A stretch of 64,000 nt of DNA from Parapedobacter lycopersici (GTDB lineage Bacteria; Bacteroidota; Bacteroidia; Sphingobacteriales; Sphingobacteriaceae), in contig NZ_JAMSLW010000003.1 in the NCBI RefSeq assembly GCF_024643285.1, positions 1 to 64,000 of the forward strand, written 5' to 3'. Position numbers and translations under genes: made by a program. Of this stretch, positions 1 through 64,000 are shown piece by piece. The notes under the pieces were generated by a model that saw only the letters and a program-made list of their open reading frames with translations, did no database searches and was not told the origin of the DNA. The stretch's first letter is position 1, and every line of letters begins with the position of its first letter.

Positions 1-38
1 TACCCTTATCCGATTTTCTAACAATAAAAACCAAAGTT

Positions 39-3000
39 ATGAAAAAAAGAGAACTATGCAAACAAGTTCTTCGTACTCACTTCTTTGACCAGTTTAAACA
101 AATTTTTTATTTCTTGAACTACGCAATCCTTTTGACGCTTCTATTGACGTTGAATGTGACGGCCAAGAGCTATTCCCAGGGGGAGAAGATTGACCTGGCT
201 GTTGAGGACGTCAAGCTGAAGCTGGTTTTTCCGATGCTGGAGGAGCGCGGGAAGATTCGGCTGATGTACAGCGAGGATGGGCATTCACTGGAACAACTGG
301 TCACCATTCAGGTAAAGGACACCCCGGTACTGACGGTATTGGATATGCTGCTAACCAACACCAACCTCGAATACCGGGCATTGGATGATAACCTGGTTGT
401 AGTAAGACGTAAAAACGTCCAGCAGGACATCACCGTACGCGGAGCGGTCCGGGATGCCGATGGCCGGCCGCTAAGCGGTGTAAGTGTCACCGTGAAGGGG
501 ACAAACAACGGAACGGCTACGAACGACAATGGCCAATTCGAACTCACTTCCGTACCGGTGGATGCCGTACTGGTATTTTCTTATGTCGGGTTCCAGTCCC
601 AGGAAATCCCGGTAAATTCCCGCAGTGAGATTTCCGTGGTTTTAACGGGCGATTCGAGGGAACTGGGCGAAGTAATCGTCACTGCGTTAGGAATCGAACG
701 GGAGAACCGGCAGCTGGGGTATTCTGCCTCGTCGGTGGATACGGACCAGTTAACGGGCAGCCGGACAACCAATGTCGGCAATAGCCTGGTGGGCAAGGTG
801 GCCGGATTAAATGTGTCGGCAGCACCGACCGGGCCGGGCGGATCATCCAAAATCCGGTTGCGGGGACAGTCGTCATTCGGTGGCAATAATGCGCCGCTGA
901 TTGTCGTGAATGGTGTGCCGATCAATAACGCGCCCCAGGGGGGTGCCAATGCATCAGGCGGGGGAAACGCCGGTGAATTGAATACGGATTTAGGCGACGG
1001 ACTGCAAAGTATCAATCCCGATGACGTAGCGTCAATGACCGTGTTGAAGGGTGCCGCTGCTGCAGCATTGTATGGATTCCGGGCGAAAGACGGTGCCATT
1101 ATCATTACCACAAAAACCGGCCGTAACCAGCAGGGTATCGGTATTTCCTACAGCTTGAATTACCAGGCTGACCAGCCATTGGATTACACCGATTTCCAGT
1201 ATGAATTCGGTCAGGGAGAATACGGTATCCGGAATAAAACGGTAGAAGATGTGCGCAGAACAGGGGTGTGGAGCTTCGGTCCCCGGTTCGACGGGGCACC
1301 GATCATGCAGCACGATGGTGTGGAACGCCCTTATGCACCTTATAAAGACCGGGTGAAAGATTTTTACCAGGTGGCTAATACCTTTACCAACTCGCTGGCG
1401 ATCACCGGTGGCAACGAAAAAGGTAATTTCAGGCTGTCGTTTGCCAATACCAATGCAAACAGCATTGTCCCGAATTCCGAATTTGACAAGAAAATCATCA
1501 ACCTGGGGTTGAATTATAACCTGACGGAGAAGCTGTCGACGCAGGTCAATGCCAACTATTCCAATGAATTCAACGACAATCCGCCGGTGGTCAATCAACA
1601 GGCGTTTAACGTGAACCAGACGGTATACACATTGGCTAACAGCGTTGACATGCAATGGCTGGAAAATGCCTACAAAGATCCGGAAACCGGCAATGAGATC
1701 AATCCTGCGCGCTTCACGGACCGGACCAACCCATATTGGTCGATTTATGAACGGTTTGAAACGCAGAAACGTGACCGGTTGTTCGGCAACCTGACACTTC
1801 GCTACGATATCGCCCCTTGGGTGTGGGTACAGGGACGCATCGGGCAGGACTTTTTTACCAGCGTCCGCCACGCCAACCGGCCTACGGGCACAGCCATGCT
1901 GCCAGTGGCTCCTACCGGATTCAACGGCAACTATTTCCAGAACACCAGTACGTTCCGGGAGCGTAACCTCGACTTTCTGGTAGGCCTGAACCATGAGATC
2001 GGCGTCTGGGGTGTGGATGCCACATTCGGCGCCAATTCCATGGACCAGCAATCGGAACGCATGGGCACCTCGGTCACGAATTTCTTTATCCGTGATTTAT
2101 ATACCGTGGACAACGGCCAGATCAAAAACCCGAATTATTCGTACTGGCATAAGCGGGTAAACTCCGTATTCGGAACCGTTGATTTTTCCTTCAACGACCT
2201 GTTATTCCTCAACCTGACCGGACGGAACGACTGGTTCTCTACCCTGAACCCGGCATCCAACAGTGCCTTCTATCCATCGGTGAGCACCAGCTTTGTTTTT
2301 AGCCAATTGTTTGAGACATTGCCTAACTGGCTTGATTTCGGTAAGCTACGGGCTTCTTATGCAGAGGTGGGGGGCGACACGGATCCATATACCAACGCGC
2401 TTTACTACAACATTGAAGACAATTCCTTCAACGGTGTGCCTTTGGGTGTCATCACTTCCGACGTAAGCCCGAATGCCTTCTTAAGGCCGCTCACCGTAAA
2501 AGAGGTGGAAGTCGGTCTTGACGTGCGGATGTTTGACAACAGGCTGTCCCTTGACGTAGCTGCGTATAATAAGCTGACTGAAGACGAAATTCTCAATGTG
2601 GATGTTTCCAATGCCTCGGGATACGGCCAGACGCTGGTCAATGTGGGCAAACTGCGCAATAAAGGGGTCGAAGTATTGCTGCGTGTTACGCCCATACAGA
2701 ACGACCGGTTTACCTGGGAAACCGCATTCAATTATGCGTTGAACCGCAGCGAAGTGCTGCAGTTGGCGGATAACCAACAGCGGTTCGATGTGGGTACCGG
2801 CGAGTATGTGGGGATGGTATCCCATGAAGTGGGCTTACCCATGGCGTCGCTGCGGGGAGTGGACTACCTGCGTAACGAGCAGGGCGAGATCATTACATCA
2901 AACGGCCTGTTCCTTCCGGGAAGTATCGTAACCTATGGCAGTGCGATTCCACCCCATACGGGAGGCTGGTTGAATACGTTTACCTATAAAGGAATCCGGC

Positions 3001-3470
3001 TGTTCGCTCAGATTGATTTTAAGGCAGGCCATAAGATGATCTCGAATTCCAATTTCAACTGGACACGCCACGGGCTTCATAAGAACAGTCTTGTTGGCCG
3101 CGAGACGGGCGTTGTATTCCCAGGGGTCAATTCGGACGGATCACCAAATGCCACACCGGTGGAGGCCGAGCTGTTTTATAGTCAGTACCGGTCGGCCAAC
3201 GTGGCAACCCCCTTTGTGTACGACGCCAGCTTCATCCGCTGGAGAACGCTGTCAATCGGATATGATTTCGCTAAGTTTATGCGGGATAACTTCTTTGTCA
3301 AAGGCTTGAATCTCAATCTGTTTATTAATAATCCATTGATTATCAGTAAACGCGTTGATAACCTGGACCCGGAAGTACAGTATTCGACATCCGATCTGCG
3401 GTCGGGTCTGGAAACCCACGCACTGCCAACGACCCGGACGTACGGACTGAACTTGAATGTCAATTTTTAG
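39..3470 (+). CDS. SusC/RagA-type TonB-dependent outer-membrane transporter with STN domain
   Basis: A 1143-residue outer-membrane receptor that would import an oligomeric or sugar-acid nutrient using TonB energy. An N-terminal hydrophobic signal segment (about residues 22-43) ends near TAKSYSQ. It is followed by an STN (secretin/TonB N-terminal) domain (about 50-122), a carboxypeptidase-regulatory-like beta-sandwich (about 130-205, with VSVTVKGTNNGTATN), the plug (about 212-360, with VLKGAAAAALYGFRAKDGA) and a C-terminal beta-barrel ending in LNVNF. The STN domain normally contacts a FecR anti-sigma factor; no FecR lies within the 38 bases upstream, so the regulator must be outside the window or elsewhere. 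A SusD gene follows 18 bases later. The family is certain; the substrate is not, though the following sugar-acid dehydratases suggest aldonate or uronate material. Confidence 0.96.
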   Translation: MKKRELCKQVLRTHFFDQFKQIFYFLNYAILLTLLLTLNVTAKSYSQGEKIDLAVEDVKLKLVFPMLEERGKIRLMYSEDGHSLEQLVTIQVKDTPVLTVLDMLLTNTNLEYRALDDNLVVVRRKNVQQDITVRGAVRDADGRPLSGVSVTVKGTNNGTATNDNGQFELTSVPVDAVLVFSYVGFQSQEIPVNSRSEISVVLTGDSRELGEVIVTALGIERENRQLGYSASSVDTDQLTGSRTTNVGNSLVGKVAGLNVSAAPTGPGGSSKIRLRGQSSFGGNNAPLIVVNGVPINNAPQGGANASGGGNAGELNTDLGDGLQSINPDDVASMTVLKGAAAAALYGFRAKDGAIIITTKTGRNQQGIGISYSLNYQADQPLDYTDFQYEFGQGEYGIRNKTVEDVRRTGVWSFGPRFDGAPIMQHDGVERPYAPYKDRVKDFYQVANTFTNSLAITGGNEKGNFRLSFANTNANSIVPNSEFDKKIINLGLNYNLTEKLSTQVNANYSNEFNDNPPVVNQQAFNVNQTVYTLANSVDMQWLENAYKDPETGNEINPARFTDRTNPYWSIYERFETQKRDRLFGNLTLRYDIAPWVWVQGRIGQDFFTSVRHANRPTGTAMLPVAPTGFNGNYFQNTSTFRERNLDFLVGLNHEIGVWGVDATFGANSMDQQSERMGTSVTNFFIRDLYTVDNGQIKNPNYSYWHKRVNSVFGTVDFSFNDLLFLNLTGRNDWFSTLNPASNSAFYPSVSTSFVFSQLFETLPNWLDFGKLRASYAEVGGDTDPYTNALYYNIEDNSFNGVPLGVITSDVSPNAFLRPLTVKEVEVGLDVRMFDNRLSLDVAAYNKLTEDEILNVDVSNASGYGQTLVNVGKLRNKGVEVLLRVTPIQNDRFTWETAFNYALNRSEVLQLADNQQRFDVGTGEYVGMVSHEVGLPMASLRGVDYLRNEQGEIITSNGLFLPGSIVTYGSAIPPHTGGWLNTFTYKGIRLFAQIDFKAGHKMISNSNFNWTRHGLHKNSLVGRETGVVFPGVNSDGSPNATPVEAELFYSQYRSANVATPFVYDASFIRWRTLSIGYDFAKFMRDNFFVKGLNLNLFINNPLIISKRVDNLDPEVQYSTSDLRSGLETHALPTTRTYGLNLNVNF

Positions 3471-3488
3471 CAGCAAAATCTGATTAAC

Positions 3489-5036
3489 ATGAAAAGGAAA
3501 CTAACATTTATCATCGTTGCGCTGCTGGTGTCCGTTAACATCAGTTGCGACAAGGATTTTGAAAAAATAAACACGAATCCATCGCTGGCTAATGAACTGA
3601 ATCCCGAGTATTTATTTTCGAATGCACAGCGGTTATCTGCGGCACCGTCTTATCACTACGAAGGCGAGATTGTACAGCACATCAACACCCCATATGGGGG
3701 TGTCCTTGCCGCCGGAAATCGGAACATCATCAATGATCAGCATTCCAATGCGCTGTTCAATACGATGTACACCGACCCGATCCGGTACCTGACGGAGGTC
3801 ATCAACAAAACCCGGGAGAATCCGGCGGCCAGCAATCTGCATCACATGGCACGTATCTGGAAAGCGTATTGTTTTCAGCGGCTGGTGGATACGTATGGCG
3901 ATGTGCCATATTCCGAAGCGGCGTTAGGCTATACCGACGGTAATTTTTTACCTAAATACGATGCATCGGAAGTCGTTTACGATGCGATTATCCAGGAATA
4001 CATTACCGCAACGGATGCATTAGATCCCGCTCAGGGAACGATCGGCGCGGCCGACCTGTTTTACGGGGGCAATATTGAGCAATGGAAGCGGCTCGGAAAC
4101 TCGCTGCTGCTGCGCATTGGCATGCGCTTTACCAAAATTGATGCAGCACGCGCAGAATCGCTTGTCGCGCAGGCGGTAGACCCCGCTAGGGGTGGCGTAA
4201 TGGTTTCCAATGCCGACAATGCATACATTCAGCTCAATGAGATCTTTACGAACAGCACATCCAATGCGTTGCTCGCGGGTGAGCGTGCTAATTATTATGT
4301 GGGCGAAGCATTTGTTAACTTTCTCCGGAACAACCACGATCCGCGGCTGCGGTTGATTGCGGTCAAATATGAAAACCCATCGAATCCGCTGGCGACGGCC
4401 GGAGCGGCCAATACCAATCCGGAGGATCAACAGGGTATGCCTTATGGCTACGATGAGAGTGCGATTGAAGATGCACCGGGTTTCCCGGGTAAGATCGGGT
4501 CGGCTTTCAAGTATTCCCAGTTTAACCGGGCGACCGTTATGCGAATCGATGCGCCGGAATACCTGGTCAGCTACTCGCAGACGCTGCTGCTCCTTGCGGA
4601 AGCCAATTACCGGGGGTATGTCAGTACCGGTGATCCCGCCGATTATTATGCCGATGCGATCGCAGCGCATATGGCGCAGGATGATTTATACGGCACGCCG
4701 CTGAATGTCTCACCGTCCGAACTGGAAGATTACCTGAACGAACCGAACATAGCCTTTGATCCCGCCAGGGCGCTGGAACAGATAAATGTACAGTACTGGG
4801 TGAGCTCTTTCAGGAATTGGGGGGAAGGCTGGGCGAATTTCCGCAGGAGCGGCTATCCGACTTTGACACCGATTAATTTCCCGTCACAGGACCCTTCAGT
4901 AACCAATGGCGATGGCTTTATCCACCGGTTGGTGTATCCCCTGCGGGAAGTTTCGGTGAACAGCGCCAATGTGCAGGAAGCCATCGGCCGTATGGGTGGA
5001 GACAACTTGGGTAACCGTGTCTTTTGGGATCAATAA
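3489..5036 (+). CDS. SusD/RagB-like nutrient-binding outer-membrane lipoprotein
   Basis: A 515-residue surface lipoprotein that would cap the SusC barrel encoded just upstream and capture its ligand. The signal peptide ends in a lipobox (VNISC, Cys20), followed by DKDFEKINTNPS, typical of the SusD-like_2 group. TPR-like helices with FQRLVDTYGDVPYSE and the C-terminal FRRSGYPTLTPINFP stretch are hallmarks of this family. It is cotranscribed with the SusC gene (18-base gap) and followed after 58 bases by the exported dehydratase gene, so the three are likely one unit. The specificity cannot be read from the sequence. Confidence 0.95.
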   Translation: MKRKLTFIIVALLVSVNISCDKDFEKINTNPSLANELNPEYLFSNAQRLSAAPSYHYEGEIVQHINTPYGGVLAAGNRNIINDQHSNALFNTMYTDPIRYLTEVINKTRENPAASNLHHMARIWKAYCFQRLVDTYGDVPYSEAALGYTDGNFLPKYDASEVVYDAIIQEYITATDALDPAQGTIGAADLFYGGNIEQWKRLGNSLLLRIGMRFTKIDAARAESLVAQAVDPARGGVMVSNADNAYIQLNEIFTNSTSNALLAGERANYYVGEAFVNFLRNNHDPRLRLIAVKYENPSNPLATAGAANTNPEDQQGMPYGYDESAIEDAPGFPGKIGSAFKYSQFNRATVMRIDAPEYLVSYSQTLLLLAEANYRGYVSTGDPADYYADAIAAHMAQDDLYGTPLNVSPSELEDYLNEPNIAFDPARALEQINVQYWVSSFRNWGEGWANFRRSGYPTLTPINFPSQDPSVTNGDGFIHRLVYPLREVSVNSANVQEAIGRMGGDNLGNRVFWDQ

Positions 5037-5094
5037 CCATGTATTTTAGGAGATATTAATATATTTAAAACTTAACTGATTTAACATTTAATTT

Positions 5095-6591
5095 ATGAAA
5101 CGCGTCCTACAACAGATTATCGAAAAGAACAAAACAGAAGAAAAACAGCGGGTACAGGAAATACAGGCAGAACTTGCCCACCCAAATACAACCAATGCCC
5201 GGCGCGATTTTTTGAAAAAAGCCGCTATGGGCGGATTGGCCATCGGCGGATTTATGAGCATGTCCATTGAGGATACATTGGCTCACACGACTTCCCGGGT
5301 GAACCGCAGCTCCGCACCATCCGACCTACGGATTACCGACCTGCGTTACTGCGTAACCGCGGTTATGGGCCGTACCGCCATTATCCGTATTGAAACCAAT
5401 CAGGGGATCTATGGATTGGGCGAAGTGCGGGATGGGGCGGATGTGCGTTATGCCCTGTTTCTCAAGAGCCGCATTCTGGGTGAAAACCCCTGTAATGTAG
5501 AGCGGATCTTCAAAAAGATCAGGCAATTCGGCGGGCCGGCACGCCAGGCGGGTGGTGTGTGCGGGGTGGAGATGGCACTCTGGGACATCGTTGGTAAAGC
5601 ATACGGGGTACCGGCATGGCAGCTACTCGGGGGCATGTACCGCGACAAAGTCAGGCTTTATGCGGATACACCGGAAGGTGGATCACCGGAAGAGCAGCGT
5701 AAACGTATTGAATACCGGGTAAAGGACCAAGGGTATACCTGGCTGAAGATGGATGTTTCCATCGGGGAGCTCCGGGGGATGAAAGACACGGTGGTTAACG
5801 GAAAATTCTGGGAAAATGACCGGGGGAACCTGAGTCAATGGGGGGCCAATGATTACATGTCTTACGCAAACCGCATGCACCCGTTTACGCAGGTACAGAT
5901 TACCGAGCAAGGGTTGGAAGAACTGGCGCAGATTGTGGAAAACGTACGGAATCTGACCGGATATGAGATTCCCATTTCGACCGACCATTACGGCCACTTT
6001 GACCTCAATAATAACATCCGGCTGGCTAAAGCGCTTGAGAAGTACCGGCTGGCCTGGTTTGAGGACATGGTACCGTGGCAATACACCGAGCAGTGGAAGA
6101 CAATTACCGAAGCCATTGAGACACCGACGATTACAGGAGAAGACATCTACCTGCTGAAGGACTTCAAACCGCTGATCCATGAGCGTGCGGTGGATCTGAT
6201 CCATCCCGACCTGGCTTCTTCGGGTGGCCTGCTGGAAACCAAACGCATTGGTGATTATGCGGAAGAATTCGGTATCGCCATGGCCATGCACCAGGCAGGC
6301 ACACCGGTATCGTTCATGGCCAACGTACATTGCGCGGCAGCGACCGAGAACTTCCTTTCATTGGAACACCATTCCGTGGATGTGCCCTGGTGGGAAGACC
6401 TCGTGGTTACGACGGACGGCCGGAAGCTGATCGAAAAAGGATTCGCCAATGTGCCGTTGGAGGCACCCGGACTCGGAATTGAACTCAATGATGAGGTGGT
6501 AAAACAGCACCTTCACAAGGAAGATCAAAGCTATTTCCAGCCGACACCGGAATGGGATCAGCTGCGTTCGCATGACCGTACCTGGAGTTAG
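5095..6591 (+). CDS. Tat-exported enolase-superfamily acid-sugar dehydratase (mandelate racemase/MLE family)
   Basis: A 498-residue enzyme of the mandelate racemase/muconate-lactonizing group. These abstract a proton alpha to a carboxylate with Mg2+; the acid-sugar dehydratase members yield 2-keto-3-deoxy acids. After a polar stretch of about 35 residues there is a twin-arginine signal (ARRDFLKKAAMGG, residues 35-47), so periplasmic export is expected. The N-terminal capping domain spans about 78-185 and the TIM barrel about 190-450. Visible candidate active-site residues are K218 (WLKMD), D297-H298 (STDHYGH), E323 (FEDM), E349 (TGED), D372 (HPDLASSGG) and H399 (MHQAGTP), giving three acidic metal ligands plus a terminal His base. 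This fits mannonate/galactonate-type dehydratases better than racemases. The exact substrate is unknown. The neighbours (SusCD, BASS carrier, UxuA) support sugar-acid catabolism. Confidence 0.88.
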   Translation: MKRVLQQIIEKNKTEEKQRVQEIQAELAHPNTTNARRDFLKKAAMGGLAIGGFMSMSIEDTLAHTTSRVNRSSAPSDLRITDLRYCVTAVMGRTAIIRIETNQGIYGLGEVRDGADVRYALFLKSRILGENPCNVERIFKKIRQFGGPARQAGGVCGVEMALWDIVGKAYGVPAWQLLGGMYRDKVRLYADTPEGGSPEEQRKRIEYRVKDQGYTWLKMDVSIGELRGMKDTVVNGKFWENDRGNLSQWGANDYMSYANRMHPFTQVQITEQGLEELAQIVENVRNLTGYEIPISTDHYGHFDLNNNIRLAKALEKYRLAWFEDMVPWQYTEQWKTITEAIETPTITGEDIYLLKDFKPLIHERAVDLIHPDLASSGGLLETKRIGDYAEEFGIAMAMHQAGTPVSFMANVHCAAATENFLSLEHHSVDVPWWEDLVVTTDGRKLIEKGFANVPLEAPGLGIELNDEVVKQHLHKEDQSYFQPTPEWDQLRSHDRTWS

Positions 6592-6695
6592 GGATTGATT
6601 CCCACGTATTTTTTATACTTAGGGTGTACCGGCGCTAAATGTTTATTACATTTGGGATAACCGCCGGTACCCCTTACCGGTATAAAAAAACGATT

Positions 6696-7775
6696 ATGAT
6701 ACAAAAACGCATTTACACCATCCTGCTTATTGCGGCGGCCTGTTCATTAAGCTGGGCCGTGGCACGTTCATTCATGGGGCACATCGACACTGCCGGCCCG
6801 CTGTTCATTTTATTTTTTGTTTTGCTGGCCATCGGCTTACGCGGTTATGCGTCGCTTAAGGGGTTCTCGTATACGGTCGTGATTTTTGCCGCCGTGACCG
6901 CCGCGCTGTATTATCCCGATTATTTTCTGGAGCTCCGTGGGTTCACATTGGCGGCCTTGATTACGCCGCTTATCCAGTTGATTATGTTCGGAATGGGGAC
7001 TTCCATGAGCGTGCGTGACTTTGCAGGGGTAGCGAAAATGCCCAAAGGCGTGATCATTGGTGTCGTCTGCCAGTTTACCATTATGCCCTTAATGGGGTAC
7101 ACACTCGCCAGCCTTACGGACTTTTCCCCTGAAATTGCCGCGGGAATTATTTTGATCGGCTGTGCACCGAGCGGTATGGCTTCCAATGTCATCTGCTACC
7201 TGGCTAAGGGTAACCTGGCGCTGTCCATAACGGTTACGTCCCTGGGAACGCTTATGGCCCCTTTTATGACGCCGTTGCTTATGGGCTGGCTGGGCGGATC
7301 GTTTATTGAGGTGGATGTGCTCGCCATGATGTGGGATATTTTCAAAATGGTCATTATTCCGATCGGACTCGGATTAGTGGTAAACCGGATGTTGCGTAAT
7401 CATTCCAATATTATTAACCGGATTATGCCCCTGGTTTCGATGGCGGGCATTGCTGTTATTATTGTGATTATTACGGCAGCGGGCCGTGACAGCCTCTTAA
7501 CCATCGGACCGCTGTTGATCCTGGTAGTGTCTATGCATAACCTCTCCGGATATACACTGGGCTATTGGGTGGCGCGATTATTCAGGCTGAGTGAGCAGGA
7601 TTGCCGGACCATTGCGATTGAGGTAGGTATGCAAAATGGCGGACTGGCATCGGGAATCGCCAAGGAAATGGGAAAAATTGCCACCGTTGGTCTCGCACCC
7701 GCTGTCTTCGGTCCGTTGATGAACATCACCGGGTCGGTACTGGCATCGTGGTGGCACCGGAAACCAATAACTTAA
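6696..7775 (+). CDS. BASS-family (bile acid:Na+ symporter type) inner-membrane transporter
   Basis: A roughly 359-residue membrane protein with about nine to ten hydrophobic segments, related to the bile acid:sodium symporter family (SLC10/BASS). Bacterial and plastid members carry pyruvate, ketopantoate and other oxo or organic anions with Na+. Family signatures include FGMGTSMSVRDF, GCAPSGMASNVICYLAKGN and the late EVGMQNGGLASGIAK stretch. I prefer the ATG at 6696 (MIQKRIYTI) because the earlier in-frame ATG at 6639 adds a polar, GC-rich leader with no family similarity. It lies between two exported sugar-acid dehydratases, so import of a 2-keto-3-deoxy sugar acid across the inner membrane is a reasonable inference. 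Transport of an unrelated anion cannot be excluded. Confidence 0.87.
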   Translation: MIQKRIYTILLIAAACSLSWAVARSFMGHIDTAGPLFILFFVLLAIGLRGYASLKGFSYTVVIFAAVTAALYYPDYFLELRGFTLAALITPLIQLIMFGMGTSMSVRDFAGVAKMPKGVIIGVVCQFTIMPLMGYTLASLTDFSPEIAAGIILIGCAPSGMASNVICYLAKGNLALSITVTSLGTLMAPFMTPLLMGWLGGSFIEVDVLAMMWDIFKMVIIPIGLGLVVNRMLRNHSNIINRIMPLVSMAGIAVIIVIITAAGRDSLLTIGPLLILVVSMHNLSGYTLGYWVARLFRLSEQDCRTIAIEVGMQNGGLASGIAKEMGKIATVGLAPAVFGPLMNITGSVLASWWHRKPIT

Positions 7776-7833
7776 ACTCGCGGCGTGGAGACACATGAAG
7801 CGGCCGCGAAAATTTAATTAACGAAATAACATC

Positions 7834-8988
7834 ATGAAAGATAATCGTAGGAATTTCATTAAGAAAGGAGCCGCATTGGCTGCCCTGGCGGCTTCGGGCG
7901 GCGGGTTGGCAAACGCTGCCCAACCATTACCATCCGCAAAAGCACAGCAACGGCTTTCGGAAACCGTACAGGACGCGGGGATGGAAATGAGCGAGGCCTA
8001 TTTCTGGGGGCCGGATGAACGGCGCGTCACGCTGGCCAAACAGCTGAATGTATTCGGTGCGGTAGCCGGTGTGAATCCACGGGTGGCCGGACTTGAAAAT
8101 GCCGTACCCTGGCATTACGAAACCATTAAGGCGGTTAAAGACGCGTGGAAAGAAAAACACGGACTGAATTTCAACGTGGTGGAGGGGCCGCCCACACTGG
8201 GTTCCAAAACCAAGCTCGGGCTGGATGGCCGTGATGAGGAAATCGACAATTTCATTGCCTTCATGAAAAACCTCAAGCGGGCGGGCATTGATGTAATCTG
8301 TTACAATTGGATGCCGGTGATCAGCTGGGCCCGGACGGATAACGAACGGAAGGGCAGGGGTGGTGCGCTGATGACGGCATTTAATTACGACGATGTCAAG
8401 GATCAGCCCCTTACGGAATACGGGGAAGTGTCTAAGGAAACCATGTGGAAAAACCTGGAATATTTTCTCCGCGCCGTTGTGCCGGAAGCGGAAAAAATTG
8501 AAATGAAGCTGGCCATGCACCCCGACGACCCGCAGGTGCACAACATACGAGGTATTTCGCGGATTATGAATACCGCGGACAATTTCAGGCGCATGCTGGA
8601 TATTGTGAAAAGTCCGTACAACGGGATTACGATGTGCCAGGGTAATTTTGCGCTGATGGGGGTGGATATTCCAGCCCTCATCCGTGAATTCGGCAAACGG
8701 GATGTGATCCACTTCGTGCATTTCCGCAACGTGCAGGACCTGAGCGGTGTGCTTCCCAGCACCCACTTTGTTGAAACGTTCCATGACGAGGGGATGATTG
8801 ATATGTACGATGCGATGCAGGCCTATTACGACATCGGTTTCCGCGGCCCGATCCGCCCGGACCACGTACCTACCATGGCCGGCGACAGCAACGATCATCC
8901 GGGGTACAGTACGATCGGTGCACAGTTTGCATTTGGTTATATGCGTGGCTTGATGACCGGCGTGGCCAAAAACGGCCGAAAGGCATAG
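7834..8988 (+). CDS. uxuA: Exported mannonate dehydratase (UxuA family)
   Basis: A 384-residue UxuA-family protein; the characterised members convert D-mannonate to 2-keto-3-deoxygluconate (EC 4.2.1.8). The family metal-site residues are visible as H229 (MHPDD), C268 (MCQGNF), H296 (VHFRNV) and D343 (RPDHVP), and the long ICYNWMPVISWARTDN strand is typical. Unlike the cytoplasmic enterobacterial enzyme it begins with a twin-arginine signal (NRRNFIKKGAALAALAA, about residues 4-20) and an Ala-rich cleavage region near residue 29, so it should act in the periplasm. It ends the SusCD-dehydratase-BASS gene run and is followed by a strong hairpin. The function is well supported as a family call. 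The gene symbol denotes family rather than proven substrate. Confidence 0.9.
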   Translation: MKDNRRNFIKKGAALAALAASGGGLANAAQPLPSAKAQQRLSETVQDAGMEMSEAYFWGPDERRVTLAKQLNVFGAVAGVNPRVAGLENAVPWHYETIKAVKDAWKEKHGLNFNVVEGPPTLGSKTKLGLDGRDEEIDNFIAFMKNLKRAGIDVICYNWMPVISWARTDNERKGRGGALMTAFNYDDVKDQPLTEYGEVSKETMWKNLEYFLRAVVPEAEKIEMKLAMHPDDPQVHNIRGISRIMNTADNFRRMLDIVKSPYNGITMCQGNFALMGVDIPALIREFGKRDVIHFVHFRNVQDLSGVLPSTHFVETFHDEGMIDMYDAMQAYYDIGFRGPIRPDHVPTMAGDSNDHPGYSTIGAQFAFGYMRGLMTGVAKNGRKA

Positions 8989-8996
8989 ACTGCTGT

Positions 8997-9036
8997 GGGT
9001 AAACCGGTTTTAGCGATCCCGCTATCCGGTTTACCC
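8997..9036. terminator. Bidirectional hairpin between uxuA and mrpG
   Basis: An 11-base perfect stem (gggtaaaccgg at 8997-9007 with ccggtttaccc at 9026-9036) and an inner AGCG/CGCT helix sit in the 53-base gap between two convergent genes. This is the expected place for a shared Rho-independent-like terminator, although no long U-tract follows on the plus strand. Confidence 0.7.
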
Positions 9037-9041
9037 CTTGG

Positions 9042-9452
9042 CTAACCCGCCTGGTCCGGCCCTTCGCCGGCTGCTGCCTGTTTTGCCTGCACGTCTTTAT
9101 TACTGCTGCTGAGCCGGTGACTGTCTTTGTCATACATTCCCTTCAAATCATCGCGGACAGTGCCTTTCCATAAGGTGGTGCCGATCAGGTAAGCCGTACG
9201 GCCGATCATGTGTGCGGCGACGGGTGCGGTGAGCAGCAGGAAAAAACCAATGGCTACCGCCTTGGTGGTTACCGATACCTGGGGAAAGAAAATAGCCAGG
9301 CTAAATAGCAGCAAACCGCTCCCCAGTGTTGCGGCCTTTACCGTTACCGAGAGGCGCAGGTAAAAATCGGGCATGCGTAAAATGCCAATGGCCGCAATCA
9401 GGATGGCAATCACGCCGATGGTACTCAATATGGCGATAATCAGGTCAGTCAT
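9042..9452 (-). CDS. mrpG: Na+/H+ antiporter subunit G
   Basis: A 136-residue small membrane subunit of the Mrp (Mnh/Pha) cation/proton antiporter. It has three hydrophobic helices and the family pattern GILRMPDFYLRLSVTVKAATLG near residue 25. I chose the ATG at 9452 (MTDLIIAIL) rather than one at 9488, since homologues start directly at the first helix and this gives a typical 8-base overlap with mrpF. A hydrophilic tail of about 45 residues extends past the usual end and is probably cytoplasmic. It is the last gene of the mrpABCDEFG operon. Confidence 0.93.
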   Translation of the reverse strand: MTDLIIAILSTIGVIAILIAAIGILRMPDFYLRLSVTVKAATLGSGLLLFSLAIFFPQVSVTTKAVAIGFFLLLTAPVAAHMIGRTAYLIGTTLWKGTVRDDLKGMYDKDSHRLSSSNKDVQAKQAAAGEGPDQAG

Positions 9453-9720
9453 CTTGGTCTTTTTTCTCCAGGTAAAATGAAAAGGCAATGGTGCTCAAAA
9501 AGGCAATCAGCGCCAGAATCATGGCTACGTCCATAAAGGTGGACTGCTGCGTACTGATGCTGTATGCGGCAATGATACTCACCCCTATGGTAATGAGCAG
9601 GTCCAGCGCAATGACGCGGTCAACGATCGTCGGTCCCTTAAAAAGCCGGATAAATACCAACAACAGGGAGATCGCCAGAATGGGCAGGATTACGTAATCT
9701 ATGTATAAACTTAAACTCAT
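9445..9720 (-). CDS. mrpF: Na+/H+ antiporter subunit F
   Basis: A 91-residue protein with three transmembrane helices and the conserved GPTIVDRVIALD segment of MrpF/MnhF, followed by a short charged tail (EKKDQDD). It overlaps mrpE by 4 bases and mrpG by 8 bases, indicating translational coupling. In the Mrp complex it is an accessory subunit required for assembly and activity in the inner membrane. Confidence 0.94.
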   Translation of the reverse strand: MSLSLYIDYVILPILAISLLLVFIRLFKGPTIVDRVIALDLLITIGVSIIAAYSISTQQSTFMDVAMILALIAFLSTIAFSFYLEKKDQDD

Positions 9721-10193
9721 CGTATAATCTCCAATAGGCGCCTTTCAAATCCATTTTTTATCTGCCGGATGAATTGATCCTTATCTCTGAGGTACATGAC
9801 GTGGATATACAGTACCGTCCGGTCTTCGCTGATATCCATAATCAGGGTGCCGGGGGTAAGGGATATCACGGTGGAAAGCATATTGATCTCAAAATCGCTC
9901 CGTGCGGCCATGGGATACCGTACGATACCCGGCTGCATGAAGAACCGCGGGGTAATCACATCATACGCTACCTGCAGATTGGCTTTAACCAGTTCATAAA
10001 GAAAATACAGGATAAAGCCGATGATTTTGGGTACCCGGTTGAAATACCGTTGGTCGTCTTCGTTCCGGTTCATCAGCCATAGTATGAAGAAGCCCAGCAA
10101 GAACCCCAGGTAAAAATTGGAGAAATACAGTGAACCGGTAAGTGCGACCCAGATAAAGGCCAGCAAAAGATTCATTAAAAACTGTTTGACCAT
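9717..10193 (-). CDS. mrpE: Na+/H+ antiporter subunit E
   Basis: A 158-residue MrpE/MnhE protein with two N-terminal transmembrane helices (FLMNLLLAFIWVALTG; then FYLGFLLGFFILWLMN) and a cytoplasmic domain carrying the family segment STVISLTPGTLIMDI and the later YIHVMYLRD. It is separated from the mrpD stop by 17 bases and overlaps mrpF by 4 bases. It stabilises assembly of the large antiporter complex. Confidence 0.94.
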   Translation of the reverse strand: MVKQFLMNLLLAFIWVALTGSLYFSNFYLGFLLGFFILWLMNRNEDDQRYFNRVPKIIGFILYFLYELVKANLQVAYDVITPRFFMQPGIVRYPMAARSDFEINMLSTVISLTPGTLIMDISEDRTVLYIHVMYLRDKDQFIRQIKNGFERRLLEIIR

Positions 10194-10210
10194 GGCACGT
10201 TTTTTTGTGA

Positions 10211-11719
10211 CTAACTTTTACCCAATACTGCCCGGATATACGGGGTGGTATCCATCATTTCTGATGCAATGCGTTGCACCACCGCTGTAATGTTTTCAGC
10301 GCCTAGTCCGATATACAAAGATATAAATGCCAAAAAAGCGATGGGCGTAACCAGCAATGTTTTTTTTCCGATTCCCATCCGCTTGAAGCGGTCCTCGGGT
10401 GATGTGTCGTCCAGCGGGGCACGCTTCCAGAAAACATCGGCCCACATCCGGGAGACAACATACAGGGTGACCAGGCTGCCAATGATGATGGCTGCGATCA
10501 GTATGTACTGGCCGGTCATAAACCCGGCTTCAAATAAATAGATCTTGGGCCAGAAACCCGATAATGGCGGTATCCCGATCAACGAAAAGAGTACGATCGC
10601 GATCAACAGCGACAGCCGGGGGTATTCGGCGTACAACCCGCCCAGCTTTTCCATGTTCATGGTGCCCCGCTGCTGCCGAATCAGGCCGGCAATCAGAAAG
10701 AGGTTGGTCTTTATGATCATGTCGTGAAACAGGTAGAACAACGCACCCATCAGGGCAACTTCTGAAAACAAGCCCAAACCACCGATCATAAAACCGATAT
10801 GGCAGACAATCAGGTAGGAAAACATACGCCGGATATTCCGTTTGATGATGGCACCGAAACTACCGGTGAGTATGGTCAATACGGCCAGGATGATCAGTAG
10901 CGTACGGATAAAATCATCCGGGATAAAAATCAGGGTAAATACCCGGAATAAGGCATAAATACCAACTTTGGTCAGCAACCCGCCGAAGATGGCCGCGACG
11001 GCAGACGGCGGGGTATGGTACGACGATGGCAGCCAGAAATACAGTGGAAATACGGCTGATTTGATCCCAAAGCCCAGGATGAAAAAGATCGCTGTGACAT
11101 CGACCAGGATGCGGTGACCGACCAGGGGTACTTTCATCGCCAGGTCGGCCATGTTCAATGTCCCGGTAATTCCGTACAGCATACCGATCCCGGTCAGGAA
11201 AAAGGTAGAGGCCAGAATATTCAATGCCATGTATTTGACTGCCCCCTCGAGCTGTGCTTTTCGGCCGCCGAGGGTCAGCAGCACAAACGAGGAGATAATA
11301 ATGACCTCAAACCACACATACAGGTTGAAGATATCACCGGTGAGGAAAGCGCCGTTGAGGCCCATCAGCAAAAAGTGCAAAATGGGGAAATAGCCATATT
11401 GCATCCGTGCCCGCGCAACCCCAGCTGCGGAGAAGAGGGAAACCGCCAGCCCGGCAAAGGATGTGAGCAGCACCATGCTGCTGCTGAACACGTCGGCAAC
11501 GAATGTGATGCCAAACGGGGCTTCCCAATTAGCGGCCTGCATCACTAATATGCCGTTATTCCAGACCCGGGTAAACAACCCGATGGCGGCCAGCAGGACA
11601 ATAAAGCTCCCCGCAATGCTGATGATCCGTTGTGCAACGGTCCGCCGCCAGAAAAACAGCAACAGTACCGCCGTAAACAAATGCGCAATTACAGGCAATA
11701 TGAGGTAATTATTGATCAT
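10211..11719 (-). CDS. mrpD: Na+/H+ antiporter subunit D (complex I ND-like)
   Basis: A 502-residue, roughly 14-helix membrane protein homologous to the proton-pumping subunits NuoM/NuoN of complex I. The conserved Glu in the fifth helix (WFEVIIISSF) and the Lys-containing broken helices (FGIKSAVFPLYFWLPSSYH and GGLLTKVGIYALFR) are present, so the ion-translocation channel looks intact. It overlaps mrpC by 4 bases. Length and residues agree with functional MrpD. Confidence 0.96.
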   Translation of the reverse strand: MINNYLILPVIAHLFTAVLLLFFWRRTVAQRIISIAGSFIVLLAAIGLFTRVWNNGILVMQAANWEAPFGITFVADVFSSSMVLLTSFAGLAVSLFSAAGVARARMQYGYFPILHFLLMGLNGAFLTGDIFNLYVWFEVIIISSFVLLTLGGRKAQLEGAVKYMALNILASTFFLTGIGMLYGITGTLNMADLAMKVPLVGHRILVDVTAIFFILGFGIKSAVFPLYFWLPSSYHTPPSAVAAIFGGLLTKVGIYALFRVFTLIFIPDDFIRTLLIILAVLTILTGSFGAIIKRNIRRMFSYLIVCHIGFMIGGLGLFSEVALMGALFYLFHDMIIKTNLFLIAGLIRQQRGTMNMEKLGGLYAEYPRLSLLIAIVLFSLIGIPPLSGFWPKIYLFEAGFMTGQYILIAAIIIGSLVTLYVVSRMWADVFWKRAPLDDTSPEDRFKRMGIGKKTLLVTPIAFLAFISLYIGLGAENITAVVQRIASEMMDTTPYIRAVLGKS

Positions 11720-12072
11720 ATATCTTCGTCTTCCGGGGTATTCAAATCATCAAGGTCGTCTGAATTAATCAGCACGTATACGCGTTTCAACAATACAATA
11801 GCAAACGACTGGATGCCGAAACCGATGACAATGGCGGTCAGGATCAACGCCTGCGGGATGGGGTCCGCGTAAATGTCGGTAAAGACCTTGGCGGCTTCGT
11901 CGATGACGGGCGGCTGCCCTTTGGTGATCCGGCCCAGCAGGAAAATAAGAATGTTTGCTCCATTACCGAGCAGCATGATGCCAAGCAGTAATTTGACCAT
12001 ACTCCGCCGGAACAGCATGTAAATGCCTGCCGCATAGAGTAATCCCATCAAGATGACCAACAAGATTTCCAT
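11716..12072 (-). CDS. mrpC: Na+/H+ antiporter subunit C (NuoK-like)
   Basis: A 118-residue, three-helix subunit homologous to NuoK, with the signature LLLGIMLLGNGANILIFLLG and DPIPQALILTAIVIGFG. An upstream ATG at 12126 would lengthen it, but the 18 extra residues are polar and overlap mrpB, so the ATG at 12072 (MEILLVILMG) is preferred. It leaves a 4-base gap after mrpB. An acidic tail (DDLDDLNTPEDEDI) ends the protein. Confidence 0.94.
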   Translation of the reverse strand: MEILLVILMGLLYAAGIYMLFRRSMVKLLLGIMLLGNGANILIFLLGRITKGQPPVIDEAAKVFTDIYADPIPQALILTAIVIGFGIQSFAIVLLKRVYVLINSDDLDDLNTPEDEDI

Positions 12073-12076
12073 ACAA

Positions 12077-12490
12077 TCACTCGTTATATTGGGTAATGGT
12101 AAACAATATGGTGAGGACGACGCCAATCACCACCAGGTAAACCCCTAAATCGAAAAACAGTGCGGATCCCACCATTCCGATTACCGGTATCGGTTCATCG
12201 ATCCAAAGTCCGGTCATGACAGGCAGTCCGAGCAATACAGGAGCGAACATGCTGAGCGTAGCCAGAGCCAGCCCAGCGGGAATCAGCACGGCGGGATGGT
12301 ACCGCATCAGTTTCAGTGTGTTTTCAGTACCGTATGTAAACCCATGCAGGACAAAAGCGATGGAGGCGATGAGCCCGCCAACAAAACCACCGCCGGGATG
12401 GTAGTGTCCGCGTAAAAGGATGAACACGGAAAACAGCAACAATATTGGAAGCAGGTAACTGGTGGCGGTTTTTAAAATCGTACTTTTCAT
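12077..12490 (-). CDS. mrpB: Na+/H+ antiporter subunit B
   Basis: A 137-residue membrane protein of four helices containing the MrpB/MnhB pattern [20 protein letters not shown] in the first half and [16 protein letters not shown] near the end. It starts 2 bases after the mrpA stop. It is a core subunit of the Mrp antiporter. Confidence 0.95.
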
Positions 12491-12492
12491 AG

Positions 12493-14802
12493 TTACTCCT
12501 TTTCAGTGGCCCGTAATCTTAATTTCAATAAGCTGTATACGCCGATGGCGGCGATGCTGAGTACGACAATTTCGAACATGGTATCAAACCCCCTGAAATC
12601 TACCAGGATTACATTTACCACGTTTTTGCCCTTTGCCAGCACATACGCATTATCGCCGTAATAGTTGCTGACCTCTGTACGGATAGGTTCACTGAGTACC
12701 AGGAGACCGATCAGGGAGATGATACAGCCGAATAGGGTGGCAATGATGCCATCCCTGATCTTGACGCTGTTGTTGGCAAAATTGAGAAACGGCGGGAGCC
12801 TGAATAACACCAGTACAAAGAGTACAACGGTGAGGGTATCAATCGTAAACTGTGTCATTGCTAAGTCCGGCGCACTGTAAAAAACAAACATCAGGCAGAT
12901 GCAATAGCCGACAACACTGGTTGCCGCGACGGCAGTAAGCCGCGAGGAGGTGGTAACGGACAAGTACAGGCCACCAACCAGGATTGCGCCAACGACAAGC
13001 TCATAGATGCTGACCGGCGACACGGTACCCAGGTCGATGACAATTCCATCGGCCGTAAGCAGCCGGAAGGCGAGCAGCAGGATGGCGAAAACCACGATCC
13101 GCAATAAGTACACCCGGAGGTAACCGTTATGCATGGTATTGGTATACCATACCGACAACTTGATGATACTGCGATAAAGCCTGCGGAACAGCTGTTCAGG
13201 CGACAAAGCATTAAAACGTGTCAGTGCCGACAGGCGCTGCTCCGACGGTTTCCGTACCCAGTAAAGCAGCGCTCCCAATGCCAGCGTTACCCCGCTTAAC
13301 AGTAACACGAGGTTAAATCCGTGCCAGATTTTCAGGGGGGCTACGGTAGTCAGCCGGGTCATCGATTGTGCGGCGGGATGGAGCAGCACTTCACCTATCC
13401 ACGCGGGAAAACAGCCGAACAGTACACCCAGGAGGCTCAGGAGCACCGGAGGGATCCAGAGCAGTCCATGGGGCAGGTGCACCCCTTTAAACTGCTGCGG
13501 GAGTGATCCCGCAAATGGCTTAATGCCTGCCAGAAAGCCGGCATACAGCAGGAAGATGTTGGTTAATACCGCCACGGCAGTAAGTACAAAACGTAATATG
13601 CCCGGTGAATGGAGTGTAGCCTCATAAATGAGGTCTTTGCCAATAAAGCCGAAAGTGAGCGGCAGACCGGCGCTCGACAATGCCGCCAGCAGTCCGCCGA
13701 TCGCCAACGGGAGCATGACGTGGCGCAATCCCGCGAGCTTTGTGACATCACGGGTGCCGGTCTCGTGGTCAATGATACCCGTGGTTAAAAACAGGGAAGC
13801 TTTGTAGAGGGCGTGGACGAGGATAAAGACCGATGCAGCCACTAATGACTCCGGCGTGCCGATACCGATAAGGAACACTAAAATACCCAACGCAGCGATG
13901 GTGGAGTAAGCCAATATCCCCTTAAGGTCGGTGCGGAAGATGGAATGAAACGCGCTGTACAGCATAGTGACCCCGCCTACGATCAGCAACGTATACTGCC
14001 AGTAATCGCTGCCTCCCAGCACAGGCGAGAACCTGGCCAGCAGGTAAACACCTGCTTTGACCATGGTGGCCGAATGCAGGTAAGCCGATATCGGGGTTGG
14101 TGCCTTCATGGCCCCCGGTAGCCAGAAATGAAATGGAAACTGGGCAGATTTGGTAAATGCGCCCGCAAAGACCAGCAGCAGGATTAACCCGTACAATGCA
14201 TGGTTTTTCAGTCGTTCGGCGTTATCCGCCATTTCCTGTATGGAATAACTGCCGGACAGGTGCCCCATTAAGATCAACCCGGCCATCAGCAGCAAGCCCC
14301 CGCCCCCGGTAACTGCCAGGGCAATTAATGCGCTCTTCCGCGATACGGGATCGTCGTTGTTGAAACCGATGAGAAAAAACGAACTGATGCTGGTCAGTTC
14401 CCAGAAGATAAATAACAACAGGATATTATCGGATAACACCAATCCCAGCATGGATGCCATAAATAGACTCAGGTAGGCATAAAAGCGATCGAGGTAAGGG
14501 TGTCCTTTGAGGTAAGATGAGGCATATAGAAAAACAAGCGACCCAATACCGGTAATCAGCAGGCTGAACAGCAATGCCAGGCCGTCGAGGTGAAAATCCA
14601 GGTTAATTCCCATGGAAGGCACCCATGGATAATGAAAAGAAACAGGTAATCCGGACCGGATAACCGGAATGTAACTGAGAAAATACAAAAATAAGCTGAT
14701 TGGCAGTAATGAAACTGCTATTGCTGCCTGCTGCCTGAAGAATTTACCGAAAGGAATAAACAAAATGGAAACGATCAGGCCTGCAAGTACTGCTATCAGC
14801 AT
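12493..14802 (-). CDS. mrpA: Na+/H+ antiporter subunit A (NuoL-like, with DUF4040/MbhE C-terminus)
   Basis: A 769-residue protein with the NuoL-type core (about 1-500, conserved Glu135 in [12 protein letters not shown] and Lys in [19 protein letters not shown] and [14 protein letters not shown]). It is followed by the MrpA-specific C-terminal DUF4040 (about 600-670, [15 protein letters not shown]) and MbhE-like (about 680-765, [13 protein letters not shown]) parts. It leads a seven-gene operon in the canonical A-to-G order, making a complete hetero-oligomeric Na+(K+)/H+ antiporter for pH and sodium homeostasis. The Na+ gradient it makes could energise Na+-coupled carriers such as the neighbouring BASS protein (inference). 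Confidence 0.97.
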
Positions 14803-15159
14803 TCGATACTTAATTTAATGTTGAAAGGGCACTAAAATAGGTAAATTTCGCGAAAATCCGTTAGGAAATGGAGATAAAAGGCGAAATTTTGTCCAATTAA
14901 CAAATAAGTTGCTTGCAATAATTTTTTGATTATATGGCTTTGATTACTACCTTTGACCATTCCGATTATAGCCTGATGTGATTACAGGCGGTTGAACTTG
15001 TCGGTCTTTGTTCATATTTATTTGTGCTATTTCCCATTCATTGCGTTTGCATCGCCCAAGTGAAAGCAAATGCATGAACGTCACGTGCGATTTACCCCAA
15101 CTACAGCGATTCCAGATGGCTGTGATACGTCCAATAAATTATTAAATGGAAGAAGATAC
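14803..15159. other. Divergent intergenic region between mrpA and an ECF sigma gene
   Basis: 357 bases separate the divergent mrpA and sigma-factor genes. The plus strand holds a good Bacteroidota promoter (listed separately). No convincing TAnnTTTG box was found for mrpA; the nearest is TATTTTAG on the minus strand (14832-14839) with no partner at -33. An in-frame ATG at 15070 could extend the sigma factor, but the extra 30 residues resemble nothing in the family. Confidence 0.6.
14925..14955 (+). promoter_or_regulatory. Bacteroidota-type housekeeping promoter upstream of ECF sigma gene
   Basis: TTTG at 14925-14928 and TACCTTTG at 14948-14955 are separated by exactly 19 bases, matching the Bacteroidota -33/-7 consensus TTTG-N19-TAnnTTTG. 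Transcription would begin near 14961, giving a leader of about 200 bases before the ATG at 15160. Confidence 0.65.
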
Positions 15160-15687
15160 ATGTTGTCGGTAGAAAAATTATTTAAAGAGTACTATACCCG
15201 CCTTTGTCATTTTGCCTGGCAGTTATTAAACGATAAGGATGCGGCAGAGGATGTGGTACAGGATGCTTTTATGGTCTACTGGAATAATCGGGAAACGATT
15301 ATTGATAACGATGTAGCGATTAAGAATTTTCTATATGCCGCGGTCCGCAACGCCTGCTATAACGTGGTCCGCAGGGAGAAAGTAACACAGCGTTTCCAGC
15401 TGCTTCATCAAATAGAAGAATTGGAGGAATCCCAGGTGTTGGCCAATATCATCCGCTCGGAAGTGATGGTGGAGATCTACGGGATTATGCAGTCGATGCC
15501 GGCTGGATGCCAGGAGGTCTTTCGGCTGGGTTACCTGGAAGGGCTGTCAAACACGGAAATTGCCGAGCAGCTGGATATTAGCGTAAACACGGTGAAGACA
15601 CAAAAACAGCGTGGATTAAAGCTGGTGAAAGGCAAACTCAACCCCGAGCTGTTTACGTTGCTGCTGCTATTCCTTGTCGGAAAATAA
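15160..15687 (+). CDS. ECF RNA polymerase sigma factor (FecI-like, SusCD-linked)
   Basis: A 175-residue extracytoplasmic-function sigma factor. Region 2 is visible as FAWQLLNDKDAAEDVVQDAF with VYWNNRETI, and region 4 as a helix-turn-helix, LSNTEIAEQLDISVNTVKTQ. I start it at 15160 (MLSVEKLFKEYYTRL) because homologues begin a few residues before region 2; an in-frame ATG at 15070 is a longer alternative. The FecR anti-sigma gene follows after 112 bases, then SusC with an STN domain. This is the standard trans-envelope signalling cassette in which ligand-loaded SusC releases the sigma factor through FecR. It probably controls the SusCD operon at 17136 and perhaps the catabolic island beyond. 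Confidence 0.93.
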   Translation: MLSVEKLFKEYYTRLCHFAWQLLNDKDAAEDVVQDAFMVYWNNRETIIDNDVAIKNFLYAAVRNACYNVVRREKVTQRFQLLHQIEELEESQVLANIIRSEVMVEIYGIMQSMPAGCQEVFRLGYLEGLSNTEIAEQLDISVNTVKTQKQRGLKLVKGKLNPELFTLLLLFLVGK

Positions 15688-15799
15688 ATTTCATTTTTTT
15701 GTCACCCCGATTTTCACTTTTGGTTTCTTTACTCATACCAATAAGACCGCCATTTCGGTATAACGGTTAAAAATAGGCATAAAAGGCTAATAGGTAGCT

Positions 15800-16957
15800 A
15801 TGAAACTCAATCAATACCAGGTTGCTGTGCTGATCAGCAAGTATCTTCGGAATGACATTTCCGAGGAGGACCATATGGTATTGGAGCAATGGCTGGACGA
15901 GAAGGAGGAAAACCGCCTGTTACTGGAATCGTTCCGCAATGGTACGCATGAGGTCCAGCATGATATGGATTTTATCCGTTCACTGGATGCCGAGACGGCA
16001 TGGGAATCTTTTGAGGAACGTGTTCAGCAGCGACGCTGGAAACGGATGATGCGGTATGTGGGTTACGCCGCAGCTATTGTGGTTGTTGCCGGTCTGGCAA
16101 TCTGGAAGTTTCTTCCAGGATCGTCCGATGCGGACGATGCGCAGACAGCGAATGTGTTCCATAACGACGTGGCCCCGGGAAGTAACAAAGCCCAGCTGAC
16201 ACTTTCCGACGGCAGTACCGTTGATCTGGAGACCTATATTAATGGCCTGCAGGAGCAGGATGGTACGGCAATTACGGGGAGCGACGGGCAGCTTACCTAT
16301 TCGACACCGGGTGATGCGGCAAACGAACTGATATATAACACCCTGGTGATCCCGAAAGCAGGTACCTACCAGCTCACGTTATCGGACGGCACTAAAGTGT
16401 GGCTGAATGCGATGTCTGAACTGCGTTTTCCGGTTCAGTTTGGTGGAAAGGAACGGCGGGTGTATCTAAAGGGAGAAGCCTATTTTGAAGTGGCACACGA
16501 TGCCGGACGGCCATTCCGGGTGGCGGTTAACGATACCGAAGTGGAAGTGCTGGGTACCCATTTCAATATTAATTCCTACGCCCAGGTGACCACCACGCTT
16601 GTTGAGGGTTCGGTAAAGATATACAAAGAGGAGGAAGAGCAGTTGCTGACACCGGGGCAGGAAGCCAAGGTAGGGGAACATATTTCGGTTTATAAAGCGA
16701 ATATGGATAAGGTAATTGCTTGGAAGAACGGTGATTTTTATTTTAAGAGCGACAATATGGTCGAAATCATGGAACAGCTGTCGCGCTGGTATGATATTGA
16801 GGTGAATTACCGGGGGAATATCCCCCTGAACGCGGGATACAATGGGAGTATTTCGCGGAACGTGAATTTATCTGAGGTATTGGAAATGCTGACTTTTGCG
16901 AGTGGTGCCCTGTTTTCCATTGATCAGAAACAGGTGTCCGTAACATTTAACAAATAG
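15800..16957 (+). CDS. FecR-family anti-sigma factor
   Basis: A 385-residue inner-membrane regulator. It has a cytoplasmic N-terminal domain (about 1-80), one transmembrane helix (VGYAAAIVVVAGLAIW, about 87-102), a periplasmic FecR domain (about 195-300, with LSDGTKVWLNAMSELRFP and VLGTHFNINSY) and a C-terminal DUF4974/STN-like domain (about 315-383, DFYFKSDNMVEIMEQLSRWY). It would hold the upstream ECF sigma factor and receive the signal from the STN domain of the SusC encoded at 17136. It is separated from that SusC by 178 bases that contain a G/C hairpin. Confidence 0.94.
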   Translation: MKLNQYQVAVLISKYLRNDISEEDHMVLEQWLDEKEENRLLLESFRNGTHEVQHDMDFIRSLDAETAWESFEERVQQRRWKRMMRYVGYAAAIVVVAGLAIWKFLPGSSDADDAQTANVFHNDVAPGSNKAQLTLSDGSTVDLETYINGLQEQDGTAITGSDGQLTYSTPGDAANELIYNTLVIPKAGTYQLTLSDGTKVWLNAMSELRFPVQFGGKERRVYLKGEAYFEVAHDAGRPFRVAVNDTEVEVLGTHFNINSYAQVTTTLVEGSVKIYKEEEEQLLTPGQEAKVGEHISVYKANMDKVIAWKNGDFYFKSDNMVEIMEQLSRWYDIEVNYRGNIPLNAGYNGSISRNVNLSEVLEMLTFASGALFSIDQKQVSVTFNK

Positions 16958-17036
16958 ATAGATTATAAATTTTAACCAACTATTAACACGATGATGAGAC
17001 AAACCTACCATTATCCCAAATAGCCGGCAAAAAAGA

Positions 17037-17059
17037 CGGGGGTGTTAGCCGCACCCCCG
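17037..17059 (+). terminator. Hairpin between fecR and susC (terminator or attenuator)
   Basis: Perfect 8-base stem (cgggggtg with cacccccg) and 7-base loop, 79 bases after the fecR stop and 77 before susC. It lacks a long U-run. A ten-codon open frame (ATG at 16991, MMRQTYHYPK, stop at 17021) lies immediately upstream. A comparable hairpin occupies the same position in the second cassette (47022-47049). Confidence 0.6.
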
Positions 17060-17135
17060 AGCAATAGCTAAGGCTAAAAGTAACTGAATGTTGTTCAAAA
17101 TCAACTTATTAAATTAACCTTAAGTATGTAAAGGT

Positions 17136-20100
17136 ATGCAATACTTTTTATTTGACAAAAAATCGAAAACACATCCAAACCTTTCGATTTTCACTAAAAT
17201 ACTACTGACCATGAAAATGACTTTTGTTCTGTTGTTGCTGGTCACTGCCGTGCAGGCAGAAGGTATAGCACAGAAAGTCACTGTTTCTTTCAACAATGCG
17301 AAGATCGAACAGGTTTTTAAAGAACTGCGGAAGCAAACGAACTACCGCTTTTTCTACAGCGATGAGGTAGCCGAAAAGGCCGCCCCGATCAGCTTAAATG
17401 TGAAAGACGCGGACATTCGGGGCGTGCTTGACCAGATTATGGAAGAGCAGGACCTTTCGATGCGCTACCGGATCATCGGCGGAACGGTAACCATTAACCT
17501 GGCACCGCGCAAACTTGCGGTAACAGCAAATGAACCTGCAGCGGAAGAAGTGGTTCAGCAGACCATTACGGGTACTGTTAAAGGAGCAGACGGTGAAACG
17601 CTTGGCCAGGCCAGTGTGGTAGTGAAAGCTGATCCGCAGAACCGTGGTACACGCACCGATGAGCAGGGACAATTCTCTTTAGCTGTGCCTCCTAATGCCA
17701 TATTGGTGGTGTCGTACATTGGTTATGTAACCAAAGAGGTGACCGTAACCGGAACCCAGCCCTTGGAAATCGTACTCGAAAGCGACGATAATGTATTGGG
17801 TGAGGTGGTTGTTGCCGCATTGGGTATCAACCGGGAGCGCCGTACACTGAACTATTCCAGTGCTGAAGTAAGCGGTTCTGCATTTACCGAAGCACGTGAA
17901 AACAACGTTGCCAGTGCATTGAGCGGTAAAATTGCCGGTGTGGACGCTTCGCAGATTGCTTCCGGACCCGGTGGTTCCAGCCGTGTCGTTATCCGCGGTA
18001 ACGGCTCCCTGAACAGTAACCAGCAGCCGTTATACGTGGTAAATGGTATTCCGATTAATTCATCCAATAAGGGCGGTGGTACAAATACAACAGGCCTTAA
18101 TATTGACCGTGGGGATGCAATTTCCAGCATCAACCCGGATGATATCGAATCGATTACCGTACTGAAGAGTGGTGCTGCTGCTGCACTTTATGGCAGCCAG
18201 GCGGCAAATGGGGTTATCCTCATTACCACTAAAAAAGGTACGGCACGCCAGGGCATCGGTGTCGAATTCCGTTCGAACACCATGATCGGTACACCGACGG
18301 ATTACCCGAACTACCAATACCAATACGGTTCCGGTAATGACGGGGTTAAACCGGCCACCCAAACGGCAGCATTGAGCGCCGGCCGTCTATCTTACGGTGC
18401 ACCGGTGGATGGATCCATGGTGGTTCAGTTCGATGGCGTGGAACGTCCATATTCACCGGTGAATGTAAAAGACAATATTAAAAGTTTTTACCGCCCAAGC
18501 GTGGACGTAACCAACTCGTTGGCGTTCAGCGGTGGTTCTGAAGCGATCAACTTCCGTCTGTCGTTGTCCGACCTGCGCTCACAGGCGCAGACACCTAACT
18601 CTACCTTTAAAAGGAAGACAGGTAACCTGAGCCTGCAATCCAAATTGGGAAAAAATGATTTCCTGCAATTGGAATCAACCCTGCAGTACAACAAGGAAGA
18701 CCGGGATAACGTAGCGGGTGTAGGTTACGCGGAACGGAACCCATCTTGGGCAGTTTACTTGCTTGGTAATACCGTGGACATCAACTCGCTGGCCCCGGGC
18801 TACGATGCGAATGGCAACGAGACACCATGGAACCCGGTTCCTGCAGCACCAAACCCTTGGTTTTTAGTAAACAAAACCGGTAACAGCGACGATCGTCAGC
18901 GGTTCATCGGCCAGTTCAGCGCGCAGGTTAACTTCATGGACAATCTGTATGCACGGGGTACCATTGCCCGCGACTGGATGTCTATTGATTACATGGATTA
19001 CATGCCGATTGGTACAGGCTTTACACCACAAGGATTGCTGAATACTGAGCAGGAGCAAAGCTCTAAGACCAACTACCTCGGTATTCTAAACTATACTTCT
19101 GATTTTTCAGATGATTTCGGATTTACGGCAATGGTAGGTGGCAACATGGAGCGTAACGCGACTACGGTAAGCCAGATTGGCGGTGAGCGATTCATTGTTC
19201 CTAATTTCATCAGCTACACCAACCTGTCTATTCTGGACAATCCCTTCCGCAGTGATGTGGAGTGGGGAACGAATTCCGTATTTGGTAGCTTGGATGTGAA
19301 TTACAAAAGCTTCCTGAACCTAACATTTACGGGTCGTCAGGATTGGTTCTCTACCCTGAACAAGGGAAATAACTCGATTTTCTATCCTTCGGTTGGTGCG
19401 AGCGTGATTCTTTCGGATATCATCGATATGCCGTGGAACATGAACTTCCTGAAACTTCGGGGTAACTGGGCACAGGTAGGTAGTTCCAACGTGAATCCGG
19501 GTGACGTAATCCGTACGTACGAGATCCGTACCGGTGGATTCAACGGGATTCCTGTACAGGATGCACCGAGTGACCTGATTGACCTGACGCTGCAACCGTT
19601 GACGGTAACAACCAGCGAAGGTGGTTTTGAAATGCAGTTCTATAACAACCGGTTAGGCATTGACGCAACCTACTACAGCCGGGTAACGACGAACGACATC
19701 CTGCGTCCGAATATCTCCGCTACCAGCGGCTTTACTTCCGGGTTTATTAATGCCGGTAAGATTACCAACAAAGGGGTGGAGCTGGCCTTACGCGGAACGC
19801 CGATCAGCAAAGAAAACTTCAGCTGGAACGTGAGCTATAACTTTGCTTACAACCTGAGTGAGATTGTTGACCTGGCACCCGGACTTGATTTTGTAACCGT
19901 TGGGTCCAGTATTTCCAACGCTGTCCGTATCATCAATGCTGTTGGCCTGCCTTATGGTACCGTGCGGGGCTGGAAATTACTGAAAGACGAGCAGGGTCGT
20001 CAGGTCTTTAACTCCGCCAGCGGCTATGAACAACGCGTGGAAGGTGATCTTGGTATAGCTAACCCGCCATACATGATGGGCTTACACAACCAGTTCCGCT

Positions 20101-20606
20101 ACAAAGATTTCTCTTTGGGCGTATTACTGGATGCAAAATTCGGTGCTGTGGCATTTAACAACCTGTGGACTTATGCGATGCGTTTTGGCTTGACCAAAAA
20201 CACATTACCGGGCCGTGATAACCCGAACGGGTTGACGGTGGAAGGTGTTGACGAGAACGGCAATCCGTTTACCAAGACCTGGCCGCAGGATCAGCTGGAT
20301 ACCTATTACAACAACTTAGGTGTAATGTATTCGGAACTGCAAACCTTCAACACGGATTTCGTCAAATTGCGGGAATTGGTATTCAATTACAATATCCCGG
20401 TAAGCAAATTAGGAATTGGAGCCATCCAGTCGGCCAGCATCGGTATTGTTGCACGGAACTTGGCTATCCTGTACCGCGATAAAGCCGTGCGCGAAGCCGG
20501 TCTGGATCCGGAAATGCAGCAAACGGTGGGCAATGCTACAGGTACTGCAGGTACCGGCGAACCCCGTACCCGTAACATTGGTTTCAATTTAAGTGTTAGA
20601 TTCTAA
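17136..20606 (+). CDS. SusC/RagA-type TonB-dependent transporter with STN domain
   Basis: A 1156-residue outer-membrane receptor. An N-terminal signal helix (MTFVLLLLVTAVQAEGIAQ, about residues 28-46) is followed by an STN domain (about 48-118, KVTVSFNNAKIEQVFKELRK), a carboxypeptidase-regulatory-like domain (about 143-215), the plug (about 228-365, VLKSGAAAALYGSQAANG) and a barrel ending in FNLSVRF. An internal ATG at 17211 could be the true start, as residues 1-25 precede the hydrophobic core. The STN domain, FecR and sigma factor upstream make this a self-signalling uptake system. The SusD partner starts 19 bases downstream. The substrate is unknown; the adjacent catabolic island suggests an amine- or amide-containing sugar-like compound (inference). 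Confidence 0.96.
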   Translation: MQYFLFDKKSKTHPNLSIFTKILLTMKMTFVLLLLVTAVQAEGIAQKVTVSFNNAKIEQVFKELRKQTNYRFFYSDEVAEKAAPISLNVKDADIRGVLDQIMEEQDLSMRYRIIGGTVTINLAPRKLAVTANEPAAEEVVQQTITGTVKGADGETLGQASVVVKADPQNRGTRTDEQGQFSLAVPPNAILVVSYIGYVTKEVTVTGTQPLEIVLESDDNVLGEVVVAALGINRERRTLNYSSAEVSGSAFTEARENNVASALSGKIAGVDASQIASGPGGSSRVVIRGNGSLNSNQQPLYVVNGIPINSSNKGGGTNTTGLNIDRGDAISSINPDDIESITVLKSGAAAALYGSQAANGVILITTKKGTARQGIGVEFRSNTMIGTPTDYPNYQYQYGSGNDGVKPATQTAALSAGRLSYGAPVDGSMVVQFDGVERPYSPVNVKDNIKSFYRPSVDVTNSLAFSGGSEAINFRLSLSDLRSQAQTPNSTFKRKTGNLSLQSKLGKNDFLQLESTLQYNKEDRDNVAGVGYAERNPSWAVYLLGNTVDINSLAPGYDANGNETPWNPVPAAPNPWFLVNKTGNSDDRQRFIGQFSAQVNFMDNLYARGTIARDWMSIDYMDYMPIGTGFTPQGLLNTEQEQSSKTNYLGILNYTSDFSDDFGFTAMVGGNMERNATTVSQIGGERFIVPNFISYTNLSILDNPFRSDVEWGTNSVFGSLDVNYKSFLNLTFTGRQDWFSTLNKGNNSIFYPSVGASVILSDIIDMPWNMNFLKLRGNWAQVGSSNVNPGDVIRTYEIRTGGFNGIPVQDAPSDLIDLTLQPLTVTTSEGGFEMQFYNNRLGIDATYYSRVTTNDILRPNISATSGFTSGFINAGKITNKGVELALRGTPISKENFSWNVSYNFAYNLSEIVDLAPGLDFVTVGSSISNAVRIINAVGLPYGTVRGWKLLKDEQGRQVFNSASGYEQRVEGDLGIANPPYMMGLHNQFRYKDFSLGVLLDAKFGAVAFNNLWTYAMRFGLTKNTLPGRDNPNGLTVEGVDENGNPFTKTWPQDQLDTYYNNLGVMYSELQTFNTDFVKLRELVFNYNIPVSKLGIGAIQSASIGIVARNLAILYRDKAVREAGLDPEMQQTVGNATGTAGTGEPRTRNIGFNLSVRF

Positions 20607-20625
20607 TCCCTAAACATAAATAGTG

Positions 20626-22188
20626 ATGAAAATGAAATTAAAGATAAGCGCGATGGTTTTTGCGGTTGCAGGCATGCTATATGGCTGTAACCCAGATAGC
20701 CTCACCGATATGAATGTACCCGAGCATGAGGTGGATAAGGTAGAGCCTGAGTTTATGTTCACCGGTGCTATCCTGGATTTGCCTGAATGGAGCTACGGTA
20801 TGATGGCTCAAGGTGTACAGTTTTTCTCTTCTTATAAGGAAGTACCCGCTATCGGTGATAAATACTATAGCTTTAATGGGTTAGGTGCTCCTTTTAATGA
20901 GTTTTATACAGAAAAGCTAAACCGTCTGTACCAAATCCGGAAAGCGTTGGAAGCTGAACAGGAAGAAGGAATGGATAATACCAATAAACTGGCATTGCTT
21001 CGTATTATGCGGGTTTACCTTTACCATCAGTTGACGGATGTAACCGGTGATATCCCTTACTCCGAAGCGCAAAAAGGTGAAGAAGGTATTTTGAAGCCGA
21101 AGTACGATACACAGGAATCCATTTACAGGGATATGTTTAAGGAATTGGACGAGGCTGCTGCAACGCTGGATCCGGCGAAGCCCGTTTTTGGTACTGGTGA
21201 TCTGTTCTATCAGGGCGATGTCGCAAAATGGAAAAAGTTTGCTTACACGCTGATGCTGCGGTTGGGTATGCGCCTGACGAAGGTGGATCAGGCCCTGGCA
21301 CAGGAATGGGTACAGAAGGCGATCACCGGTGGTGTAATGACGGAACAAAGCGATATCGCTTATATCCAATATTCAAATACACCCGGAGCCATTAACGATA
21401 AAATCAATAGCTGGATTAACGGAAACTACAATACGCCGGGTGGTGACAACGTGGAGGGTGGTAAGTATGCGGCGACGTTTATCGACTACATGAAAGCAAC
21501 GAATGACCCGCGTCTTCCGGTGATGTCAATTGTGTGGGAACCCAAAGGCGATGGTACGTATACGGCAAATAACGACGTCAGCGTACAACGTGGGATGATC
21601 AGCGGGTCACTTAATACCCGTCCGGATGACTTTGATACGTATTCGGAGCCGTCTCCGCTGATCCTGAACTTAGCGGCACCAACAGTTATCCTGGGTCCGT
21701 CAGAAGCCTATCTGTTATTAGCCGAAGCCGCTATCCGTGGCTGGTATAATGGCATGTCGGCTGAGGCTGCTTATAATAAAGGAGTTGAAATGGGCATGAA
21801 ACAATGGTCATTGTGGGCTGACCGTGCACCGAGCTCCGGTAACATCACCGATGCGCAGATTGCAGCATACCTCACCGCCAATCCGTTTTTAACGGGTGGG
21901 ACGTTTGAGGAGCAGTTCGGACAGATTAACACACAGAAATGGGTATGCTTGTTCGGTGATGATTACGAAAACTATTCGAACTGGAGAAGAACGGGATATC
22001 CTGAGTTAACACCTGTAAATTATCCAGGCAACGTGACAGGTGGACAATTGTTCCGTCGGATGTATCCACCAATTGATGAAAACCTGACGAACCGGGAAAA
22101 TTACCTCGAAGCATTGCAACGCCAGGGATTTGAGGAATTCACGGGTGATGCGCTGATTACCCGCGTTTGGTGGGACGTAGCGGAATAA
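20626..22188 (+). CDS. SusD/RagB-like outer-membrane lipoprotein
   Basis: A 520-residue SusD homologue with a signal peptide ending in a lipobox (GMLYGC, Cys about 21), followed by NPDSLTDMNVPEHEV. Characteristic segments are YLYHQLTDVTGDIPYSEAQ, the TPR-like helices and the C-terminal NYSNWRRTGYPELTPVNYPG. The ATG at 20626 is preferred over a GTG one codon earlier. It forms the pair with the SusC gene just upstream and is followed by a perfect palindromic terminator at 22263. Confidence 0.95.
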   Translation: MKMKLKISAMVFAVAGMLYGCNPDSLTDMNVPEHEVDKVEPEFMFTGAILDLPEWSYGMMAQGVQFFSSYKEVPAIGDKYYSFNGLGAPFNEFYTEKLNRLYQIRKALEAEQEEGMDNTNKLALLRIMRVYLYHQLTDVTGDIPYSEAQKGEEGILKPKYDTQESIYRDMFKELDEAAATLDPAKPVFGTGDLFYQGDVAKWKKFAYTLMLRLGMRLTKVDQALAQEWVQKAITGGVMTEQSDIAYIQYSNTPGAINDKINSWINGNYNTPGGDNVEGGKYAATFIDYMKATNDPRLPVMSIVWEPKGDGTYTANNDVSVQRGMISGSLNTRPDDFDTYSEPSPLILNLAAPTVILGPSEAYLLLAEAAIRGWYNGMSAEAAYNKGVEMGMKQWSLWADRAPSSGNITDAQIAAYLTANPFLTGGTFEEQFGQINTQKWVCLFGDDYENYSNWRRTGYPELTPVNYPGNVTGGQLFRRMYPPIDENLTNRENYLEALQRQGFEEFTGDALITRVWWDVAE

Positions 22189-22575
22189 CGATTTGTGTTT
22201 AAGTGAATAGGCTGTTGTTGTAGGACTGCAATGCATGTCCTGCCGAATGCGGCCGGTTAACTATACCTATGGGTGAATTCACCCATAGGTATTTTTATTT
22301 AATGGGAAGACAGGCCTTCCGTTGTTTTCGTTCCTAACGATAGCTGTTATACCCCATATGGGTAGCTGTTTACTGTTTAACATATTTGTTACGGAATTGA
22401 TAAGTTGTGCTCGGGAAACATTATTTTTTTTAGTTAATTTGTGCGCGATTTGATGCAGATCGGAATGAGGATATACGTGCTCTCCAAAGAAGCAGATAAA
22501 TGCCTTATTTGCTACATTTAGCTTGATTTTAGACGCATTGACTAATTATTAAATTATATTCTTTTGCTATTTCTA
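22189..22575. other. Intergenic region between susD and cytochrome c gene
   Basis: It holds the palindromic terminator at 22263-22292. The rest is AT-rich, with several TTTG words (for example 22508-22511) but no pair that fits the TTTG-N19-TAnnTTTG spacing, so the promoter of the cytochrome c operon could not be placed. Confidence 0.4.
22263..22292. terminator. Perfect palindromic terminator after susD
   Basis: A 30-base perfect inverted repeat with 15-base arms (atacctatgggtgaa and its complement) is followed directly by TTTTATTT on the plus strand. It should end the sigma-independent SusCD transcript 74 bases after the susD stop. Confidence 0.85.
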
Positions 22576-23004
22576 ATGAACACAACTAGACAAACTGCGA
22601 AAATGCTTTTATGGGTTGCCGCCATTACCAGCGGAACGTTACTTTTATCATTCACCAACATTGGCAATGTACAGGATCGGTGGGTTGCCCCAAAGACAGC
22701 TGACACGATCAAGAATCCTTATGAAGTGGAACCGCTTACCGTGAAACAGGGCGAGGAGATTTATTTGATGTACTGTGCACCCTGCCATGGTGATTACGGG
22801 TACGGAAATGGAGCTGCAGGTGGTGCTGCAGGGATATTACCGGCTAATTTTCATGATCCCGTCGTGCAGAAACAAACGGATGGTGCAATCTACTGGAAAC
22901 TGTCTGAGGGACGGGGCAATATGCCGGGATTCAAAGACGCTTTATCGGAAGAGCAACGGTGGCAACTGGTTGTGTTTATCCGGGATTTACCAAAGAATAA
23001 CTAA
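22576..23004 (+). CDS. Exported monohaem cytochrome c
   Basis: A 142-residue c-type cytochrome with an N-terminal signal or anchor helix (MLLWVAAITSGTLLLSF) and one haem-binding motif CAPCH (Cys67, Cys70, His71), followed by GDYGYGNG. The Met in GNMPGF near residue 121 is the likely distal ligand. Start at ATG 22576; a TTG four codons upstream is less likely. It is followed 32 bases later by a quinoprotein-like propeller gene and likely takes electrons from that protein. It belongs to the class I cytochrome c family. Confidence 0.9.
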   Translation: MNTTRQTAKMLLWVAAITSGTLLLSFTNIGNVQDRWVAPKTADTIKNPYEVEPLTVKQGEEIYLMYCAPCHGDYGYGNGAAGGAAGILPANFHDPVVQKQTDGAIYWKLSEGRGNMPGFKDALSEEQRWQLVVFIRDLPKNN

Positions 23005-23036
23005 TCGTTTACTATCATAACTAATTACTGATCATT

Positions 23037-24458
23037 ATGAAATTATATTTTTATGGGTGTTCGCTCAGTTTAACATTACTGCTTTCGGGCGGTTTGGCAA
23101 GCAATGTAGCTGCACAGGGAAGACCGGCTCCGCCTGTTAATACACCTGTTGCGTTACGTCCGGACATTACAATTGAACGCGTGATGGATATCGGCCCATT
23201 GGGCGTCAGGCTGCTTCGTAACGAGGTAACCGGCGACTTTTGGTATACCACATTTGATGGCAACGTTTTCCGTATTACCAACTTTGATACGCCGAGCGCG
23301 AAAACGGAAAAAGTGTTCTCCGCTGAAGATCACGCGATCACGCGGTTACAGGGGGCAGCTTTTCTGGGCAATACCCTGTTTCTTTGCGGCAATATCTCGG
23401 TCAATGATGGCAAAGGAACGAAGGGCCGGATGGTACGTTATAACCTGGACGAAGCTTCTCCGAAGCTGGTTGAAGTATTTAATACAGTGGAATACGGTAC
23501 GAATGCAACAACCTTTGACCATGGTTGGAATGCGCTGGAAATCAGTCCGGACCAAAAATATATTTATGTGAACACCGGCGCAAGAACGGACCACGGAGAA
23601 GTTCAGGACAATCGGGGCGCATATCCAAACGCACGTGACAATGCGTTAACGGCTAAGGTATTCCGTTTTCCTGTCGACACGGAGAATTTACTGCTGGAGG
23701 ATGACGAAGCAGCTTTGAAAGCCAAGGGGTATATTTTTGCAGAGGGGATCCGTAATGCATATGATATGGCGTTTGACGGAAAAGGTCATTTATTTGGTGT
23801 AGTTAATTCCGGTGATTATGACCATTCGGAAGATATGTTCTGGATCCGGGAAGGACACCACTATGGATTCCCCTGGATCATGGGTGGTATTGAAAATCCG
23901 CAACAGCATCCGGAGTGGGTTCCGGATCCGGACCGCGATCCGCTGATCGGCAAGACTTCGCACGCCTGGATCGTGAAATATTTTCACAATGACCCTAATT
24001 TCCCTAAAAGACCGGAAGGGGTTACGTTTACAGGAGGTGTATTAAATATCGGCCCTGACGCAAATGAATACCGGGCGTATTCCGGACATGTACTTGATGG
24101 GGATACCACGGGCGTAGCGATCAGCACGTTCAATGCACACAGCTCGCCGCTGGCCTTGTTCTTTGATAAAGAAAATGCCTTAAGCGAGGACCTGAAAGGT
24201 GACGGTTTTGTTATCCGGTATGCCGGAGGAGGCAGGGCCGGCCGAATGGATCCGCTTCGCGCGCAGGGAAAAGACCTGTTGCATCTGAAATTATCCTACA
24301 ACAAATTGCTTGATAATTACATTGTGCAGACGACCCGTATCGTGGACGGATTCAATTCGCCAACGGATGCGGTGCTGGTTGGTAACGTCGCATATATCAT
24401 TGAATATGCTGCGAATACCGATGGCCGGATCTGGAAAATTACATTGCCAAAGGATTAA
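23037..24458 (+). CDS. Exported quinoprotein-type sugar/sorbosone dehydrogenase-like beta-propeller
   Basis: A 473-residue periplasmic protein with a Sec signal (LTLLLSGGLASNVAAQ, about residues 12-27) and a six-bladed-propeller pattern related to soluble glucose/sorbosone dehydrogenases. Recognisable segments are FDHGWNALEISPDQKYIYV, GARTDHGEVQDN, GIRNAYDMAFDGKGHLFGV and EGHHYGFPWIMGG. Relatives that bind PQQ oxidise sugar hydroxyl or aldehyde groups and pass electrons to a cytochrome; a cytochrome c gene lies directly upstream. PQQ binding here is inferred from the family only, and non-catalytic propellers of this type also exist. A second, diverged member with its own cytochrome domain lies at 27627. 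Confidence 0.8.
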   Translation: MKLYFYGCSLSLTLLLSGGLASNVAAQGRPAPPVNTPVALRPDITIERVMDIGPLGVRLLRNEVTGDFWYTTFDGNVFRITNFDTPSAKTEKVFSAEDHAITRLQGAAFLGNTLFLCGNISVNDGKGTKGRMVRYNLDEASPKLVEVFNTVEYGTNATTFDHGWNALEISPDQKYIYVNTGARTDHGEVQDNRGAYPNARDNALTAKVFRFPVDTENLLLEDDEAALKAKGYIFAEGIRNAYDMAFDGKGHLFGVVNSGDYDHSEDMFWIREGHHYGFPWIMGGIENPQQHPEWVPDPDRDPLIGKTSHAWIVKYFHNDPNFPKRPEGVTFTGGVLNIGPDANEYRAYSGHVLDGDTTGVAISTFNAHSSPLALFFDKENALSEDLKGDGFVIRYAGGGRAGRMDPLRAQGKDLLHLKLSYNKLLDNYIVQTTRIVDGFNSPTDAVLVGNVAYIIEYAANTDGRIWKITLPKD

Positions 24459-24472
24459 TAATAACCTATTAT

Positions 24473-24508
24473 ATATCATTGCGGGGCTCCCCGGCTCCGC
24501 AATGATAT
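24473..24508. repeat. Intergenic inverted repeat in the cytochrome c operon
   Basis: Arms atatcattgcgg (24473-24484) and ccgcaatgatat (24497-24508) flank a short GC-rich loop region. There is no U-tract, and the next gene starts 24 bases later, so a processing or partial-termination hairpin is more likely than a full terminator. Confidence 0.5.
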
Positions 24509-24532
24509 AAGTGAAACCAAATAGATTAACCA

Positions 24533-25618
24533 GTGAAAACCCCAAGCCTCTTTTGTTTATGCCTAGCTGGCGTGTTTGCAGCACAGGCACAGGAAATCGA
24601 TTCGAAATTACTTCAGTCGCCACGTATCTATACAGCAAAGAAAACAACAGGTACCATCACCATTGATGGGAAAGCCGATGAAGCACAGTGGGGCAGGGCA
24701 GATTGGACGGTAGGTTATACTGATATCATGTACGGTGAGGAGAAGCCTGCTGCCTATGCCACGCGGAGTAAGATGTTATGGGATGATACTAATGTATACC
24801 TTTATGTGGAATTTGAAGAGCCGCATATTTGGGCGACGCTTAAGGAGCATGACTCTTCCGTTTTTCAGGATAATGCCTTAGAGGTATTCTTTGATCCGGA
24901 CGACGACACCCACAATTATATAGAATTCCAGATTAATGCGTTTACGACAGTCTGGGATTTAATCATGGATCTTCCGTATCGTAACGGCGGTCGCTCGTTG
25001 TCTGACTGGGATATCAAAGGACTCCAAAAAGCTGTCTACATAGATGGCACATTGAATAATCCAGCTGATGAAGATCGTGGATGGGGTATTGAACTGGCTT
25101 TTCCCATTAAATCGATATTAGGTGGTAGGAGAGGGGTTATTAAACCAGGAGATTACTGGCGGATGAATCTTTCCAGGGTGCAGCGGGAAACCGAAGTTCA
25201 GGACGGGCAATATCGGCGGAAGACTGACAGTAATGGCAGGCCGTTATCCCCTGATTATTGGGTTTGGTCGCCGGTAGGCGAGGTTAGTCTGCATGCCCCC
25301 GAGCGTATGGGATATGTATTATTTGCCGAAGATGACGGTAACCCTGTGCCACCGACCATTGACCACGAAGAAGAGGGAATGCGACTTGAGCTTTGGAAAT
25401 ACTATTACGTCCAGCAAGCCTATCAAGGTGAGCACGGCACTTATGCAACGGACCTTCGCGCGCTTCGGGACGCATATCCGAAAGACCAATTGGCTGTTGC
25501 TGATGCGATCCAGCTATTTGCTACGCCATACCAGTTCTTACTGCGGTATAATTACCCAAATGGCCAATACATTACGATTGACCATCTGGGAAAAGTAAGA
25601 AAGGGAAAAGAAGACTGA
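24533..25618 (+). CDS. Exported CBM9-like carbohydrate-binding domain protein
   Basis: A 361-residue secreted protein with a Sec signal (SLFCLCLAGVFAAQAQ, about residues 5-20) and a CBM9-like/DOMON-type beta-sandwich (about 40-255). It shows ITIDGKADEAQWGRADWT, the typical YLYVEFEEPHIWATL strand and DNALEVFFDPDDDTHNY. The C-terminal 90 residues look helical (LRLELWKYYYVQQAYQGEHGT). The start codon is GTG at 24533. Such proteins usually bind carbohydrate or haem-like groups and have no proven catalytic role. It ends the plus-strand run with the cytochrome and propeller genes. Confidence 0.82.
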   Translation: MKTPSLFCLCLAGVFAAQAQEIDSKLLQSPRIYTAKKTTGTITIDGKADEAQWGRADWTVGYTDIMYGEEKPAAYATRSKMLWDDTNVYLYVEFEEPHIWATLKEHDSSVFQDNALEVFFDPDDDTHNYIEFQINAFTTVWDLIMDLPYRNGGRSLSDWDIKGLQKAVYIDGTLNNPADEDRGWGIELAFPIKSILGGRRGVIKPGDYWRMNLSRVQRETEVQDGQYRRKTDSNGRPLSPDYWVWSPVGEVSLHAPERMGYVLFAEDDGNPVPPTIDHEEEGMRLELWKYYYVQQAYQGEHGTYATDLRALRDAYPKDQLAVADAIQLFATPYQFLLRYNYPNGQYITIDHLGKVRKGKED

Positions 25619-25649
25619 TAAAAGTCCAAGTCGACTAAAAATAAACATG

Positions 25650-25678
25650 CGGCGGGATTAAGCCTTATAATCCCGCCG
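25650..25678. terminator. Bidirectional terminator between convergent genes
   Basis: An 11-base perfect stem (cggcgggatta with taatcccgccg) with a 7-base loop, followed by TTTTGC on the plus strand and preceded by AT-rich sequence. It overlaps the last codons of the convergent PLP enzyme gene. Confidence 0.8.
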
Positions 25679-27250
25679 TTTTGCTTTCCATGATGCCGTG
25701 CCGTATTCACCCAGACTGACATCTCCGCCCATCTCCGAATTGCTGGTTACTGTTCCCGTAAATTCGAAATTGAGCCGTACACCTTCCTTGGTGTAAGAAC
25801 TTCTGAATAAAATATCACCACCATGCAGTTCACCGAAGAGGTCCCGGTCGCCAAAACTGGCGAAATGGGTTCCCTGTAAGTTACTATCACCGTTCTGTTG
25901 TTCAAAAACCAGTTTCTGGTTGACAACACTGGCTGAAAAATGCATTTCAAGGTCCCACTGCCCGGTCAGGTTAAAGGTAGGGGCTGCCGTGGAAACCGGA
26001 TTCGGCGGTGTGGGGTTCTTCAATATTTCGGCCACGCGCTGCGCAACGATTTTCTCATCGCCTTCATTAAACTGCGAAGAGCCGATGCTGATATTGGGTT
26101 GCATGTTGGGGGGGAAGGGAAGGAAACTTCCCGCACCGCTTACAGCAATGCGCGGTTTGCTGTTCCAAAGCAGTTGCTCCATATCATAACCTGTTAGCGG
26201 AATTTGCTGCATATCCCATTCTACCCGAAGGGACGGGCTGTGATTGGAACGGCCCCGGGGCATGCGGATATCCGCCTTTACACCGGATATGCCCTTCAAA
26301 GGCTGGGCAATATGTTCTAATTTAGCAACCCATTGCTGCATAATGGCTTTGTGATCCTGTTTTAGCCACACTTCCACGGCGGTGAGCATGCCCAGGATTT
26401 CTTCCCGGCCTACTTTAAACCCGCGTCCGAAACCATGATGCGGTGCCATGGCAATCCGGGCGGCCTGAATGAGGTCCTTACGGCCGAGTAGCAGGCCGGC
26501 ACATTGTGGGCCACGCAGGTATTTACCGCCGCTGTATGCAACTAAATCAGCTCCCTGGGTAATGTGTGGATTAGGTACTTCAAGTCCCTCTGCAGCAGCG
26601 TCTACAAAAATGGGGATGTTCAATGGTTTGGTATGTTTTGCAATTTCCCGTATAGACAGTGGCCCTTCTTCCGACCGGGCGCCGGCTAATACAAGCACCA
26701 TGGCCGTGCGTGGGCCCAATGCAAGTGCTAATTCTTCCGGAGAAGATACTTCGACCATTTTTACGCCAACGGCTTTGGCGCCTGCATCGTATGCTGTGCG
26801 TGAATAATTGGTAATAACCACCTCATCTTTCATCCCTGCAAGATTGGGTACCTGCCACAGCTTATCCGGGTCGCCACCGGTAACACAGGCGGCGGTAGCC
26901 GCGGTTACGGCTGCAGAAGCGCCCGCACTGACAAATCCCCATTCGGCACCGGTGAGTTCCCCGAGACGGTCGCCCACCTTATCCATCAGTTCATCAAGCT
27001 GTACATAATGTTGTGATGCGGCGTCCATGGCCTCCAACACTTCGGGCCATACCCGGCTGGCCCCGATAATCGTAACGGTTCCACGGGCATTGATCAGCGG
27101 TGTCGCACCGATGGATTCATAAATGTTATTGGCTTTATTCCAGGGTGCCAGCGTGGCGTTTCGGTCCGACCGGGTTTTTCCGATTGCGTGCAGTACCGAT
27201 CCTCCCAGAGGTAAAACGGTTAAACTTTTAAGAATTTCTCTACGTTTCAT
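25658..27250 (-). CDS. Exported SelA-like PLP-dependent enzyme with C-terminal beta-domain (paralogue 1)
   Basis: A 530-residue fold-type I PLP enzyme of the SelA/D-glucosaminate-6-phosphate ammonia-lyase (DgaE-like) group. PLP-site residues are D217 (IFVDAAAE) and the Schiff-base Lys243 (AYSGGKYLRGPQ). The catalytic part spans about 40-412. An extra domain of about 100 residues (428-527, starting LTGQWDLEMHF and rich in beta strands) follows after a Pro-rich linker. The N-terminus (KRREILKSLTVLPLGGS) is a twin-arginine-type signal, so the folded holoenzyme is probably exported by Tat. Characterised relatives eliminate water and ammonia from 2-amino sugar acids; the true substrate is unknown. 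It is transcribed away from the divergent quinoprotein gene at 27627. Confidence 0.85.
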   Translation of the reverse strand: MKRREILKSLTVLPLGGSVLHAIGKTRSDRNATLAPWNKANNIYESIGATPLINARGTVTIIGASRVWPEVLEAMDAASQHYVQLDELMDKVGDRLGELTGAEWGFVSAGASAAVTAATAACVTGGDPDKLWQVPNLAGMKDEVVITNYSRTAYDAGAKAVGVKMVEVSSPEELALALGPRTAMVLVLAGARSEEGPLSIREIAKHTKPLNIPIFVDAAAEGLEVPNPHITQGADLVAYSGGKYLRGPQCAGLLLGRKDLIQAARIAMAPHHGFGRGFKVGREEILGMLTAVEVWLKQDHKAIMQQWVAKLEHIAQPLKGISGVKADIRMPRGRSNHSPSLRVEWDMQQIPLTGYDMEQLLWNSKPRIAVSGAGSFLPFPPNMQPNISIGSSQFNEGDEKIVAQRVAEILKNPTPPNPVSTAAPTFNLTGQWDLEMHFSASVVNQKLVFEQQNGDSNLQGTHFASFGDRDLFGELHGGDILFRSSYTKEGVRLNFEFTGTVTSNSEMGGDVSLGEYGTASWKAKRRDYKA

Positions 27251-27626
27251 GTTAGTTAGTTGTTTTTAAAAAGTAGGCAAACGCCTTAAATTGGTGGTCT
27301 TCAGTTTACACACGTGTGCTAAAAACGTGGTGGTTTCGCTCGTTAAAGGTATAAATATTTTGATAATTGACTGCCGATAATTGCCTTTGTTTTCAGCGCC
27401 ATCGGCCGATGGGCCATCAAAATATAGGGGTTGTCTAAAAAGTATGCAATCGTTGTTTTTGCAAAGCATCTTGACGGTTTACTTTTCCGGACAACCCCAT
27501 AATACCCTAAATATATAATGTAAACAACCAAGTTGGCCAAATGGGTGACAAACCTATCGTTATTTGCTGCCGCTGGTTTAATTGGAAGTAGCTATATTTG
27601 CGGCTTCAAAAAACTACACGTTAACT
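27251..27626. other. Divergent intergenic region with a short IS-like inverted-repeat element
   Basis: 376 bases separate the divergent PLP enzyme and quinoprotein-lipoprotein genes. It contains a 72-base inverted-repeat element at 27427-27498 (listed separately). A possible -7 box TATATTTG is at 27593-27600, about 27 bases before the ATG at 27627; its -33 partner is unclear. Confidence 0.5.
27427..27498. mobile_element. Possible MITE or IS remnant with terminal inverted repeats
   Basis: The plus strand begins ggggttgtctaaaaagta and the complement of the right end begins ggggttgtccggaaaagta: terminal inverted repeats matching over roughly 18 bases with small differences. A possible direct repeat ATA flanks both sides. 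Terminal GGGGTTGTC with an A-rich follow-up resembles insertion-sequence ends. The element is too short to encode a transposase. Confidence 0.4.
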
Positions 27627-29384
27627 ATGTATGCTAATCTATTAAAAACCTGCTCTAGGGTAGGAAGGTATTTTTTTCCCGCGATGCTATTGTTTTCCGT
27701 AGTCGGTTGTACGCAAACAGGGAGTGGCGGGCTCCAGGGCGATCCGGATAATGGCGGGTTGGCGCTTCCGGGCGGCTTTGAGGCAATTGTGGTGGTCGAC
27801 AGCCTGGAAGGCAGAGCACGTCACCTTGCCATCAATGACAATGGAGACATTTATGTAAAACTGCGCTTCCCGGATTCCATCGGCGGAAATGTAGCGTTAC
27901 GGGATACCACGGGCGATGGAAAGGCCGATATTGTAATTCCTTTCGGCGATTATGAAGACAAAGGCAGTTACGGAACAGCCATGCGGATTTATAATGGATA
28001 CCTGTATTTTAGTTCCATGTTAAATGTATTCCGGTACAAGCTGACTCCGGGAGAATTACTTCCGCAGGAGGATATGGAACTGATTTTACATGATGACCAC
28101 CCGCATGGTACGCACGAACATATTGCTAAACCGGTTACGTTTGACAACGAAGGTTATATGTATGTTCCTTTCGGGGCACCTTCCAATGGTTGCCAGGTCG
28201 AGAACCGTACTCCGAACAGTCCTGGTCAGTACCCCTGTGAGATGCTCGCCGATCACGGTGGCATCTGGCGTTTTGATGCGAACAAGCTTAATCAGACACA
28301 GCGGGATGGTGAGTTGTATGCTACCGGACTTCGAAGCGTTGTAGCACAGGACTGGAACCATCAGGAGAATAGCCTGTATGCATTGCAGCATGGCCGCGAC
28401 GACTTGCTGCGCCTATGGGCCAACTATTATAGCCCGTGGCAAAGTGCCATGCTGCCATCGGAGGAATTTTTTAAGATTGAAAAGGGTGATGATGCCGGAT
28501 GGCCTTATTTTTATTACGATCAGGTGAAAGGGGAGAAAGTAATTAACCCCGAATATCTGGCGCAACAGAATGAATTGGGCGATGGAAGCCAGTACAAACA
28601 GCCGCTTATTGGCTTTCCAGGGCATTGGGCACCAAACGATCTGTTCTTTTATACTGGTGACCAGTTTCCTGAGCGATATAAGCAAGGTGCTTTCATTGCC
28701 TTCCACGGTTCAACCAATCGCGCGCCGTACCCGCAATCGGGTTATTTCGTGGCATTTGTTCCGTTTAAAGACGGCGTCCCATCAGGTGAGTGGGAAGTTT
28801 TCGCCGATGGCTTTGCAGGTGTGGACCCCATTGTCAATGTCAGTGATGCGAAGCACCGGCCAATGGGACTTGCCATGGGGCCGGACGGATCGCTGTACGT
28901 GAGCGACGACGTGAAGGGAAAAGTATGGCGTATTATCTATACCGGTAACAAGGGCGGCTTTGGCGAACAGCAGCTCGCAGAGATGGAAACGCATAAGCAA
29001 CTTACCCATATCCGTACGCCGGATCAGGAACAGGATAACCTGGATAAAGGCAAAGAAGTCGCCGGCGCCAAGGTTTATTCGACCTACTGTGGCACCTGCC
29101 ACCAACGTGATGGTAAGGGTGATGGTAGCCGATTCCCGCCATTGGATGGCTCAGAATGGGTAATTGGTGATAAAAAACGACTAATTGATGTTGTTTTAAA
29201 CGGGCTGGAAGGCGAGATTAAGGTGAAAGGTGTTTCCTACAATAACCTGATGCCACAGCATAGTTTCCTGAGCGACGAGGATATTGCTAAAGTTACCACC
29301 TACATCAGGCAGAGTTTTGGTAATAACGCTAGTGAAATTACCAATGAAGAAGTAAAACAGGTCCGGGCTGAGACTGCAAGGTAA
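27627..29384 (+). CDS. Quinoprotein-type beta-propeller lipoprotein fused to cytochrome c
   Basis: A 585-residue lipoprotein: the signal ends in a lipobox (FSVVGC, about Cys27). It then has a sorbosone-dehydrogenase-like propeller (about 45-450, with ATGLRSVVAQDWNHQENSLY and KGDDAGWPYFYYDQVKG), then a C-terminal class I cytochrome c domain (about 480-570, CGTCHQRDGKGDG, probable distal Met in NLMPQHSF). The fusion lets a propeller dehydrogenase hand electrons directly to its own haem. Start taken at ATG 27627, since an upstream ATG at 27582 adds residues before the signal helix. It is divergent from PLP paralogue 1 and convergent with PLP paralogue 2. The substrate is unknown; an alcohol, aldose or aldehyde is likely from the family. 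Confidence 0.86.
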   Translation: MYANLLKTCSRVGRYFFPAMLLFSVVGCTQTGSGGLQGDPDNGGLALPGGFEAIVVVDSLEGRARHLAINDNGDIYVKLRFPDSIGGNVALRDTTGDGKADIVIPFGDYEDKGSYGTAMRIYNGYLYFSSMLNVFRYKLTPGELLPQEDMELILHDDHPHGTHEHIAKPVTFDNEGYMYVPFGAPSNGCQVENRTPNSPGQYPCEMLADHGGIWRFDANKLNQTQRDGELYATGLRSVVAQDWNHQENSLYALQHGRDDLLRLWANYYSPWQSAMLPSEEFFKIEKGDDAGWPYFYYDQVKGEKVINPEYLAQQNELGDGSQYKQPLIGFPGHWAPNDLFFYTGDQFPERYKQGAFIAFHGSTNRAPYPQSGYFVAFVPFKDGVPSGEWEVFADGFAGVDPIVNVSDAKHRPMGLAMGPDGSLYVSDDVKGKVWRIIYTGNKGGFGEQQLAEMETHKQLTHIRTPDQEQDNLDKGKEVAGAKVYSTYCGTCHQRDGKGDGSRFPPLDGSEWVIGDKKRLIDVVLNGLEGEIKVKGVSYNNLMPQHSFLSDEDIAKVTTYIRQSFGNNASEITNEEVKQVRAETAR

Positions 29385-29393
29385 TAATAGCCG

Positions 29394-29444
29394 TAATAGA
29401 AAAGGGTTGGCTGAGCATATTGCTCAGCCAACCCTTTTCTATTA
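29394..29444. terminator. Strong bidirectional terminator
   Basis: A 24-base perfect stem (taatagaaaagggttggctg and four further bases on the left) with a 3-base loop; the stem itself carries A- and U-rich ends, so it works on both strands. It lies between the convergent quinoprotein and PLP paralogue 2 genes. Confidence 0.88.
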
Positions 29445-29460
29445 TACATAAATCCATTAT

Positions 29461-31125
29461 CTAGGTAGCCAGCGGAGGGCCTACCGGGATTTTGATCGAA
29501 CGACGGTTTTCTGTCGTATATTCCACTTTTTTCGCTGCAAAAGTACATTCAAGATACTCGCCCATGTGTAACCTGCCGGTCATTTGATCACCATCGTTTC
29601 CGGATAAGGTGCCTGAAAATGAAAACACGAGATTGTCTCCGGGTACGCGGTACGCACTTTGGAATTTCACTTCATTTCCTTCTACTGAGCCTACTAAGTC
29701 GCGGGTATAGAAGTCTCCCTGGTGTACACCGGTTACCCAGTTGTCTTGTTGCTCGATGTAAAAATTATGTACGCTTTCGCTGTTCGCAAATTTGATGTTT
29801 ACTTCCCAGCGGCCAGTAATGTCATGAGCTGCCGCCACGGGTGTTGTTGACTTGGGCGTTCTTTTCTGCGAAAGCACTTCATACAACCGATCTGCAACAA
29901 TCTTATCATTTCCATCCTGCATTTGGAATGCCGTGATCGAAACACCTGTCATCCCGTTTTCACCTCTTGATCCACCTAGGGCAATTCTTGGCCTTGCATG
30001 AACCATCTCGTCAACAATTTCATCGCCTGTTACATGCAATGCATTCGGATCCCAGGTAATGGATAATGAGGGGCTGTGATTTGACAGTCGGTTGGGTTCG
30101 CGTACCTCTGTTTTAATGCCCGGAATGGTAGATATCCGTTTGTTAATGGTGTCCAGCCAGGAAAGCCATTTTTGCCATACCGCTTTGTGATCCCGTTCAA
30201 GCCACGCCTCTACAGCCGTTACCATACCCATCGTCTCTTCCCGTCCAACTTTATCGTTGCGTCCGATACCGTGGTGTGGTGCACTGGCCTGCCAAGCTGC
30301 CTGTAAAATACTCTTCTTGCCCAGTAAGAGTCCTGCGCCCTGTGGGCCACACATTACCTTACCGCCGCTATATGCCACTACATCTGCTCCATCGGCCAAA
30401 TGCACGTTGGGGACGGTGAGGTCCTCGGCGGCAGCGTCCACTAAAATCGGAACATTATGCGGCTTGGCTATAGCAGCGATTGCGCGCGTGGAAAGCGGAC
30501 CTTCCTCGCTTTGACCTCCGGACATGAGGTAGATCATCGCTGTACGGTTGCTGATTGCATTTTTTAATTCTTCAGCTGTTTCCACCGTAATAATCGTAGC
30601 GCCAGTATTGCGGATGGCATGGTCATAAACGTTACGGGCGTAACGCGGAATAATAACCTCGGTTTTTTCAAATCCGGCAACATTGGGCAAACGGATTAAC
30701 TTTTCGGGGTTTCCGCCGGTTAAGCAGGCGACCGTTACGTGTTTCATTCCGGCCGCGCAGCCTGAGGATACCATGCCCCACTCGGCACCGGTAATTTTTG
30801 CCAGGTGCTGTCCTACACCGGCCGCCAATTCATCGTATTGTACAAAATTGTCAGCGGCAGCATGCACTGCGGCTTTTACTTCCGGCAACTCCACAGATCC
30901 GCCAATAATGGTAAATGTTCCACGGCAGTTAATAATAGGTTCAACACCTATTGCACGGAACACTTCCGCACTTGCCTCAGCACCAGTCTGATTTGCACTG
31001 GCCAAAGCACCAAGTACGCCTGTTTTACTAGTGCTCGCAGTCGTTGCGCCCTGCGCCAGAGCGGAGCCGTAGACTCCGGCAAGGGGTAAGAGGCTTAGCC
31101 CCTTAATCACATCTCTTCGTTTCAT
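29461..31125 (-). CDS. Exported SelA-like PLP-dependent enzyme with C-terminal beta-domain (paralogue 2)
   Basis: A 554-residue homologue of the protein at 25658, with the same three-part plan. There is a twin-arginine-type N-terminus (KRRDVIKGLSLLPLAG) with an Ala/Thr/Ser-rich linker to about residue 50. The PLP core (about 55-430) has D230 (ILVDAAAE) and Schiff-base Lys256 (AYSGGKVMCGPQ). A beta-rich domain of about 100 residues follows (TGRWEVNIKFANSES onwards). It is the last gene of a minus-strand run PLP3-amidohydrolase-RidA-RraA-mutarotase-like-PLP2. The shared architecture with paralogue 1 shows duplication within the island. The catalytic role (ammonia-lyase or dehydratase on an amino acid-like substrate) is inferred from SelA/DgaE relatives. 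Confidence 0.85.
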   Translation of the reverse strand: MKRRDVIKGLSLLPLAGVYGSALAQGATTASTSKTGVLGALASANQTGAEASAEVFRAIGVEPIINCRGTFTIIGGSVELPEVKAAVHAAADNFVQYDELAAGVGQHLAKITGAEWGMVSSGCAAGMKHVTVACLTGGNPEKLIRLPNVAGFEKTEVIIPRYARNVYDHAIRNTGATIITVETAEELKNAISNRTAMIYLMSGGQSEEGPLSTRAIAAIAKPHNVPILVDAAAEDLTVPNVHLADGADVVAYSGGKVMCGPQGAGLLLGKKSILQAAWQASAPHHGIGRNDKVGREETMGMVTAVEAWLERDHKAVWQKWLSWLDTINKRISTIPGIKTEVREPNRLSNHSPSLSITWDPNALHVTGDEIVDEMVHARPRIALGGSRGENGMTGVSITAFQMQDGNDKIVADRLYEVLSQKRTPKSTTPVAAAHDITGRWEVNIKFANSESVHNFYIEQQDNWVTGVHQGDFYTRDLVGSVEGNEVKFQSAYRVPGDNLVFSFSGTLSGNDGDQMTGRLHMGEYLECTFAAKKVEYTTENRRSIKIPVGPPLAT

Positions 31126-31163
31126 CCGATTATTTAATTAGTATAGTAGTTAAAAGATTAGTG

Positions 31164-32132
31164 TTATTGTTTCGTGGTAAAAAAATCGTAATTAATGGTC
31201 CAGTGGAGTGTCTCGTCCGGATTAACGCGGATGGAAATGTAAGGTTCCGGACAAATGGTGTTTGGGCTCGCCCAGAAGTTAAGTTTAGCTATCGGCTGGT
31301 CGCTGGTTACCGTCACACCTGCGCCGGTAACGCTATTCTTGATGTCGAAACGGTAATCCGTTGGTTCCGCCGTAAAACCGGTAACGCCGCCAAAAAAGGA
31401 AGATCCTCCTTTGGTAATTTCACGGTTAAAGACAAACCGATTATCTTCGATGGTCGCAAAATCACCGGCATTTGGTTCTCCGGTAAGCGGATAGGGGAAT
31501 TCAACGGTATATTCGGGTCCGATCTTCCGGTTATCCATCACAAAGAAATTGTGATTGTATGTTTCAGTTTCCATCGTCTTCTGGCCGAGATTCTTAAGCT
31601 CATGGGTGAGCAGGAGCCGCGGTGCATTGTTTGCCAGTTGGACCGTTTTTTTATACACATAGGGATAATCCTTGTCCGTTAACCGATGAATAAATTCGAC
31701 CCGGTCTTTCTGCGCATGGACTTCCCATGTTCCATGGTCAACAATTTCATACTGACGACTAAAGGAATAAGGCTTATCATCGGGCTTACGTACCCGGCCA
31801 ACTCCGATTTTTACGAAAGTTTCACCTGGTTTTGCTTCGTTATAACCCAGTGGTTCGAAATACTCTGCCGGACCGGTAATGGCATCATGCGCCATTGGAT
31901 CGTGATCACGCCAGGGTCCGAAATAATCATGCCCTTTATAATTTAATGTGTTAATGACACCGGCCCAATCAAACCGCGACCCACGGTAATAGCCATTTTG
32001 TTGATCGGGCAAATACAGGCGTGCCTCGATGATACCATTGGAAATTGTTGTTTCAGGAGGTGATACCTGCATCATTGCAGCAGTAACTATGGCGAATGCT
32101 GCTAACAGCCCGATGCTTAACTTTTTTAACAT
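31164..32132 (-). CDS. Exported protein with probable galactose-mutarotase-like fold
   Basis: A 322-residue protein with an N-terminal Sec signal (GLLAAFAIVTAAMM, about residues 7-20). The body is all beta with aldose-1-epimerase-like features: NGIIEARLYLPDQQNGYYRG, a central THELKNLGQKTMETETYNHNFF stretch with candidate His residues, and DQPIAKLNFWASPNTICPEPYIS near the end, a position comparable to the catalytic Glu region of mutarotases. I recognise the fold only by pattern, so a carbohydrate-binding or sugar-epimerising role is inferred. It sits 31 bases after the RraA-like gene and 38 bases before PLP paralogue 2, in one probable operon. Confidence 0.6.
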   Translation of the reverse strand: MLKKLSIGLLAAFAIVTAAMMQVSPPETTISNGIIEARLYLPDQQNGYYRGSRFDWAGVINTLNYKGHDYFGPWRDHDPMAHDAITGPAEYFEPLGYNEAKPGETFVKIGVGRVRKPDDKPYSFSRQYEIVDHGTWEVHAQKDRVEFIHRLTDKDYPYVYKKTVQLANNAPRLLLTHELKNLGQKTMETETYNHNFFVMDNRKIGPEYTVEFPYPLTGEPNAGDFATIEDNRFVFNREITKGGSSFFGGVTGFTAEPTDYRFDIKNSVTGAGVTVTSDQPIAKLNFWASPNTICPEPYISIRVNPDETLHWTINYDFFTTKQ

Positions 32133-32163
32133 GGCATTTATATTCCGTTGTCCGAATAGCCGG

Positions 32164-33093
32164 TTACCAAGTCCTCTTTTCCATTAACTTATCAAGTTCT
32201 TCCCGTGTCATTTTGCCTTCCGAAGGGTTTTCTTTCAACCATTGGAGAAAGGCTTCCTTGATTTCGTCGGTCCACTGGCTATCGATCTGTCCGGTTGTGA
32301 AGCGGCCATTACGGATCACCTCAAAACCAAAGTTGTCGCGAAGGACGATAAACTCAGCCGTCAGTACAACCTCTTCCGCTAAGTGTGCGGGAATGAACAG
32401 TACCCCTTCGCGCTCAGCCAAAACCAGGTCGCCTGGCATCACAATGGCTTTCCCGATGCGGGTTGGCGTATTAAGCCCCATCAATACAGATTCTTCCAGG
32501 AACGAAGGGTGGAAGTCACGGACAAAGGCATTAAACCCATCTATTTGCAATAACCCCTGTAAATCACGTGCACCTCCATTAAAAATAACGCCATTGCCGG
32601 ATTTATTAAATATGGAATTACCGAGCGTCTGACCAATCAATGTGCCACCGGCAACTTTTCCAAAGCCGTCGGCAACATACACGTCACCCTTTTGCAGCAT
32701 GTCAATCGGCCAAGCATTGGAGGCTCCGATGTAACCCTGTTTATGGCCACGCTCGAGGATGCTTTTCTCGATATCCGGTCGCTTAGGCATAAAGGTTGCC
32801 GTCAATGCCCGGCCTACAACGGTTACATCGTCATGTACCAATTTCCAGCCATCTTCGAATTGATTGTTATATCCCATGTTACGCAAAATAGTCCATGCAT
32901 CGTCAAGACCAATCGCTTTGGCGCGTTCCACGATGTTGTCCGGAATTTTAGGACGGCCATCCTCAAAACGCTCGCCTTTCCATTCTGACGTCAGGAAAAC
33001 CAATTCCTCTTTGGAAATGGTTTGGGCTGATAAGCCGATAGGTAGGATTAAACAAAATAGGTACGCACAGAGTAAATACGAAAAACGCTTCAT
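32164..33093 (-). CDS. Exported RraA-family protein (HMG/oxaloacetate aldolase-like)
   Basis: A 309-residue protein with a Sec signal (LLCAYLFCLILPIGLSAQ, about residues 7-24). It also has the RraA/4-hydroxy-4-methyl-2-oxoglutarate aldolase core (about 85-255): VADGFGKVAGGTLIGQTLGN, the catalytic NGGARDLQG with R176 and D177, and PGDLVLAEREGVLFIP. The family includes class II pyruvate aldolases and oxaloacetate decarboxylases that need a divalent metal, and also the regulator RraA. The conserved Arg-Asp pair and the catabolic context favour an enzyme. Export is unusual, since known relatives are cytoplasmic. The N-terminal 60 and C-terminal 50 residues are extensions beyond the core. It has a 229-base upstream region of its own. 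Confidence 0.85.
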   Translation of the reverse strand: MKRFSYLLCAYLFCLILPIGLSAQTISKEELVFLTSEWKGERFEDGRPKIPDNIVERAKAIGLDDAWTILRNMGYNNQFEDGWKLVHDDVTVVGRALTATFMPKRPDIEKSILERGHKQGYIGASNAWPIDMLQKGDVYVADGFGKVAGGTLIGQTLGNSIFNKSGNGVIFNGGARDLQGLLQIDGFNAFVRDFHPSFLEESVLMGLNTPTRIGKAIVMPGDLVLAEREGVLFIPAHLAEEVVLTAEFIVLRDNFGFEVIRNGRFTTGQIDSQWTDEIKEAFLQWLKENPSEGKMTREELDKLMEKRTW

Positions 33094-33208
33094 TGCTTCT
33101 TATTCTTATAAATTAATTTAACGATAACAGTTCAAAGTTCAACAGGCTTTTGCCAGGTGTATTTTTTATTGGGACGATGCAGTTAACGGGTTGCCCGGAA
33201 ACTTCTAT

Positions 33209-33235
33209 TACTTCCCCGTAATAATGGAAGTAACC
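33209..33235. promoter_or_regulatory. Short inverted repeat upstream of the RraA-like gene
   Basis: Arms ttacttcc and ggaagtaa are about 10 bases apart within the AT-rich 229-base gap between ridA-like and rraA-like genes. It could be an operator for a dimeric regulator. No promoter of the TAnnTTTG type is clear on the minus strand here, so this is only a candidate. Confidence 0.25.
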
Positions 33236-33322
33236 AATTTTACATCAATAATAGGTAAGCAAATTAGTATATAGTTAATTGTAATGCAATTATTACGATA
33301 TAAAATATACGAATATGATTGC

Positions 33323-33862
33323 TTAATCCTTTAATTCGACAATCATTTCGATTTCAACGGGAATGCCCGAAGGCAACGATGAGAGTCCCACTGACGAGCG
33401 CGCATGCTTGCCGGATTCCCCAAAGACTTCCACCATCAAATCAGAAAAGCCATTGATAACCTGTGAGTGTCGTTCGAAATCGGGAGTCGCATTGACCATC
33501 CCTAGCACTTTAACGATACGTTTAACTCTGTTCAGGTCGCCAATTTCGCGTTTTAAGGACGAGAGGAGGGAGATGCCAACTAAACGGGCAGCCGCAGTTC
33601 CTTCTTCTACCGTCAGATCAGCACCAAGTTTTCCGATAACCTGCCCTCCTTCGGGTTTGTCAGGGCCATGTCCGGATAAGTAAACATAATTTCCCGACTG
33701 AACAGCTTTTAAGTAGTTTGCCGTGGGTGGATTGCCTTGGATGAGCTTGATGCCCAATTCCGCTAAACGCGCCTCTGCATCGGTCGCTCCCTGCCCCCTT
33801 ACTGTGGCAGCAAATAATAGACAAATCATGGTAAAAGAGATGGAATGAAACAGTTTGGTCAT
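33323..33862 (-). CDS. Exported RidA-family enamine/imine deaminase
   Basis: A 179-residue protein with a Sec signal (FTMICLLFAATVRGQG, about residues 10-25) and a full RidA/YjgF domain (about 32-178). The key pair is present with normal spacing: R155 (ARSSVGLSS) and E170 (PVEIE), matching Arg105 and Glu120 of RidA. RidA hydrolyses 2-aminoacrylate and related enamines/imines released by PLP enzymes. Its presence beside three SelA-like PLP enzymes fits that role directly. A signal peptide on RidA is unusual and implies that reactive imines are made outside the cytoplasm. It lies 109 bases after the amidohydrolase gene. Confidence 0.88.
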   Translation of the reverse strand: MTKLFHSISFTMICLLFAATVRGQGATDAEARLAELGIKLIQGNPPTANYLKAVQSGNYVYLSGHGPDKPEGGQVIGKLGADLTVEEGTAAARLVGISLLSSLKREIGDLNRVKRIVKVLGMVNATPDFERHSQVINGFSDLMVEVFGESGKHARSSVGLSSLPSGIPVEIEMIVELKD

Positions 33863-33971
33863 GTTAAGTAACTTTAATTTGAGTTAACGGATAAACGCAA
33901 TTGTCCGCCATACGATCCCCCGATGACTTTATTGGCATCCGTTGGGCGGCATGGCGGACAGCGCAGTTCAA

Positions 33972-35231
33972 TTATCTTCTTACGTAAATGGGATCGGCAA
34001 TACCGTTCAGGTCATAAACGATCCGGCCGCCCCGTATAGTCATTTCGCATTCGAATTTACGATCTCCTTCCATTTTGTATCCGGTCTTGTCGTAAAATCC
34101 GAAATTGCCTTCTCGCATAGTTAAAATGGCGATGTCAGCTTCGGAGCCCTCAGAAAGGTTGCCCAGTTCCTGGCGTTTGATAATGGTGGCAGGTTTCCAG
34201 GTGCTGGCCTCGATCACGTCGGCAAGCGGCATGCCCATATTCAGGAATTTAGACATAACACTGAGCTGGTCTTTCATCGAGCTGTTCATGCTTCCGGTAT
34301 GGAGGTCTGTACTGATGGCGTCTGGATAAAAACCCTCCTTAATGGCCGGAATAGCCTGTGAATAATTAAAGCTTGCTCCTCCATAGCCGACTTCAAAATT
34401 AATTCCCCGTTTGCGGGCTTCCCAAACAAACGGTTTTACTTTGCCTGTTGCTTCGTCCACGATCGTTTCGCGGACATTGCCTGGCAACAGCGTGTAGGTA
34501 TGGGCAAAAATATCACCCGGACGCAGACGTTTCATGAACAATTCTTCAATGGACAATGGCGGTGTTGATCCCCCGAAGTCAATGAGTACGGGTAGGTCTG
34601 CTTGGCGGCCGGCTTCTGTTACACGTTCGATTCCGGTCCAGTCGTGGCCGTCGTAATGCGCTAATTTAAATCCGACAATGTAATTGCGGTTTGCACTCGC
34701 CGTCTGCGCAGCCAGTTTGGGATCCATATCATTGGTACTCTGTTCGTAAGCTCCGCCCCGCATGCCTTCACCGACAATATTCAGGAAAGAAAGGACACGT
34801 GTTTGTGCCTGGTCGATGATGTTTTCTTTAAACATCCGGAAAGATTTCCAGCCTGCGCCGCCGGCATCAACAATCGTGGTTACGCCTACACGGAACGTAA
34901 AGCCATCTGGCACGACTGCCACACTGCCGTTGCTGAGATAGTTTGATCGGTCGGTACCGTAAAATACGTGACCGTGAATATCGATAAGCCCGGGAGTAAT
35001 GTACATGCCATCAGCATGGACAACCTGTTTGGCGCCGGTAGCGGAAATGTCTTTTGCAACCCGTGCAATCTTTCCATCGAGTACCGCTACATCCATCGGA
35101 CCATCAATACCGTTTTTCGGATCGATCACATGGCCTCCCTTGATCACCAGGTCATACGACTGTTGCGCGAAACCGGTAGTGGCTGCAAATAGTAAGAGGC
35201 AAAAAGTTAAAATACGCATTATAAATTTCAT
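33972..35231 (-). CDS. Exported dihydroorotase-like amidohydrolase (paralogue A)
   Basis: A 419-residue amidohydrolase/deacetylase-family metalloenzyme with a Sec signal (LTFCLLLFAATTGFAQ). The fold is recognisable from H86-G-H88 (DIHGHVF), a likely carbamylated K189 (VGFKLAHY), H244 (FAHTYT) and D309 (ISTDLH), with the C-terminal composite beta domain WDLNG-like end (VYDLNG). The metal-site position that is usually VH in relatives reads IDFGG (D218), as it also does in the paralogue at 51990. EF_0837-type relatives are encoded beside SelA-like PLP enzymes in other bacteria, so the pairing seen here repeats a known association. It is likely to hydrolyse an amide or cyclic imide, substrate unknown. 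Confidence 0.87.
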   Translation of the reverse strand: MKFIMRILTFCLLLFAATTGFAQQSYDLVIKGGHVIDPKNGIDGPMDVAVLDGKIARVAKDISATGAKQVVHADGMYITPGLIDIHGHVFYGTDRSNYLSNGSVAVVPDGFTFRVGVTTIVDAGGAGWKSFRMFKENIIDQAQTRVLSFLNIVGEGMRGGAYEQSTNDMDPKLAAQTASANRNYIVGFKLAHYDGHDWTGIERVTEAGRQADLPVLIDFGGSTPPLSIEELFMKRLRPGDIFAHTYTLLPGNVRETIVDEATGKVKPFVWEARKRGINFEVGYGGASFNYSQAIPAIKEGFYPDAISTDLHTGSMNSSMKDQLSVMSKFLNMGMPLADVIEASTWKPATIIKRQELGNLSEGSEADIAILTMREGNFGFYDKTGYKMEGDRKFECEMTIRGGRIVYDLNGIADPIYVRR

Positions 35232-35361
35232 GTAAAGTTATACGATAAAACGAGGGCCTTCGAAATGATGTGATCTTTTCGGATACCCTCGTTTACTAAG
35301 AAAAGTTGTGTTCAATAATTTGAAAATTAGGCTCACCTATAAATTATTGTCGTTTTAAGAC

Positions 35362-36570
35362 TTAAACGGCTGCCGAAAACTCCTCATGCAGTCGGTTAGC
35401 CACAATTTCAGCTTCCCCTGGTTCCAACATAAAAACCGTGAGGTTTACACCGTCACCATTCCGCATTACTTCAATTGACGGGTTGCCATTACGGAGTTTT
35501 TCCGATAAATCTCTGTTGGTTATTTTTACCCGATTATCCCATGTAATAGTCAGTGTGGGGGTGTGGTTGGCTATTGGTGGAACGGTAACCTGCGTGCTTA
35601 CTCCCGCCACCTGTTTCACCGCACTTTCGATGGTAGCTACTCGCTTTTCCCATTCCTTCCATTCCGCCTCATGATCGGTATTGACATATTTTTCCAGGGC
35701 TACATACATACCCAGGATTTCTTCTTTGTTGACTTTCATACCCCGGCCGATGTTTCCGCCACGGGGAGGCGCATTCAGCCTTGCAGCAGCAATAAGATCT
35801 TTTCTGCCAAGGAGTAGCCCCGCGCTTTGTGGTCCTTTTAACGCTTTTCCGCCGGAGATGCAGACAAGGTCAAAGCCCATGTCATTGTATTTCCAAAGGT
35901 TTTCTACGGGTGGAATGTCCGCCGCAATATCGATAATGGTCGGTATACCATGTTTTTTGGCTACAGCCAACCACTCCTCGTGGAGGATTTTGCCATGCAT
36001 TGTGCTTTCATTCAGGAAATACATTAATGCGGTTTTACTGTTGACAGCCCGCTCCAGTTCCGCGCTTGTTTCAACCACCACCGGTTTAATGCCTGTATTG
36101 GTTAATGCGTGGATGTAACCGTGGTTGTGGCCTTTTTGTAGGATTACTTCATTTTTCTCCAAATTGCTTACGTCCGGAAGCTGTGCAATCTTTTCTTGGT
36201 CAGTCCCGGTCAATACGCCGGCAGTTCCCAGCACCAGAGCAGACCAGCATCCCGCGGTCACCATCGCAGCTTCCGAATGGCATATGGCGGCAATCTTTTC
36301 ACCCACCTTGTCCTGGACTTCATCTAACATGACAAATTTCCGTGAACTAGTCTGGATGGCCTGAATTACTTCGGGTTGCATTAAAGATGCGGTCATTGCC
36401 GTATACGTACCCGCAGCATTAATGAATGAACGTATACCGAGTTCTTCCACTAGGCCACGTGCCCGAGCCGCTGCAATTGCTTCGGGTGCTGCAGCTTTCG
36501 CCGTTGTAGCTACTATGCCGCCAGCCAACGGAGTCACTGATAAATACTTGAGTGCTTCTCTCCTTTTCAT
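35362..36570 (-). CDS. Exported SelA-like PLP-dependent enzyme without extra domain (paralogue 3)
   Basis: A 402-residue SelA/DgaE-like enzyme. The twin-arginine-type start (KRREALKYLSVTPLAGG) is followed by an Ala-rich stretch. The PLP core has D214 (TIIDIAAD) and Schiff-base Lys242 (CISGGKALKGPQ). It lacks the C-terminal beta-domain of the paralogues at 25658 and 29461. It also differs in the active-site approach: NESTMHGKIL here replaces the GARSEEGPLS/GGQSEEGPLS of the other two, so a different substrate is likely. It leads the minus-strand run (PLP3, amidohydrolase, RidA, RraA, mutarotase-like, PLP2), with a good promoter at 36618-36648. Confidence 0.86.
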   Translation of the reverse strand: MKRREALKYLSVTPLAGGIVATTAKAAAPEAIAAARARGLVEELGIRSFINAAGTYTAMTASLMQPEVIQAIQTSSRKFVMLDEVQDKVGEKIAAICHSEAAMVTAGCWSALVLGTAGVLTGTDQEKIAQLPDVSNLEKNEVILQKGHNHGYIHALTNTGIKPVVVETSAELERAVNSKTALMYFLNESTMHGKILHEEWLAVAKKHGIPTIIDIAADIPPVENLWKYNDMGFDLVCISGGKALKGPQSAGLLLGRKDLIAAARLNAPPRGGNIGRGMKVNKEEILGMYVALEKYVNTDHEAEWKEWEKRVATIESAVKQVAGVSTQVTVPPIANHTPTLTITWDNRVKITNRDLSEKLRNGNPSIEVMRNGDGVNLTVFMLEPGEAEIVANRLHEEFSAAV

Positions 36571-36896
36571 ATTTTGAAAGTTAGAATTAATTAGATAGTT
36601 AGAACTTTTTGAATAACCAAAGTTACTATTTTTTGAAAACTTTCCTAATATAAAGGTGGGGTATAACGGGGTTTTTAACGTTACCGGTCTTGGATGTAGA
36701 ACGGGGTGTCAAAGGGGGACTGGAGCAGCTGATGCCGAAAGCAACCGCCCCGGATCCTAGTGCGACGGTCCCGATCAGTCCTTCTCTATTTTGAAATTTT
36801 TCAAACAATAAATTACGTGGATTGTCAACATCATAAACGTGTGGCGGATGCCCCGTTGATCACTTGAAAATTTTAATTATCAAAAAGAAGATAATC
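36571..36896. other. Divergent intergenic region between PLP paralogue 3 and PA2169-type genes
   Basis: 326 bases with the minus-strand promoter at 36618-36648. A 60-codon open frame on the minus strand (36626-36808) has no recognisable content and overlaps that promoter. Otherwise nothing identifiable. Confidence 0.4.
36618..36648 (-). promoter_or_regulatory. Bacteroidota-type promoter of the PLP3-amidohydrolase-RidA operon
   Basis: On the minus strand TAACTTTG (complement of 36618-36625) matches the -7 consensus TAnnTTTG. Exactly 19 bases upstream lies TTAG (36645-36648), three of four matches to the -33 TTTG. It is positioned about 48 bases before the ATG at 36570. Confidence 0.5.
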
Positions 36897-37361
36897 ATGG
36901 AAGACTTAAAGAAAACTGCTGAGGTGTTGAACGATCTTATTAAAATCAACAACGATCGCGTAGAGGGATATCAGCGGGCAATAACTGAATTGCCGGAAAT
37001 CAATGCCGACCTGAAAGGCCTGTTCACCCGTTTTGTTGAACAAAGCGAAGGATTAAAAGCGGAACTACAGCAACATATCAGTGCGTGGGATGGTAAGGTC
37101 GATGCGCAGACTACTATGTCAGGCAAGATTTACCGCGCCTGGATGGATATCAAAGCGGCATTGGCGTCCGACGACCGTAAGGCTATCTTAGAAAGTTGCG
37201 AATATGGAGAGGACGCTGCCCAAAAAGCATATCGGCAGGCTGAACAGGAAGAAGGGATTTCTCCGGCTGCACGTGCCTTAATTACGAACCAGAAAATACA
37301 GCTACTTGCTTCACACGATCAGGTAAAGGAATTGCGTGATCGGGAACGGGAAGAAGCATAA
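36897..37361 (+). CDS. PA2169/DUF2383-type four-helix-bundle protein (copy 1)
   Basis: A 154-residue all-helical protein of the PA2169 family (DUF2383), related in fold to ferritin-like bundles. The family-type start is MEDLKKTAEVLNDLIKINNDRVEGYQ-like, with LFTRFVEQSEGLKAELQQHI in helix 2 and AWMDIKAALASDDRKAILESCEYGED in helix 3. Start at ATG 36897; an upstream ATG at 36864 adds a Lys/Ile leader not seen in homologues. First of three tandem homologues. Members are often found among general-stress genes. No metal site can be claimed. Confidence 0.87.
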   Translation: MEDLKKTAEVLNDLIKINNDRVEGYQRAITELPEINADLKGLFTRFVEQSEGLKAELQQHISAWDGKVDAQTTMSGKIYRAWMDIKAALASDDRKAILESCEYGEDAAQKAYRQAEQEEGISPAARALITNQKIQLLASHDQVKELRDREREEA

Positions 37362-37479
37362 TGTGGATACGCCCCGGTCACTTAATAGTTATACCGGTGA
37401 TGCAGGCAGCAGTCTTAGCAAGGGTAACAGTAGCCGAGAATCTAATCACACTACCATACAATATCATATCTACCATATC

Positions 37480-37965
37480 ATGGAAAACCTAAAAAAAGTT
37501 GCCGAATGTCTATATGACTTGATAGACTTTCATAAAGAACGGATCAACGGCTACAGGAAAGCATTGAATATGCTTGGGAACGGGGAGCAATGCCTCGAAA
37601 CCCTGTTCAATGCATTTATCAAACAAAGTGAAAATATGAAAGTGGAATTGGATAATATGGCCACTCATTGCGGTATAGTCCTGCATCTGCATTCCGAACA
37701 ATTTGGACTGGCTTGGTCCGTGGTGAAAGCAGTGTTCGACAGCCGTATGCCCACTTATTCGTTGGATCGTTGTAAATCTGGTGAAAATGCCCTACTAATT
37801 GCCTATCACGGTGTAGAAGGAAGTGAAGGCTTAGATGTAGAACTTAGGGAACTGGTTAAAAGGCAAAAGCGGGAAATTATTGCAGCGCGTGATTGGATTG
37901 CCCATTTTGAAAACTTTCTCCTGGAGTCGCCCAAACAGGATCAACCATTGGCCGCTGTTTCTTAG
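37480..37965 (+). CDS. PA2169/DUF2383-type four-helix-bundle protein (copy 2)
   Basis: A 161-residue paralogue of the preceding gene, with the same helix pattern (MENLKKVAECLYDLIDFHKE; FNAFIKQSENMKVELDNM; CKSGENALLIAYH) but more diverged in the last helix. Its start at ATG 37480 aligns with copy 1 (MEDLKKTAEV); a 48-residue upstream extension to 37336 overlaps copy 1 and is rejected. It is 118 bases after copy 1 and likely arose by tandem duplication. Confidence 0.83.
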   Translation: MENLKKVAECLYDLIDFHKERINGYRKALNMLGNGEQCLETLFNAFIKQSENMKVELDNMATHCGIVLHLHSEQFGLAWSVVKAVFDSRMPTYSLDRCKSGENALLIAYHGVEGSEGLDVELRELVKRQKREIIAARDWIAHFENFLLESPKQDQPLAAVS

Positions 37966-38007
37966 AGAAAGATTTATAATCGATTGTAAACTTAGCGCAC
38001 GACAACT

Positions 38008-38466
38008 ATGGAACATTCGCCAAAAACTCCGTCACTGCTTAACGATCTCATTGAGGTGAATGGATGGCGTATTTTGAGTTATCAAGCGGTATTGGCAGAA
38101 GCCCGTGTACACTCGCCTGCTGAACAGGACGTTTTTGAGGAAATTGTTTTCCAGGGGCAGCATCTTCAGCATGAATTGGAGGCTGAGCTGGTTTCGCTGA
38201 CGCGGGATCTGCCCCACCGGGGAAATCCGGATGGTCGGGTGCTGAAAGTTTGGAGTGCGGTAACCTCGTTCCTTAGGGGCAGGAAGGCTATGACCATCGG
38301 AGAACTGTTCGATCGGGGAGAGCGTGCGTTGTTGAAAATATATCAATACGTGGAGAAACAGCTGGACGGCCCTAAAAGCACAAAAAAGCTAATTGCACAG
38401 CAAAAAGAGGAATTGAAAGCTTTTTATAAACGATACAGGTCCTTATACCTGCATCAGCCGGTGTAG
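38008..38466 (+). CDS. PA2169/DUF2383-type four-helix-bundle protein (copy 3, divergent)
   Basis: A 152-residue protein, the third and most diverged of the tandem set. Shared positions include LLNDLIEVNGWRILSYQ in helix 1, FEEIVFQGQHLQHELEAEL in helix 2 and FDRGERALLKIYQ in helix 3. The gap after copy 2 is 42 bases, so cotranscription is likely. The function is not known; a stress-related role is inferred from family context. Confidence 0.75.
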   Translation: MEHSPKTPSLLNDLIEVNGWRILSYQAVLAEARVHSPAEQDVFEEIVFQGQHLQHELEAELVSLTRDLPHRGNPDGRVLKVWSAVTSFLRGRKAMTIGELFDRGERALLKIYQYVEKQLDGPKSTKKLIAQQKEELKAFYKRYRSLYLHQPV

Positions 38467-38677
38467 TCTGTAACCGGTCAAGTAATGGCGCCATCAAAAC
38501 TCAATCATTATCATTCAATGAATAATTATTCGGTTTCCATTTGGATATGGGGGCACCAGCTGCGTTAACTCATGGCATATAAAGCCACTTCCATTCCTGT
38601 TTCGCCTGCCAATTTCAGGCGGATCAAAACGGAAACAGGATAGCACGCAACGAAAGGATAATGCAAATACGGGTCGG

Positions 38678-38857
38678 CTACATGGTATCCGTTTCCATGT
38701 CAGTCGTATCCATTGGATACACGCTATCGCGGGGCATGGTTTGCTGATCATAGTCCGCCGTATCCATTTGATTACCGTCGTTGTTTTTCCCGGTTCCGCA
38801 GGATGCAGCAAGGATGCTGAAACCCACTATGAATAAACTTATTTTTCCTAAATTCAT
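38678..38857 (-). CDS. Small acidic lipoprotein
   Basis: A 59-residue lipoprotein: MNLGKISLFIVGFSILAASC is a complete signal with the lipobox LAASC (Cys20). It is followed by a short mature part rich in Asp, Thr and Met with repeated MDTTDM-type motifs. Start at ATG 38857; an ORF extension to 38941 is not signal-like. Small lipoproteins of this type are common among Bacteroidota stress genes (compare 59389). Function unknown. Confidence 0.7.
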   Translation of the reverse strand: MNLGKISLFIVGFSILAASCGTGKNNDGNQMDTADYDQQTMPRDSVYPMDTTDMETDTM

Positions 38858-39171
38858 AACGATATGTGTTTGTATATCATCATTCCTGAGAAAAACGAGC
38901 CAAAAACGTTGCAGATGATGGATTAATATTCTTTTAGGCAATTAATATGCTTAATGGACGTTTGTCATTTTACGAACGCGGCATGTCGGGTTTACCAATG
39001 TGCAGCATACCATACGAAAAATATAAGATCGTATACAATAAATTCAGTTAACTGTACAGCGGGCGGAAGCACATTTTATTAGGAGATTGTTGAGGATATT
39101 ATTATAAATTTGTATTTATCGTAACATCCCGAATTTCGAAAGGGCTGTGCCAATTAGGAGCGACCGATTAT
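38858..39171. other. Divergent intergenic region upstream of the histidine kinase
   Basis: 314 AT-rich bases. A candidate -7 box TAAATTTG is at 39105-39112 on the plus strand with an imperfect -33 partner (ATTG at 39086-39089, 15-base spacing). No other feature seen. Confidence 0.4.
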
Positions 39172-41178
39172 ATGAAAGATTTGTTTCCACGGGTCACTGA
39201 CCGGGTATTCAAAGAAATGTTTTTGGCTTCGCCTCTGGCTGGCTATATCTGTGATAAAGCAGGTGTCTTATTGGTTTATAACGATGCCGCGGTAGCGTTG
39301 TGGGGGCGCAAACCTGAAATTGGTTTGGAAAAATGGAGTGGTGCGTTGGCCAGCTATTATGCCGACGGCAGGCCAATGTCATTGGAAGCTTTCCCTGTGG
39401 CCCGGCAGTCCGAAGCCGACGTCACGAGTGATAACGAAGTAATTATTGAGCAACCAAACGGCGTACGGCGGAACGTGTTAGTTTATTCTCGGGTCCTGCT
39501 GGATGAAAAAAGCGAAGTAATCGGTTCGCATAATACGCTCATTGATATCACGGCATATAAACAGCAGGATAGCAGACAAGCATTGCTGTCCGCTATTGTC
39601 GAGTCCTCTGACGATGCCATTGTAAGTAAGGATCTTAACGGTAACATTATGAGCTGGAATGCAGGGGCGCAGCGCATATTTGGTTATCATGAGACTGAAA
39701 TTATTGGCAAGTCCATTAACACACTTATACCATCCCGTCTGTACTGGGAAGAGGAACACATCATCCAACAAGTGAAGGCTGGAAAAAATGTCGACCATTA
39801 TCAAACCGTCCGTCTCACAAAGTCAGGACATGAAATTCCAATATCATTGACAATATCGCCTATGCGTAATGGCGCAGGGCAGATCATCGGGGCTTCCAAG
39901 ATTGCAAGAGAAATTTCAGAACAGATTCGAAACGAACAGCTGATGAAATTGAATGCACGGAAATTGGAAACGTTATACTCCATCGGTAAGGTGATTTCGG
40001 AAAAATTGGATGTGAAATTTATCATTCAGACCGTTATTGAAACAACTATCCGTGCATCGGTCGCCGATATCGGCATTTGCAGTTATTGGATGAAAGAAGG
40101 AGACGGTCGTATAACGCATTCCGTGGCTATAGGAGGGACGGCATGCAATGGAAATATGCTTGAAAACCCTCGCAGGCTCCAGGAATTGCTGCAACATGTT
40201 TTTGCGGATCGGAAAATCGTTCGGTTTGATCCGCTTTCAACGAACAAGGATATGTGTACGTTGTTTAATGACCTGACCAAAAGCGATATACTGACAATCA
40301 ATCATTGCCTGTCCGCGCCGATTTACTCAGCTGATGGCGAGCTCACCGGGGTGATTTTATTGGGATATGTACAACGTGAAGTATACCAGGGTGCCGATGA
40401 TGAACTGATTTACAATATTGCTTCCCAGGTGGCGGTGGCACTTGAAAATGCCAAATTGTTTGAAGAAGTCAATGCGTTGAACCTCAAAAAAAATGAATTT
40501 ATTGCCTTAGCCAGTCATGAGCTTAAGACGCCTTTAACAACCGTAAAGGGATATCTTCAGATATTGGAACGGTATGAAATTAATCAAATCGGCCAGCGAT
40601 TTCTTGGTAAAGCGTTGAAGCAGGTTGATCGTATCGAGGCATTGATTGCAGAGTTACTCGATATTTCTAGAATAGAAGCGGGCAGACTCGATCTTTATTA
40701 TGAAACGTTTGATATTGGTGAGTTGATACTCGATGTTGTCGAGACTTTTCGCTTCAGCAGCACAACCCATCAAATTATCATGAATGATAATCCTAATATC
40801 ATGGTTCATGCAGACAAGCAACGCATTGAGCAGGTATTGATCAATCTGCTAAGCAATGCCATTAAATATTCACCTGAATCAGACAAAGTATATGTTGCTG
40901 TTGAAACATCGGATGCCGCTGTGACCGTAAAAGTGACCGACGAAGGTATGGGTATGAGTTTAGCGCAACGTGGGAAAATATTCACCCGTTTTTTCCGGAT
41001 CGAGGGTACGTCCAAAATGCCTGGATTGGGACTTGGGTTATACCTGAGTAAAGAAATCATCAATCGGCATAATGGCCATATTGATGTCGAAAGCGAGCTT
41101 GGCAAAGGCGCTACGTTTTATTTCTCAATACCTTATACACAGCAAGATACTGATGCCGTGAAGACGCTTTTCGATTAA
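39172..41178 (+). CDS. Cytosolic PAS-PAS-GAF sensor histidine kinase
   Basis: A 668-residue kinase without transmembrane segments. It has a PAS-like domain (about 10-125), a second PAS with PAC (about 135-250, MSWNAGAQRIFGYHETEIIG), a GAF domain (about 265-428), a HisKA dimerisation helix with the phospho-accepting H449 (LASHELKTPLTTVKGY) and an HATPase_c domain (about 550-660). The last has an N box (INLLSNAIKYS), DEGMGMS (G1) and GLGLGLYLSKEI (G2). It would sense a soluble ligand, redox state or light through PAS/GAF. The single-domain response regulator at 41283 is the natural partner (104-base gap). Confidence 0.94.
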   Translation: MKDLFPRVTDRVFKEMFLASPLAGYICDKAGVLLVYNDAAVALWGRKPEIGLEKWSGALASYYADGRPMSLEAFPVARQSEADVTSDNEVIIEQPNGVRRNVLVYSRVLLDEKSEVIGSHNTLIDITAYKQQDSRQALLSAIVESSDDAIVSKDLNGNIMSWNAGAQRIFGYHETEIIGKSINTLIPSRLYWEEEHIIQQVKAGKNVDHYQTVRLTKSGHEIPISLTISPMRNGAGQIIGASKIAREISEQIRNEQLMKLNARKLETLYSIGKVISEKLDVKFIIQTVIETTIRASVADIGICSYWMKEGDGRITHSVAIGGTACNGNMLENPRRLQELLQHVFADRKIVRFDPLSTNKDMCTLFNDLTKSDILTINHCLSAPIYSADGELTGVILLGYVQREVYQGADDELIYNIASQVAVALENAKLFEEVNALNLKKNEFIALASHELKTPLTTVKGYLQILERYEINQIGQRFLGKALKQVDRIEALIAELLDISRIEAGRLDLYYETFDIGELILDVVETFRFSSTTHQIIMNDNPNIMVHADKQRIEQVLINLLSNAIKYSPESDKVYVAVETSDAAVTVKVTDEGMGMSLAQRGKIFTRFFRIEGTSKMPGLGLGLYLSKEIINRHNGHIDVESELGKGATFYFSIPYTQQDTDAVKTLFD

Positions 41179-41282
41179 AACCGGTGCCTGTGAACCTGTA
41201 ATGGGTTACAACACTATATAACTTTTATTTAAACTTCGCGTGTTTTATTCCGTCAAAACTACAGCTGAGTAAAAGCTGTACG

Positions 41283-41642
41283 GTGAAAAAGATAATCCAT
41301 TTCATTGAGGATGATAAGGCAATTGCTGAACTTATCGCTTTTCTATTGAAGGAAGAGGAATATAATGTCAGTATCTATACGAACACAAAAGTCTATAAAG
41401 AACAGCTGTTCAGTGCACTGCCTCATTTACTCATCGTTGATGTGAAGCTTTCCTGCGACGATAGCCTGGAAATGTGCCGGACCTGGAAGCTCGATGAGGT
41501 GACCCGTGATATTCCTCTCTTGGTTACCTCTGCTTATGAAGGCAACCGAACCGATGAGCGGATTGTATCGGCTGATTATTTTATGGGCAAACCATTTAGT
41601 ATAACTGAATTTCTTAACCGGGTGGCTTTACTTCTTAGTTAA
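41283..41642 (+). CDS. Single-domain response regulator
   Basis: A 119-residue receiver domain with no output domain. The acidic pocket residues (IEDDK, D10/D11), phospho-acceptor D53 (LLIVDVKLS), the Thr/Ser position (LLVTSA) and K103 (MGKPFS) are all present. The start codon is GTG at 41283; no ATG is available nearby. It follows the PAS-GAF kinase gene and probably works by protein-protein contact or in a phosphorelay. Confidence 0.9.
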   Translation: MKKIIHFIEDDKAIAELIAFLLKEEEYNVSIYTNTKVYKEQLFSALPHLLIVDVKLSCDDSLEMCRTWKLDEVTRDIPLLVTSAYEGNRTDERIVSADYFMGKPFSITEFLNRVALLLS

Positions 41643-41670
41643 TTACGGATTAGAGTCAACTTCGCGGAAT

Positions 41671-41712
41671 CCCTTTTGCATCTTTAAAATGATTGAAAGA
41701 TGCAAAAGAGGG
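41671..41712. terminator. Hairpin terminator between response regulator and DUF892 fragment
   Basis: Arms ttttgcatcttt and aaagatgcaaaa (12 bases, loop about 10) with extra ccc/ggg pairing at the base, in the gap between two convergent genes. It acts on both strands. Confidence 0.7.
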
Positions 41713-41736
41713 TAAATATGTTGCCAGTGAATTACA

Positions 41737-42024
41737 CTATTGTACAACATTTGCTTGTTCCATGGGGATATCGGTTAGTTTACTGTCTGTTTCCTTTTCT
41801 TCGTTGAGTGTTGCACTCAGTATCTCATCGGCTTCTTGATGTTCCATTAATTTGGCATAAGTAACCAAGCACCCATAACTGGCTATTTCATAATGCTCAA
41901 TTTTTTGGGCGGCGGCAATAAGCGCAGCATCAAGTGCATCCGTGTTTTCAAAATTTTCCATGATTTCTTCAGCTTCTTTTAACAGGCTTTTCATTGCTTC
42001 GCACGTTTTTGCTCGTGGCGACAT
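41737..42024 (-). pseudogene. N-terminally truncated YciE/YciF-type (DUF892) ferritin-like gene
   Basis: A 95-codon frame matching only the C-terminal half of the YciE/DUF892 family: AKTCEAMKSLLKEAEEIM, then DAALIAAAQKIEHYEIASYG and LNEEKETDSKLTDI. Full-length proteins are about 160-170 residues; the first two helices are missing. The open frame extends upstream of the ATG for nine codons (ending in EFRSID, itself family-like) to a TGA stop, and no other frame upstream shows the missing helices. Half of a four-helix metal-binding bundle is unlikely to function alone, so I call it a remnant, though a short expressed product remains possible. Confidence 0.65.
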
Positions 42025-42294
42025 ATCGATGGATCGAAATTCCTGCCTCCATAGCGATCTTATCGATCATTGCCGTCCGCGGGTTGATGCGCTGGGATAT
42101 GGGGGCAGTTTAATTTTTTAAATCAAATTTTACCGGGATGTGTTGTTTTAAATACGACGGTTTATACGCGCACAATAGACAAGTGCACGAAAGACCAGGT
42201 TGAACGGTTATTAATAGATAATAGAGAAAGGGGTGAATAGATGAATCTGATGCACTGTCAATCACCCGTGATAATATAAGTTTATTTAATACCT

Positions 42295-43461
42295 ATGGGA
42301 ATAGGAATAGTAACCAAAGAAGATTTTACAGCACTGGCAACGGAGAAATTACCGGCACCCTGTATATCGATTTATTTGCCTACGCATTCTTCAGGCGTAG
42401 AAGTAAATGAAAGACATGACCTTATTGTATTTAAAAATTTGCTGCAGGAAGCAAACCGTGAATTAATCAGCAAGGGAATGCCTTCACACAAAGTGGAAGC
42501 GCTGCTGAAGCCGGCAACTGCACTGCTTGGCGACGAGTCTTTTTGGTCAAATTTGTCTGAAGGTCTTGTCGTATTCGTAGCGGACGGATTTTTTAAAACG
42601 TTCACGTTGCCCCAACCGGTCAAACAGGAAGTTCATGTCAATGCAGCGTTTCATCTAAGTCCGCTGGTGTCATTCGTTGGAAGCACGGAGTATTTTTATT
42701 TGCTTGTTTTCAGTAAAAATGCCGCCGCCTTTTATAAAGGAGATGCGTTTGGATTATGGCCGATGCATATTAGTGGCTTGCCGCAGGGCATGAATGACGT
42801 GATTCATTTTGAGGAGAAAAGCGCCCGGAAACTTTTCCGGGGAGGCGGTACGGCAACACCGGGCTCAGGGGCCAGCTTTCATGGACATGGTAGTGGCTTG
42901 GCAGATGACCGAGAATATATCATACAATATTTGACCGAGATTGATCAAACGTTGCATACGGAGGTACTTGCTAATGAACGGGCGCCTTTGGTATTGGCTG
43001 CAGTCGAATACATGGTCGGTGCCTACCGCCAGGTATCCAGTTATGATTACATTGCCGAGCAGGCGATAATCGGAAACTATGATCATGAAAACGCCGGGTC
43101 ATTGTTTCAGCGCGTACGGAAAATTATCGCTCCCTATTTTAAAGAGCGAAGTAAACGGGCACTGGATAATTATTATAATCAGCTGGCTACACCACGAACA
43201 TCCTCGATGCCGGACAGAATTATCCCAGCCAGTTTTTATAAGCAGATTTCAGATCTGTTTGTTGAAAAAGATGCGCACATCTGGGGTTCATTTGATGCAC
43301 ATTCCAATAAGTTGGTCGTTCATCCCGAACGGCAACAGCACGACGAGTGTTTAATAAACTTTGCGGTCGTAAACACGTTGTCGAATGGAGGCGATGTCTA
43401 TGTCCTTGACACCGAGCAGATGCCCAAAAAGGCAGTTATTGCAGCTGTTATGCGATATTAG
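42295..43461 (+). CDS. baeRF-type protein (bacterial relative of eRF1/Pelota), possible family 7
   Basis: A 388-residue cytoplasmic protein whose layout resembles the bacterial archaeo-eukaryotic release-factor-like (baeRF) families: an N-terminal alpha/beta domain (LPAPCISIYLPTH), a middle RNase-H-like domain (YFYLLVFSKNAAAFYKGD) and a C-terminal L7Ae-like part (ANTLSNGGDVYVLDTEQMP-like end). A flexible Gly/His-rich loop (residues 182-201, GGGTATPGSGASFHGHGSG) takes the place where eRF1 has its GGQ tip; GGQ itself is absent. Such proteins have been proposed to act on stalled or hibernating ribosomes. The assignment rests on pattern recognition; function unproven. Confidence 0.6.
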   Translation: MGIGIVTKEDFTALATEKLPAPCISIYLPTHSSGVEVNERHDLIVFKNLLQEANRELISKGMPSHKVEALLKPATALLGDESFWSNLSEGLVVFVADGFFKTFTLPQPVKQEVHVNAAFHLSPLVSFVGSTEYFYLLVFSKNAAAFYKGDAFGLWPMHISGLPQGMNDVIHFEEKSARKLFRGGGTATPGSGASFHGHGSGLADDREYIIQYLTEIDQTLHTEVLANERAPLVLAAVEYMVGAYRQVSSYDYIAEQAIIGNYDHENAGSLFQRVRKIIAPYFKERSKRALDNYYNQLATPRTSSMPDRIIPASFYKQISDLFVEKDAHIWGSFDAHSNKLVVHPERQQHDECLINFAVVNTLSNGGDVYVLDTEQMPKKAVIAAVMRY

Positions 43462-43550
43462 GTTGACGTAGGAGCACAGATGAATATATTATGTGACGAA
43501 ATTATGCACAGGTTATGATTACGCTTTAATTAGAGTCATGGTATCTCATT

Positions 43551-44792
43551 TTGGAATCACACGAGGATTTAATAGCAGTTTATACCAACAATTGGCGTTT
43601 CATGATAGGGAAACACAGTGCGTCCAATGCCGCCTTTACGCCGGATCAAAAGATTAAACTACTTTCAAGTGGCCGGGCCTATTTTGAATTACTCATTCGG
43701 TTGATCGAACATGCCCGGGAAAATATTCAATTGCAGGTATACATATACGAACCGGACGAAACCGGTCAGCAGGTAGCCGATGCATTGATACGGGCAGCGA
43801 AAAGAAAAGTAAAAGTCTATATGCTGGTAGACGGTTATGGAAGTCAGGGACTAAAACGGAGTTTTTTTAGACAATTCAGAGAGAACGGGGTTCATTTTCG
43901 ATTTTTTAAACCCCTTTTCAAAAGCAGGGACTTTTATGTGGGTAGACGCATGCACCAAAAAATGTTGGTGGTAGATGCGCAGTATGCGTTGGTTACTGGC
44001 ATTAATATCGGCGACCGATATAATGACAAGCCAGGACAACCAGCCTGGCTGGATTTTGGCGTTTGTATAGAAGGTGAAATTGCTGCCCTGTTGTGTAACT
44101 GGGGTTGGACGACTTGGAGAAATTTTAAGCGAATCAAAAACGCACCCTGTGAACCCTCATTAACTGCTGTCGATTTCGGTTATAATCATATCGGTCACAT
44201 ACGTGTAAGAAGAAATGACTGGGTCCGGCGGAAATACGAAATTTCAGATACTTATAAGGCAATCTTGGGCAAAGCACAAGCAAGGGTAATCATACTCTCA
44301 AGCTATTTTCTTCCTGGGCACGCGGTAAGAGAGGATATCAGAGGTGCCCGGCGTCGTGGTGTGCAAGTGGAAGTAATTGTCTGTAGCCGGATGGATGTGC
44401 CTTTAGTAAAGGACGCCGAACGGTTCATGTACAGCTGGTTGCTCCGGCAGGGTGTAAAAATTTACGAATATTCAGGTAATATTCTTCATGGCAAGCTAGC
44501 TATTTGCGACGATGAGTGGATGACTATTGGATCATTCAACGTAAATGATTTGAGTGCCCGTGCCAGTATTGAATTGAATGTGGATATAAAAAGCAAACCC
44601 TTCGTAAGGGAGGTTATCGATCACATGGAATACATTATGGCCAAGAAAGCGATGCGGATAAACGCCGAAGACTTTACCCAGCATAATAGGTTGTGGCATC
44701 GCCTGATTCAATGGTTTGCTTTTAAATTTTTGCGCCTTATCTTTTTCCTTGGTACGTTTTACATTAAACAGGAGGATCCGAGGGGAAACTAA
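43551..44792 (+). CDS. Phospholipase D superfamily protein, cardiolipin synthase-like
   Basis: A 413-residue protein with two HKD motifs, H135-K137-D142 (MHQKMLVVD) and H313-K315-D320 (LHGKLAICD), each followed by the usual Gly/Ser-Asn segment (GINIGDRY; GSFNVNDLS). This matches ClsB-type cardiolipin/phosphatidyltransferases, which join phospholipids at the membrane. There is no N-terminal transmembrane hairpin; a hydrophobic C-terminal helix (FAFKFLRLIFFLGTFY) may anchor it. The start is TTG at 43551; ATG at 43602 would remove 17 residues. The 3' end overlaps a short minus-strand open frame. Confidence 0.88.
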   Translation: MESHEDLIAVYTNNWRFMIGKHSASNAAFTPDQKIKLLSSGRAYFELLIRLIEHARENIQLQVYIYEPDETGQQVADALIRAAKRKVKVYMLVDGYGSQGLKRSFFRQFRENGVHFRFFKPLFKSRDFYVGRRMHQKMLVVDAQYALVTGINIGDRYNDKPGQPAWLDFGVCIEGEIAALLCNWGWTTWRNFKRIKNAPCEPSLTAVDFGYNHIGHIRVRRNDWVRRKYEISDTYKAILGKAQARVIILSSYFLPGHAVREDIRGARRRGVQVEVIVCSRMDVPLVKDAERFMYSWLLRQGVKIYEYSGNILHGKLAICDDEWMTIGSFNVNDLSARASIELNVDIKSKPFVREVIDHMEYIMAKKAMRINAEDFTQHNRLWHRLIQWFAFKFLRLIFFLGTFYIKQEDPRGN

Positions 44793-44937
44793 TTGGTTTA
44801 GTCATATTGCCATTTTCATAAAAAATAGCCTCCCATTCACCCATTTTTATTGTTAAGCTGTCTCTGATTAAGAATAAATGCTTTGCTGTTTTTTCAGCAT
44901 AAGTATATAATATGGATTTGCATGCAACGCCATTCAA
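44764..44937 (-). pseudogene. Possible small coding frame or gene remnant
   Basis: The minus strand holds an open frame from a TAG at 44971-44973 down to a TAA at 44764-44766. Its translation looks protein-like (LNGVACKSILYTYAEK, then MGEWEAIFYENGNMT), but there is no ATG until near the end. A TTG at 44937 would give 57 residues. It overlaps the end of the phospholipase D gene by 29 bases. I cannot name a family. It may be the 3' end of a decayed gene, or chance. Confidence 0.3.
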
Positions 44938-45175
44938 GGTGTTGGTGTTACCAATTAATAATAACGTTGCCTAAGTTGTGGAATACCAATATGCACAGGA
45001 TACGGTGATTCCTGCTAACTATTGGATCAGCAAATTTTATGATGTTATGGTACGAAATGGATCATGTGAGGTCTATGTCAAAAGCATTGGTCTGATATGC
45101 TGCATGCTCAAACAGTAACGGTTTTGACCTGTAGTGTATAAGTATAGCTGATAAGTCGATCAAAACGTAATATGT
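44793..45175. other. Intergenic region upstream of the second ECF sigma gene
   Basis: 383 bases. The left half holds the minus-strand frame described at 44764. The right half has a plus-strand open frame starting with GTG at 44978 and ending at TAA 45116-45118 (46 codons) without recognisable content. No convincing promoter pair was found before the sigma gene at 45176. Confidence 0.4.
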
Positions 45176-45715
45176 ATGAAAAACGACGCCGATAACCTTT
45201 TACTGCAACAACTTAAAAGCGGAGATATCACGGCCTACGAAAGCCTGTTTAAGAAATATTATAAACTGCTGAATATTGAGGCCCTGCTTTTACTGGCAGA
45301 TCAGATGGAAGCGGAAGATCAGGTGCAGTTGCTGTTTATTGAATTATGGAATAAAAAGCTGTACCTCAATATCAGATCATCCGTAAAAGGTTATTTGCGA
45401 ACGTCCATTCGGAACCGATGCCTGAATGTCATTGAAAAATGGAAAACGGAAGAGCGAAAGCTTGGAAATGCCTTTGCCGCAAATCACGATTGGATCGAAG
45501 CAGACCTAGAGGAAGAGCATGAGACGGAACAGGAATTCGATGCGTTTTTGGAGACATTACCACCTCAACGGCTACAGGCCTTTTATCTGGTGTACATCGA
45601 TAAAAAGCGTTACAAAGATGCTGCAGATGTAATGGGTATCACAATCAATTCCATTAAAACACATTTAAAACTAGCCGTAAAGGATTTGAGACGAAAGTTT
45701 ATCAACTATCGGTAG
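45176..45715 (+). CDS. ECF RNA polymerase sigma factor (second SusCD cassette)
   Basis: A 179-residue ECF sigma factor with a region 2 in ITAYESLFKKYYKLLNIEALL and EAEDQVQLLFIELWN, and a region 4 helix-turn-helix in RYKDAADVMGITINSIKTHL. It differs markedly from the sigma factor at 15160, so the two cassettes should recognise different promoters. FecR follows after 44 bases and SusC after that, giving the standard surface-signalling arrangement. Confidence 0.92.
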   Translation: MKNDADNLLLQQLKSGDITAYESLFKKYYKLLNIEALLLLADQMEAEDQVQLLFIELWNKKLYLNIRSSVKGYLRTSIRNRCLNVIEKWKTEERKLGNAFAANHDWIEADLEEEHETEQEFDAFLETLPPQRLQAFYLVYIDKKRYKDAADVMGITINSIKTHLKLAVKDLRRKFINYR

Positions 45716-45759
45716 GTTCACCCATTTTACAAAATTAAAATGTCTCAACATTAAACTGT

Positions 45760-46962
45760 ATGAAATACCACATTGATCATATACAGGAACTGTTAATTGA
45801 AAAATTGGCAGGCACCATAAGCGACCAGGATAATTTACACTTGGATAGCGCATTGGAAAGGGACTATCCGGCGCAATTGTTATGGAAAGCAATGTCTGAT
45901 CAATTCGAGGCGGTTGAAGGGGAACATTTTTTAAATAACGTAAATGAACACGATGCCTGGCTTCGCATCATACAAAAAATAGGTGAAGACACGCAGGTAT
46001 CGAGAGCAAATAAAAGAAAGACGTTAATTGGCGGGTTCAACCTGAAACACAAAATAGCTGCCGCCGCCTTGCTGCTCGTCATAAGCATCAGTGGATACCT
46101 TTGGTTAAATCCGAATGAACAGCTATTGCCTGCTATCTCCGGAGATCATCGATCTTATCAAGCAGAAAATCCCCATCGGAGCGATCAGGCAGTATTAACC
46201 TTGTCAAATGGCGAATCAATTATACTGGATAGTGTGGAAACAGGTGTACTGGTAAAAACAGGAAATATTGAGGTCAGCAAAACGGCTGATGGACAACTGA
46301 TTTATGAGGTAAGTCCAGGGGAGGTAACCGAAGATCCAGCCGGATTAAATACCATTACGACGCCAACTGGGGGCCAATATCAGATTATGCTGCCAGATGG
46401 AAGTACAGTATGGCTTAATACCGCTTCTTCGCTAAAATTCCCCAATGTGTTCCGAGGAGAACGACGCGAAGTAGAGTTGGTTGGAGAAGCATACTTCCAA
46501 GTGAAGAAAAATGCTGAAATGCCTTTTATCGTGAAGTCAAAATGGGGTGAAATAGAAGTGCTCGGAACGGGTTTCAATGTGATGGCGTATGATGATGAAC
46601 CCCAGATGAAAACAACACTGATTGAAGGTTCTGTAAAAGTAAAAGGAAGGGAAACCAGGGTGTTGAAACCGGGCGAGCAGGCGATATCGAATGGACAAAA
46701 AACACGCGTTGTGCGAGTGGATGTAAACGAGGCAACGGCTTGGAAAAGCAATATGTTCCAGTTCAATGATACACCGGTTGAATCCGTTATGCGCGAGGCA
46801 TCACGTTGGTACAATGTGGATGTGATATACAGTGGAAAAATACCTGAGCGGTCTTTTACGGGTAAGATATCACGGGAGGTAAGGATTGACGAGTTCCTGG
46901 AAATGATCGGTTACCTGGGGGTTCGCTTTAAAGTAGAAGGGAAGCGGGTTACCGTATTATAA
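45760..46962 (+). CDS. FecR-family anti-sigma factor (second cassette)
   Basis: A 400-residue inner-membrane anti-sigma regulator. The cytoplasmic domain spans about 1-92, with a transmembrane helix (IAAAALLLVISISGYLWL, about 95-112). It also has a FecR domain (about 205-310, LPDGSTVWLNTASSLKFP, VLGTGFNVMAYDD) and a C-terminal DUF4974 domain (about 328-398, NMFQFNDTPVESVMREASRWY). It would link the STN domain of the SusC at 47116 to the sigma factor at 45176. Confidence 0.94.
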   Translation: MKYHIDHIQELLIEKLAGTISDQDNLHLDSALERDYPAQLLWKAMSDQFEAVEGEHFLNNVNEHDAWLRIIQKIGEDTQVSRANKRKTLIGGFNLKHKIAAAALLLVISISGYLWLNPNEQLLPAISGDHRSYQAENPHRSDQAVLTLSNGESIILDSVETGVLVKTGNIEVSKTADGQLIYEVSPGEVTEDPAGLNTITTPTGGQYQIMLPDGSTVWLNTASSLKFPNVFRGERREVELVGEAYFQVKKNAEMPFIVKSKWGEIEVLGTGFNVMAYDDEPQMKTTLIEGSVKVKGRETRVLKPGEQAISNGQKTRVVRVDVNEATAWKSNMFQFNDTPVESVMREASRWYNVDVIYSGKIPERSFTGKISREVRIDEFLEMIGYLGVRFKVEGKRVTVL

Positions 46963-47021
46963 CATAAAATAAAAAGCATATGCATATGACTTGACGCAAG
47001 CAGAAAAATCTTAAACCTGAA

Positions 47022-47049
47022 AACCGGGAGTGTTGGTCCACCCCCGGTT
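47022..47049 (+). terminator. Hairpin between fecR and susC (second cassette)
   Basis: Arms aaccgggagtg and cacccccggtt pair over 11 positions with one mismatch around a 6-base loop, 59 bases after fecR and 66 before susC. Its position and G/C-rich core match the hairpin at 17037-17059 of the first cassette, suggesting a shared attenuator-like element that lowers or separates susC expression. Confidence 0.55.
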
Positions 47050-47115
47050 ATAATTCGGGTTGCAACATTCCAAAAAACCATTGAAATAAGTACTAACCCT
47101 TAATGCATCAAATTT

Positions 47116-50100
47116 ATGAATTTTAATGCTAAAGTCAACCCTTTGACCAGGCTCGGACTAATCCATTTTTTATTGACCATGAAACTCACCGCAATTGTTA
47201 TTATGGTCGCACTTAGCAACGTAAGTGCCAAGAGTTACAGCCAGAGCATCATGCTGAAGATGAAACAGGCATCTGTTAAAGAAGTGCTCCGGGTAATTGA
47301 GAACCAGACCGACTTCCATTTTCTGTACGATCAAAAAGATCTTGCAGCAGTTGGACCAATTAGTGTAGACCTCGCCAATGTATCGCTTGAAGCGGCGTTG
47401 GATGCCTGTTTCCGTGAACAACCGCTCACGTATCGGATATTTAAAAATACGATCGTCCTGAAGCGTAAAGCCATAGAGGAGCATCAAACTTCTGTTATTC
47501 AATCCGTAATTCGCGGAAGGGTTACCGACACCAGGGGTGTTCCGCTCACGGGAGTAAGTGTCCAATTGCAGGGGACAACAACCGGGACGGTTACAGACGA
47601 CGAGGGTAGGTATACTATTAACGTAAGCAGCCAGGCAGGCACACTTGTGTTTACATACGTAGGCTTTGTTGCGCAGGAAATTGCCATTGGAGGCCGGAGC
47701 TCCATAGACGTGCAGTTGGAATCAAGCTCAGAATCACTCAGCGAAATTGTGGTTATTGGCTATGGCACACAGCGGAAGAGTGATTTGACGGGAGCCATTA
47801 CTTCTGTGTCTTCAGAAGAAATTGAAGGGCAGGCATTTTCAAATGTGAACCAGGCGTTACAGGGCAAAGTAGCAGGAGCCGATATCACATCGACATCCGG
47901 CGAACCAGGCGGACCGATACAGGTGCGGATCCGCGGACAGGGTACATTCAATAATTCCGGCCCCCTGTATGTTATTGATGGCGTGCCCATGCCCGGTGAT
48001 AATATTAATGCAATTAACCCAAATGATATTGCATCTGTCAATATACTTAAAGATGCATCGGCATCTGCAATATACGGTTCCCGTGCGGCCAATGGGGTTA
48101 TTCTGATTACGACAAAGAAAGGGCAGGCAGGCGAAACCCAACTGAATTATAACGGCTATTATGGTGTCCAGTCGTTTACGGATTATATACCGATGGCCAA
48201 TTCCCAACAACTTGCCGACGTTGTCAACGAAGCACATATTAATGGGGGCTATCCGTTACAGGCTGCTTTTAATGATCCGGAAGTTTTAAAAACAAATACC
48301 GACTGGCAACGGGCCGCTTTTCAGACGGCACCTATGCAGGACCATTCGTTGACGGTGTCTGGCGGTGGTGAAAATGCCCGGTTTTATGTCTCAGGTGGAT
48401 ATTTTAATCAGGACGGCGTTATGGTATTCAGTTCATTGGAGCGATTTTCTGGTCGGGTAAACAGTGAATTTACGATAGGTAAAAAGGAAAAGTTGAAAAT
48501 TGGAGAGTCGCTAACGTTAAGCCGTTCGAATGGGTTAAACCTGGGACAGGCCAATAACCTGGATTTTGCCTACCTGCTCGGATCTTCTCCAACGATGAAA
48601 TTATATAAACCGGAGAATATCGGCGGGTATGGTGGACCGAATCCGGCGGAAACCGGTGTAAACAACCGGGAAAATATTGTGGGGAGACGCGACCTTCGAC
48701 GCAATTACACCTACCGGAATAACCTGCTCGGAAATATTTTCGTTGAGTACAACATCATCCCTTCCTTAAAATACCGACTAAATGCGGGATTAAATACCGG
48801 GCTCAACACAAACAAGCTATATGTCGGCATATTTGAAATGGATAACCGTTCCAACAATACGCAAACATTAAACCAGTATAAAAATGAATCAAACGAGTAC
48901 CTCCTGGAACATACCCTGAATTTTGATAAAGTATTTGCCGAGCATTATTCCGTCTCCTTACTTGCCGGATATACCCAGCAAAATGCGGTGTATAGTAACA
49001 TGAGTGGTAGTCGCCGCGATGCACCAAGCAACGACCTTCAGGTATTTGATGCCATGACGGGCACATTTACACTGGGGGGCAATGAGGCGGAATGGGCGTT
49101 GCGTTCTTTCCTGGGGCGTGCCAATATTACCATATTTGATAAATACCTGTTTACCGCAACGATAAGGCGGGATGGTTCATCCCGATTCGGCAAGGAAAAC
49201 CAGTATGGTAATTTTCCATCATTTGCGGTTGGCTGGAACGTCGACAAAGAACCTTTCATGGAAGCAGTTCCGGCAATTACCGGTTTAAAATTAAGGGCAA
49301 GCTGGGGGCGGCTAGGTAATCAGGAGATCGGTAATTACAGCAATATTACCACCGTAACCACGGCACCGAGGTACTTCTTCGGCGCGGATCAAATTGCGCC
49401 GGCCGCAGCGGTCACCGAACTCGGTAATCCGGCGTTACGCTGGGAATCGACAGAGCAAACCAACGTCGGCATTGATTTATCGTTTTTTAATCAGTCATTT
49501 ACCTTCTCTACGGATTATTGGGTTAAGAATACAGATGGTATTCTGTTGAGGACACCGGTTTCTGTGGTGTCGGGCGTATATCGTGACAACGGAGCCTATG
49601 AGAACGCCGCGGGCCTGCGAAACTCAGGTTTCGAATTTTTAGCCGGCTATCATGGGCAGGCCGGAAATGTCAACTTCTGTGTGTCGGCAAACCTTTCAAC
49701 GGTTAAAAACGAAGTGACCTCTTTAGGAAAGGGATCGGAGATCATTAACCTGGTAGAGAATGTATATCAATTTGGTACGTTTACGCGGACGGCTATCGGG
49801 GAACCCATGTCGAGCTTCTATGGCTATGTTATGGAAGGAATTTTCCAGACCCCTGAAGAAATAGCTGCCCACGCAACACAAACCGGAGCAGCGCCGGGAG
49901 ATGTCATTTTTAAGGACATTGATGGAAATGGTATTATTGACGCCAATGACCGCACGGTAATTGGCGATCCGTTTCCCAATTTTAATTATGGCCTATCTTC
50001 CAATATATCCTATAAAAGTTTTGATTTGAACTTCAGTTTCCAGGGAGTGCAGGGAAAACAGCTGTATAATGCACAACGCGCTTATCTGGAAAGTATGCAG

Positions 50101-50493
50101 GGCGAACACGGGCAAATGGCGACCGTAGTGGAGCGTTGGGCAGGCCCAGGCACTTCGAATACGATGCCAAGGGCAATACGTGGGGGAGCTAACTTAAACT
50201 CACGCCCCTCTACGCGTTATGTGGAAGATGCCAGTTATTTAAGACTTCAGAATCTGCAGATCGGATATGTATTGCCTGAAAAAACCCTGAGCTCTGTGGG
50301 GGTCAAGCGCTTGCGTACGTATCTCAATACACAAAATTTATTTACGATTACGAAGTATTCGAACTACAGCCCCGATGGCCTCGGCGGATCGGGCTATGGC
50401 AATAACGACTTGAACCCGCTTTCAATCGGTGTTGACACCGGGAATTATCCGATACCACGGGTTTTCCAATTCGGGGTGCAAGCAAGTTTTTAA
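47116..50493 (+). CDS. SusC/RagA-type TonB-dependent transporter with STN domain (second cassette)
   Basis: A 1125-residue outer-membrane receptor. It has a signal helix (LTAIVIMVALSNVSAKSYSQ region), an STN domain (about 43-112, VLRVIENQTDFHFLYDQ), a carboxypeptidase-regulatory-like domain (about 128-202), a plug (about 212-335, VVIGYGTQRKSDLTGAI; LKDASASAIYGSRAANG) and a barrel ending in FGVQASF. It is the SusC type most common in Bacteroidota (the VIGYGTQ box is absent in the other two SusC proteins here). Upstream sigma/FecR genes make it self-signalling. The SusD gene follows after 28 bases. Confidence 0.96.
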   Translation: MNFNAKVNPLTRLGLIHFLLTMKLTAIVIMVALSNVSAKSYSQSIMLKMKQASVKEVLRVIENQTDFHFLYDQKDLAAVGPISVDLANVSLEAALDACFREQPLTYRIFKNTIVLKRKAIEEHQTSVIQSVIRGRVTDTRGVPLTGVSVQLQGTTTGTVTDDEGRYTINVSSQAGTLVFTYVGFVAQEIAIGGRSSIDVQLESSSESLSEIVVIGYGTQRKSDLTGAITSVSSEEIEGQAFSNVNQALQGKVAGADITSTSGEPGGPIQVRIRGQGTFNNSGPLYVIDGVPMPGDNINAINPNDIASVNILKDASASAIYGSRAANGVILITTKKGQAGETQLNYNGYYGVQSFTDYIPMANSQQLADVVNEAHINGGYPLQAAFNDPEVLKTNTDWQRAAFQTAPMQDHSLTVSGGGENARFYVSGGYFNQDGVMVFSSLERFSGRVNSEFTIGKKEKLKIGESLTLSRSNGLNLGQANNLDFAYLLGSSPTMKLYKPENIGGYGGPNPAETGVNNRENIVGRRDLRRNYTYRNNLLGNIFVEYNIIPSLKYRLNAGLNTGLNTNKLYVGIFEMDNRSNNTQTLNQYKNESNEYLLEHTLNFDKVFAEHYSVSLLAGYTQQNAVYSNMSGSRRDAPSNDLQVFDAMTGTFTLGGNEAEWALRSFLGRANITIFDKYLFTATIRRDGSSRFGKENQYGNFPSFAVGWNVDKEPFMEAVPAITGLKLRASWGRLGNQEIGNYSNITTVTTAPRYFFGADQIAPAAAVTELGNPALRWESTEQTNVGIDLSFFNQSFTFSTDYWVKNTDGILLRTPVSVVSGVYRDNGAYENAAGLRNSGFEFLAGYHGQAGNVNFCVSANLSTVKNEVTSLGKGSEIINLVENVYQFGTFTRTAIGEPMSSFYGYVMEGIFQTPEEIAAHATQTGAAPGDVIFKDIDGNGIIDANDRTVIGDPFPNFNYGLSSNISYKSFDLNFSFQGVQGKQLYNAQRAYLESMQGEHGQMATVVERWAGPGTSNTMPRAIRGGANLNSRPSTRYVEDASYLRLQNLQIGYVLPEKTLSSVGVKRLRTYLNTQNLFTITKYSNYSPDGLGGSGYGNNDLNPLSIGVDTGNYPIPRVFQFGVQASF

Positions 50494-50521
50494 CCAGATA
50501 TCCACTTCAAAACTCATTCAC

Positions 50522-51973
50522 ATGAAATATATTAAAATAGCCACTGTTGCATTATCCTTGTTGTTTCTAGCAGGTTGTGACAAAAACTTTCTCGAAAAAT
50601 CACCACCAGACCGCCTACCGGAGGAAGGGTTTATTAATTCCGCTGATCGGTTGGAATTAGCTGTCAATGGGATCTATCAGCAGCTTCAGGTATCCGATTT
50701 ATATGGCGACTATTTGCCTAAATTTCTTGGTGTACCCTCGGGAGAAGTATTGCTCTCAAACACGCAGCCGCTGGCGATCAACAATTTTTCATTTGATGCG
50801 TCCGACACCTATATGTTGAATATTTATGCAGCATTTTATCAGGGCATAAAAAGGGCCAATACCGTAATTACCGAAGCGCCGGCAGTGGAAATGGATGAAA
50901 CATTAAAGGCAAGGTATATTGCTGAGGCCAAATTCCTGCGGGGATTTTATTATTGGAATCTCACCAACATGTGGGGCGATGTTATTTTGATCACGGCGCC
51001 GGTAGCACATCCTGACGATGTTTTGATTGCTAAATCGCCGCAGGATGAAATCTACGCATTTATTGTAGCGGATCTGAAAGCAGCAATCGAAGACCTTCCA
51101 CGAGTGACCGAGTACGGCACCAATGACATTGGGCGAGCAAGTAAAGGAGCCGCCCAGTCGTTGCTGGGCAAAGTATACCTCTATATGGAAGATTATGAAA
51201 GCGCATTAACCCAGTTTGATGAGGTGATCAAATCAAAAGATTATGACCTAATGGACGAATTTGATCAGGTATGGAACCGGAATTTCGAAAACAATAAAGA
51301 ATCCATTTTTGAAGTCCAATTTGCCGATATTGGCGGATCCGGAACCAGTACCCGGAACCAATCGCATTTACCGGGCGTCAACGGCGGTACGGGCAGCCAT
51401 GTCGCCACCCAGTTGATCGTAGATGCATTTGAGCCTAATGATCCCCGTCTGGGTTATTCCATATTCAGGGAAGGTGATGTCTTTGCTCCGGAATTGACCA
51501 ATTCGAATATTAACCTGGATACCTATAAAGCGGCTTGGTCGGCCACGGGATATAACATCCGGAAGGGGATGGTACCGATCCTTTACCTTCAGGGTGGAGG
51601 CGCCAATTACCCGGTTATCCGTTTTGCTGATGTGCTGTTAATGTATGCGGAAGTTGCAAACACACTCAATATGCGGGATGAAGCACGCGAAGCTGTCAAC
51701 CGTGTCCGTCAGCGCCCCTCTGTAAATATGCCTCCGCTTACGGTAGCACAAACAGGAGATCAGACTGCCATGTTTAATGCGATCGTGCATGAAAGACAGG
51801 TGGAACTGGCTTTTGAGAACCACCGGTTCAGTGACCTGAGGAGGTGGGGTCTTGCAGCGCAGGAACTGGGATCGTTGGGTTATTTGTCCAAACACCGGTT
51901 TTTCCCACTGCCGCAACTTGAGGTTGATATCAACCGACAGTTAAAGCAAAACCCCGATTGGCTATCCGAATAA
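50522..51973 (+). CDS. RagB/SusD-family outer-membrane lipoprotein
   Basis: A 483-residue SusD homologue with signal peptide and lipobox (LFLAGC, about Cys17) followed by DKNFLEKSPPDRLPEEGFINSADRLE, typical of the RagB/SusD (PF07980/PF14322) group. Helical repeats include AKFLRGFYYWNLTNMWGDV, and the C-terminus carries HERQVELAFENHRFSDLRRWG. I start it at 50522; a longer frame from 50429 overlaps SusC and disrupts the signal peptide. It pairs with the SusC at 47116. Confidence 0.95.
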   Translation: MKYIKIATVALSLLFLAGCDKNFLEKSPPDRLPEEGFINSADRLELAVNGIYQQLQVSDLYGDYLPKFLGVPSGEVLLSNTQPLAINNFSFDASDTYMLNIYAAFYQGIKRANTVITEAPAVEMDETLKARYIAEAKFLRGFYYWNLTNMWGDVILITAPVAHPDDVLIAKSPQDEIYAFIVADLKAAIEDLPRVTEYGTNDIGRASKGAAQSLLGKVYLYMEDYESALTQFDEVIKSKDYDLMDEFDQVWNRNFENNKESIFEVQFADIGGSGTSTRNQSHLPGVNGGTGSHVATQLIVDAFEPNDPRLGYSIFREGDVFAPELTNSNINLDTYKAAWSATGYNIRKGMVPILYLQGGGANYPVIRFADVLLMYAEVANTLNMRDEAREAVNRVRQRPSVNMPPLTVAQTGDQTAMFNAIVHERQVELAFENHRFSDLRRWGLAAQELGSLGYLSKHRFFPLPQLEVDINRQLKQNPDWLSE

Positions 51974-51989
51974 TCAATTAACCCGTATA

Positions 51990-53282
51990 ATGATGAAATG
52001 TACACGAAAAACAGCAACGATTATAAAAACGATCAGCCTGCTCAGTGCGCTGTTTGTTTTATGTATATCGGTAAGCATGGCCCAGGAGTTTGATGTCCTG
52101 TTAAAAGGTGGGCATGTTATCGATCCGAAGAATCAGATTGACGGGCCGATGGACATTGCCATTACCGGAGATAAGATTGCCCGCGTAGCACCGGATATTC
52201 CGGCTGCTCAGGCGAAGAAGGTGGTGAACGTGAAGGGGCTCTACGTGACCCCGGGTATTATCGATATGCATACCCACGTGTTTCATGGAACAAGTGAAGC
52301 CCGGTTTACGGGGTTTCAGATCACAAACGGCTTTGGCAGTGTTATCCCCGATGATTTTACTTTTCGGTCCGGTGTTACCACGGTTGTTGATGCAGGCTCA
52401 TCGGGTTGGCGTGATTTCCACTTATTCAAAAAGCAAACGGTTGACAATTCCAGAACCCGTGTATTGGCATTTATAAGCATTGCAGGGCACGGCATGCTGG
52501 GTACCGTACACGCACAGGACGTAACCGATATGAATCCGGTGGCCACAGCTTTCGTGATGAATGAATACCCTGATATCATCGTTGGTATTAAAGCACATCA
52601 TTACCAAGGGCATGACTTTATACCGGTAGACCGGGCCGTGGAGGCGGGGAAACTTACCAGTAAACCTGTTATGGTCGATTTTGGTGGAACAAAGCCTGCG
52701 TTGTCGATTAAATCGCTTTTCATGGAGCACTTACGTCCCGGTGATATTTTTACCCATACTTATGCGTATTCGTTACCGGGTAGAGAATCTGTGGTCGATG
52801 AAAACGATCAGGTAAAACCTTTTGTGTTTGAAGCGCAAAAAAGTGGGCGGATCTTTGACGTGGGACATGGTGCCGGTGCTTTTCGATGGCATGTAGCGAT
52901 CAATTCAGTACAACAGGGATTTTTACCCAATACAATTAGTACGGATCTATATGCAGCAAGTCGGAATGCAGGAATGAAGGATATGGCAAACGTCATGTCT
53001 AAATTCCTGGCCATGGGCCTGACTGTCCAGGAGGTTATTCTGCGTTCGACCTGGAATCCAGCCAATGTGATCCAGCATCCGGAGTTAGGCCACTTAAGTG
53101 AAGGAGCTGGTGCGGATATCGCTGTTTTCAATGTCAGGAAAGGGAATTTCGGTTTTATGGATGCACGGGGCGCTGTGCTGAATGGTACTGAAAAATTCGA
53201 AGCCGAATTGACCGTCCGTGCCGGCAATATTGTATGGGATCTCAATGGAATTAGCGGCGAACACTGGAATAAAGCTGATTGA
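51990..53282 (+). CDS. Exported dihydroorotase-like amidohydrolase (paralogue B)
   Basis: A 430-residue paralogue of the enzyme at 33972, placed 16 bases after the second SusD gene, so it belongs to that uptake operon. It has a Sec signal (SLLSALFVLCISVSMAQ, about residues 16-32), H94-T-H96 (DMHTHVF), a Lys in VGIKAHHYQGHD (probable carbamylated ligand), His in FTHTYAYS and Asp in ISTDLY. As in paralogue A, the position usually occupied by His in VHIG reads VDFGG. The substrate is probably related to that of paralogue A but reached through a different SusCD pair. It is followed by a good terminator. Confidence 0.88.
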   Translation: MMKCTRKTATIIKTISLLSALFVLCISVSMAQEFDVLLKGGHVIDPKNQIDGPMDIAITGDKIARVAPDIPAAQAKKVVNVKGLYVTPGIIDMHTHVFHGTSEARFTGFQITNGFGSVIPDDFTFRSGVTTVVDAGSSGWRDFHLFKKQTVDNSRTRVLAFISIAGHGMLGTVHAQDVTDMNPVATAFVMNEYPDIIVGIKAHHYQGHDFIPVDRAVEAGKLTSKPVMVDFGGTKPALSIKSLFMEHLRPGDIFTHTYAYSLPGRESVVDENDQVKPFVFEAQKSGRIFDVGHGAGAFRWHVAINSVQQGFLPNTISTDLYAASRNAGMKDMANVMSKFLAMGLTVQEVILRSTWNPANVIQHPELGHLSEGAGADIAVFNVRKGNFGFMDARGAVLNGTEKFEAELTVRAGNIVWDLNGISGEHWNKAD

Positions 53283-53286
53283 TAAA

Positions 53287-53325
53287 TAAGGGTTGGGAGT
53301 GTGTGTAAGCTGCTCTCAACCCTTA
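53287..53325. terminator. Terminator after the second SusCD-amidohydrolase operon
   Basis: Arms aagggttgggag and ctctcaaccctt pair with one G-U type position around a 14-base loop and are followed by ATGTTTT. It also overlaps the end of the convergent DUF72 remnant. Confidence 0.75.
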
Positions 53326-53436
53326 TGTTTTACTATAATATTGGCACTGAAAAAGATTCCAAACGATGTCTTTGGTAACACGTTTCCAGTGTTTGTAATG
53401 CCACCCGGAAGTGCCAATGTAGATGTTACCTGCCAT
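53323..53436 (-). pseudogene. Truncated DUF72 gene remnant
   Basis: A 37-codon frame whose first 17 residues (MAGNIYIGTSGWHYKHW) match the highly characteristic N-terminus of DUF72/YecE-like TIM-barrel proteins, which are normally about 240-300 residues. Homology stops abruptly after HWK, and the rest of the gene is absent; the amidohydrolase operon terminator follows at once. This looks like the stub left by a deletion or a past recombination event at this boundary. A long upstream extension of the same frame (to 53550) is not credible. Confidence 0.6.
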
Positions 53437-53461
53437 GACATGTGGATAGCATAGCGGATGC

Positions 53462-53704
53462 TCATTGTAGATGATGTTCAAGTGCTTCGCCGATTGCCAG
53501 CACAGAATGCTTATCCAATGTACCCCAAACCTGAATCCAGTCGCCATCACTGGACTGACGGAGCTGGGTTATCGGTTTTCCATCCAACAGGCAATTGTAG
53601 ATGGAGACGCCATCAGTGGTCTGAACAGGTTCAATCAATAACTGCTCTCCTGATAGTGTGCCTTTTTGAAGGGTTACTGTAAAATAATCAGCGGACTTTT
53701 CCAT
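53462..53704 (-). CDS. Small hypothetical protein
   Basis: An 80-residue soluble protein without signal or membrane segment (MEKSADYFTVTLQKGTL at the start, DWIQVWGTLDKHSVLAIGEALE at the end). Alternating hydrophobic positions suggest a small mixed alpha/beta fold. It precedes the DUF72 stub by 25 bases and follows the NarL-like regulator by 32 bases, all on the minus strand. I do not recognise the family. Confidence 0.6.
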   Translation of the reverse strand: MEKSADYFTVTLQKGTLSGEQLLIEPVQTTDGVSIYNCLLDGKPITQLRQSSDGDWIQVWGTLDKHSVLAIGEALEHHLQ

Positions 53705-53736
53705 GATAATGCAATGGGTTTATAACCATTATCCGG

Positions 53737-54384
53737 TCAATTAAGTACGCCTTGCTGCAAGGCAATACGGATGACAGCGGATATATCCGAAGCACCTGTT
53801 TTTTCGAGTAGGTTTTCACGGTATTTTACAATGGTTCGCTTATTCGTAAAAAGCTGATAAGCAATTTCCTGATTGGAATACCCTTCTATGATCAGTTTAA
53901 GAATCTGTTCTTCACGAGGGGAAAACTCCACAGCCTGATCCTGCTTCCCAAAATCAGTTTCCGCAATACGTTCCAGTACTTTTAAATATAATCGAGTGCA
54001 GATATATGTATTTCCTGCCAGAACATGTTTGATCGCAAAAACCAATTCATCCTTGTTGACCTCGTTGAGGATATATCCATCGGCTCCGGATTTCATTAGC
54101 AATAAAATATCCTTATCCTCACCGATTTCAGATAATACCAATACTTTCAGTTGCGGATACGCCGTCTTCCACTTGCGGATATCCGTGCTATTCCGGTCGA
54201 GAAAAAGATTATCAATGATCAGTAAGTCAATGCCAGCCAAATCACTCAGTGTGGGCTCAATTTCCTCCTTGCTGGATAAGGTCATCTCAAAGGTAAAACC
54301 CTGTTCCTGGCTCAACAGTGTGATGATGCCATCCCGTGCAATCGTTTGTGGTGCTGCCCAAATAATTTTTCCTGAGTTTTCCAT
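53737..54384 (-). CDS. NarL/LuxR-family response regulator with degenerate receiver
   Basis: A 215-residue regulator. A receiver-like domain (about 5-122) keeps the acceptor-position D58 (LLIIDNLFLD) and S85, but the acidic pair is replaced (WAAPQTIARDG, Ala11-Pro12 where DD is usual) and the conserved Lys near 105 is Asn107 (GYILNEV). The output is a LuxR-type helix-turn-helix (about 148-212, FSPREEQILKLIIEGYSNQEIAYQLF). It probably works without normal phosphorylation or by ligand binding. No kinase gene is adjacent. Confidence 0.88.
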   Translation of the reverse strand: MENSGKIIWAAPQTIARDGIITLLSQEQGFTFEMTLSSKEEIEPTLSDLAGIDLLIIDNLFLDRNSTDIRKWKTAYPQLKVLVLSEIGEDKDILLLMKSGADGYILNEVNKDELVFAIKHVLAGNTYICTRLYLKVLERIAETDFGKQDQAVEFSPREEQILKLIIEGYSNQEIAYQLFTNKRTIVKYRENLLEKTGASDISAVIRIALQQGVLN

Positions 54385-54585
54385 AATATTCGGTTAAATC
54401 TTTACTTCACTTCTTGCGTATGTATACATTTCAGCGTAAGTAAAAGTTTTGTTTTTTTGAAAATATTCCCGTTTGACTACAGGAAGTATGCCTTTTAGGA
54501 CACTTATACCAGGTTAGGAGTATACAGGATGTTAATCACATGATCCGTGTAATGATACTTTTCTGTCAGAAAGAAGCATATGAAG

Positions 54586-54954
54586 CTAGGTTGACGCCCG
54601 ATTGCGGATGAGGAAAATAGTCAATAGCAGCATAAAAATGCCTTGAATGACCGCGTCAATTAAGTAAATATTCCGGATCGTTCCGTTGGCTACGCATACA
54701 ACATCCATAACAAAGAAACTCAATGACACTGCATAGGCTAAAAACACAGGCAGGTTTTTACGCCGTAATGCCGCTTGCAAGAAAGTAAGTCCTATCGCAA
54801 TAGACAGTAAGCCGACCATTTGAACAAGCCAGATGTCCTGCTTTGGCCCAGTAGCCGATATAAAGCTGGCCATATTAACCACAGGCCAGACACCAGCGAC
54901 GACGAAATAGCATCCCTGGACGATAAAGACACTATATATGAAGTTCTTGCCCAA
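54586..54954 (-). CDS. Small four-helix membrane protein, function unknown
   Basis: A 122-residue integral membrane protein with four hydrophobic stretches (IYSVFIVQGCYFVVAGVW; VQMVGLLSIAIGLTFLQAAL; VFLAYAVSLSFFVMDVV; VIQGIFMLLLTIFLI). It has short charged loops and a basic C-terminus. It lies 14 bases downstream of the small gene at 54969 on the same strand and probably shares its transcript. No family recognised. Confidence 0.65.
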   Translation of the reverse strand: MGKNFIYSVFIVQGCYFVVAGVWPVVNMASFISATGPKQDIWLVQMVGLLSIAIGLTFLQAALRRKNLPVFLAYAVSLSFFVMDVVCVANGTIRNIYLIDAVIQGIFMLLLTIFLIRNRAST

Positions 54955-54968
54955 CTTTTTTTCTGAAA

Positions 54969-55220
54969 TTAGCTATGCAACTGATCGTGCCCTGTCGTTT
55001 TAACAATCTTATTGTATGTTCCAAGAATCAAAAATGGAGCCGCCCATTGGCCGACAAACAGCGCCTTGTGGTAATGGCCGGTGCATTTCAATAAAAGCGA
55101 GACGGCCATCGCGCTCAGGGCTGCGCATAAAAATAATTTGGAAGGGAGTTTCGAAGTCTGTTCTTCGATTGCTTTTGTTGCTTCACCTTCTGTATGTGGT
55201 GCATTTTCATTGAGTACCAT
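54969..55220 (-). CDS. Small membrane protein, function unknown
   Basis: An 83-residue protein with an acidic N-terminal tail (MVLNENAPHTEGEATKAIEE) and two hydrophobic segments (LFLCAALSAMAVSLLL; AAPFLILGTYNKIV) around KCTGHYHKALFVGQW. Start at ATG 55220; an ATG at 55271 adds 17 residues that are not conserved-looking. It is followed by the four-helix membrane protein gene. Family not recognised, though similar small proteins are frequent in Bacteroidota. Confidence 0.6.
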   Translation of the reverse strand: MVLNENAPHTEGEATKAIEEQTSKLPSKLFLCAALSAMAVSLLLKCTGHYHKALFVGQWAAPFLILGTYNKIVKTTGHDQLHS

Positions 55221-55482
55221 GATTATTCTCCTTATTTTAATAATACAATTAACACACGAAAAAGTACACACACAATGCCACGTTCTGAATTGATCTGAAA
55301 ACGGGATTCAAGCTGAAATGGGTTCCACCTCTGCTCCCGGTAATAAACAATGTTTTTTGAAATGACGACAGCGAATGCAGTATTTAGTACAGTATTGCAA
55401 ACCAAGCTTGCCCAGATCGCTCACTAGGGGCATTTATAAAAAAGGCGCAATATATGAGGTGCCTTTATCAAACAATGAAGTT

Positions 55483-56088
55483 ATGAAGATTCGTAAAAGA
55501 GATCCGATTGTTCCGCCCGGACAGCGGAATACCGATGAAACACGCGAGCCTACCGGCGAAGACTTAAAGTACAATGAGGCAAGTGATAGCTTTGAGCTGG
55601 ACGTCGAACCTCAGGAAGGCGACGATTACCAACACGATGATCCTTATCAAACAGCGGCTCCACATGGTGAAGACGATAACTCCTCCTGGGATGAAGCTAA
55701 TCCCGAAGCCAATGAGGAGTACCGGGACAAACCATCGGATGTGGATGGCCAGTTAGATGGGCTGGACATTGTCGACGACCGGGCACTTCGGTTGGACGAG
55801 ACAGATGAGCTACTGGCTCGGACACCCGAGGACCGGCGAGGTGACCTGGATGAAGAGGGGTACCCATTGCGTGACGACGCGGGCGGTCCCGGGAACCCGA
55901 TTACTGGTCCAATAGACCAGCCGGGGAAACAAGACCCTGATCCGGAAGTTCCTCCCTTTGAAGATCCAAGGAGAGACGATAACGAAGCCGAAGATATTCC
56001 ACCACCAGATGAGCTGGATGAAGATCCGTTTGATGCGCCTGAAAGAGAGGAAGACCTGTTTACCAAAGACAATACAAAACGGAAGTGA
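55483..56088 (+). CDS. Highly acidic, probably disordered protein
   Basis: A 201-residue protein after a basic start (MKIRKRDPIVPPGQRN). The remainder is dominated by Asp, Glu, Pro and Gly (for example DEEGYPLRDDAGGPGNP and DELDEDPFDAPEREED) with no hydrophobic core, so it is probably intrinsically disordered. There is no signal peptide. A longer frame from ATG 55375 is possible. Function unknown; it neighbours stress-type genes, and an ion- or water-binding protective role would only be a guess. Confidence 0.6.
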   Translation: MKIRKRDPIVPPGQRNTDETREPTGEDLKYNEASDSFELDVEPQEGDDYQHDDPYQTAAPHGEDDNSSWDEANPEANEEYRDKPSDVDGQLDGLDIVDDRALRLDETDELLARTPEDRRGDLDEEGYPLRDDAGGPGNPITGPIDQPGKQDPDPEVPPFEDPRRDDNEAEDIPPPDELDEDPFDAPEREEDLFTKDNTKRK

Positions 56089-56232
56089 AATAAATTTATC
56101 CCTTCACCGCAATATGGAAACACGCGGAACAAAGTAAAAGCTTGGCAAGGTCCGACGAAAAACAAAATAATCGGTTGATTGTCTACTTGTTGAGTTTCGA
56201 CATAGCTAGTCTTATTATCAAATATCAGTTCG

Positions 56233-56847
56233 ATGAAAACATTAACACAACTTTCCCTGGGGATTTTTTTGACATGCAGCATGCTGGCTTGCAATAACAA
56301 TAACGGACGGACAGCGGATGACAGCGTAGAACAGGCCCAGGATGTGAATGATACCACTGCGACCGTAAAAATGGAAGATTCGGAGTTTGCGGTGAAGGCG
56401 GCCGATGCCAGTCTGGCAGAGGTCCAGCTGGGCAAATTAGCACTGGAACGTACAACGGATCAACGGATAAAGGATTATGCGCAGTTGATGATTGATGACC
56501 ACAATAAGGCAAATGATGAATTAATGACCATTGCGGCGAACAAAAATATCACATTGCCCCCCGTTCCCAGCGAAGACCATGCGGCAAATATGCGTGATTT
56601 ACAACAAAAATCAGGAACTGATTTTGACCAGGCTTATCTCGACCGGATGGTCCGGGACCATAACAATGCCGTATCCCTGTTTGAAGATGCCTCAAAAGGA
56701 ACAGCGGATCCAGACCTCAAAAATTTTGCTGCAAAAGCCCTTCCCACGCTTCAAATGCACCACGAGAAGGCAAAAGAATTGCGGGATTCCCTGGATACCG
56801 GGGAAAATGTACCCGCCTTAACGCCCGATACAAAGATTGTACCCTAA
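56233..56847 (+). CDS. DUF4142-family lipoprotein (ferritin-like helical bundle)
   Basis: A 204-residue lipoprotein with lipobox MLAC (Cys20) followed by an Asn-rich spacer. The DUF4142 domain (about 48-185) shows FAVKAADASLAEVQLGKLAL, YAQLMIDDHNKANDELM and FDQAYLDRMVRDHNNAVSLFE, a four-helix arrangement with His/Glu/Asp at helix-facing positions. Such proteins are typical of Bacteroidota and proteobacterial stress or envelope genes; biochemical function is not established. It converges on the glycosyltransferase gene at 56855. Confidence 0.87.
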   Translation: MKTLTQLSLGIFLTCSMLACNNNNGRTADDSVEQAQDVNDTTATVKMEDSEFAVKAADASLAEVQLGKLALERTTDQRIKDYAQLMIDDHNKANDELMTIAANKNITLPPVPSEDHAANMRDLQQKSGTDFDQAYLDRMVRDHNNAVSLFEDASKGTADPDLKNFAAKALPTLQMHHEKAKELRDSLDTGENVPALTPDTKIVP

Positions 56848-56851
56848 AGCT

Positions 56852-56902
56852 GGTTTACGGGTTAACAAAAAGTACTAGACTGCTTTTGTTAACCCGTAAA
56901 CC
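56852..56902. terminator. Long hairpin overlapping the 3' end of the glycosyltransferase gene
   Basis: A 19-base perfect stem (ggtttacgggttaacaaaa and its complement) with a 13-base loop lies between convergent genes. The end of the glycosyltransferase reading frame runs through the whole right arm and most of the left arm, so the terminator also encodes its last residues. Confidence 0.8.
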
Positions 56903-59224
56903 GGACTCCCTTTCGCACTCTGTTGAACGTAAATGTGAACTAAACTCCCTGTTGTCTAATTTAACCACGGCATCGGCGAATACCGACCCTTCTGCTTCCT
57001 GAACCTGAAGGACATTTGCCACGGTCGCGTGAGCCATGAGGTAAGCGAGCGTGCTCTCGGCACCCTGGTTGAGGTTAGGTCCTGCTGTTGACAACCCATC
57101 ATAACAACCTCCCGTTTCGGGATCATATAAGGGCGCGCCGACTGAATTGGTTCCCAAAAACCAGTTAAATGCTGTAATCATGTCATTGCGATAGGTGATT
57201 TGCCGCGTTGTCTGATACGCTTTCGCAAATAGTAGTACGGTCGCAGCCGCATCTATTGCCTGTTGGTCATATGCCGGCAAATGGCCGCCTTTGTTATACC
57301 ATCCCTGATTGCCAACAGGAGTTAGGTAGCCGTTAGCCATCGTTGTGTCACGGAGGAAACCCATTGCATCGAGTGCAATGGATTCGAATTCATCGTCGGG
57401 GACGATTTCATACGCATACAACAGGGCTAAGGGAATGATCCCGTTATCATACGTGAGTTTTTCCTCAAACCAGCGCCAGTCTTCACTTGATGTGCTATGA
57501 TATGCGGATTTTAACAGATCACCCAGCCTGCGGACTTCATCAACCATGCGCAGATCATCCGGATGAACAAATGTATAATAGGAAATGCCAATCAATGTGT
57601 TGGCTATGCCCCGTAAATGTGTGAGCTTGTGGAAATGTGGCACAGCGTTGGAAAATAATTCATAGGCCAACGCCTTGAAGGCTGGATTTGCCCCCGTGCA
57701 GGATAATAACTGACCTAATGCCCATATTGTTCTGCCAAATGCGTCCTCGGATCCGGCAGCATCCAGGTATTGCCGGCTGTAACTAAGAAAATTATGGAAA
57801 TTGCCGTCCGGAAGTTGCATGTATTGGATGTAAGCAAGATAGATAGCCATCAGATGGTCAGCTTCCCGTTTTTCGATCCCTTTTATGGCATTGAGCACAG
57901 TCATCAGGGCACGGGCATTATCATCCAGGCAATACCCTTCCTTCCGATTGGGAATTCCATAGCGGCAATGCTGAAAAATGCCGGTATCGTCCGTCAAGCG
58001 GACCAAGTGCGCCGTGTTAAACTTCGGAAAACCCAGGGCGTGGGCAATGATGTCCTGTTTTTGGGGCTGGGGTGCTGATTTTACGCGGCAGGCCCGAAAC
58101 AGTTCGGCATACGCGCCGCCGACTACCGGCCAGCGCAACGATAGGCCATAGTGATGGGCATTGGCCTGGAGTGCGTGCCTGGCTTGGGGCCGGGTAAGCA
58201 ATTCGTCAATAATTTGATGAAGCTGTTTGTCATTGTTGAATTCGAAAAACCGGCCGCGTCCACCATCCAGCAGCTCCTGTGCATGCCAATAGGGTGTGGA
58301 GATTACGGCCGCCCCCGCGCCAACGGCATAGGATAATGTGCCGCTGGTAATCTGTTCTTTATGAAGATATGGAGTGATATACAGATCGCATGCAGTAAGG
58401 TAGTCGTGCAGCTCCTTTTCCGATACAAAATCGGAAATAAACCGGACGTGCTGATCTACCCCCAGTTGCTGGGCCAGCTGCCTTAAACCCGTTAAGTATG
58501 TTAACCCATGCTGCCGTTCAATATGCGGGTGTGTCTTACCAAGAATCAAGTAAATCAGGTTGGGGTGAAGTCGGCATAAGTCCGGTAGTGCGCGGATTAC
58601 CGTTTCCAATCCCTTGTTTGGACTGATCAAACCAAACGTTAGCAGCATACATTTTCCCTGTAACCGGAATTTTTTTCTTAGCTGTGTCCGGTTAGGCTGG
58701 GGAAAGTCAGGCACCCCGTGGGGAATTACCTGCAGCTTGGATGGCGCAATCGCATATACCTCCTTGAGCAACTGCACCGCTTTTTTACTCATCACGATGA
58801 CGCGTGTGGCCTGTTGTGCAAGCATCTTGACAATCAGGTGCTTGGTGGCGTCCGGAGATTCCAGCACCGTATGAAAAATAACCACGAAAGGTATTTTTAA
58901 TGATCGGGTAAACGCAAGCAAATACATGCCGCTTTCCCCGCCATAAATACCAAATTCATGCTGTATACAACATAAATCAGCCCCGCTTTGGTTGATGAAT
59001 TCCGCGGCGTCCTCATAATCAGTACTGTTTTCCTGCCGGATTACATAACGAACATCATCGGAATAATGATACTGAGCGCGATCGTCGGAATCGTTTAGCG
59101 CTACCACAAAACTTCCGTAATGTTCAAACGGTATGTGAAAGTTAACCGCTTTGATTAGGTTGTCATTAAATGTTGCCAGGCCACACTTGCGGGGTTGATA
59201 AGAAGATAAATACGCTATTTTCAT
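56855..59224 (-). CDS. GT4-type glycosyltransferase fused to an alpha/alpha-toroid domain
   Basis: A 789-residue cytoplasmic protein. The N-terminal half (about 1-385) is a GT-B retaining glycosyltransferase of family 4: CGLATFNDNLIKAV near the start, FGLISPNKGLETVIRALP and PYLHKEQITSGTLSYAVGAG with the donor-binding loop. The C-terminal half (about 400-765) is all-helical (IPNRKEGYCLDDNARALM; NKGGHLPAYDQQAIDAAATV), resembling the (alpha/alpha)6 toroids of glycoside epimerases or hydrolases. Acceptor and sugar are unknown; proteins of this two-part plan are often encoded near mannoside phosphorylases, not seen here. The tail after about residue 770 is encoded by the terminator hairpin and is probably unimportant. 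Confidence 0.83.
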   Translation of the reverse strand: MKIAYLSSYQPRKCGLATFNDNLIKAVNFHIPFEHYGSFVVALNDSDDRAQYHYSDDVRYVIRQENSTDYEDAAEFINQSGADLCCIQHEFGIYGGESGMYLLAFTRSLKIPFVVIFHTVLESPDATKHLIVKMLAQQATRVIVMSKKAVQLLKEVYAIAPSKLQVIPHGVPDFPQPNRTQLRKKFRLQGKCMLLTFGLISPNKGLETVIRALPDLCRLHPNLIYLILGKTHPHIERQHGLTYLTGLRQLAQQLGVDQHVRFISDFVSEKELHDYLTACDLYITPYLHKEQITSGTLSYAVGAGAAVISTPYWHAQELLDGGRGRFFEFNNDKQLHQIIDELLTRPQARHALQANAHHYGLSLRWPVVGGAYAELFRACRVKSAPQPQKQDIIAHALGFPKFNTAHLVRLTDDTGIFQHCRYGIPNRKEGYCLDDNARALMTVLNAIKGIEKREADHLMAIYLAYIQYMQLPDGNFHNFLSYSRQYLDAAGSEDAFGRTIWALGQLLSCTGANPAFKALAYELFSNAVPHFHKLTHLRGIANTLIGISYYTFVHPDDLRMVDEVRRLGDLLKSAYHSTSSEDWRWFEEKLTYDNGIIPLALLYAYEIVPDDEFESIALDAMGFLRDTTMANGYLTPVGNQGWYNKGGHLPAYDQQAIDAAATVLLFAKAYQTTRQITYRNDMITAFNWFLGTNSVGAPLYDPETGGCYDGLSTAGPNLNQGAESTLAYLMAHATVANVLQVQEAEGSVFADAVVKLDNREFSSHLRSTECERESGLRVNKSSLVLFVNP

Positions 59225-59334
59225 GAATGTAATTTGACTTGCGGCGGCACATCACCGCTCCGATATTTCCCTAACAGCCAGGAATTGATTATTGTTTTAC
59301 CATGCCGGAAAGAGATGGTTGGATGCAAGCCAAT

Positions 59335-59366
59335 AAAAAAAGCCCGTGCATATGCACGGGCTTTTT
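59335..59366. terminator. Strong bidirectional terminator
   Basis: A near-perfect hairpin (aaaaagcccgtgcatatgca followed by cgggcttttt) with an A-run on one side and a T-run on the other. It ends the small lipoprotein transcript (minus strand) 23 bases after its stop. Confidence 0.9.
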
Positions 59367-59388
59367 CATACTTTTTAATCCGGTCGGA

Positions 59389-59601
59389 TTAGTTCAATGA
59401 GTCAGCAGACAATGAGTCAAGTGAATCAATGGCAGCTCCACCGATAGAATCGATAGAATCTGTAGCAGCGCCAACTTGTGACTCGATTTCGTTAGTCAAT
59501 GAATCAGCAGTTTCTGCATTCTCAGAAGCTGTGTTGTTACAAGCTGCAACAGCTAAAGCTAAAGCCAAACCTAAAAAACCGAATTTGAATGTGTTTTTCA
59601 T
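59389..59601 (-). CDS. Small Ser/Asp-rich lipoprotein
   Basis: A 70-residue lipoprotein: signal MKNTFKFGFLGLALALAVAAC with the lipobox VAAC (Cys21), followed by a mature part built of short SIDSIGG/IDSLDSLS repeats rich in Ser, Asp and Ala. It has its own strong terminator. Similar in plan to the lipoprotein at 38678. It is probably abundant in the envelope; function unknown. Confidence 0.75.
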   Translation of the reverse strand: MKNTFKFGFLGLALALAVAACNNTASENAETADSLTNEIESQVGAATDSIDSIGGAAIDSLDSLSADSLN

Positions 59602-59722
59602 CGTTAATTTCCTTTTTGTTTAAAACAAATTTGTTTAATTAACCTTTAATACGCTGATAAAAGAAAGGTAACCCAAAAAAATGAAAAGACAGTTAAAAAT
59701 ACCATGCAGCCCGATGTCCACC

Positions 59723-59753
59723 TTTGCTGGATAGAAAAGAATCCCGTATCTTG
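59723..59753 (+). promoter_or_regulatory. Possible promoter of the carboxyltransferase operon
   Basis: TTTG at 59723-59726 and TATCTTGT starting at 59747 are 20 bases apart, close to the Bacteroidota consensus with one or two mismatches in the -7 box. Transcription would start at or just before the ATG at 59759, implying a leaderless or nearly leaderless mRNA. Confidence 0.3.
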
Positions 59754-59758
59754 TGATC

Positions 59759-61390
59759 ATGATGAGCCTTGAATTCAATCAGAATGAGGATCGGAATAAG
59801 CTGGCCGTTTCCCGACTGAAAAACCGGTTGAGAAAGGTGTACGCCGGAGGTGGGGAAAAGGCGGCGGAAAAACAGCAGGCTAAAGGGAAAATGCTGGCCC
59901 GCGAACGCATTCAGTACCTGCTGGACGATGATCGCCCCTGGCTGGAGATCGGTGCCCTGGCGGCGCTGGATATGTATGAGGAGGCAGGTGGCTGTCCCTC
60001 CGCGGGGGTGATAACCGGAATCGGTTATGTTTCCGGACGCCAATGCGTCGTGGTGGCCAACGATGCCACTGTCAAAGCCGGTGCGTGGTTTCCCATGACT
60101 GCCAAAAAAAACCTGCGGGCCCAGGAAATCGCCATGGAAAACAGGCTGCCGATTATTTACCTGGTGGATTCGGCCGGGGTATACCTGCCCATGCAGGATG
60201 AAATTTTTCCCGACAAGGAACATTTTGGCCGCATATTCCGCAATAATGCCCGGATGAGCAGCGAAGGAATTGTGCAGATTGCGGCGATTATGGGAGCCTG
60301 TGTAGCTGGAGGGGCTTATTTGCCCATCATGAGCGATGAAGCAATGATCGTGGAAGGGACCGGCTCGGTATTTCTTGCCGGCTCATATCTGGTCAAATCA
60401 GCGATTGGTGAATCCGTGGATAATGAAACACTTGGCGGTGCCACCATGCACTGCGAAATTTCGGGTGTTACGGACTATAAACACCCGGATGATCGGGCTT
60501 GCCTGAACGCGATCCGTAACCTCATGAGCATGGTCGGAAAGCCCGAAGATGCCGGGTTTGACCGGATAAAGCCTGCGCTTCCGGAACGGAATATGGAAGA
60601 GATTTACGGAATATTACCCGATTCGCGCGAAAGACCGTATGATATGAGCGAGCTTATCCTGCGGTTAACCGATGGCTCGCAATTTGAGGAGTACAAAGCC
60701 CGGTACGGACAAAGCATCATCTGTGGCCTCGGCCGCATAGATGGCTGGGCGGTAGGCATTGTGGCCAATCAGCGCAAAGCCGTCAAAAACGGAAAAGGGG
60801 AACTGCAGCTGGGCGGCGTCATTTATTCAGACGCGGCGGATAAAGCCACCCGGTTTATCCTTAACTGTAATCAAAAAAAGATCCCATTGGTTTTTTTGCA
60901 GGATGTCACCGGATTTATGGTGGGCAGCCGGGCAGAGCAGGGCGGGATCATCAAAGACGGTGCAAAAATGGTGAATGCCGTGGCTAATTCCGTCGTACCC
61001 AAAATCACCATTATTATCGGCAACTCCTACGGTGCGGGTAATTATGCCATGTGTGGAAAGGCGTATGATCCCCGACTGATTTATGCCTGGCCGTCGGCCA
61101 GGATAGCGGTGATGGGGGGTGCTCAGGCTGCCCAGACATTACTGCAGATTCAGACGGCGTCATTACGCGCAACAGGCCGTGAAATCGAACAAAAGGAAGA
61201 AGAAACCCTGCTTAAGGAGATCACCGCGCAGTACGAAAAGCAGACGACACCTTATTACGCGGCAGCGCGACTTTGGATAGACGGTATCATCGATCCCCTT
61301 GATACACGGCAGGTGATTTCAATGGGTATCGCAGCGGCAAATCAGTCGCCCATCCAACGGCCGTTCAACGTAGGTGTAATACAGACATAA
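59759..61390 (+). CDS. Acyl-CoA carboxylase carboxyltransferase (beta) subunit, methylcrotonyl-CoA type
   Basis: A 543-residue biotin-dependent carboxyltransferase. Two crotonase-like halves are visible: the N-half with LDDDRPWLEIGALAA, DSAGVYLPMQDEIFPD and FGRIFRNNARMSSEGIVQIAA; and the C-half with FLQDVTGFMVGSRAEQGGIIKDGAKM, NSYGAGNYAMCGKAYDP and AWPSARIAVMGGAQAAQ. The order and motifs are those of methylcrotonyl-CoA carboxylase beta (leucine breakdown) more than propionyl-CoA carboxylase. Start at ATG 59759 (GTG at 59753 also possible). The biotin carboxylase partner is not adjacent. It is followed after 16 bases by an acyl-CoA dehydrogenase gene. Confidence 0.9.
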   Translation: MMSLEFNQNEDRNKLAVSRLKNRLRKVYAGGGEKAAEKQQAKGKMLARERIQYLLDDDRPWLEIGALAALDMYEEAGGCPSAGVITGIGYVSGRQCVVVANDATVKAGAWFPMTAKKNLRAQEIAMENRLPIIYLVDSAGVYLPMQDEIFPDKEHFGRIFRNNARMSSEGIVQIAAIMGACVAGGAYLPIMSDEAMIVEGTGSVFLAGSYLVKSAIGESVDNETLGGATMHCEISGVTDYKHPDDRACLNAIRNLMSMVGKPEDAGFDRIKPALPERNMEEIYGILPDSRERPYDMSELILRLTDGSQFEEYKARYGQSIICGLGRIDGWAVGIVANQRKAVKNGKGELQLGGVIYSDAADKATRFILNCNQKKIPLVFLQDVTGFMVGSRAEQGGIIKDGAKMVNAVANSVVPKITIIIGNSYGAGNYAMCGKAYDPRLIYAWPSARIAVMGGAQAAQTLLQIQTASLRATGREIEQKEEETLLKEITAQYEKQTTPYYAAARLWIDGIIDPLDTRQVISMGIAAANQSPIQRPFNVGVIQT

Positions 61391-61406
61391 CATAAACTAA
61401 TATATC

Positions 61407-62756
61407 ATGTTCTCGAAAATCAAAAACGCCTATCAACTGTTCAAAAACATTGATCTGGGGCAGTTGGATAAACTGGCACGTAAGGTAGACCTGCCGAAGG
61501 TAATGGATGCTTTTTCCAAACTGGACGACAAACAGCTGAGCGGACTGATGAAGATGCTTGACGGTGGTAAAAAGAAGAAGGAACTGCCACCGATCAATGG
61601 CGATTTTTATGAACTGGACCTGCGACTGAATGAAGAAGACCGTGCGCTGCAGCTTAAGGTGCGTGATTTTATGGAGCAGGAGATCCGCCCGCTGGTTAAT
61701 CATTATTGGCTGCGCGACGAATTCCCGTTCGAGATCATTCCCAAACTGGCCGAGCTCAACGTCTGCGGGCTCACCTTCGAAGGATATGGGTGTGCCGGAA
61801 GATCCTCCCTGATGGAGGGTATTATTGCCATGGAAATGGCGCGGGTAGATGCTTCCATAGCTACCTTTTTTGGTGTCCAAAGCGGCCTTGCCATGGGATC
61901 GATCTATATGTGCGGATCGGAAGCCCAAAAGCAGGAATGGCTGCCAGCCATGCAACGCATGGAGCTGATTGGTGCATTCGGGCTTACCGAACCGGAGGTT
62001 GGCTCTGGTGCGGCGGGGGGATTGACGGTTACCGCCCGGAGGACTGAAAGCGGCTGGGTACTTAACGGACAGAAAAAATGGATCGGTAATGCCACATTTG
62101 CCGACGTGGTTGTCATTTGGGCGAAAGATCTGGGTGATGGGGAAGTAAAGGGCTTTTTGGTGCGTAAAGGATCCCCGGGGTTCGAGGTGGAAAAAATCAA
62201 GGGCAAGATGGCGCTGCGCATCGTGCAAAACGGATTAATTACGTTAACGGACTGCGTGGTCGCTGAGGATGACCGGCTGCCACATGCCAATTCGTTTAAA
62301 GATACGGCCAAAGTGCTGCAGTTAACCCGGGCAGGCGTGGCCTGGATGGCGGTCGGCTGTGCCCGGGGAGCCTATGAAAGCGCATTGGATTATACCCGCA
62401 AACGTCAGCAATTCGGACGGCCAATCGCTTCTTTCCAATTAATTCAAAACCATTTGGTGGAAATGTTGTCGAACCTGACGGCCATGCAGACACTCGTATA
62501 CCGGCTTTCTGAACTGCAGGACGGCGGCATGCTGCGGGATGAACATGCTTCGCTGGCTAAGGTGTTCTGCACCCTTCGTACGCGCGATATTGTAAGCCAG
62601 GCCCGTGAGGTTATGGGTGGCAACGGCATCCTGCTGGAATATGATGTCGCCCGTTTTCTGGCAGATGCCGAAGCAATTTATTCGTACGAAGGAACAAAGG
62701 AAATAAACTCCCTGATCGTAGGTCGTTCCATCACCGGCTTCAGCGCATTTGTCTGA
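61407..62756 (+). CDS. Acyl-CoA dehydrogenase, glutaryl-CoA dehydrogenase-like
   Basis: A 449-residue flavoprotein of the acyl-CoA dehydrogenase family. After a 65-residue basic/helical N-terminal extension (MFSKIKNAYQLFKNIDLGQL onwards) the standard domains follow: FGLTEPEVGSGAAGGLTVTA (FAD/substrate loop), NGQKKWIGNATFADVVV, YTRKRQQFGRPIASFQLIQ and EVMGGNGILLEYDVARFLADAE. The catalytic base position is the Glu in YEGTKEINSLIVGRSITG, as in glutaryl-CoA dehydrogenase. Cotranscribed with the carboxyltransferase, hence probably part of amino-acid (leucine or lysine) catabolism. The exact acyl-CoA is uncertain. Confidence 0.9.
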   Translation: MFSKIKNAYQLFKNIDLGQLDKLARKVDLPKVMDAFSKLDDKQLSGLMKMLDGGKKKKELPPINGDFYELDLRLNEEDRALQLKVRDFMEQEIRPLVNHYWLRDEFPFEIIPKLAELNVCGLTFEGYGCAGRSSLMEGIIAMEMARVDASIATFFGVQSGLAMGSIYMCGSEAQKQEWLPAMQRMELIGAFGLTEPEVGSGAAGGLTVTARRTESGWVLNGQKKWIGNATFADVVVIWAKDLGDGEVKGFLVRKGSPGFEVEKIKGKMALRIVQNGLITLTDCVVAEDDRLPHANSFKDTAKVLQLTRAGVAWMAVGCARGAYESALDYTRKRQQFGRPIASFQLIQNHLVEMLSNLTAMQTLVYRLSELQDGGMLRDEHASLAKVFCTLRTRDIVSQAREVMGGNGILLEYDVARFLADAEAIYSYEGTKEINSLIVGRSITGFSAFV

Positions 62757-62766
62757 AGCTGGTGGT

Positions 62767-64000
62767 TTATTTTTTGCCTTTTCCTTTAGCCTGACCCTGC
62801 TGCTGGCGCATATAATCTTCCATCCGCTGTTGGAACTTGGATTTTTTCTGCGCCTGGGGTTTTTGCTTGTTTGCCTGGATAATGCCGTGTATTTTATCGT
62901 CATTGATCATCTGGCGGATGACAACCTGCTGGCCGAAAGTAAATACCGTCGACAGGAAGTAATAGTAATTTAACCCCGCCGGATAACTGTTCAATACAAA
63001 GAGGAAAATCAGGGGCATAAAGTAACCGATGTACTTCATCTGACCGGTAGCACCGGATACGGAATTATTATACCAGGTGGAAATCAGCGTGGTTATGGTC
63101 ATCAGGATACACATCAAACTGATGTGGTCAACCCCGAAAATCGCGGGAAAGGTGATGGGCGCATCGTATGTCGAAAGGTCCTTCACCCAAAGAAAACTTT
63201 CACCCCGGAGCTCAAAGAGGTTAGGGAAAAAGAAGAAAAACGCGATGGTAAAGGGCATCTGCAGGAGCAGCGGAATACAGCCCCCGAGGGGATTTACCCC
63301 TGCCTGTTTATACAATTTAAGGTATTCCTGTTGCAGCAGGGCCGGGTTGTCCTGTCCTACCTTTTCCTTGATCTCATCCATTTCCGGCTTCAGCACCCGC
63401 ATTTTGGCCATGGATACGTACGAGCGGTAGGTGAGTGGAGAGAGCACCAGTTTGAGCATAATGGTCAGGATCAGGATCACAATACCATAACTCAGGTGAA
63501 ACCCATCGAGGAAAGAAAAGACCGGAATGGTAATAAACCGATTGATCCATTTCATTGGCCCCCAACCCATGTCAACCTGATCTTCCAGGCTATATCCATG
63601 GCGTTTCAGCACACTGTACTGGTTGGGCCCGAAATAAAAATGCAGGGGATACGTATTCACGTCTGACCGGGCGAAATCCAGGTAAAGATTGCCGGAAATC
63701 AGTTTCACCATCCGGTCCTCCGGTGTGGTATACACATTGATTTTTCCGCCGTTGAAGCCATTCTCAGAAACCAGTACACTGGAAAAGAAATGTTGCTTAA
63801 ATGATACCCACTCGAGCTTTTCGGTAATCTCTTCCTCATCGTCATTTGTTAAGCTGAGGTGATCTACATCCCCGCTGGCCAGCCGGTAGTAGGATGTGGA
63901 CCGTTGGCGCTCATTCTTAATGTCTTTTTCCTGTTGCAACAGCGGGCTTTCCATGTTCAATACGAGGCGGCTCTCTGTCGGTGCAACTACATCCTGCAAT
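62767..64000 (-). CDS. yidC: Membrane protein insertase YidC (5' end beyond window)
   Basis: The C-terminal 410 residues of a Bacteroidota-type YidC; the start lies outside the window. Visible are the end of the periplasmic beta-domain (about 1-140 of the fragment) and the five-helix insertase core: FLDGFHLSYGIVILILTIML, the conserved Arg in LTYRSYVSM, LYKQAGVNPLGGCIPLLLQMP, and FVLNSYPAGLNYYYFLSTVF. A basic cytoplasmic tail (KKSKFQQRMEDYMRQQQG) closes the protein and can contact ribosomes. YidC inserts and folds inner-membrane proteins with or without SecYEG. It converges on the acyl-CoA dehydrogenase gene with only 10 bases between. Confidence 0.96.
   Translation of the reverse strand, partial: LQDVVAPTESRLVLNMESPLLQQEKDIKNERQRSTSYYRLASGDVDHLSLTNDDEEEITEKLEWVSFKQHFFSSVLVSENGFNGGKINVYTTPEDRMVKLISGNLYLDFARSDVNTYPLHFYFGPNQYSVLKRHGYSLEDQVDMGWGPMKWINRFITIPVFSFLDGFHLSYGIVILILTIMLKLVLSPLTYRSYVSMAKMRVLKPEMDEIKEKVGQDNPALLQQEYLKLYKQAGVNPLGGCIPLLLQMPFTIAFFFFFPNLFELRGESFLWVKDLSTYDAPITFPAIFGVDHISLMCILMTITTLISTWYNNSVSGATGQMKYIGYFMPLIFLFVLNSYPAGLNYYYFLSTVFTFGQQVVIRQMINDDKIHGIIQANKQKPQAQKKSKFQQRMEDYMRQQQGQAKGKGKK

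Follow-up and report, generated by a model that had tools for sequence, protein, structure and literature searches.

Does a run of genes in Parapedobacter lycopersici encode a catabolic pathway that works outside the inner membrane, and on what would such a pathway act? The window, the whole stretch of DNA that we analyzed, is 64,000 nt long (NZ_JAMSLW010000003.1 positions 1 to 64,000, GCF_024643285.1). A first-pass annotation had placed six minus-strand genes between 36570 and 29461 and a third PLP gene at 25658, had assigned export signals to the N-termini of the six-gene run, and had proposed a degradation pathway; we find the genes at these positions, all seven on the minus strand with ATG starts, and N-terminal signals are present on the six and on the third PLP protein (25658-27250), with comparative support from relatives. 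The features discussed here are:

35362..36570, minus strand: PLP_A, SelA/DgaE-like PLP enzyme of 402 aa with a Tat leader and PLP Lys242 (family scan)
33972..35231, minus strand: COG3964/PRK09237-type amidohydrolase, deacetylase candidate, with a Sec signal probably cleaved between FA and QQS (NF006689)
33323..33862, minus strand: RidA (PF14588/PF01042) with a Sec signal, Arg155 and Glu170 (Pfam scan)
32164..33093, minus strand: RraA/aldolase-like protein with an Arg-Asp motif and a Sec signal probably cleaved between SA and QTI (PF03737, 58.2 bits)
31164..32132, minus strand: mutarotase-like protein with a hydrophobic N-terminus (weak fold-level evidence only)
29461..31125, minus strand: PLP_B, SelA/DgaE-like PLP enzyme with a Tat leader and a C-terminal extension of ~115 residues (family scan)
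25658..27250, minus strand: PLP_C, third SelA/DgaE-like PLP enzyme, with a Tat leader and a C-terminal extension like that of PLP_B (family scan)
27582..29384, plus strand: exported fusion of a GSDH-type (PQQ-like) sugar dehydrogenase with cytochrome c (PF07995 42.9 bits, PF00034 43.1 bits in a scan of 27663-29384); the listed start is TTG and the first ATG, by eye, is at 27627
24533..25618, plus strand: exported CBM9-domain protein (PF06452, 35.2 bits)
23037..24458, plus strand: exported GSDH-type dehydrogenase (PF07995, 26.1 bits, cut-off 25)
22564..23004, plus strand: small exported protein, cytochrome c-like, clustering with L059:11272-13053, which has PF13442
17136..22188, plus strand: putative outer-membrane uptake pair, SusC-like (17136-20606) and SusD-like (20623-22188)

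The exported gene set is real and conserved. From their N-termini, the deacetylase, PLP lyase, RidA and aldolase-like protein appear to cross the inner membrane, and they appear cytoplasmic in many relatives from other phyla. A Tat-type leader is found on 97 of 99 PLP enzymes from this and related genomes, and the twin-Arg RR in 101 of 102 exported PLP enzymes, the lone exception being truncated at a contig end; PLP_A, PLP_B and PLP_C all carry a KRR(E/D)-type motif. With this motif, a hydrophobic stretch and a TatC encoded in the P. lycopersici genome, the PLP enzymes have the predicted features of Tat substrates. In the model of PLP_A, residues 11-34 have pLDDT <50 and the matching fold begins at about residue 35-40. 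The loose, home-made leader test behind the 97 of 99, which scores the best of several possible starts, was also positive for 87/89 amidohydrolases, 46/47 members of the Tat-type RidA family and 19/19 RraA proteins, but also for 374 of 589 other ORFs in the fetched loci and, among families expected to be cytoplasmic, for 0/26 sigma factors and 3/4 DGOK. The Bacteroidetes Q-rule places Gln at +1 of the Sec/SPI cleavage site (PMC5837995, in the part available). This Gln follows the predicted site in 86/89 amidohydrolases and 19/19 RraA proteins, compared to 150/4450 and 16/950 of the respective shuffled leaders, and by eye the window amidohydrolase, RidA, RraA and PLP_B have a likely site of A or G followed by Q, as per the rule. 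In all 18 matches listed, which come from 7 of 296 genomes of the phylum (P. lycopersici among them), the alignment begins at the first or second residue of the query. The leader is absent from nine proteobacterial, archaeal and Streptomyces PLP relatives, the non-acidobacterial plasmid ones, and in 9/9 of them the first ATG lies directly before the domain; several leaderless relatives still have RidA and amidohydrolase genes adjoining.

Sequence comparison gives strong support for export of these proteins and for a gene neighbourhood that is conserved. Within 6 kb of the PLP gene, the 64 long relatives' loci include an amidohydrolase in 53 and RidA in 43, all 43 of which also have the amidohydrolase, while the GSDH-cytochrome c family is present in 31; only 14 of the 64 have RraA near the PLP gene. 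The neighbours (PQQ-type dehydrogenases and, at some loci, lactonases, lactonase-RidA fusions, 2-keto-3-deoxygalactonokinase and KDPG aldolase) suggest 2-amino-2-deoxy-aldonates as substrates, and these, together with the comparison with DgaE, give indirect backing to the earlier idea of an amino-sugar-acid lyase. Lactonase-RidA fusions occur at two loci (L075 and L079); at L025, and by cluster also at L027, DGOK, KDPG aldolase and MFS genes adjoin the PLP and amidohydrolase genes. The Halorussus PLP gene has a PIG-L deacetylase, a glucose 1-dehydrogenase and a Rid protein as neighbours, and that of Granulicella a lactonase and a BBE oxidase. For the ‘ring opening’ envisaged in the first-pass annotation, hydrolysis of a lactone is the better reading; the lactonases for it are separate proteins, which a minority of loci encode. 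The clearest sugar-acid neighbours are the rare ones: of 78 loci, 3 have DGOK within 6 kb, 2 KDPG aldolase, 5 SMP-30-type proteins and 6 lactonase-type proteins.

All the exported PLP enzymes fall into a single clade, which shares with DgaE the PLP-binding Lys (DgaE Lys213, 102/102), a basic residue at the position of Arg226 (98/102) and, in the model of PLP_A, the fold. They differ from DgaE in their Tat-type leader and in the active site: the proton donor His163 is found in 0/102, the loop lacks the His162-His163 pair, which is reported as strictly conserved among DGL enzymes (the His162 column has His in 2/102), and the phosphate cluster is reduced to Arg301 in 2/102, Arg332 in 5/102 and Arg346 in 0/102. 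Judged by these alignment columns, the clade has lost both the phosphate pocket and the proton donor. PLP_A, PLP_B and PLP_C also score far under the DgaE family cut-offs (160-181 versus 385.3 bits for TIGR01437; 142-172 versus 600 for NF047797). Among nine cytoplasmic relatives, eight have both His (one as His-x-His), eight have Arg301, eight Arg332 and one Arg346. The rhizobial relatives lack Arg346 too, and thus the phosphate cluster is partly variable in cytoplasmic kin as well; they retain His163 yet adjoin RidA, so the presence of RidA cannot be put down to a missing His163. In a fold search with PLP_A, the top match was Cap15 (8t7j, Z 38.5; its PDB title states oxygen and PLP dependence), which is no more distant in fold than DgaE (7lc0, Z 37.3 over 344 residues).

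The window amidohydrolase scores within the COG3964/PRK09237 family (NF006689, 437 bits, cut-off 371), and the exported amidohydrolases share with 2ogj and 8je0 the HxH, Lys, His and Asp metal ligands. Unlike these, they are Sec-exported and lack the beta5 His, which is Asp in 83 and Glu in 2 of the 85 enzymes counted (6 shorter members left out). The window RidA matches PF01042 (44.1 bits, cut-off 27.3) and PF14588 (67.5 bits, cut-off 35). Its Arg155/Glu170 pair had been identified correctly: Arg and Glu are each present in 19/19 window-type RidA proteins, and we take them to be equivalent to the catalytic Arg105/Glu120. The leaders of these 19 have the Q-rule Gln in 8, another 8 are scored as lipoproteins, and 2, adjoining PLP genes in L063 and L069, have no leader. 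The RraA-like protein (PF03737 cut-off, 24.5 bits) has the expected Arg-Asp pair, RD lying within the 80% consensus of its family; its role as a 2-keto acid aldolase is putative.

Leaderless versions of the set are found on plasmids. Four clusters (L105, L109, L110 and L112, on plasmids of Rhizobium, Aminobacter, Sagittula and Phyllobacterium) combine amidohydrolase, RidA and PLP genes with ABC importers, with RidA near the PLP gene in 4/4 and the amidohydrolase in 3/4; in the six annotated plasmid regions, which add Granulicella and Halorussus, the counts are 6/6 and 4/6 (10 regions were fetched, 4 of them without annotation). In contrast to the window, these four clusters have PLP enzymes without leaders that keep both His and Arg301/332, an ABC importer in place of SusCD, and the beta5 His in 3/3 amidohydrolases. 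The Pseudoalteromonas ong oxidative chitin pathway, which handles GlcNAc aldonate, resembles the window set as described in the available part of PMC9537276, with TBDRs, a deacetylase, a deaminase and an essential RidA, but its OngB and OngC are predicted to be cytoplasmic, it uses a KDG kinase, and it starts from LPMO products; LPMO_10 (PF03067) has 0 matches in the P. lycopersici genome. PLP chemistry outside the cytoplasm had been called novel in the first-pass annotation, but Pseudomonas PvdN and PtaA are periplasmic PLP enzymes, Tat-exported folded with cofactor; their chemistry is pyoverdine tailoring, another pathway, and the parts of PMC6206403 available mention no RidA partner. For an exported RidA, no published example was found among the papers listed, some of the listings being cut short.

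Starting from the gene set, its export signals and neighbourhood, the catalytic residues and the loss of pocket and donor, all read from the sequence, we infer a substrate class, an order of steps, enamine release and a role for RraA. SusCD-type proteins would carry an amino-sugar compound over the outer membrane, and a PQQ-type dehydrogenase with cytochrome c, and a lactonase where present, would convert it outside the inner membrane to a 2-acylamido- or 2-amino-2-deoxy-aldonic acid, from which the amidohydrolase would take off the acyl group. The PLP enzyme would acquire its cofactor in the cytoplasm, leave by the Tat route and eliminate the C3 hydroxyl to give an enamine/imine, which the exported RidA may hydrolyse to 2-keto-3-deoxy-aldonate and ammonia. 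Either the RraA-like protein would then cleave the keto acid, or an SBF or MFS transporter would import it for phosphorylation and cleavage inside; a few loci have 2-keto-3-deoxygalactonokinase and KDPG aldolase instead of RraA, so the last step may be intracellular. An exported catabolic module that acts in this way on amino-sugar acids has, in our judgement, slightly better than even chances of being correct. More speculative, and in our view doubtful as a whole, is a non-phosphorylating Entner-Doudoroff-like pathway lying wholly outside the inner membrane, in which exported RidA quenches free enamine from the PLP lyases. H163A DgaE frees enamine (PMC9529869, in the part available); on this reading the exported lyases, without the proton donor by which DgaE frees a safe imine, would release free enamine.

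Known substrates of COG3964 enzymes, Atu3266 for one, include N-acetyl-D-amino acids and acetyl-mandelate. In place of sugar acids, the module could take N-acyl D-amino acids as substrates, or else beta-hydroxy amino acids, with the amidohydrolase deacylating, the PLP enzyme eliminating water and RidA hydrolysing an aminoacrylate-type product. The ABC importers beside the rhizobial-type cytoplasmic version fit this reading, as do the M81 and gamma-glutamyltranspeptidase genes at one locus of the same genome (L019; genes of these clusters also occur in L034) and the nine PLP and 11 amidohydrolase paralogues in this genome, which suggest several substrates. We nevertheless consider it unlikely, since sugar acids are favoured by the SusCD-like pairs, PQQ-type dehydrogenases, lactonases and lactonase-RidA fusions, and by DGOK/KDPG aldolase and exported sugar-acid dehydratases nearby.

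Two further explanations concern the enzymes themselves. Cap15 forms carboxamides, and its place above DgaE in the fold list, the missing His163 and the precedent of PvdN, a Tat-exported PLP enzyme that makes succinamide (PMC6206403, in part), would agree with oxygen-dependent enzymes, Cap15- or PvdN-like, that form carboxamides rather than eliminate water. This is improbable: the profile favours DgaE (203.8 bits) over Cap15 (177.1 bits), and a lyase fits the RidA, the deacetylase and, in a few loci, the kinase/aldolase neighbours. It is harder still to credit that wrongly called starts created the signals and that these are cytoplasmic enzymes, as the looseness of the leader test (DGOK included) might allow, because the leaders are kept across dozens of genomes, the Q-rule Gln is far above shuffles, leader types vary (Tat, Sec, lipoprotein) and nine relatives start at the domain without a leader.

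The set, known in Bacteroidota and some Acidobacteriota, would place PLP lyase chemistry and RidA in the cell envelope. The amino-sugar-acid reading predicts that bacteria with SusCD remove the nitrogen of amino-sugar acids ahead of cytoplasmic uptake; if the fully extracytoplasmic version is true, the cytoplasm is spared this enamine chemistry, which is thereby kept apart from the PLP enzymes it poisons. It also becomes testable whether RidA serves detoxification or speeds a pathway step in a place that has few other PLP enzymes to protect.

The mutarotase-like protein has the hydrophobic leader claimed for it but no clear A-x-A site followed by Q and no family match, with 0 matches in Pfam, NCBIfam and PDB sequences. 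In a fold search, Slr1438 was first (E 2.3e-10), aldose 1-epimerase/mutarotase structures took ranks 2-14, with TM 0.35-0.49 for the query, whose model is of low confidence (mean pLDDT 56), and NDH subunits and YidC were further down; the protein is rare, with only one relative (L070) among the fetched loci. In the Tat-type RidA family, the catalytic Arg and Glu are present in 46/47, and the leader is of Tat type though RidA binds no cofactor.

Six genes lie in order on the minus strand of the window from PLP_A to PLP_B, separated by intergenic gaps of 130, 109, 229, 31 and 38 bases; PLP_C is encoded on the same strand. PLP_A, PLP_B and PLP_C are SelA/DgaE-like PLP enzymes with Tat-type leaders.

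35362-36570, minus strand: PLP_A, DgaE-like PLP enzyme, under the DgaE cut-offs (Pfam/NCBIfam)
33972-35231, minus strand: amidohydrolase (PRK09237, 437 bits against a cut-off of 371)
33323-33862, minus strand: RidA (PF14588, 67.5 bits; PF01042, 44.1 bits)
32164-33093, minus strand: RraA-like protein (PF03737, 58.2 bits)
31164-32132, minus strand: mutarotase-like protein
29461-31125, minus strand: PLP_B, DgaE-like PLP enzyme, under the DgaE cut-offs (Pfam/NCBIfam)
25658-27250, minus strand: PLP_C, DgaE-like PLP enzyme, under the DgaE cut-offs (Pfam/NCBIfam)

Around this set, the plus strand encodes a SusC/SusD-like pair, two GSDH-type (PQQ-like sugar) dehydrogenases, one of which is a cytochrome c fusion, a CBM9 protein and a small protein resembling cytochrome c. 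PLP_B and PLP_C have a common C-terminal extension of ∼115 residues. Three tandem small ORFs (36864-38466), two of which cluster together, adjoin PLP_A on the opposite strand.

The first-pass annotation had read export signals on the products of the six genes, and we find such signals repeatedly among relatives. In a home-made signal test, a Tat-type leader was found in 97 of the 99 PLP ORFs with an intact start, and amidohydrolases (87/89) and RraA proteins (19/19) were also positive; in a separate Tat-type RidA family (n = 47), 38 members scored as Tat and eight as Sec. This test takes the best of the alternative starts and is loose, with 374 of 589 other ORFs positive; presumed cytoplasmic families gave 0/26 (sigma factors), 0/6 and 2/4 (response regulators), 3/4 (2-keto-3-deoxygalactonokinase, DGOK), 1/3 (KDPG aldolase) and 1/4 (M81). 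Therefore, we applied a second test, the presence of Gln after the signal-peptidase site (Q-rule), as this residue follows most signal peptidase I sites in Bacteroidetes (available part of PMC5837995). The Q-rule holds for 86 of the 89 amidohydrolases, compared to 150 of 4450 shuffled leaders, and for all 19 RraA proteins, compared to 16 of 950. Among 19 window-type RidA proteins (leaving out two fusions, one short ORF and six co-clustered ORFs that lack a RidA domain), eight follow the Q-rule, eight score as lipoproteins, one resembles a lipoprotein by eye and two, in loci L063 and L069, have no leader, the RidA gene adjoining that of an exported PLP enzyme. Because export routes differ within one protein family, we argue that the location is conserved rather than the leader. 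Both leaderless RidA genes have genes for an acetate-type symporter and for a lactate permease next to them (families scanned at L063). One RidA family has a Tat leader, though RidA binds no cofactor.

A start-site artefact, in which the true starts would lie downstream of the leaders, is rejected on the grounds of leader conservation, the Q-rule and the leaderless relatives. Residues R3, R4, K8, P14 and G17 of the leader are common to all nine PLP paralogues in the organism's own genome (3.6 Mb, 22 contigs), and all 18 matches listed from a scan of the phylum align from query residue 1 or 2. As findings from sequence, the export and conservation of the gene set are close to certain. RidA genes in two loci (L022:9784-10281 and L021:9746-10243) have a leader near-identical to that of PLP_C, as if it had been copied between unrelated enzymes; neither has a PLP gene within the 19-20 kb examined, and in one of them 33 bases, from one base 5' of the ATG, are identical to window 27219-27251.

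Besides its nine PLP paralogues, the own genome has eleven amidohydrolase paralogues (each E ≤ 1.5e-90) and seven RidA-family genes, several of which adjoin SusCD-like pairs. Another exported amidohydrolase paralogue is encoded in the window at 51990-53282, behind its own SusCD-like pair. Among 296 genomes sampled from across the phylum, only seven, own included, have a PLP relative at E ≤ 1e-40. The relatives compared come from 79 loci of a single GTDB genome scan (the top 80 out of at least 589 matches); most are from Bacteroidota, and three records are from Acidobacteria. These loci lean to close kin with shared ancestry, and counts from them are not independent events. Together with the own-genome loci they contain 100 PLP ORFs. 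One locus contributed no ORF to the PLP cluster, which left 78, and 64 of these exceeded 14 kb. Within 6 kb of the PLP gene in these 64, we found an amidohydrolase in 53, RidA in 43 (every one also with an amidohydrolase), a PQQ-type dehydrogenase or cytochrome in 31, a SusD-like protein in 16, an SBF transporter in 15 and RraA in 14. RidA is fused to a lactonase in L075 (7891-9459; Pfam) and L079 (profile); this lactonase is seven-bladed, and the fusion adjoins the PLP gene.

Leaderless forms of the PLP enzyme occur as well. PLP relatives are present in 237 plasmid records, and in each of the 40 rows listed the alignment starts only at query residue 40-45. This match start is by itself no proof that a leader is lacking, since Granulicella (Acidobacteriota) is among those rows and both of its PLP proteins have Tat-type leaders. 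The claim is based instead on the N-termini of nine of the ten plasmid loci examined (Proteobacteria, a haloarchaeon and Streptomyces), in which the first ATG is just 5' of the domain. Six of the ten regions are annotated; all six have RidA close to the PLP gene, and four have an amidohydrolase or deacetylase there; a Rid protein, a PIG-L deacetylase and a glucose 1-dehydrogenase stand beside the Halorussus PLP gene. Thus, the amidohydrolase, RidA and the DgaE-like PLP enzyme are a wider module, of which the window carries the exported version. In a tree with these nine cytoplasmic relatives and DGL (DgaE, a known 2-amino-sugar-acid lyase) as comparators, the 102 exported PLP enzymes group in a single clade (support 1.0), separate from the others.

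The exported enzymes differ from DGL at the active site. Lys213, the Schiff-base lysine (Lys-217 in the numbering of PMC9529869), is retained in 102/102, and the residue at the Arg226 position is basic in 98/102, but His163 is present in 0/102, with no HH anywhere in the loop, and Arg301, Arg332 and Arg346 in only 2, 5 and 0 of 102. The nine leaderless relatives keep both His in eight (one as His-x-His), Arg301 in eight, Arg332 in eight and Arg346 in one. Because the whole Arg301/332/346 cluster is lost, the pattern fits an unphosphorylated substrate for the exported enzymes. The H163A variant of DGL releases an enamine (available part of PMC9529869); by analogy, the loss of His163 predicts that the exported enzymes would release an enamine, which RidA would then hydrolyze. 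However, loss of His163 as a rule that explains RidA is unsupported, since rhizobial enzymes keep His163 and also have RidA. We consider a partnership of PLP lyase and RidA likely. The AlphaFold model of PLP_A (pLDDT 86.7; residues 11-34 below 50) has its best fold matches in Cap15 (8t7j; Z 38.5, rmsd 2.1, 347 residues) and DGL (7lc0; Z 37.3, rmsd 2.6, 344 residues). In the exported amidohydrolases (window 33972-35231 and relatives), one metal-site position is Asp or Glu in all 85 distinct sequences, but His in the three proteobacterial ones and in 2ogj and 8je0.

The first-pass annotation had regarded PLP chemistry and RidA outside the cytoplasm as novel. PvdN and PtaA are periplasmic PLP enzymes (available part of PMC6206403), and the nearest described logic is the ong pathway, with TonB uptake, a deacetylase, a deaminase and an essential RidA whose role is unknown there; it differs in that OngB and OngC are predicted to be cytoplasmic (available part of PMC9537276). 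No report of an exported RidA, or of RidA in a SusD system, was found in the titles and abstract beginnings of the open-licence papers listed, and the available parts of PMC9007349, PMC11036162 and PMC3827258 describe neither, the last naming a yjgF gene solely as a list entry. The kind of enzyme set is already known; what is new is that it is exported, SusCD-linked and altered in its active site.

An amino-sugar acid is our best guess for the substrate, at about even odds, and a cleavage step by the RraA-like protein may take place outside the cytoplasm. Oxidised chitin was rejected as a source, as the genome has no LPMO_10. Locus L025 combines a SusCD-like pair, the PLP enzyme and an amidohydrolase with DGOK (PF05035), a KDPG/KHG aldolase (TIGR01182, above cut-off) and an MFS protein, whose best NCBIfam match, the galactonate transporter model, falls short of the cut-off; the same clusters are represented, in identical order, in L027. 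Such kinase and aldolase neighbours are rare (DGOK in 3/78 loci, KDPG aldolase in 2/78). In the own genome (C16:481000-500000), DGOK and one KDPG aldolase are in one run with a SusCD-like pair and an MFS-like protein (both by eye) and two ORFs that begin with twin-Arg leaders and resemble, by eye, dehydratases of the enolase superfamily. In the window, an SBF transporter lies between an enolase-superfamily protein (5095-6591) and a UxuA-like protein (7834-8988); each of these two proteins begins with a twin-Arg leader, and they look like exported sugar-acid dehydratases. From the dehydratase-like ORFs in both places, we infer that sugar-acid dehydration outside the cytoplasm seems more general in this genome. 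The window genes at 5095-8988 stand behind another SusCD-like pair (39-5036). They are followed by what resembles, by eye, a Mrp-type sodium/proton antiporter operon (9042-14802), two large subunits of which have Proton_antipo_M and Mbh domains.
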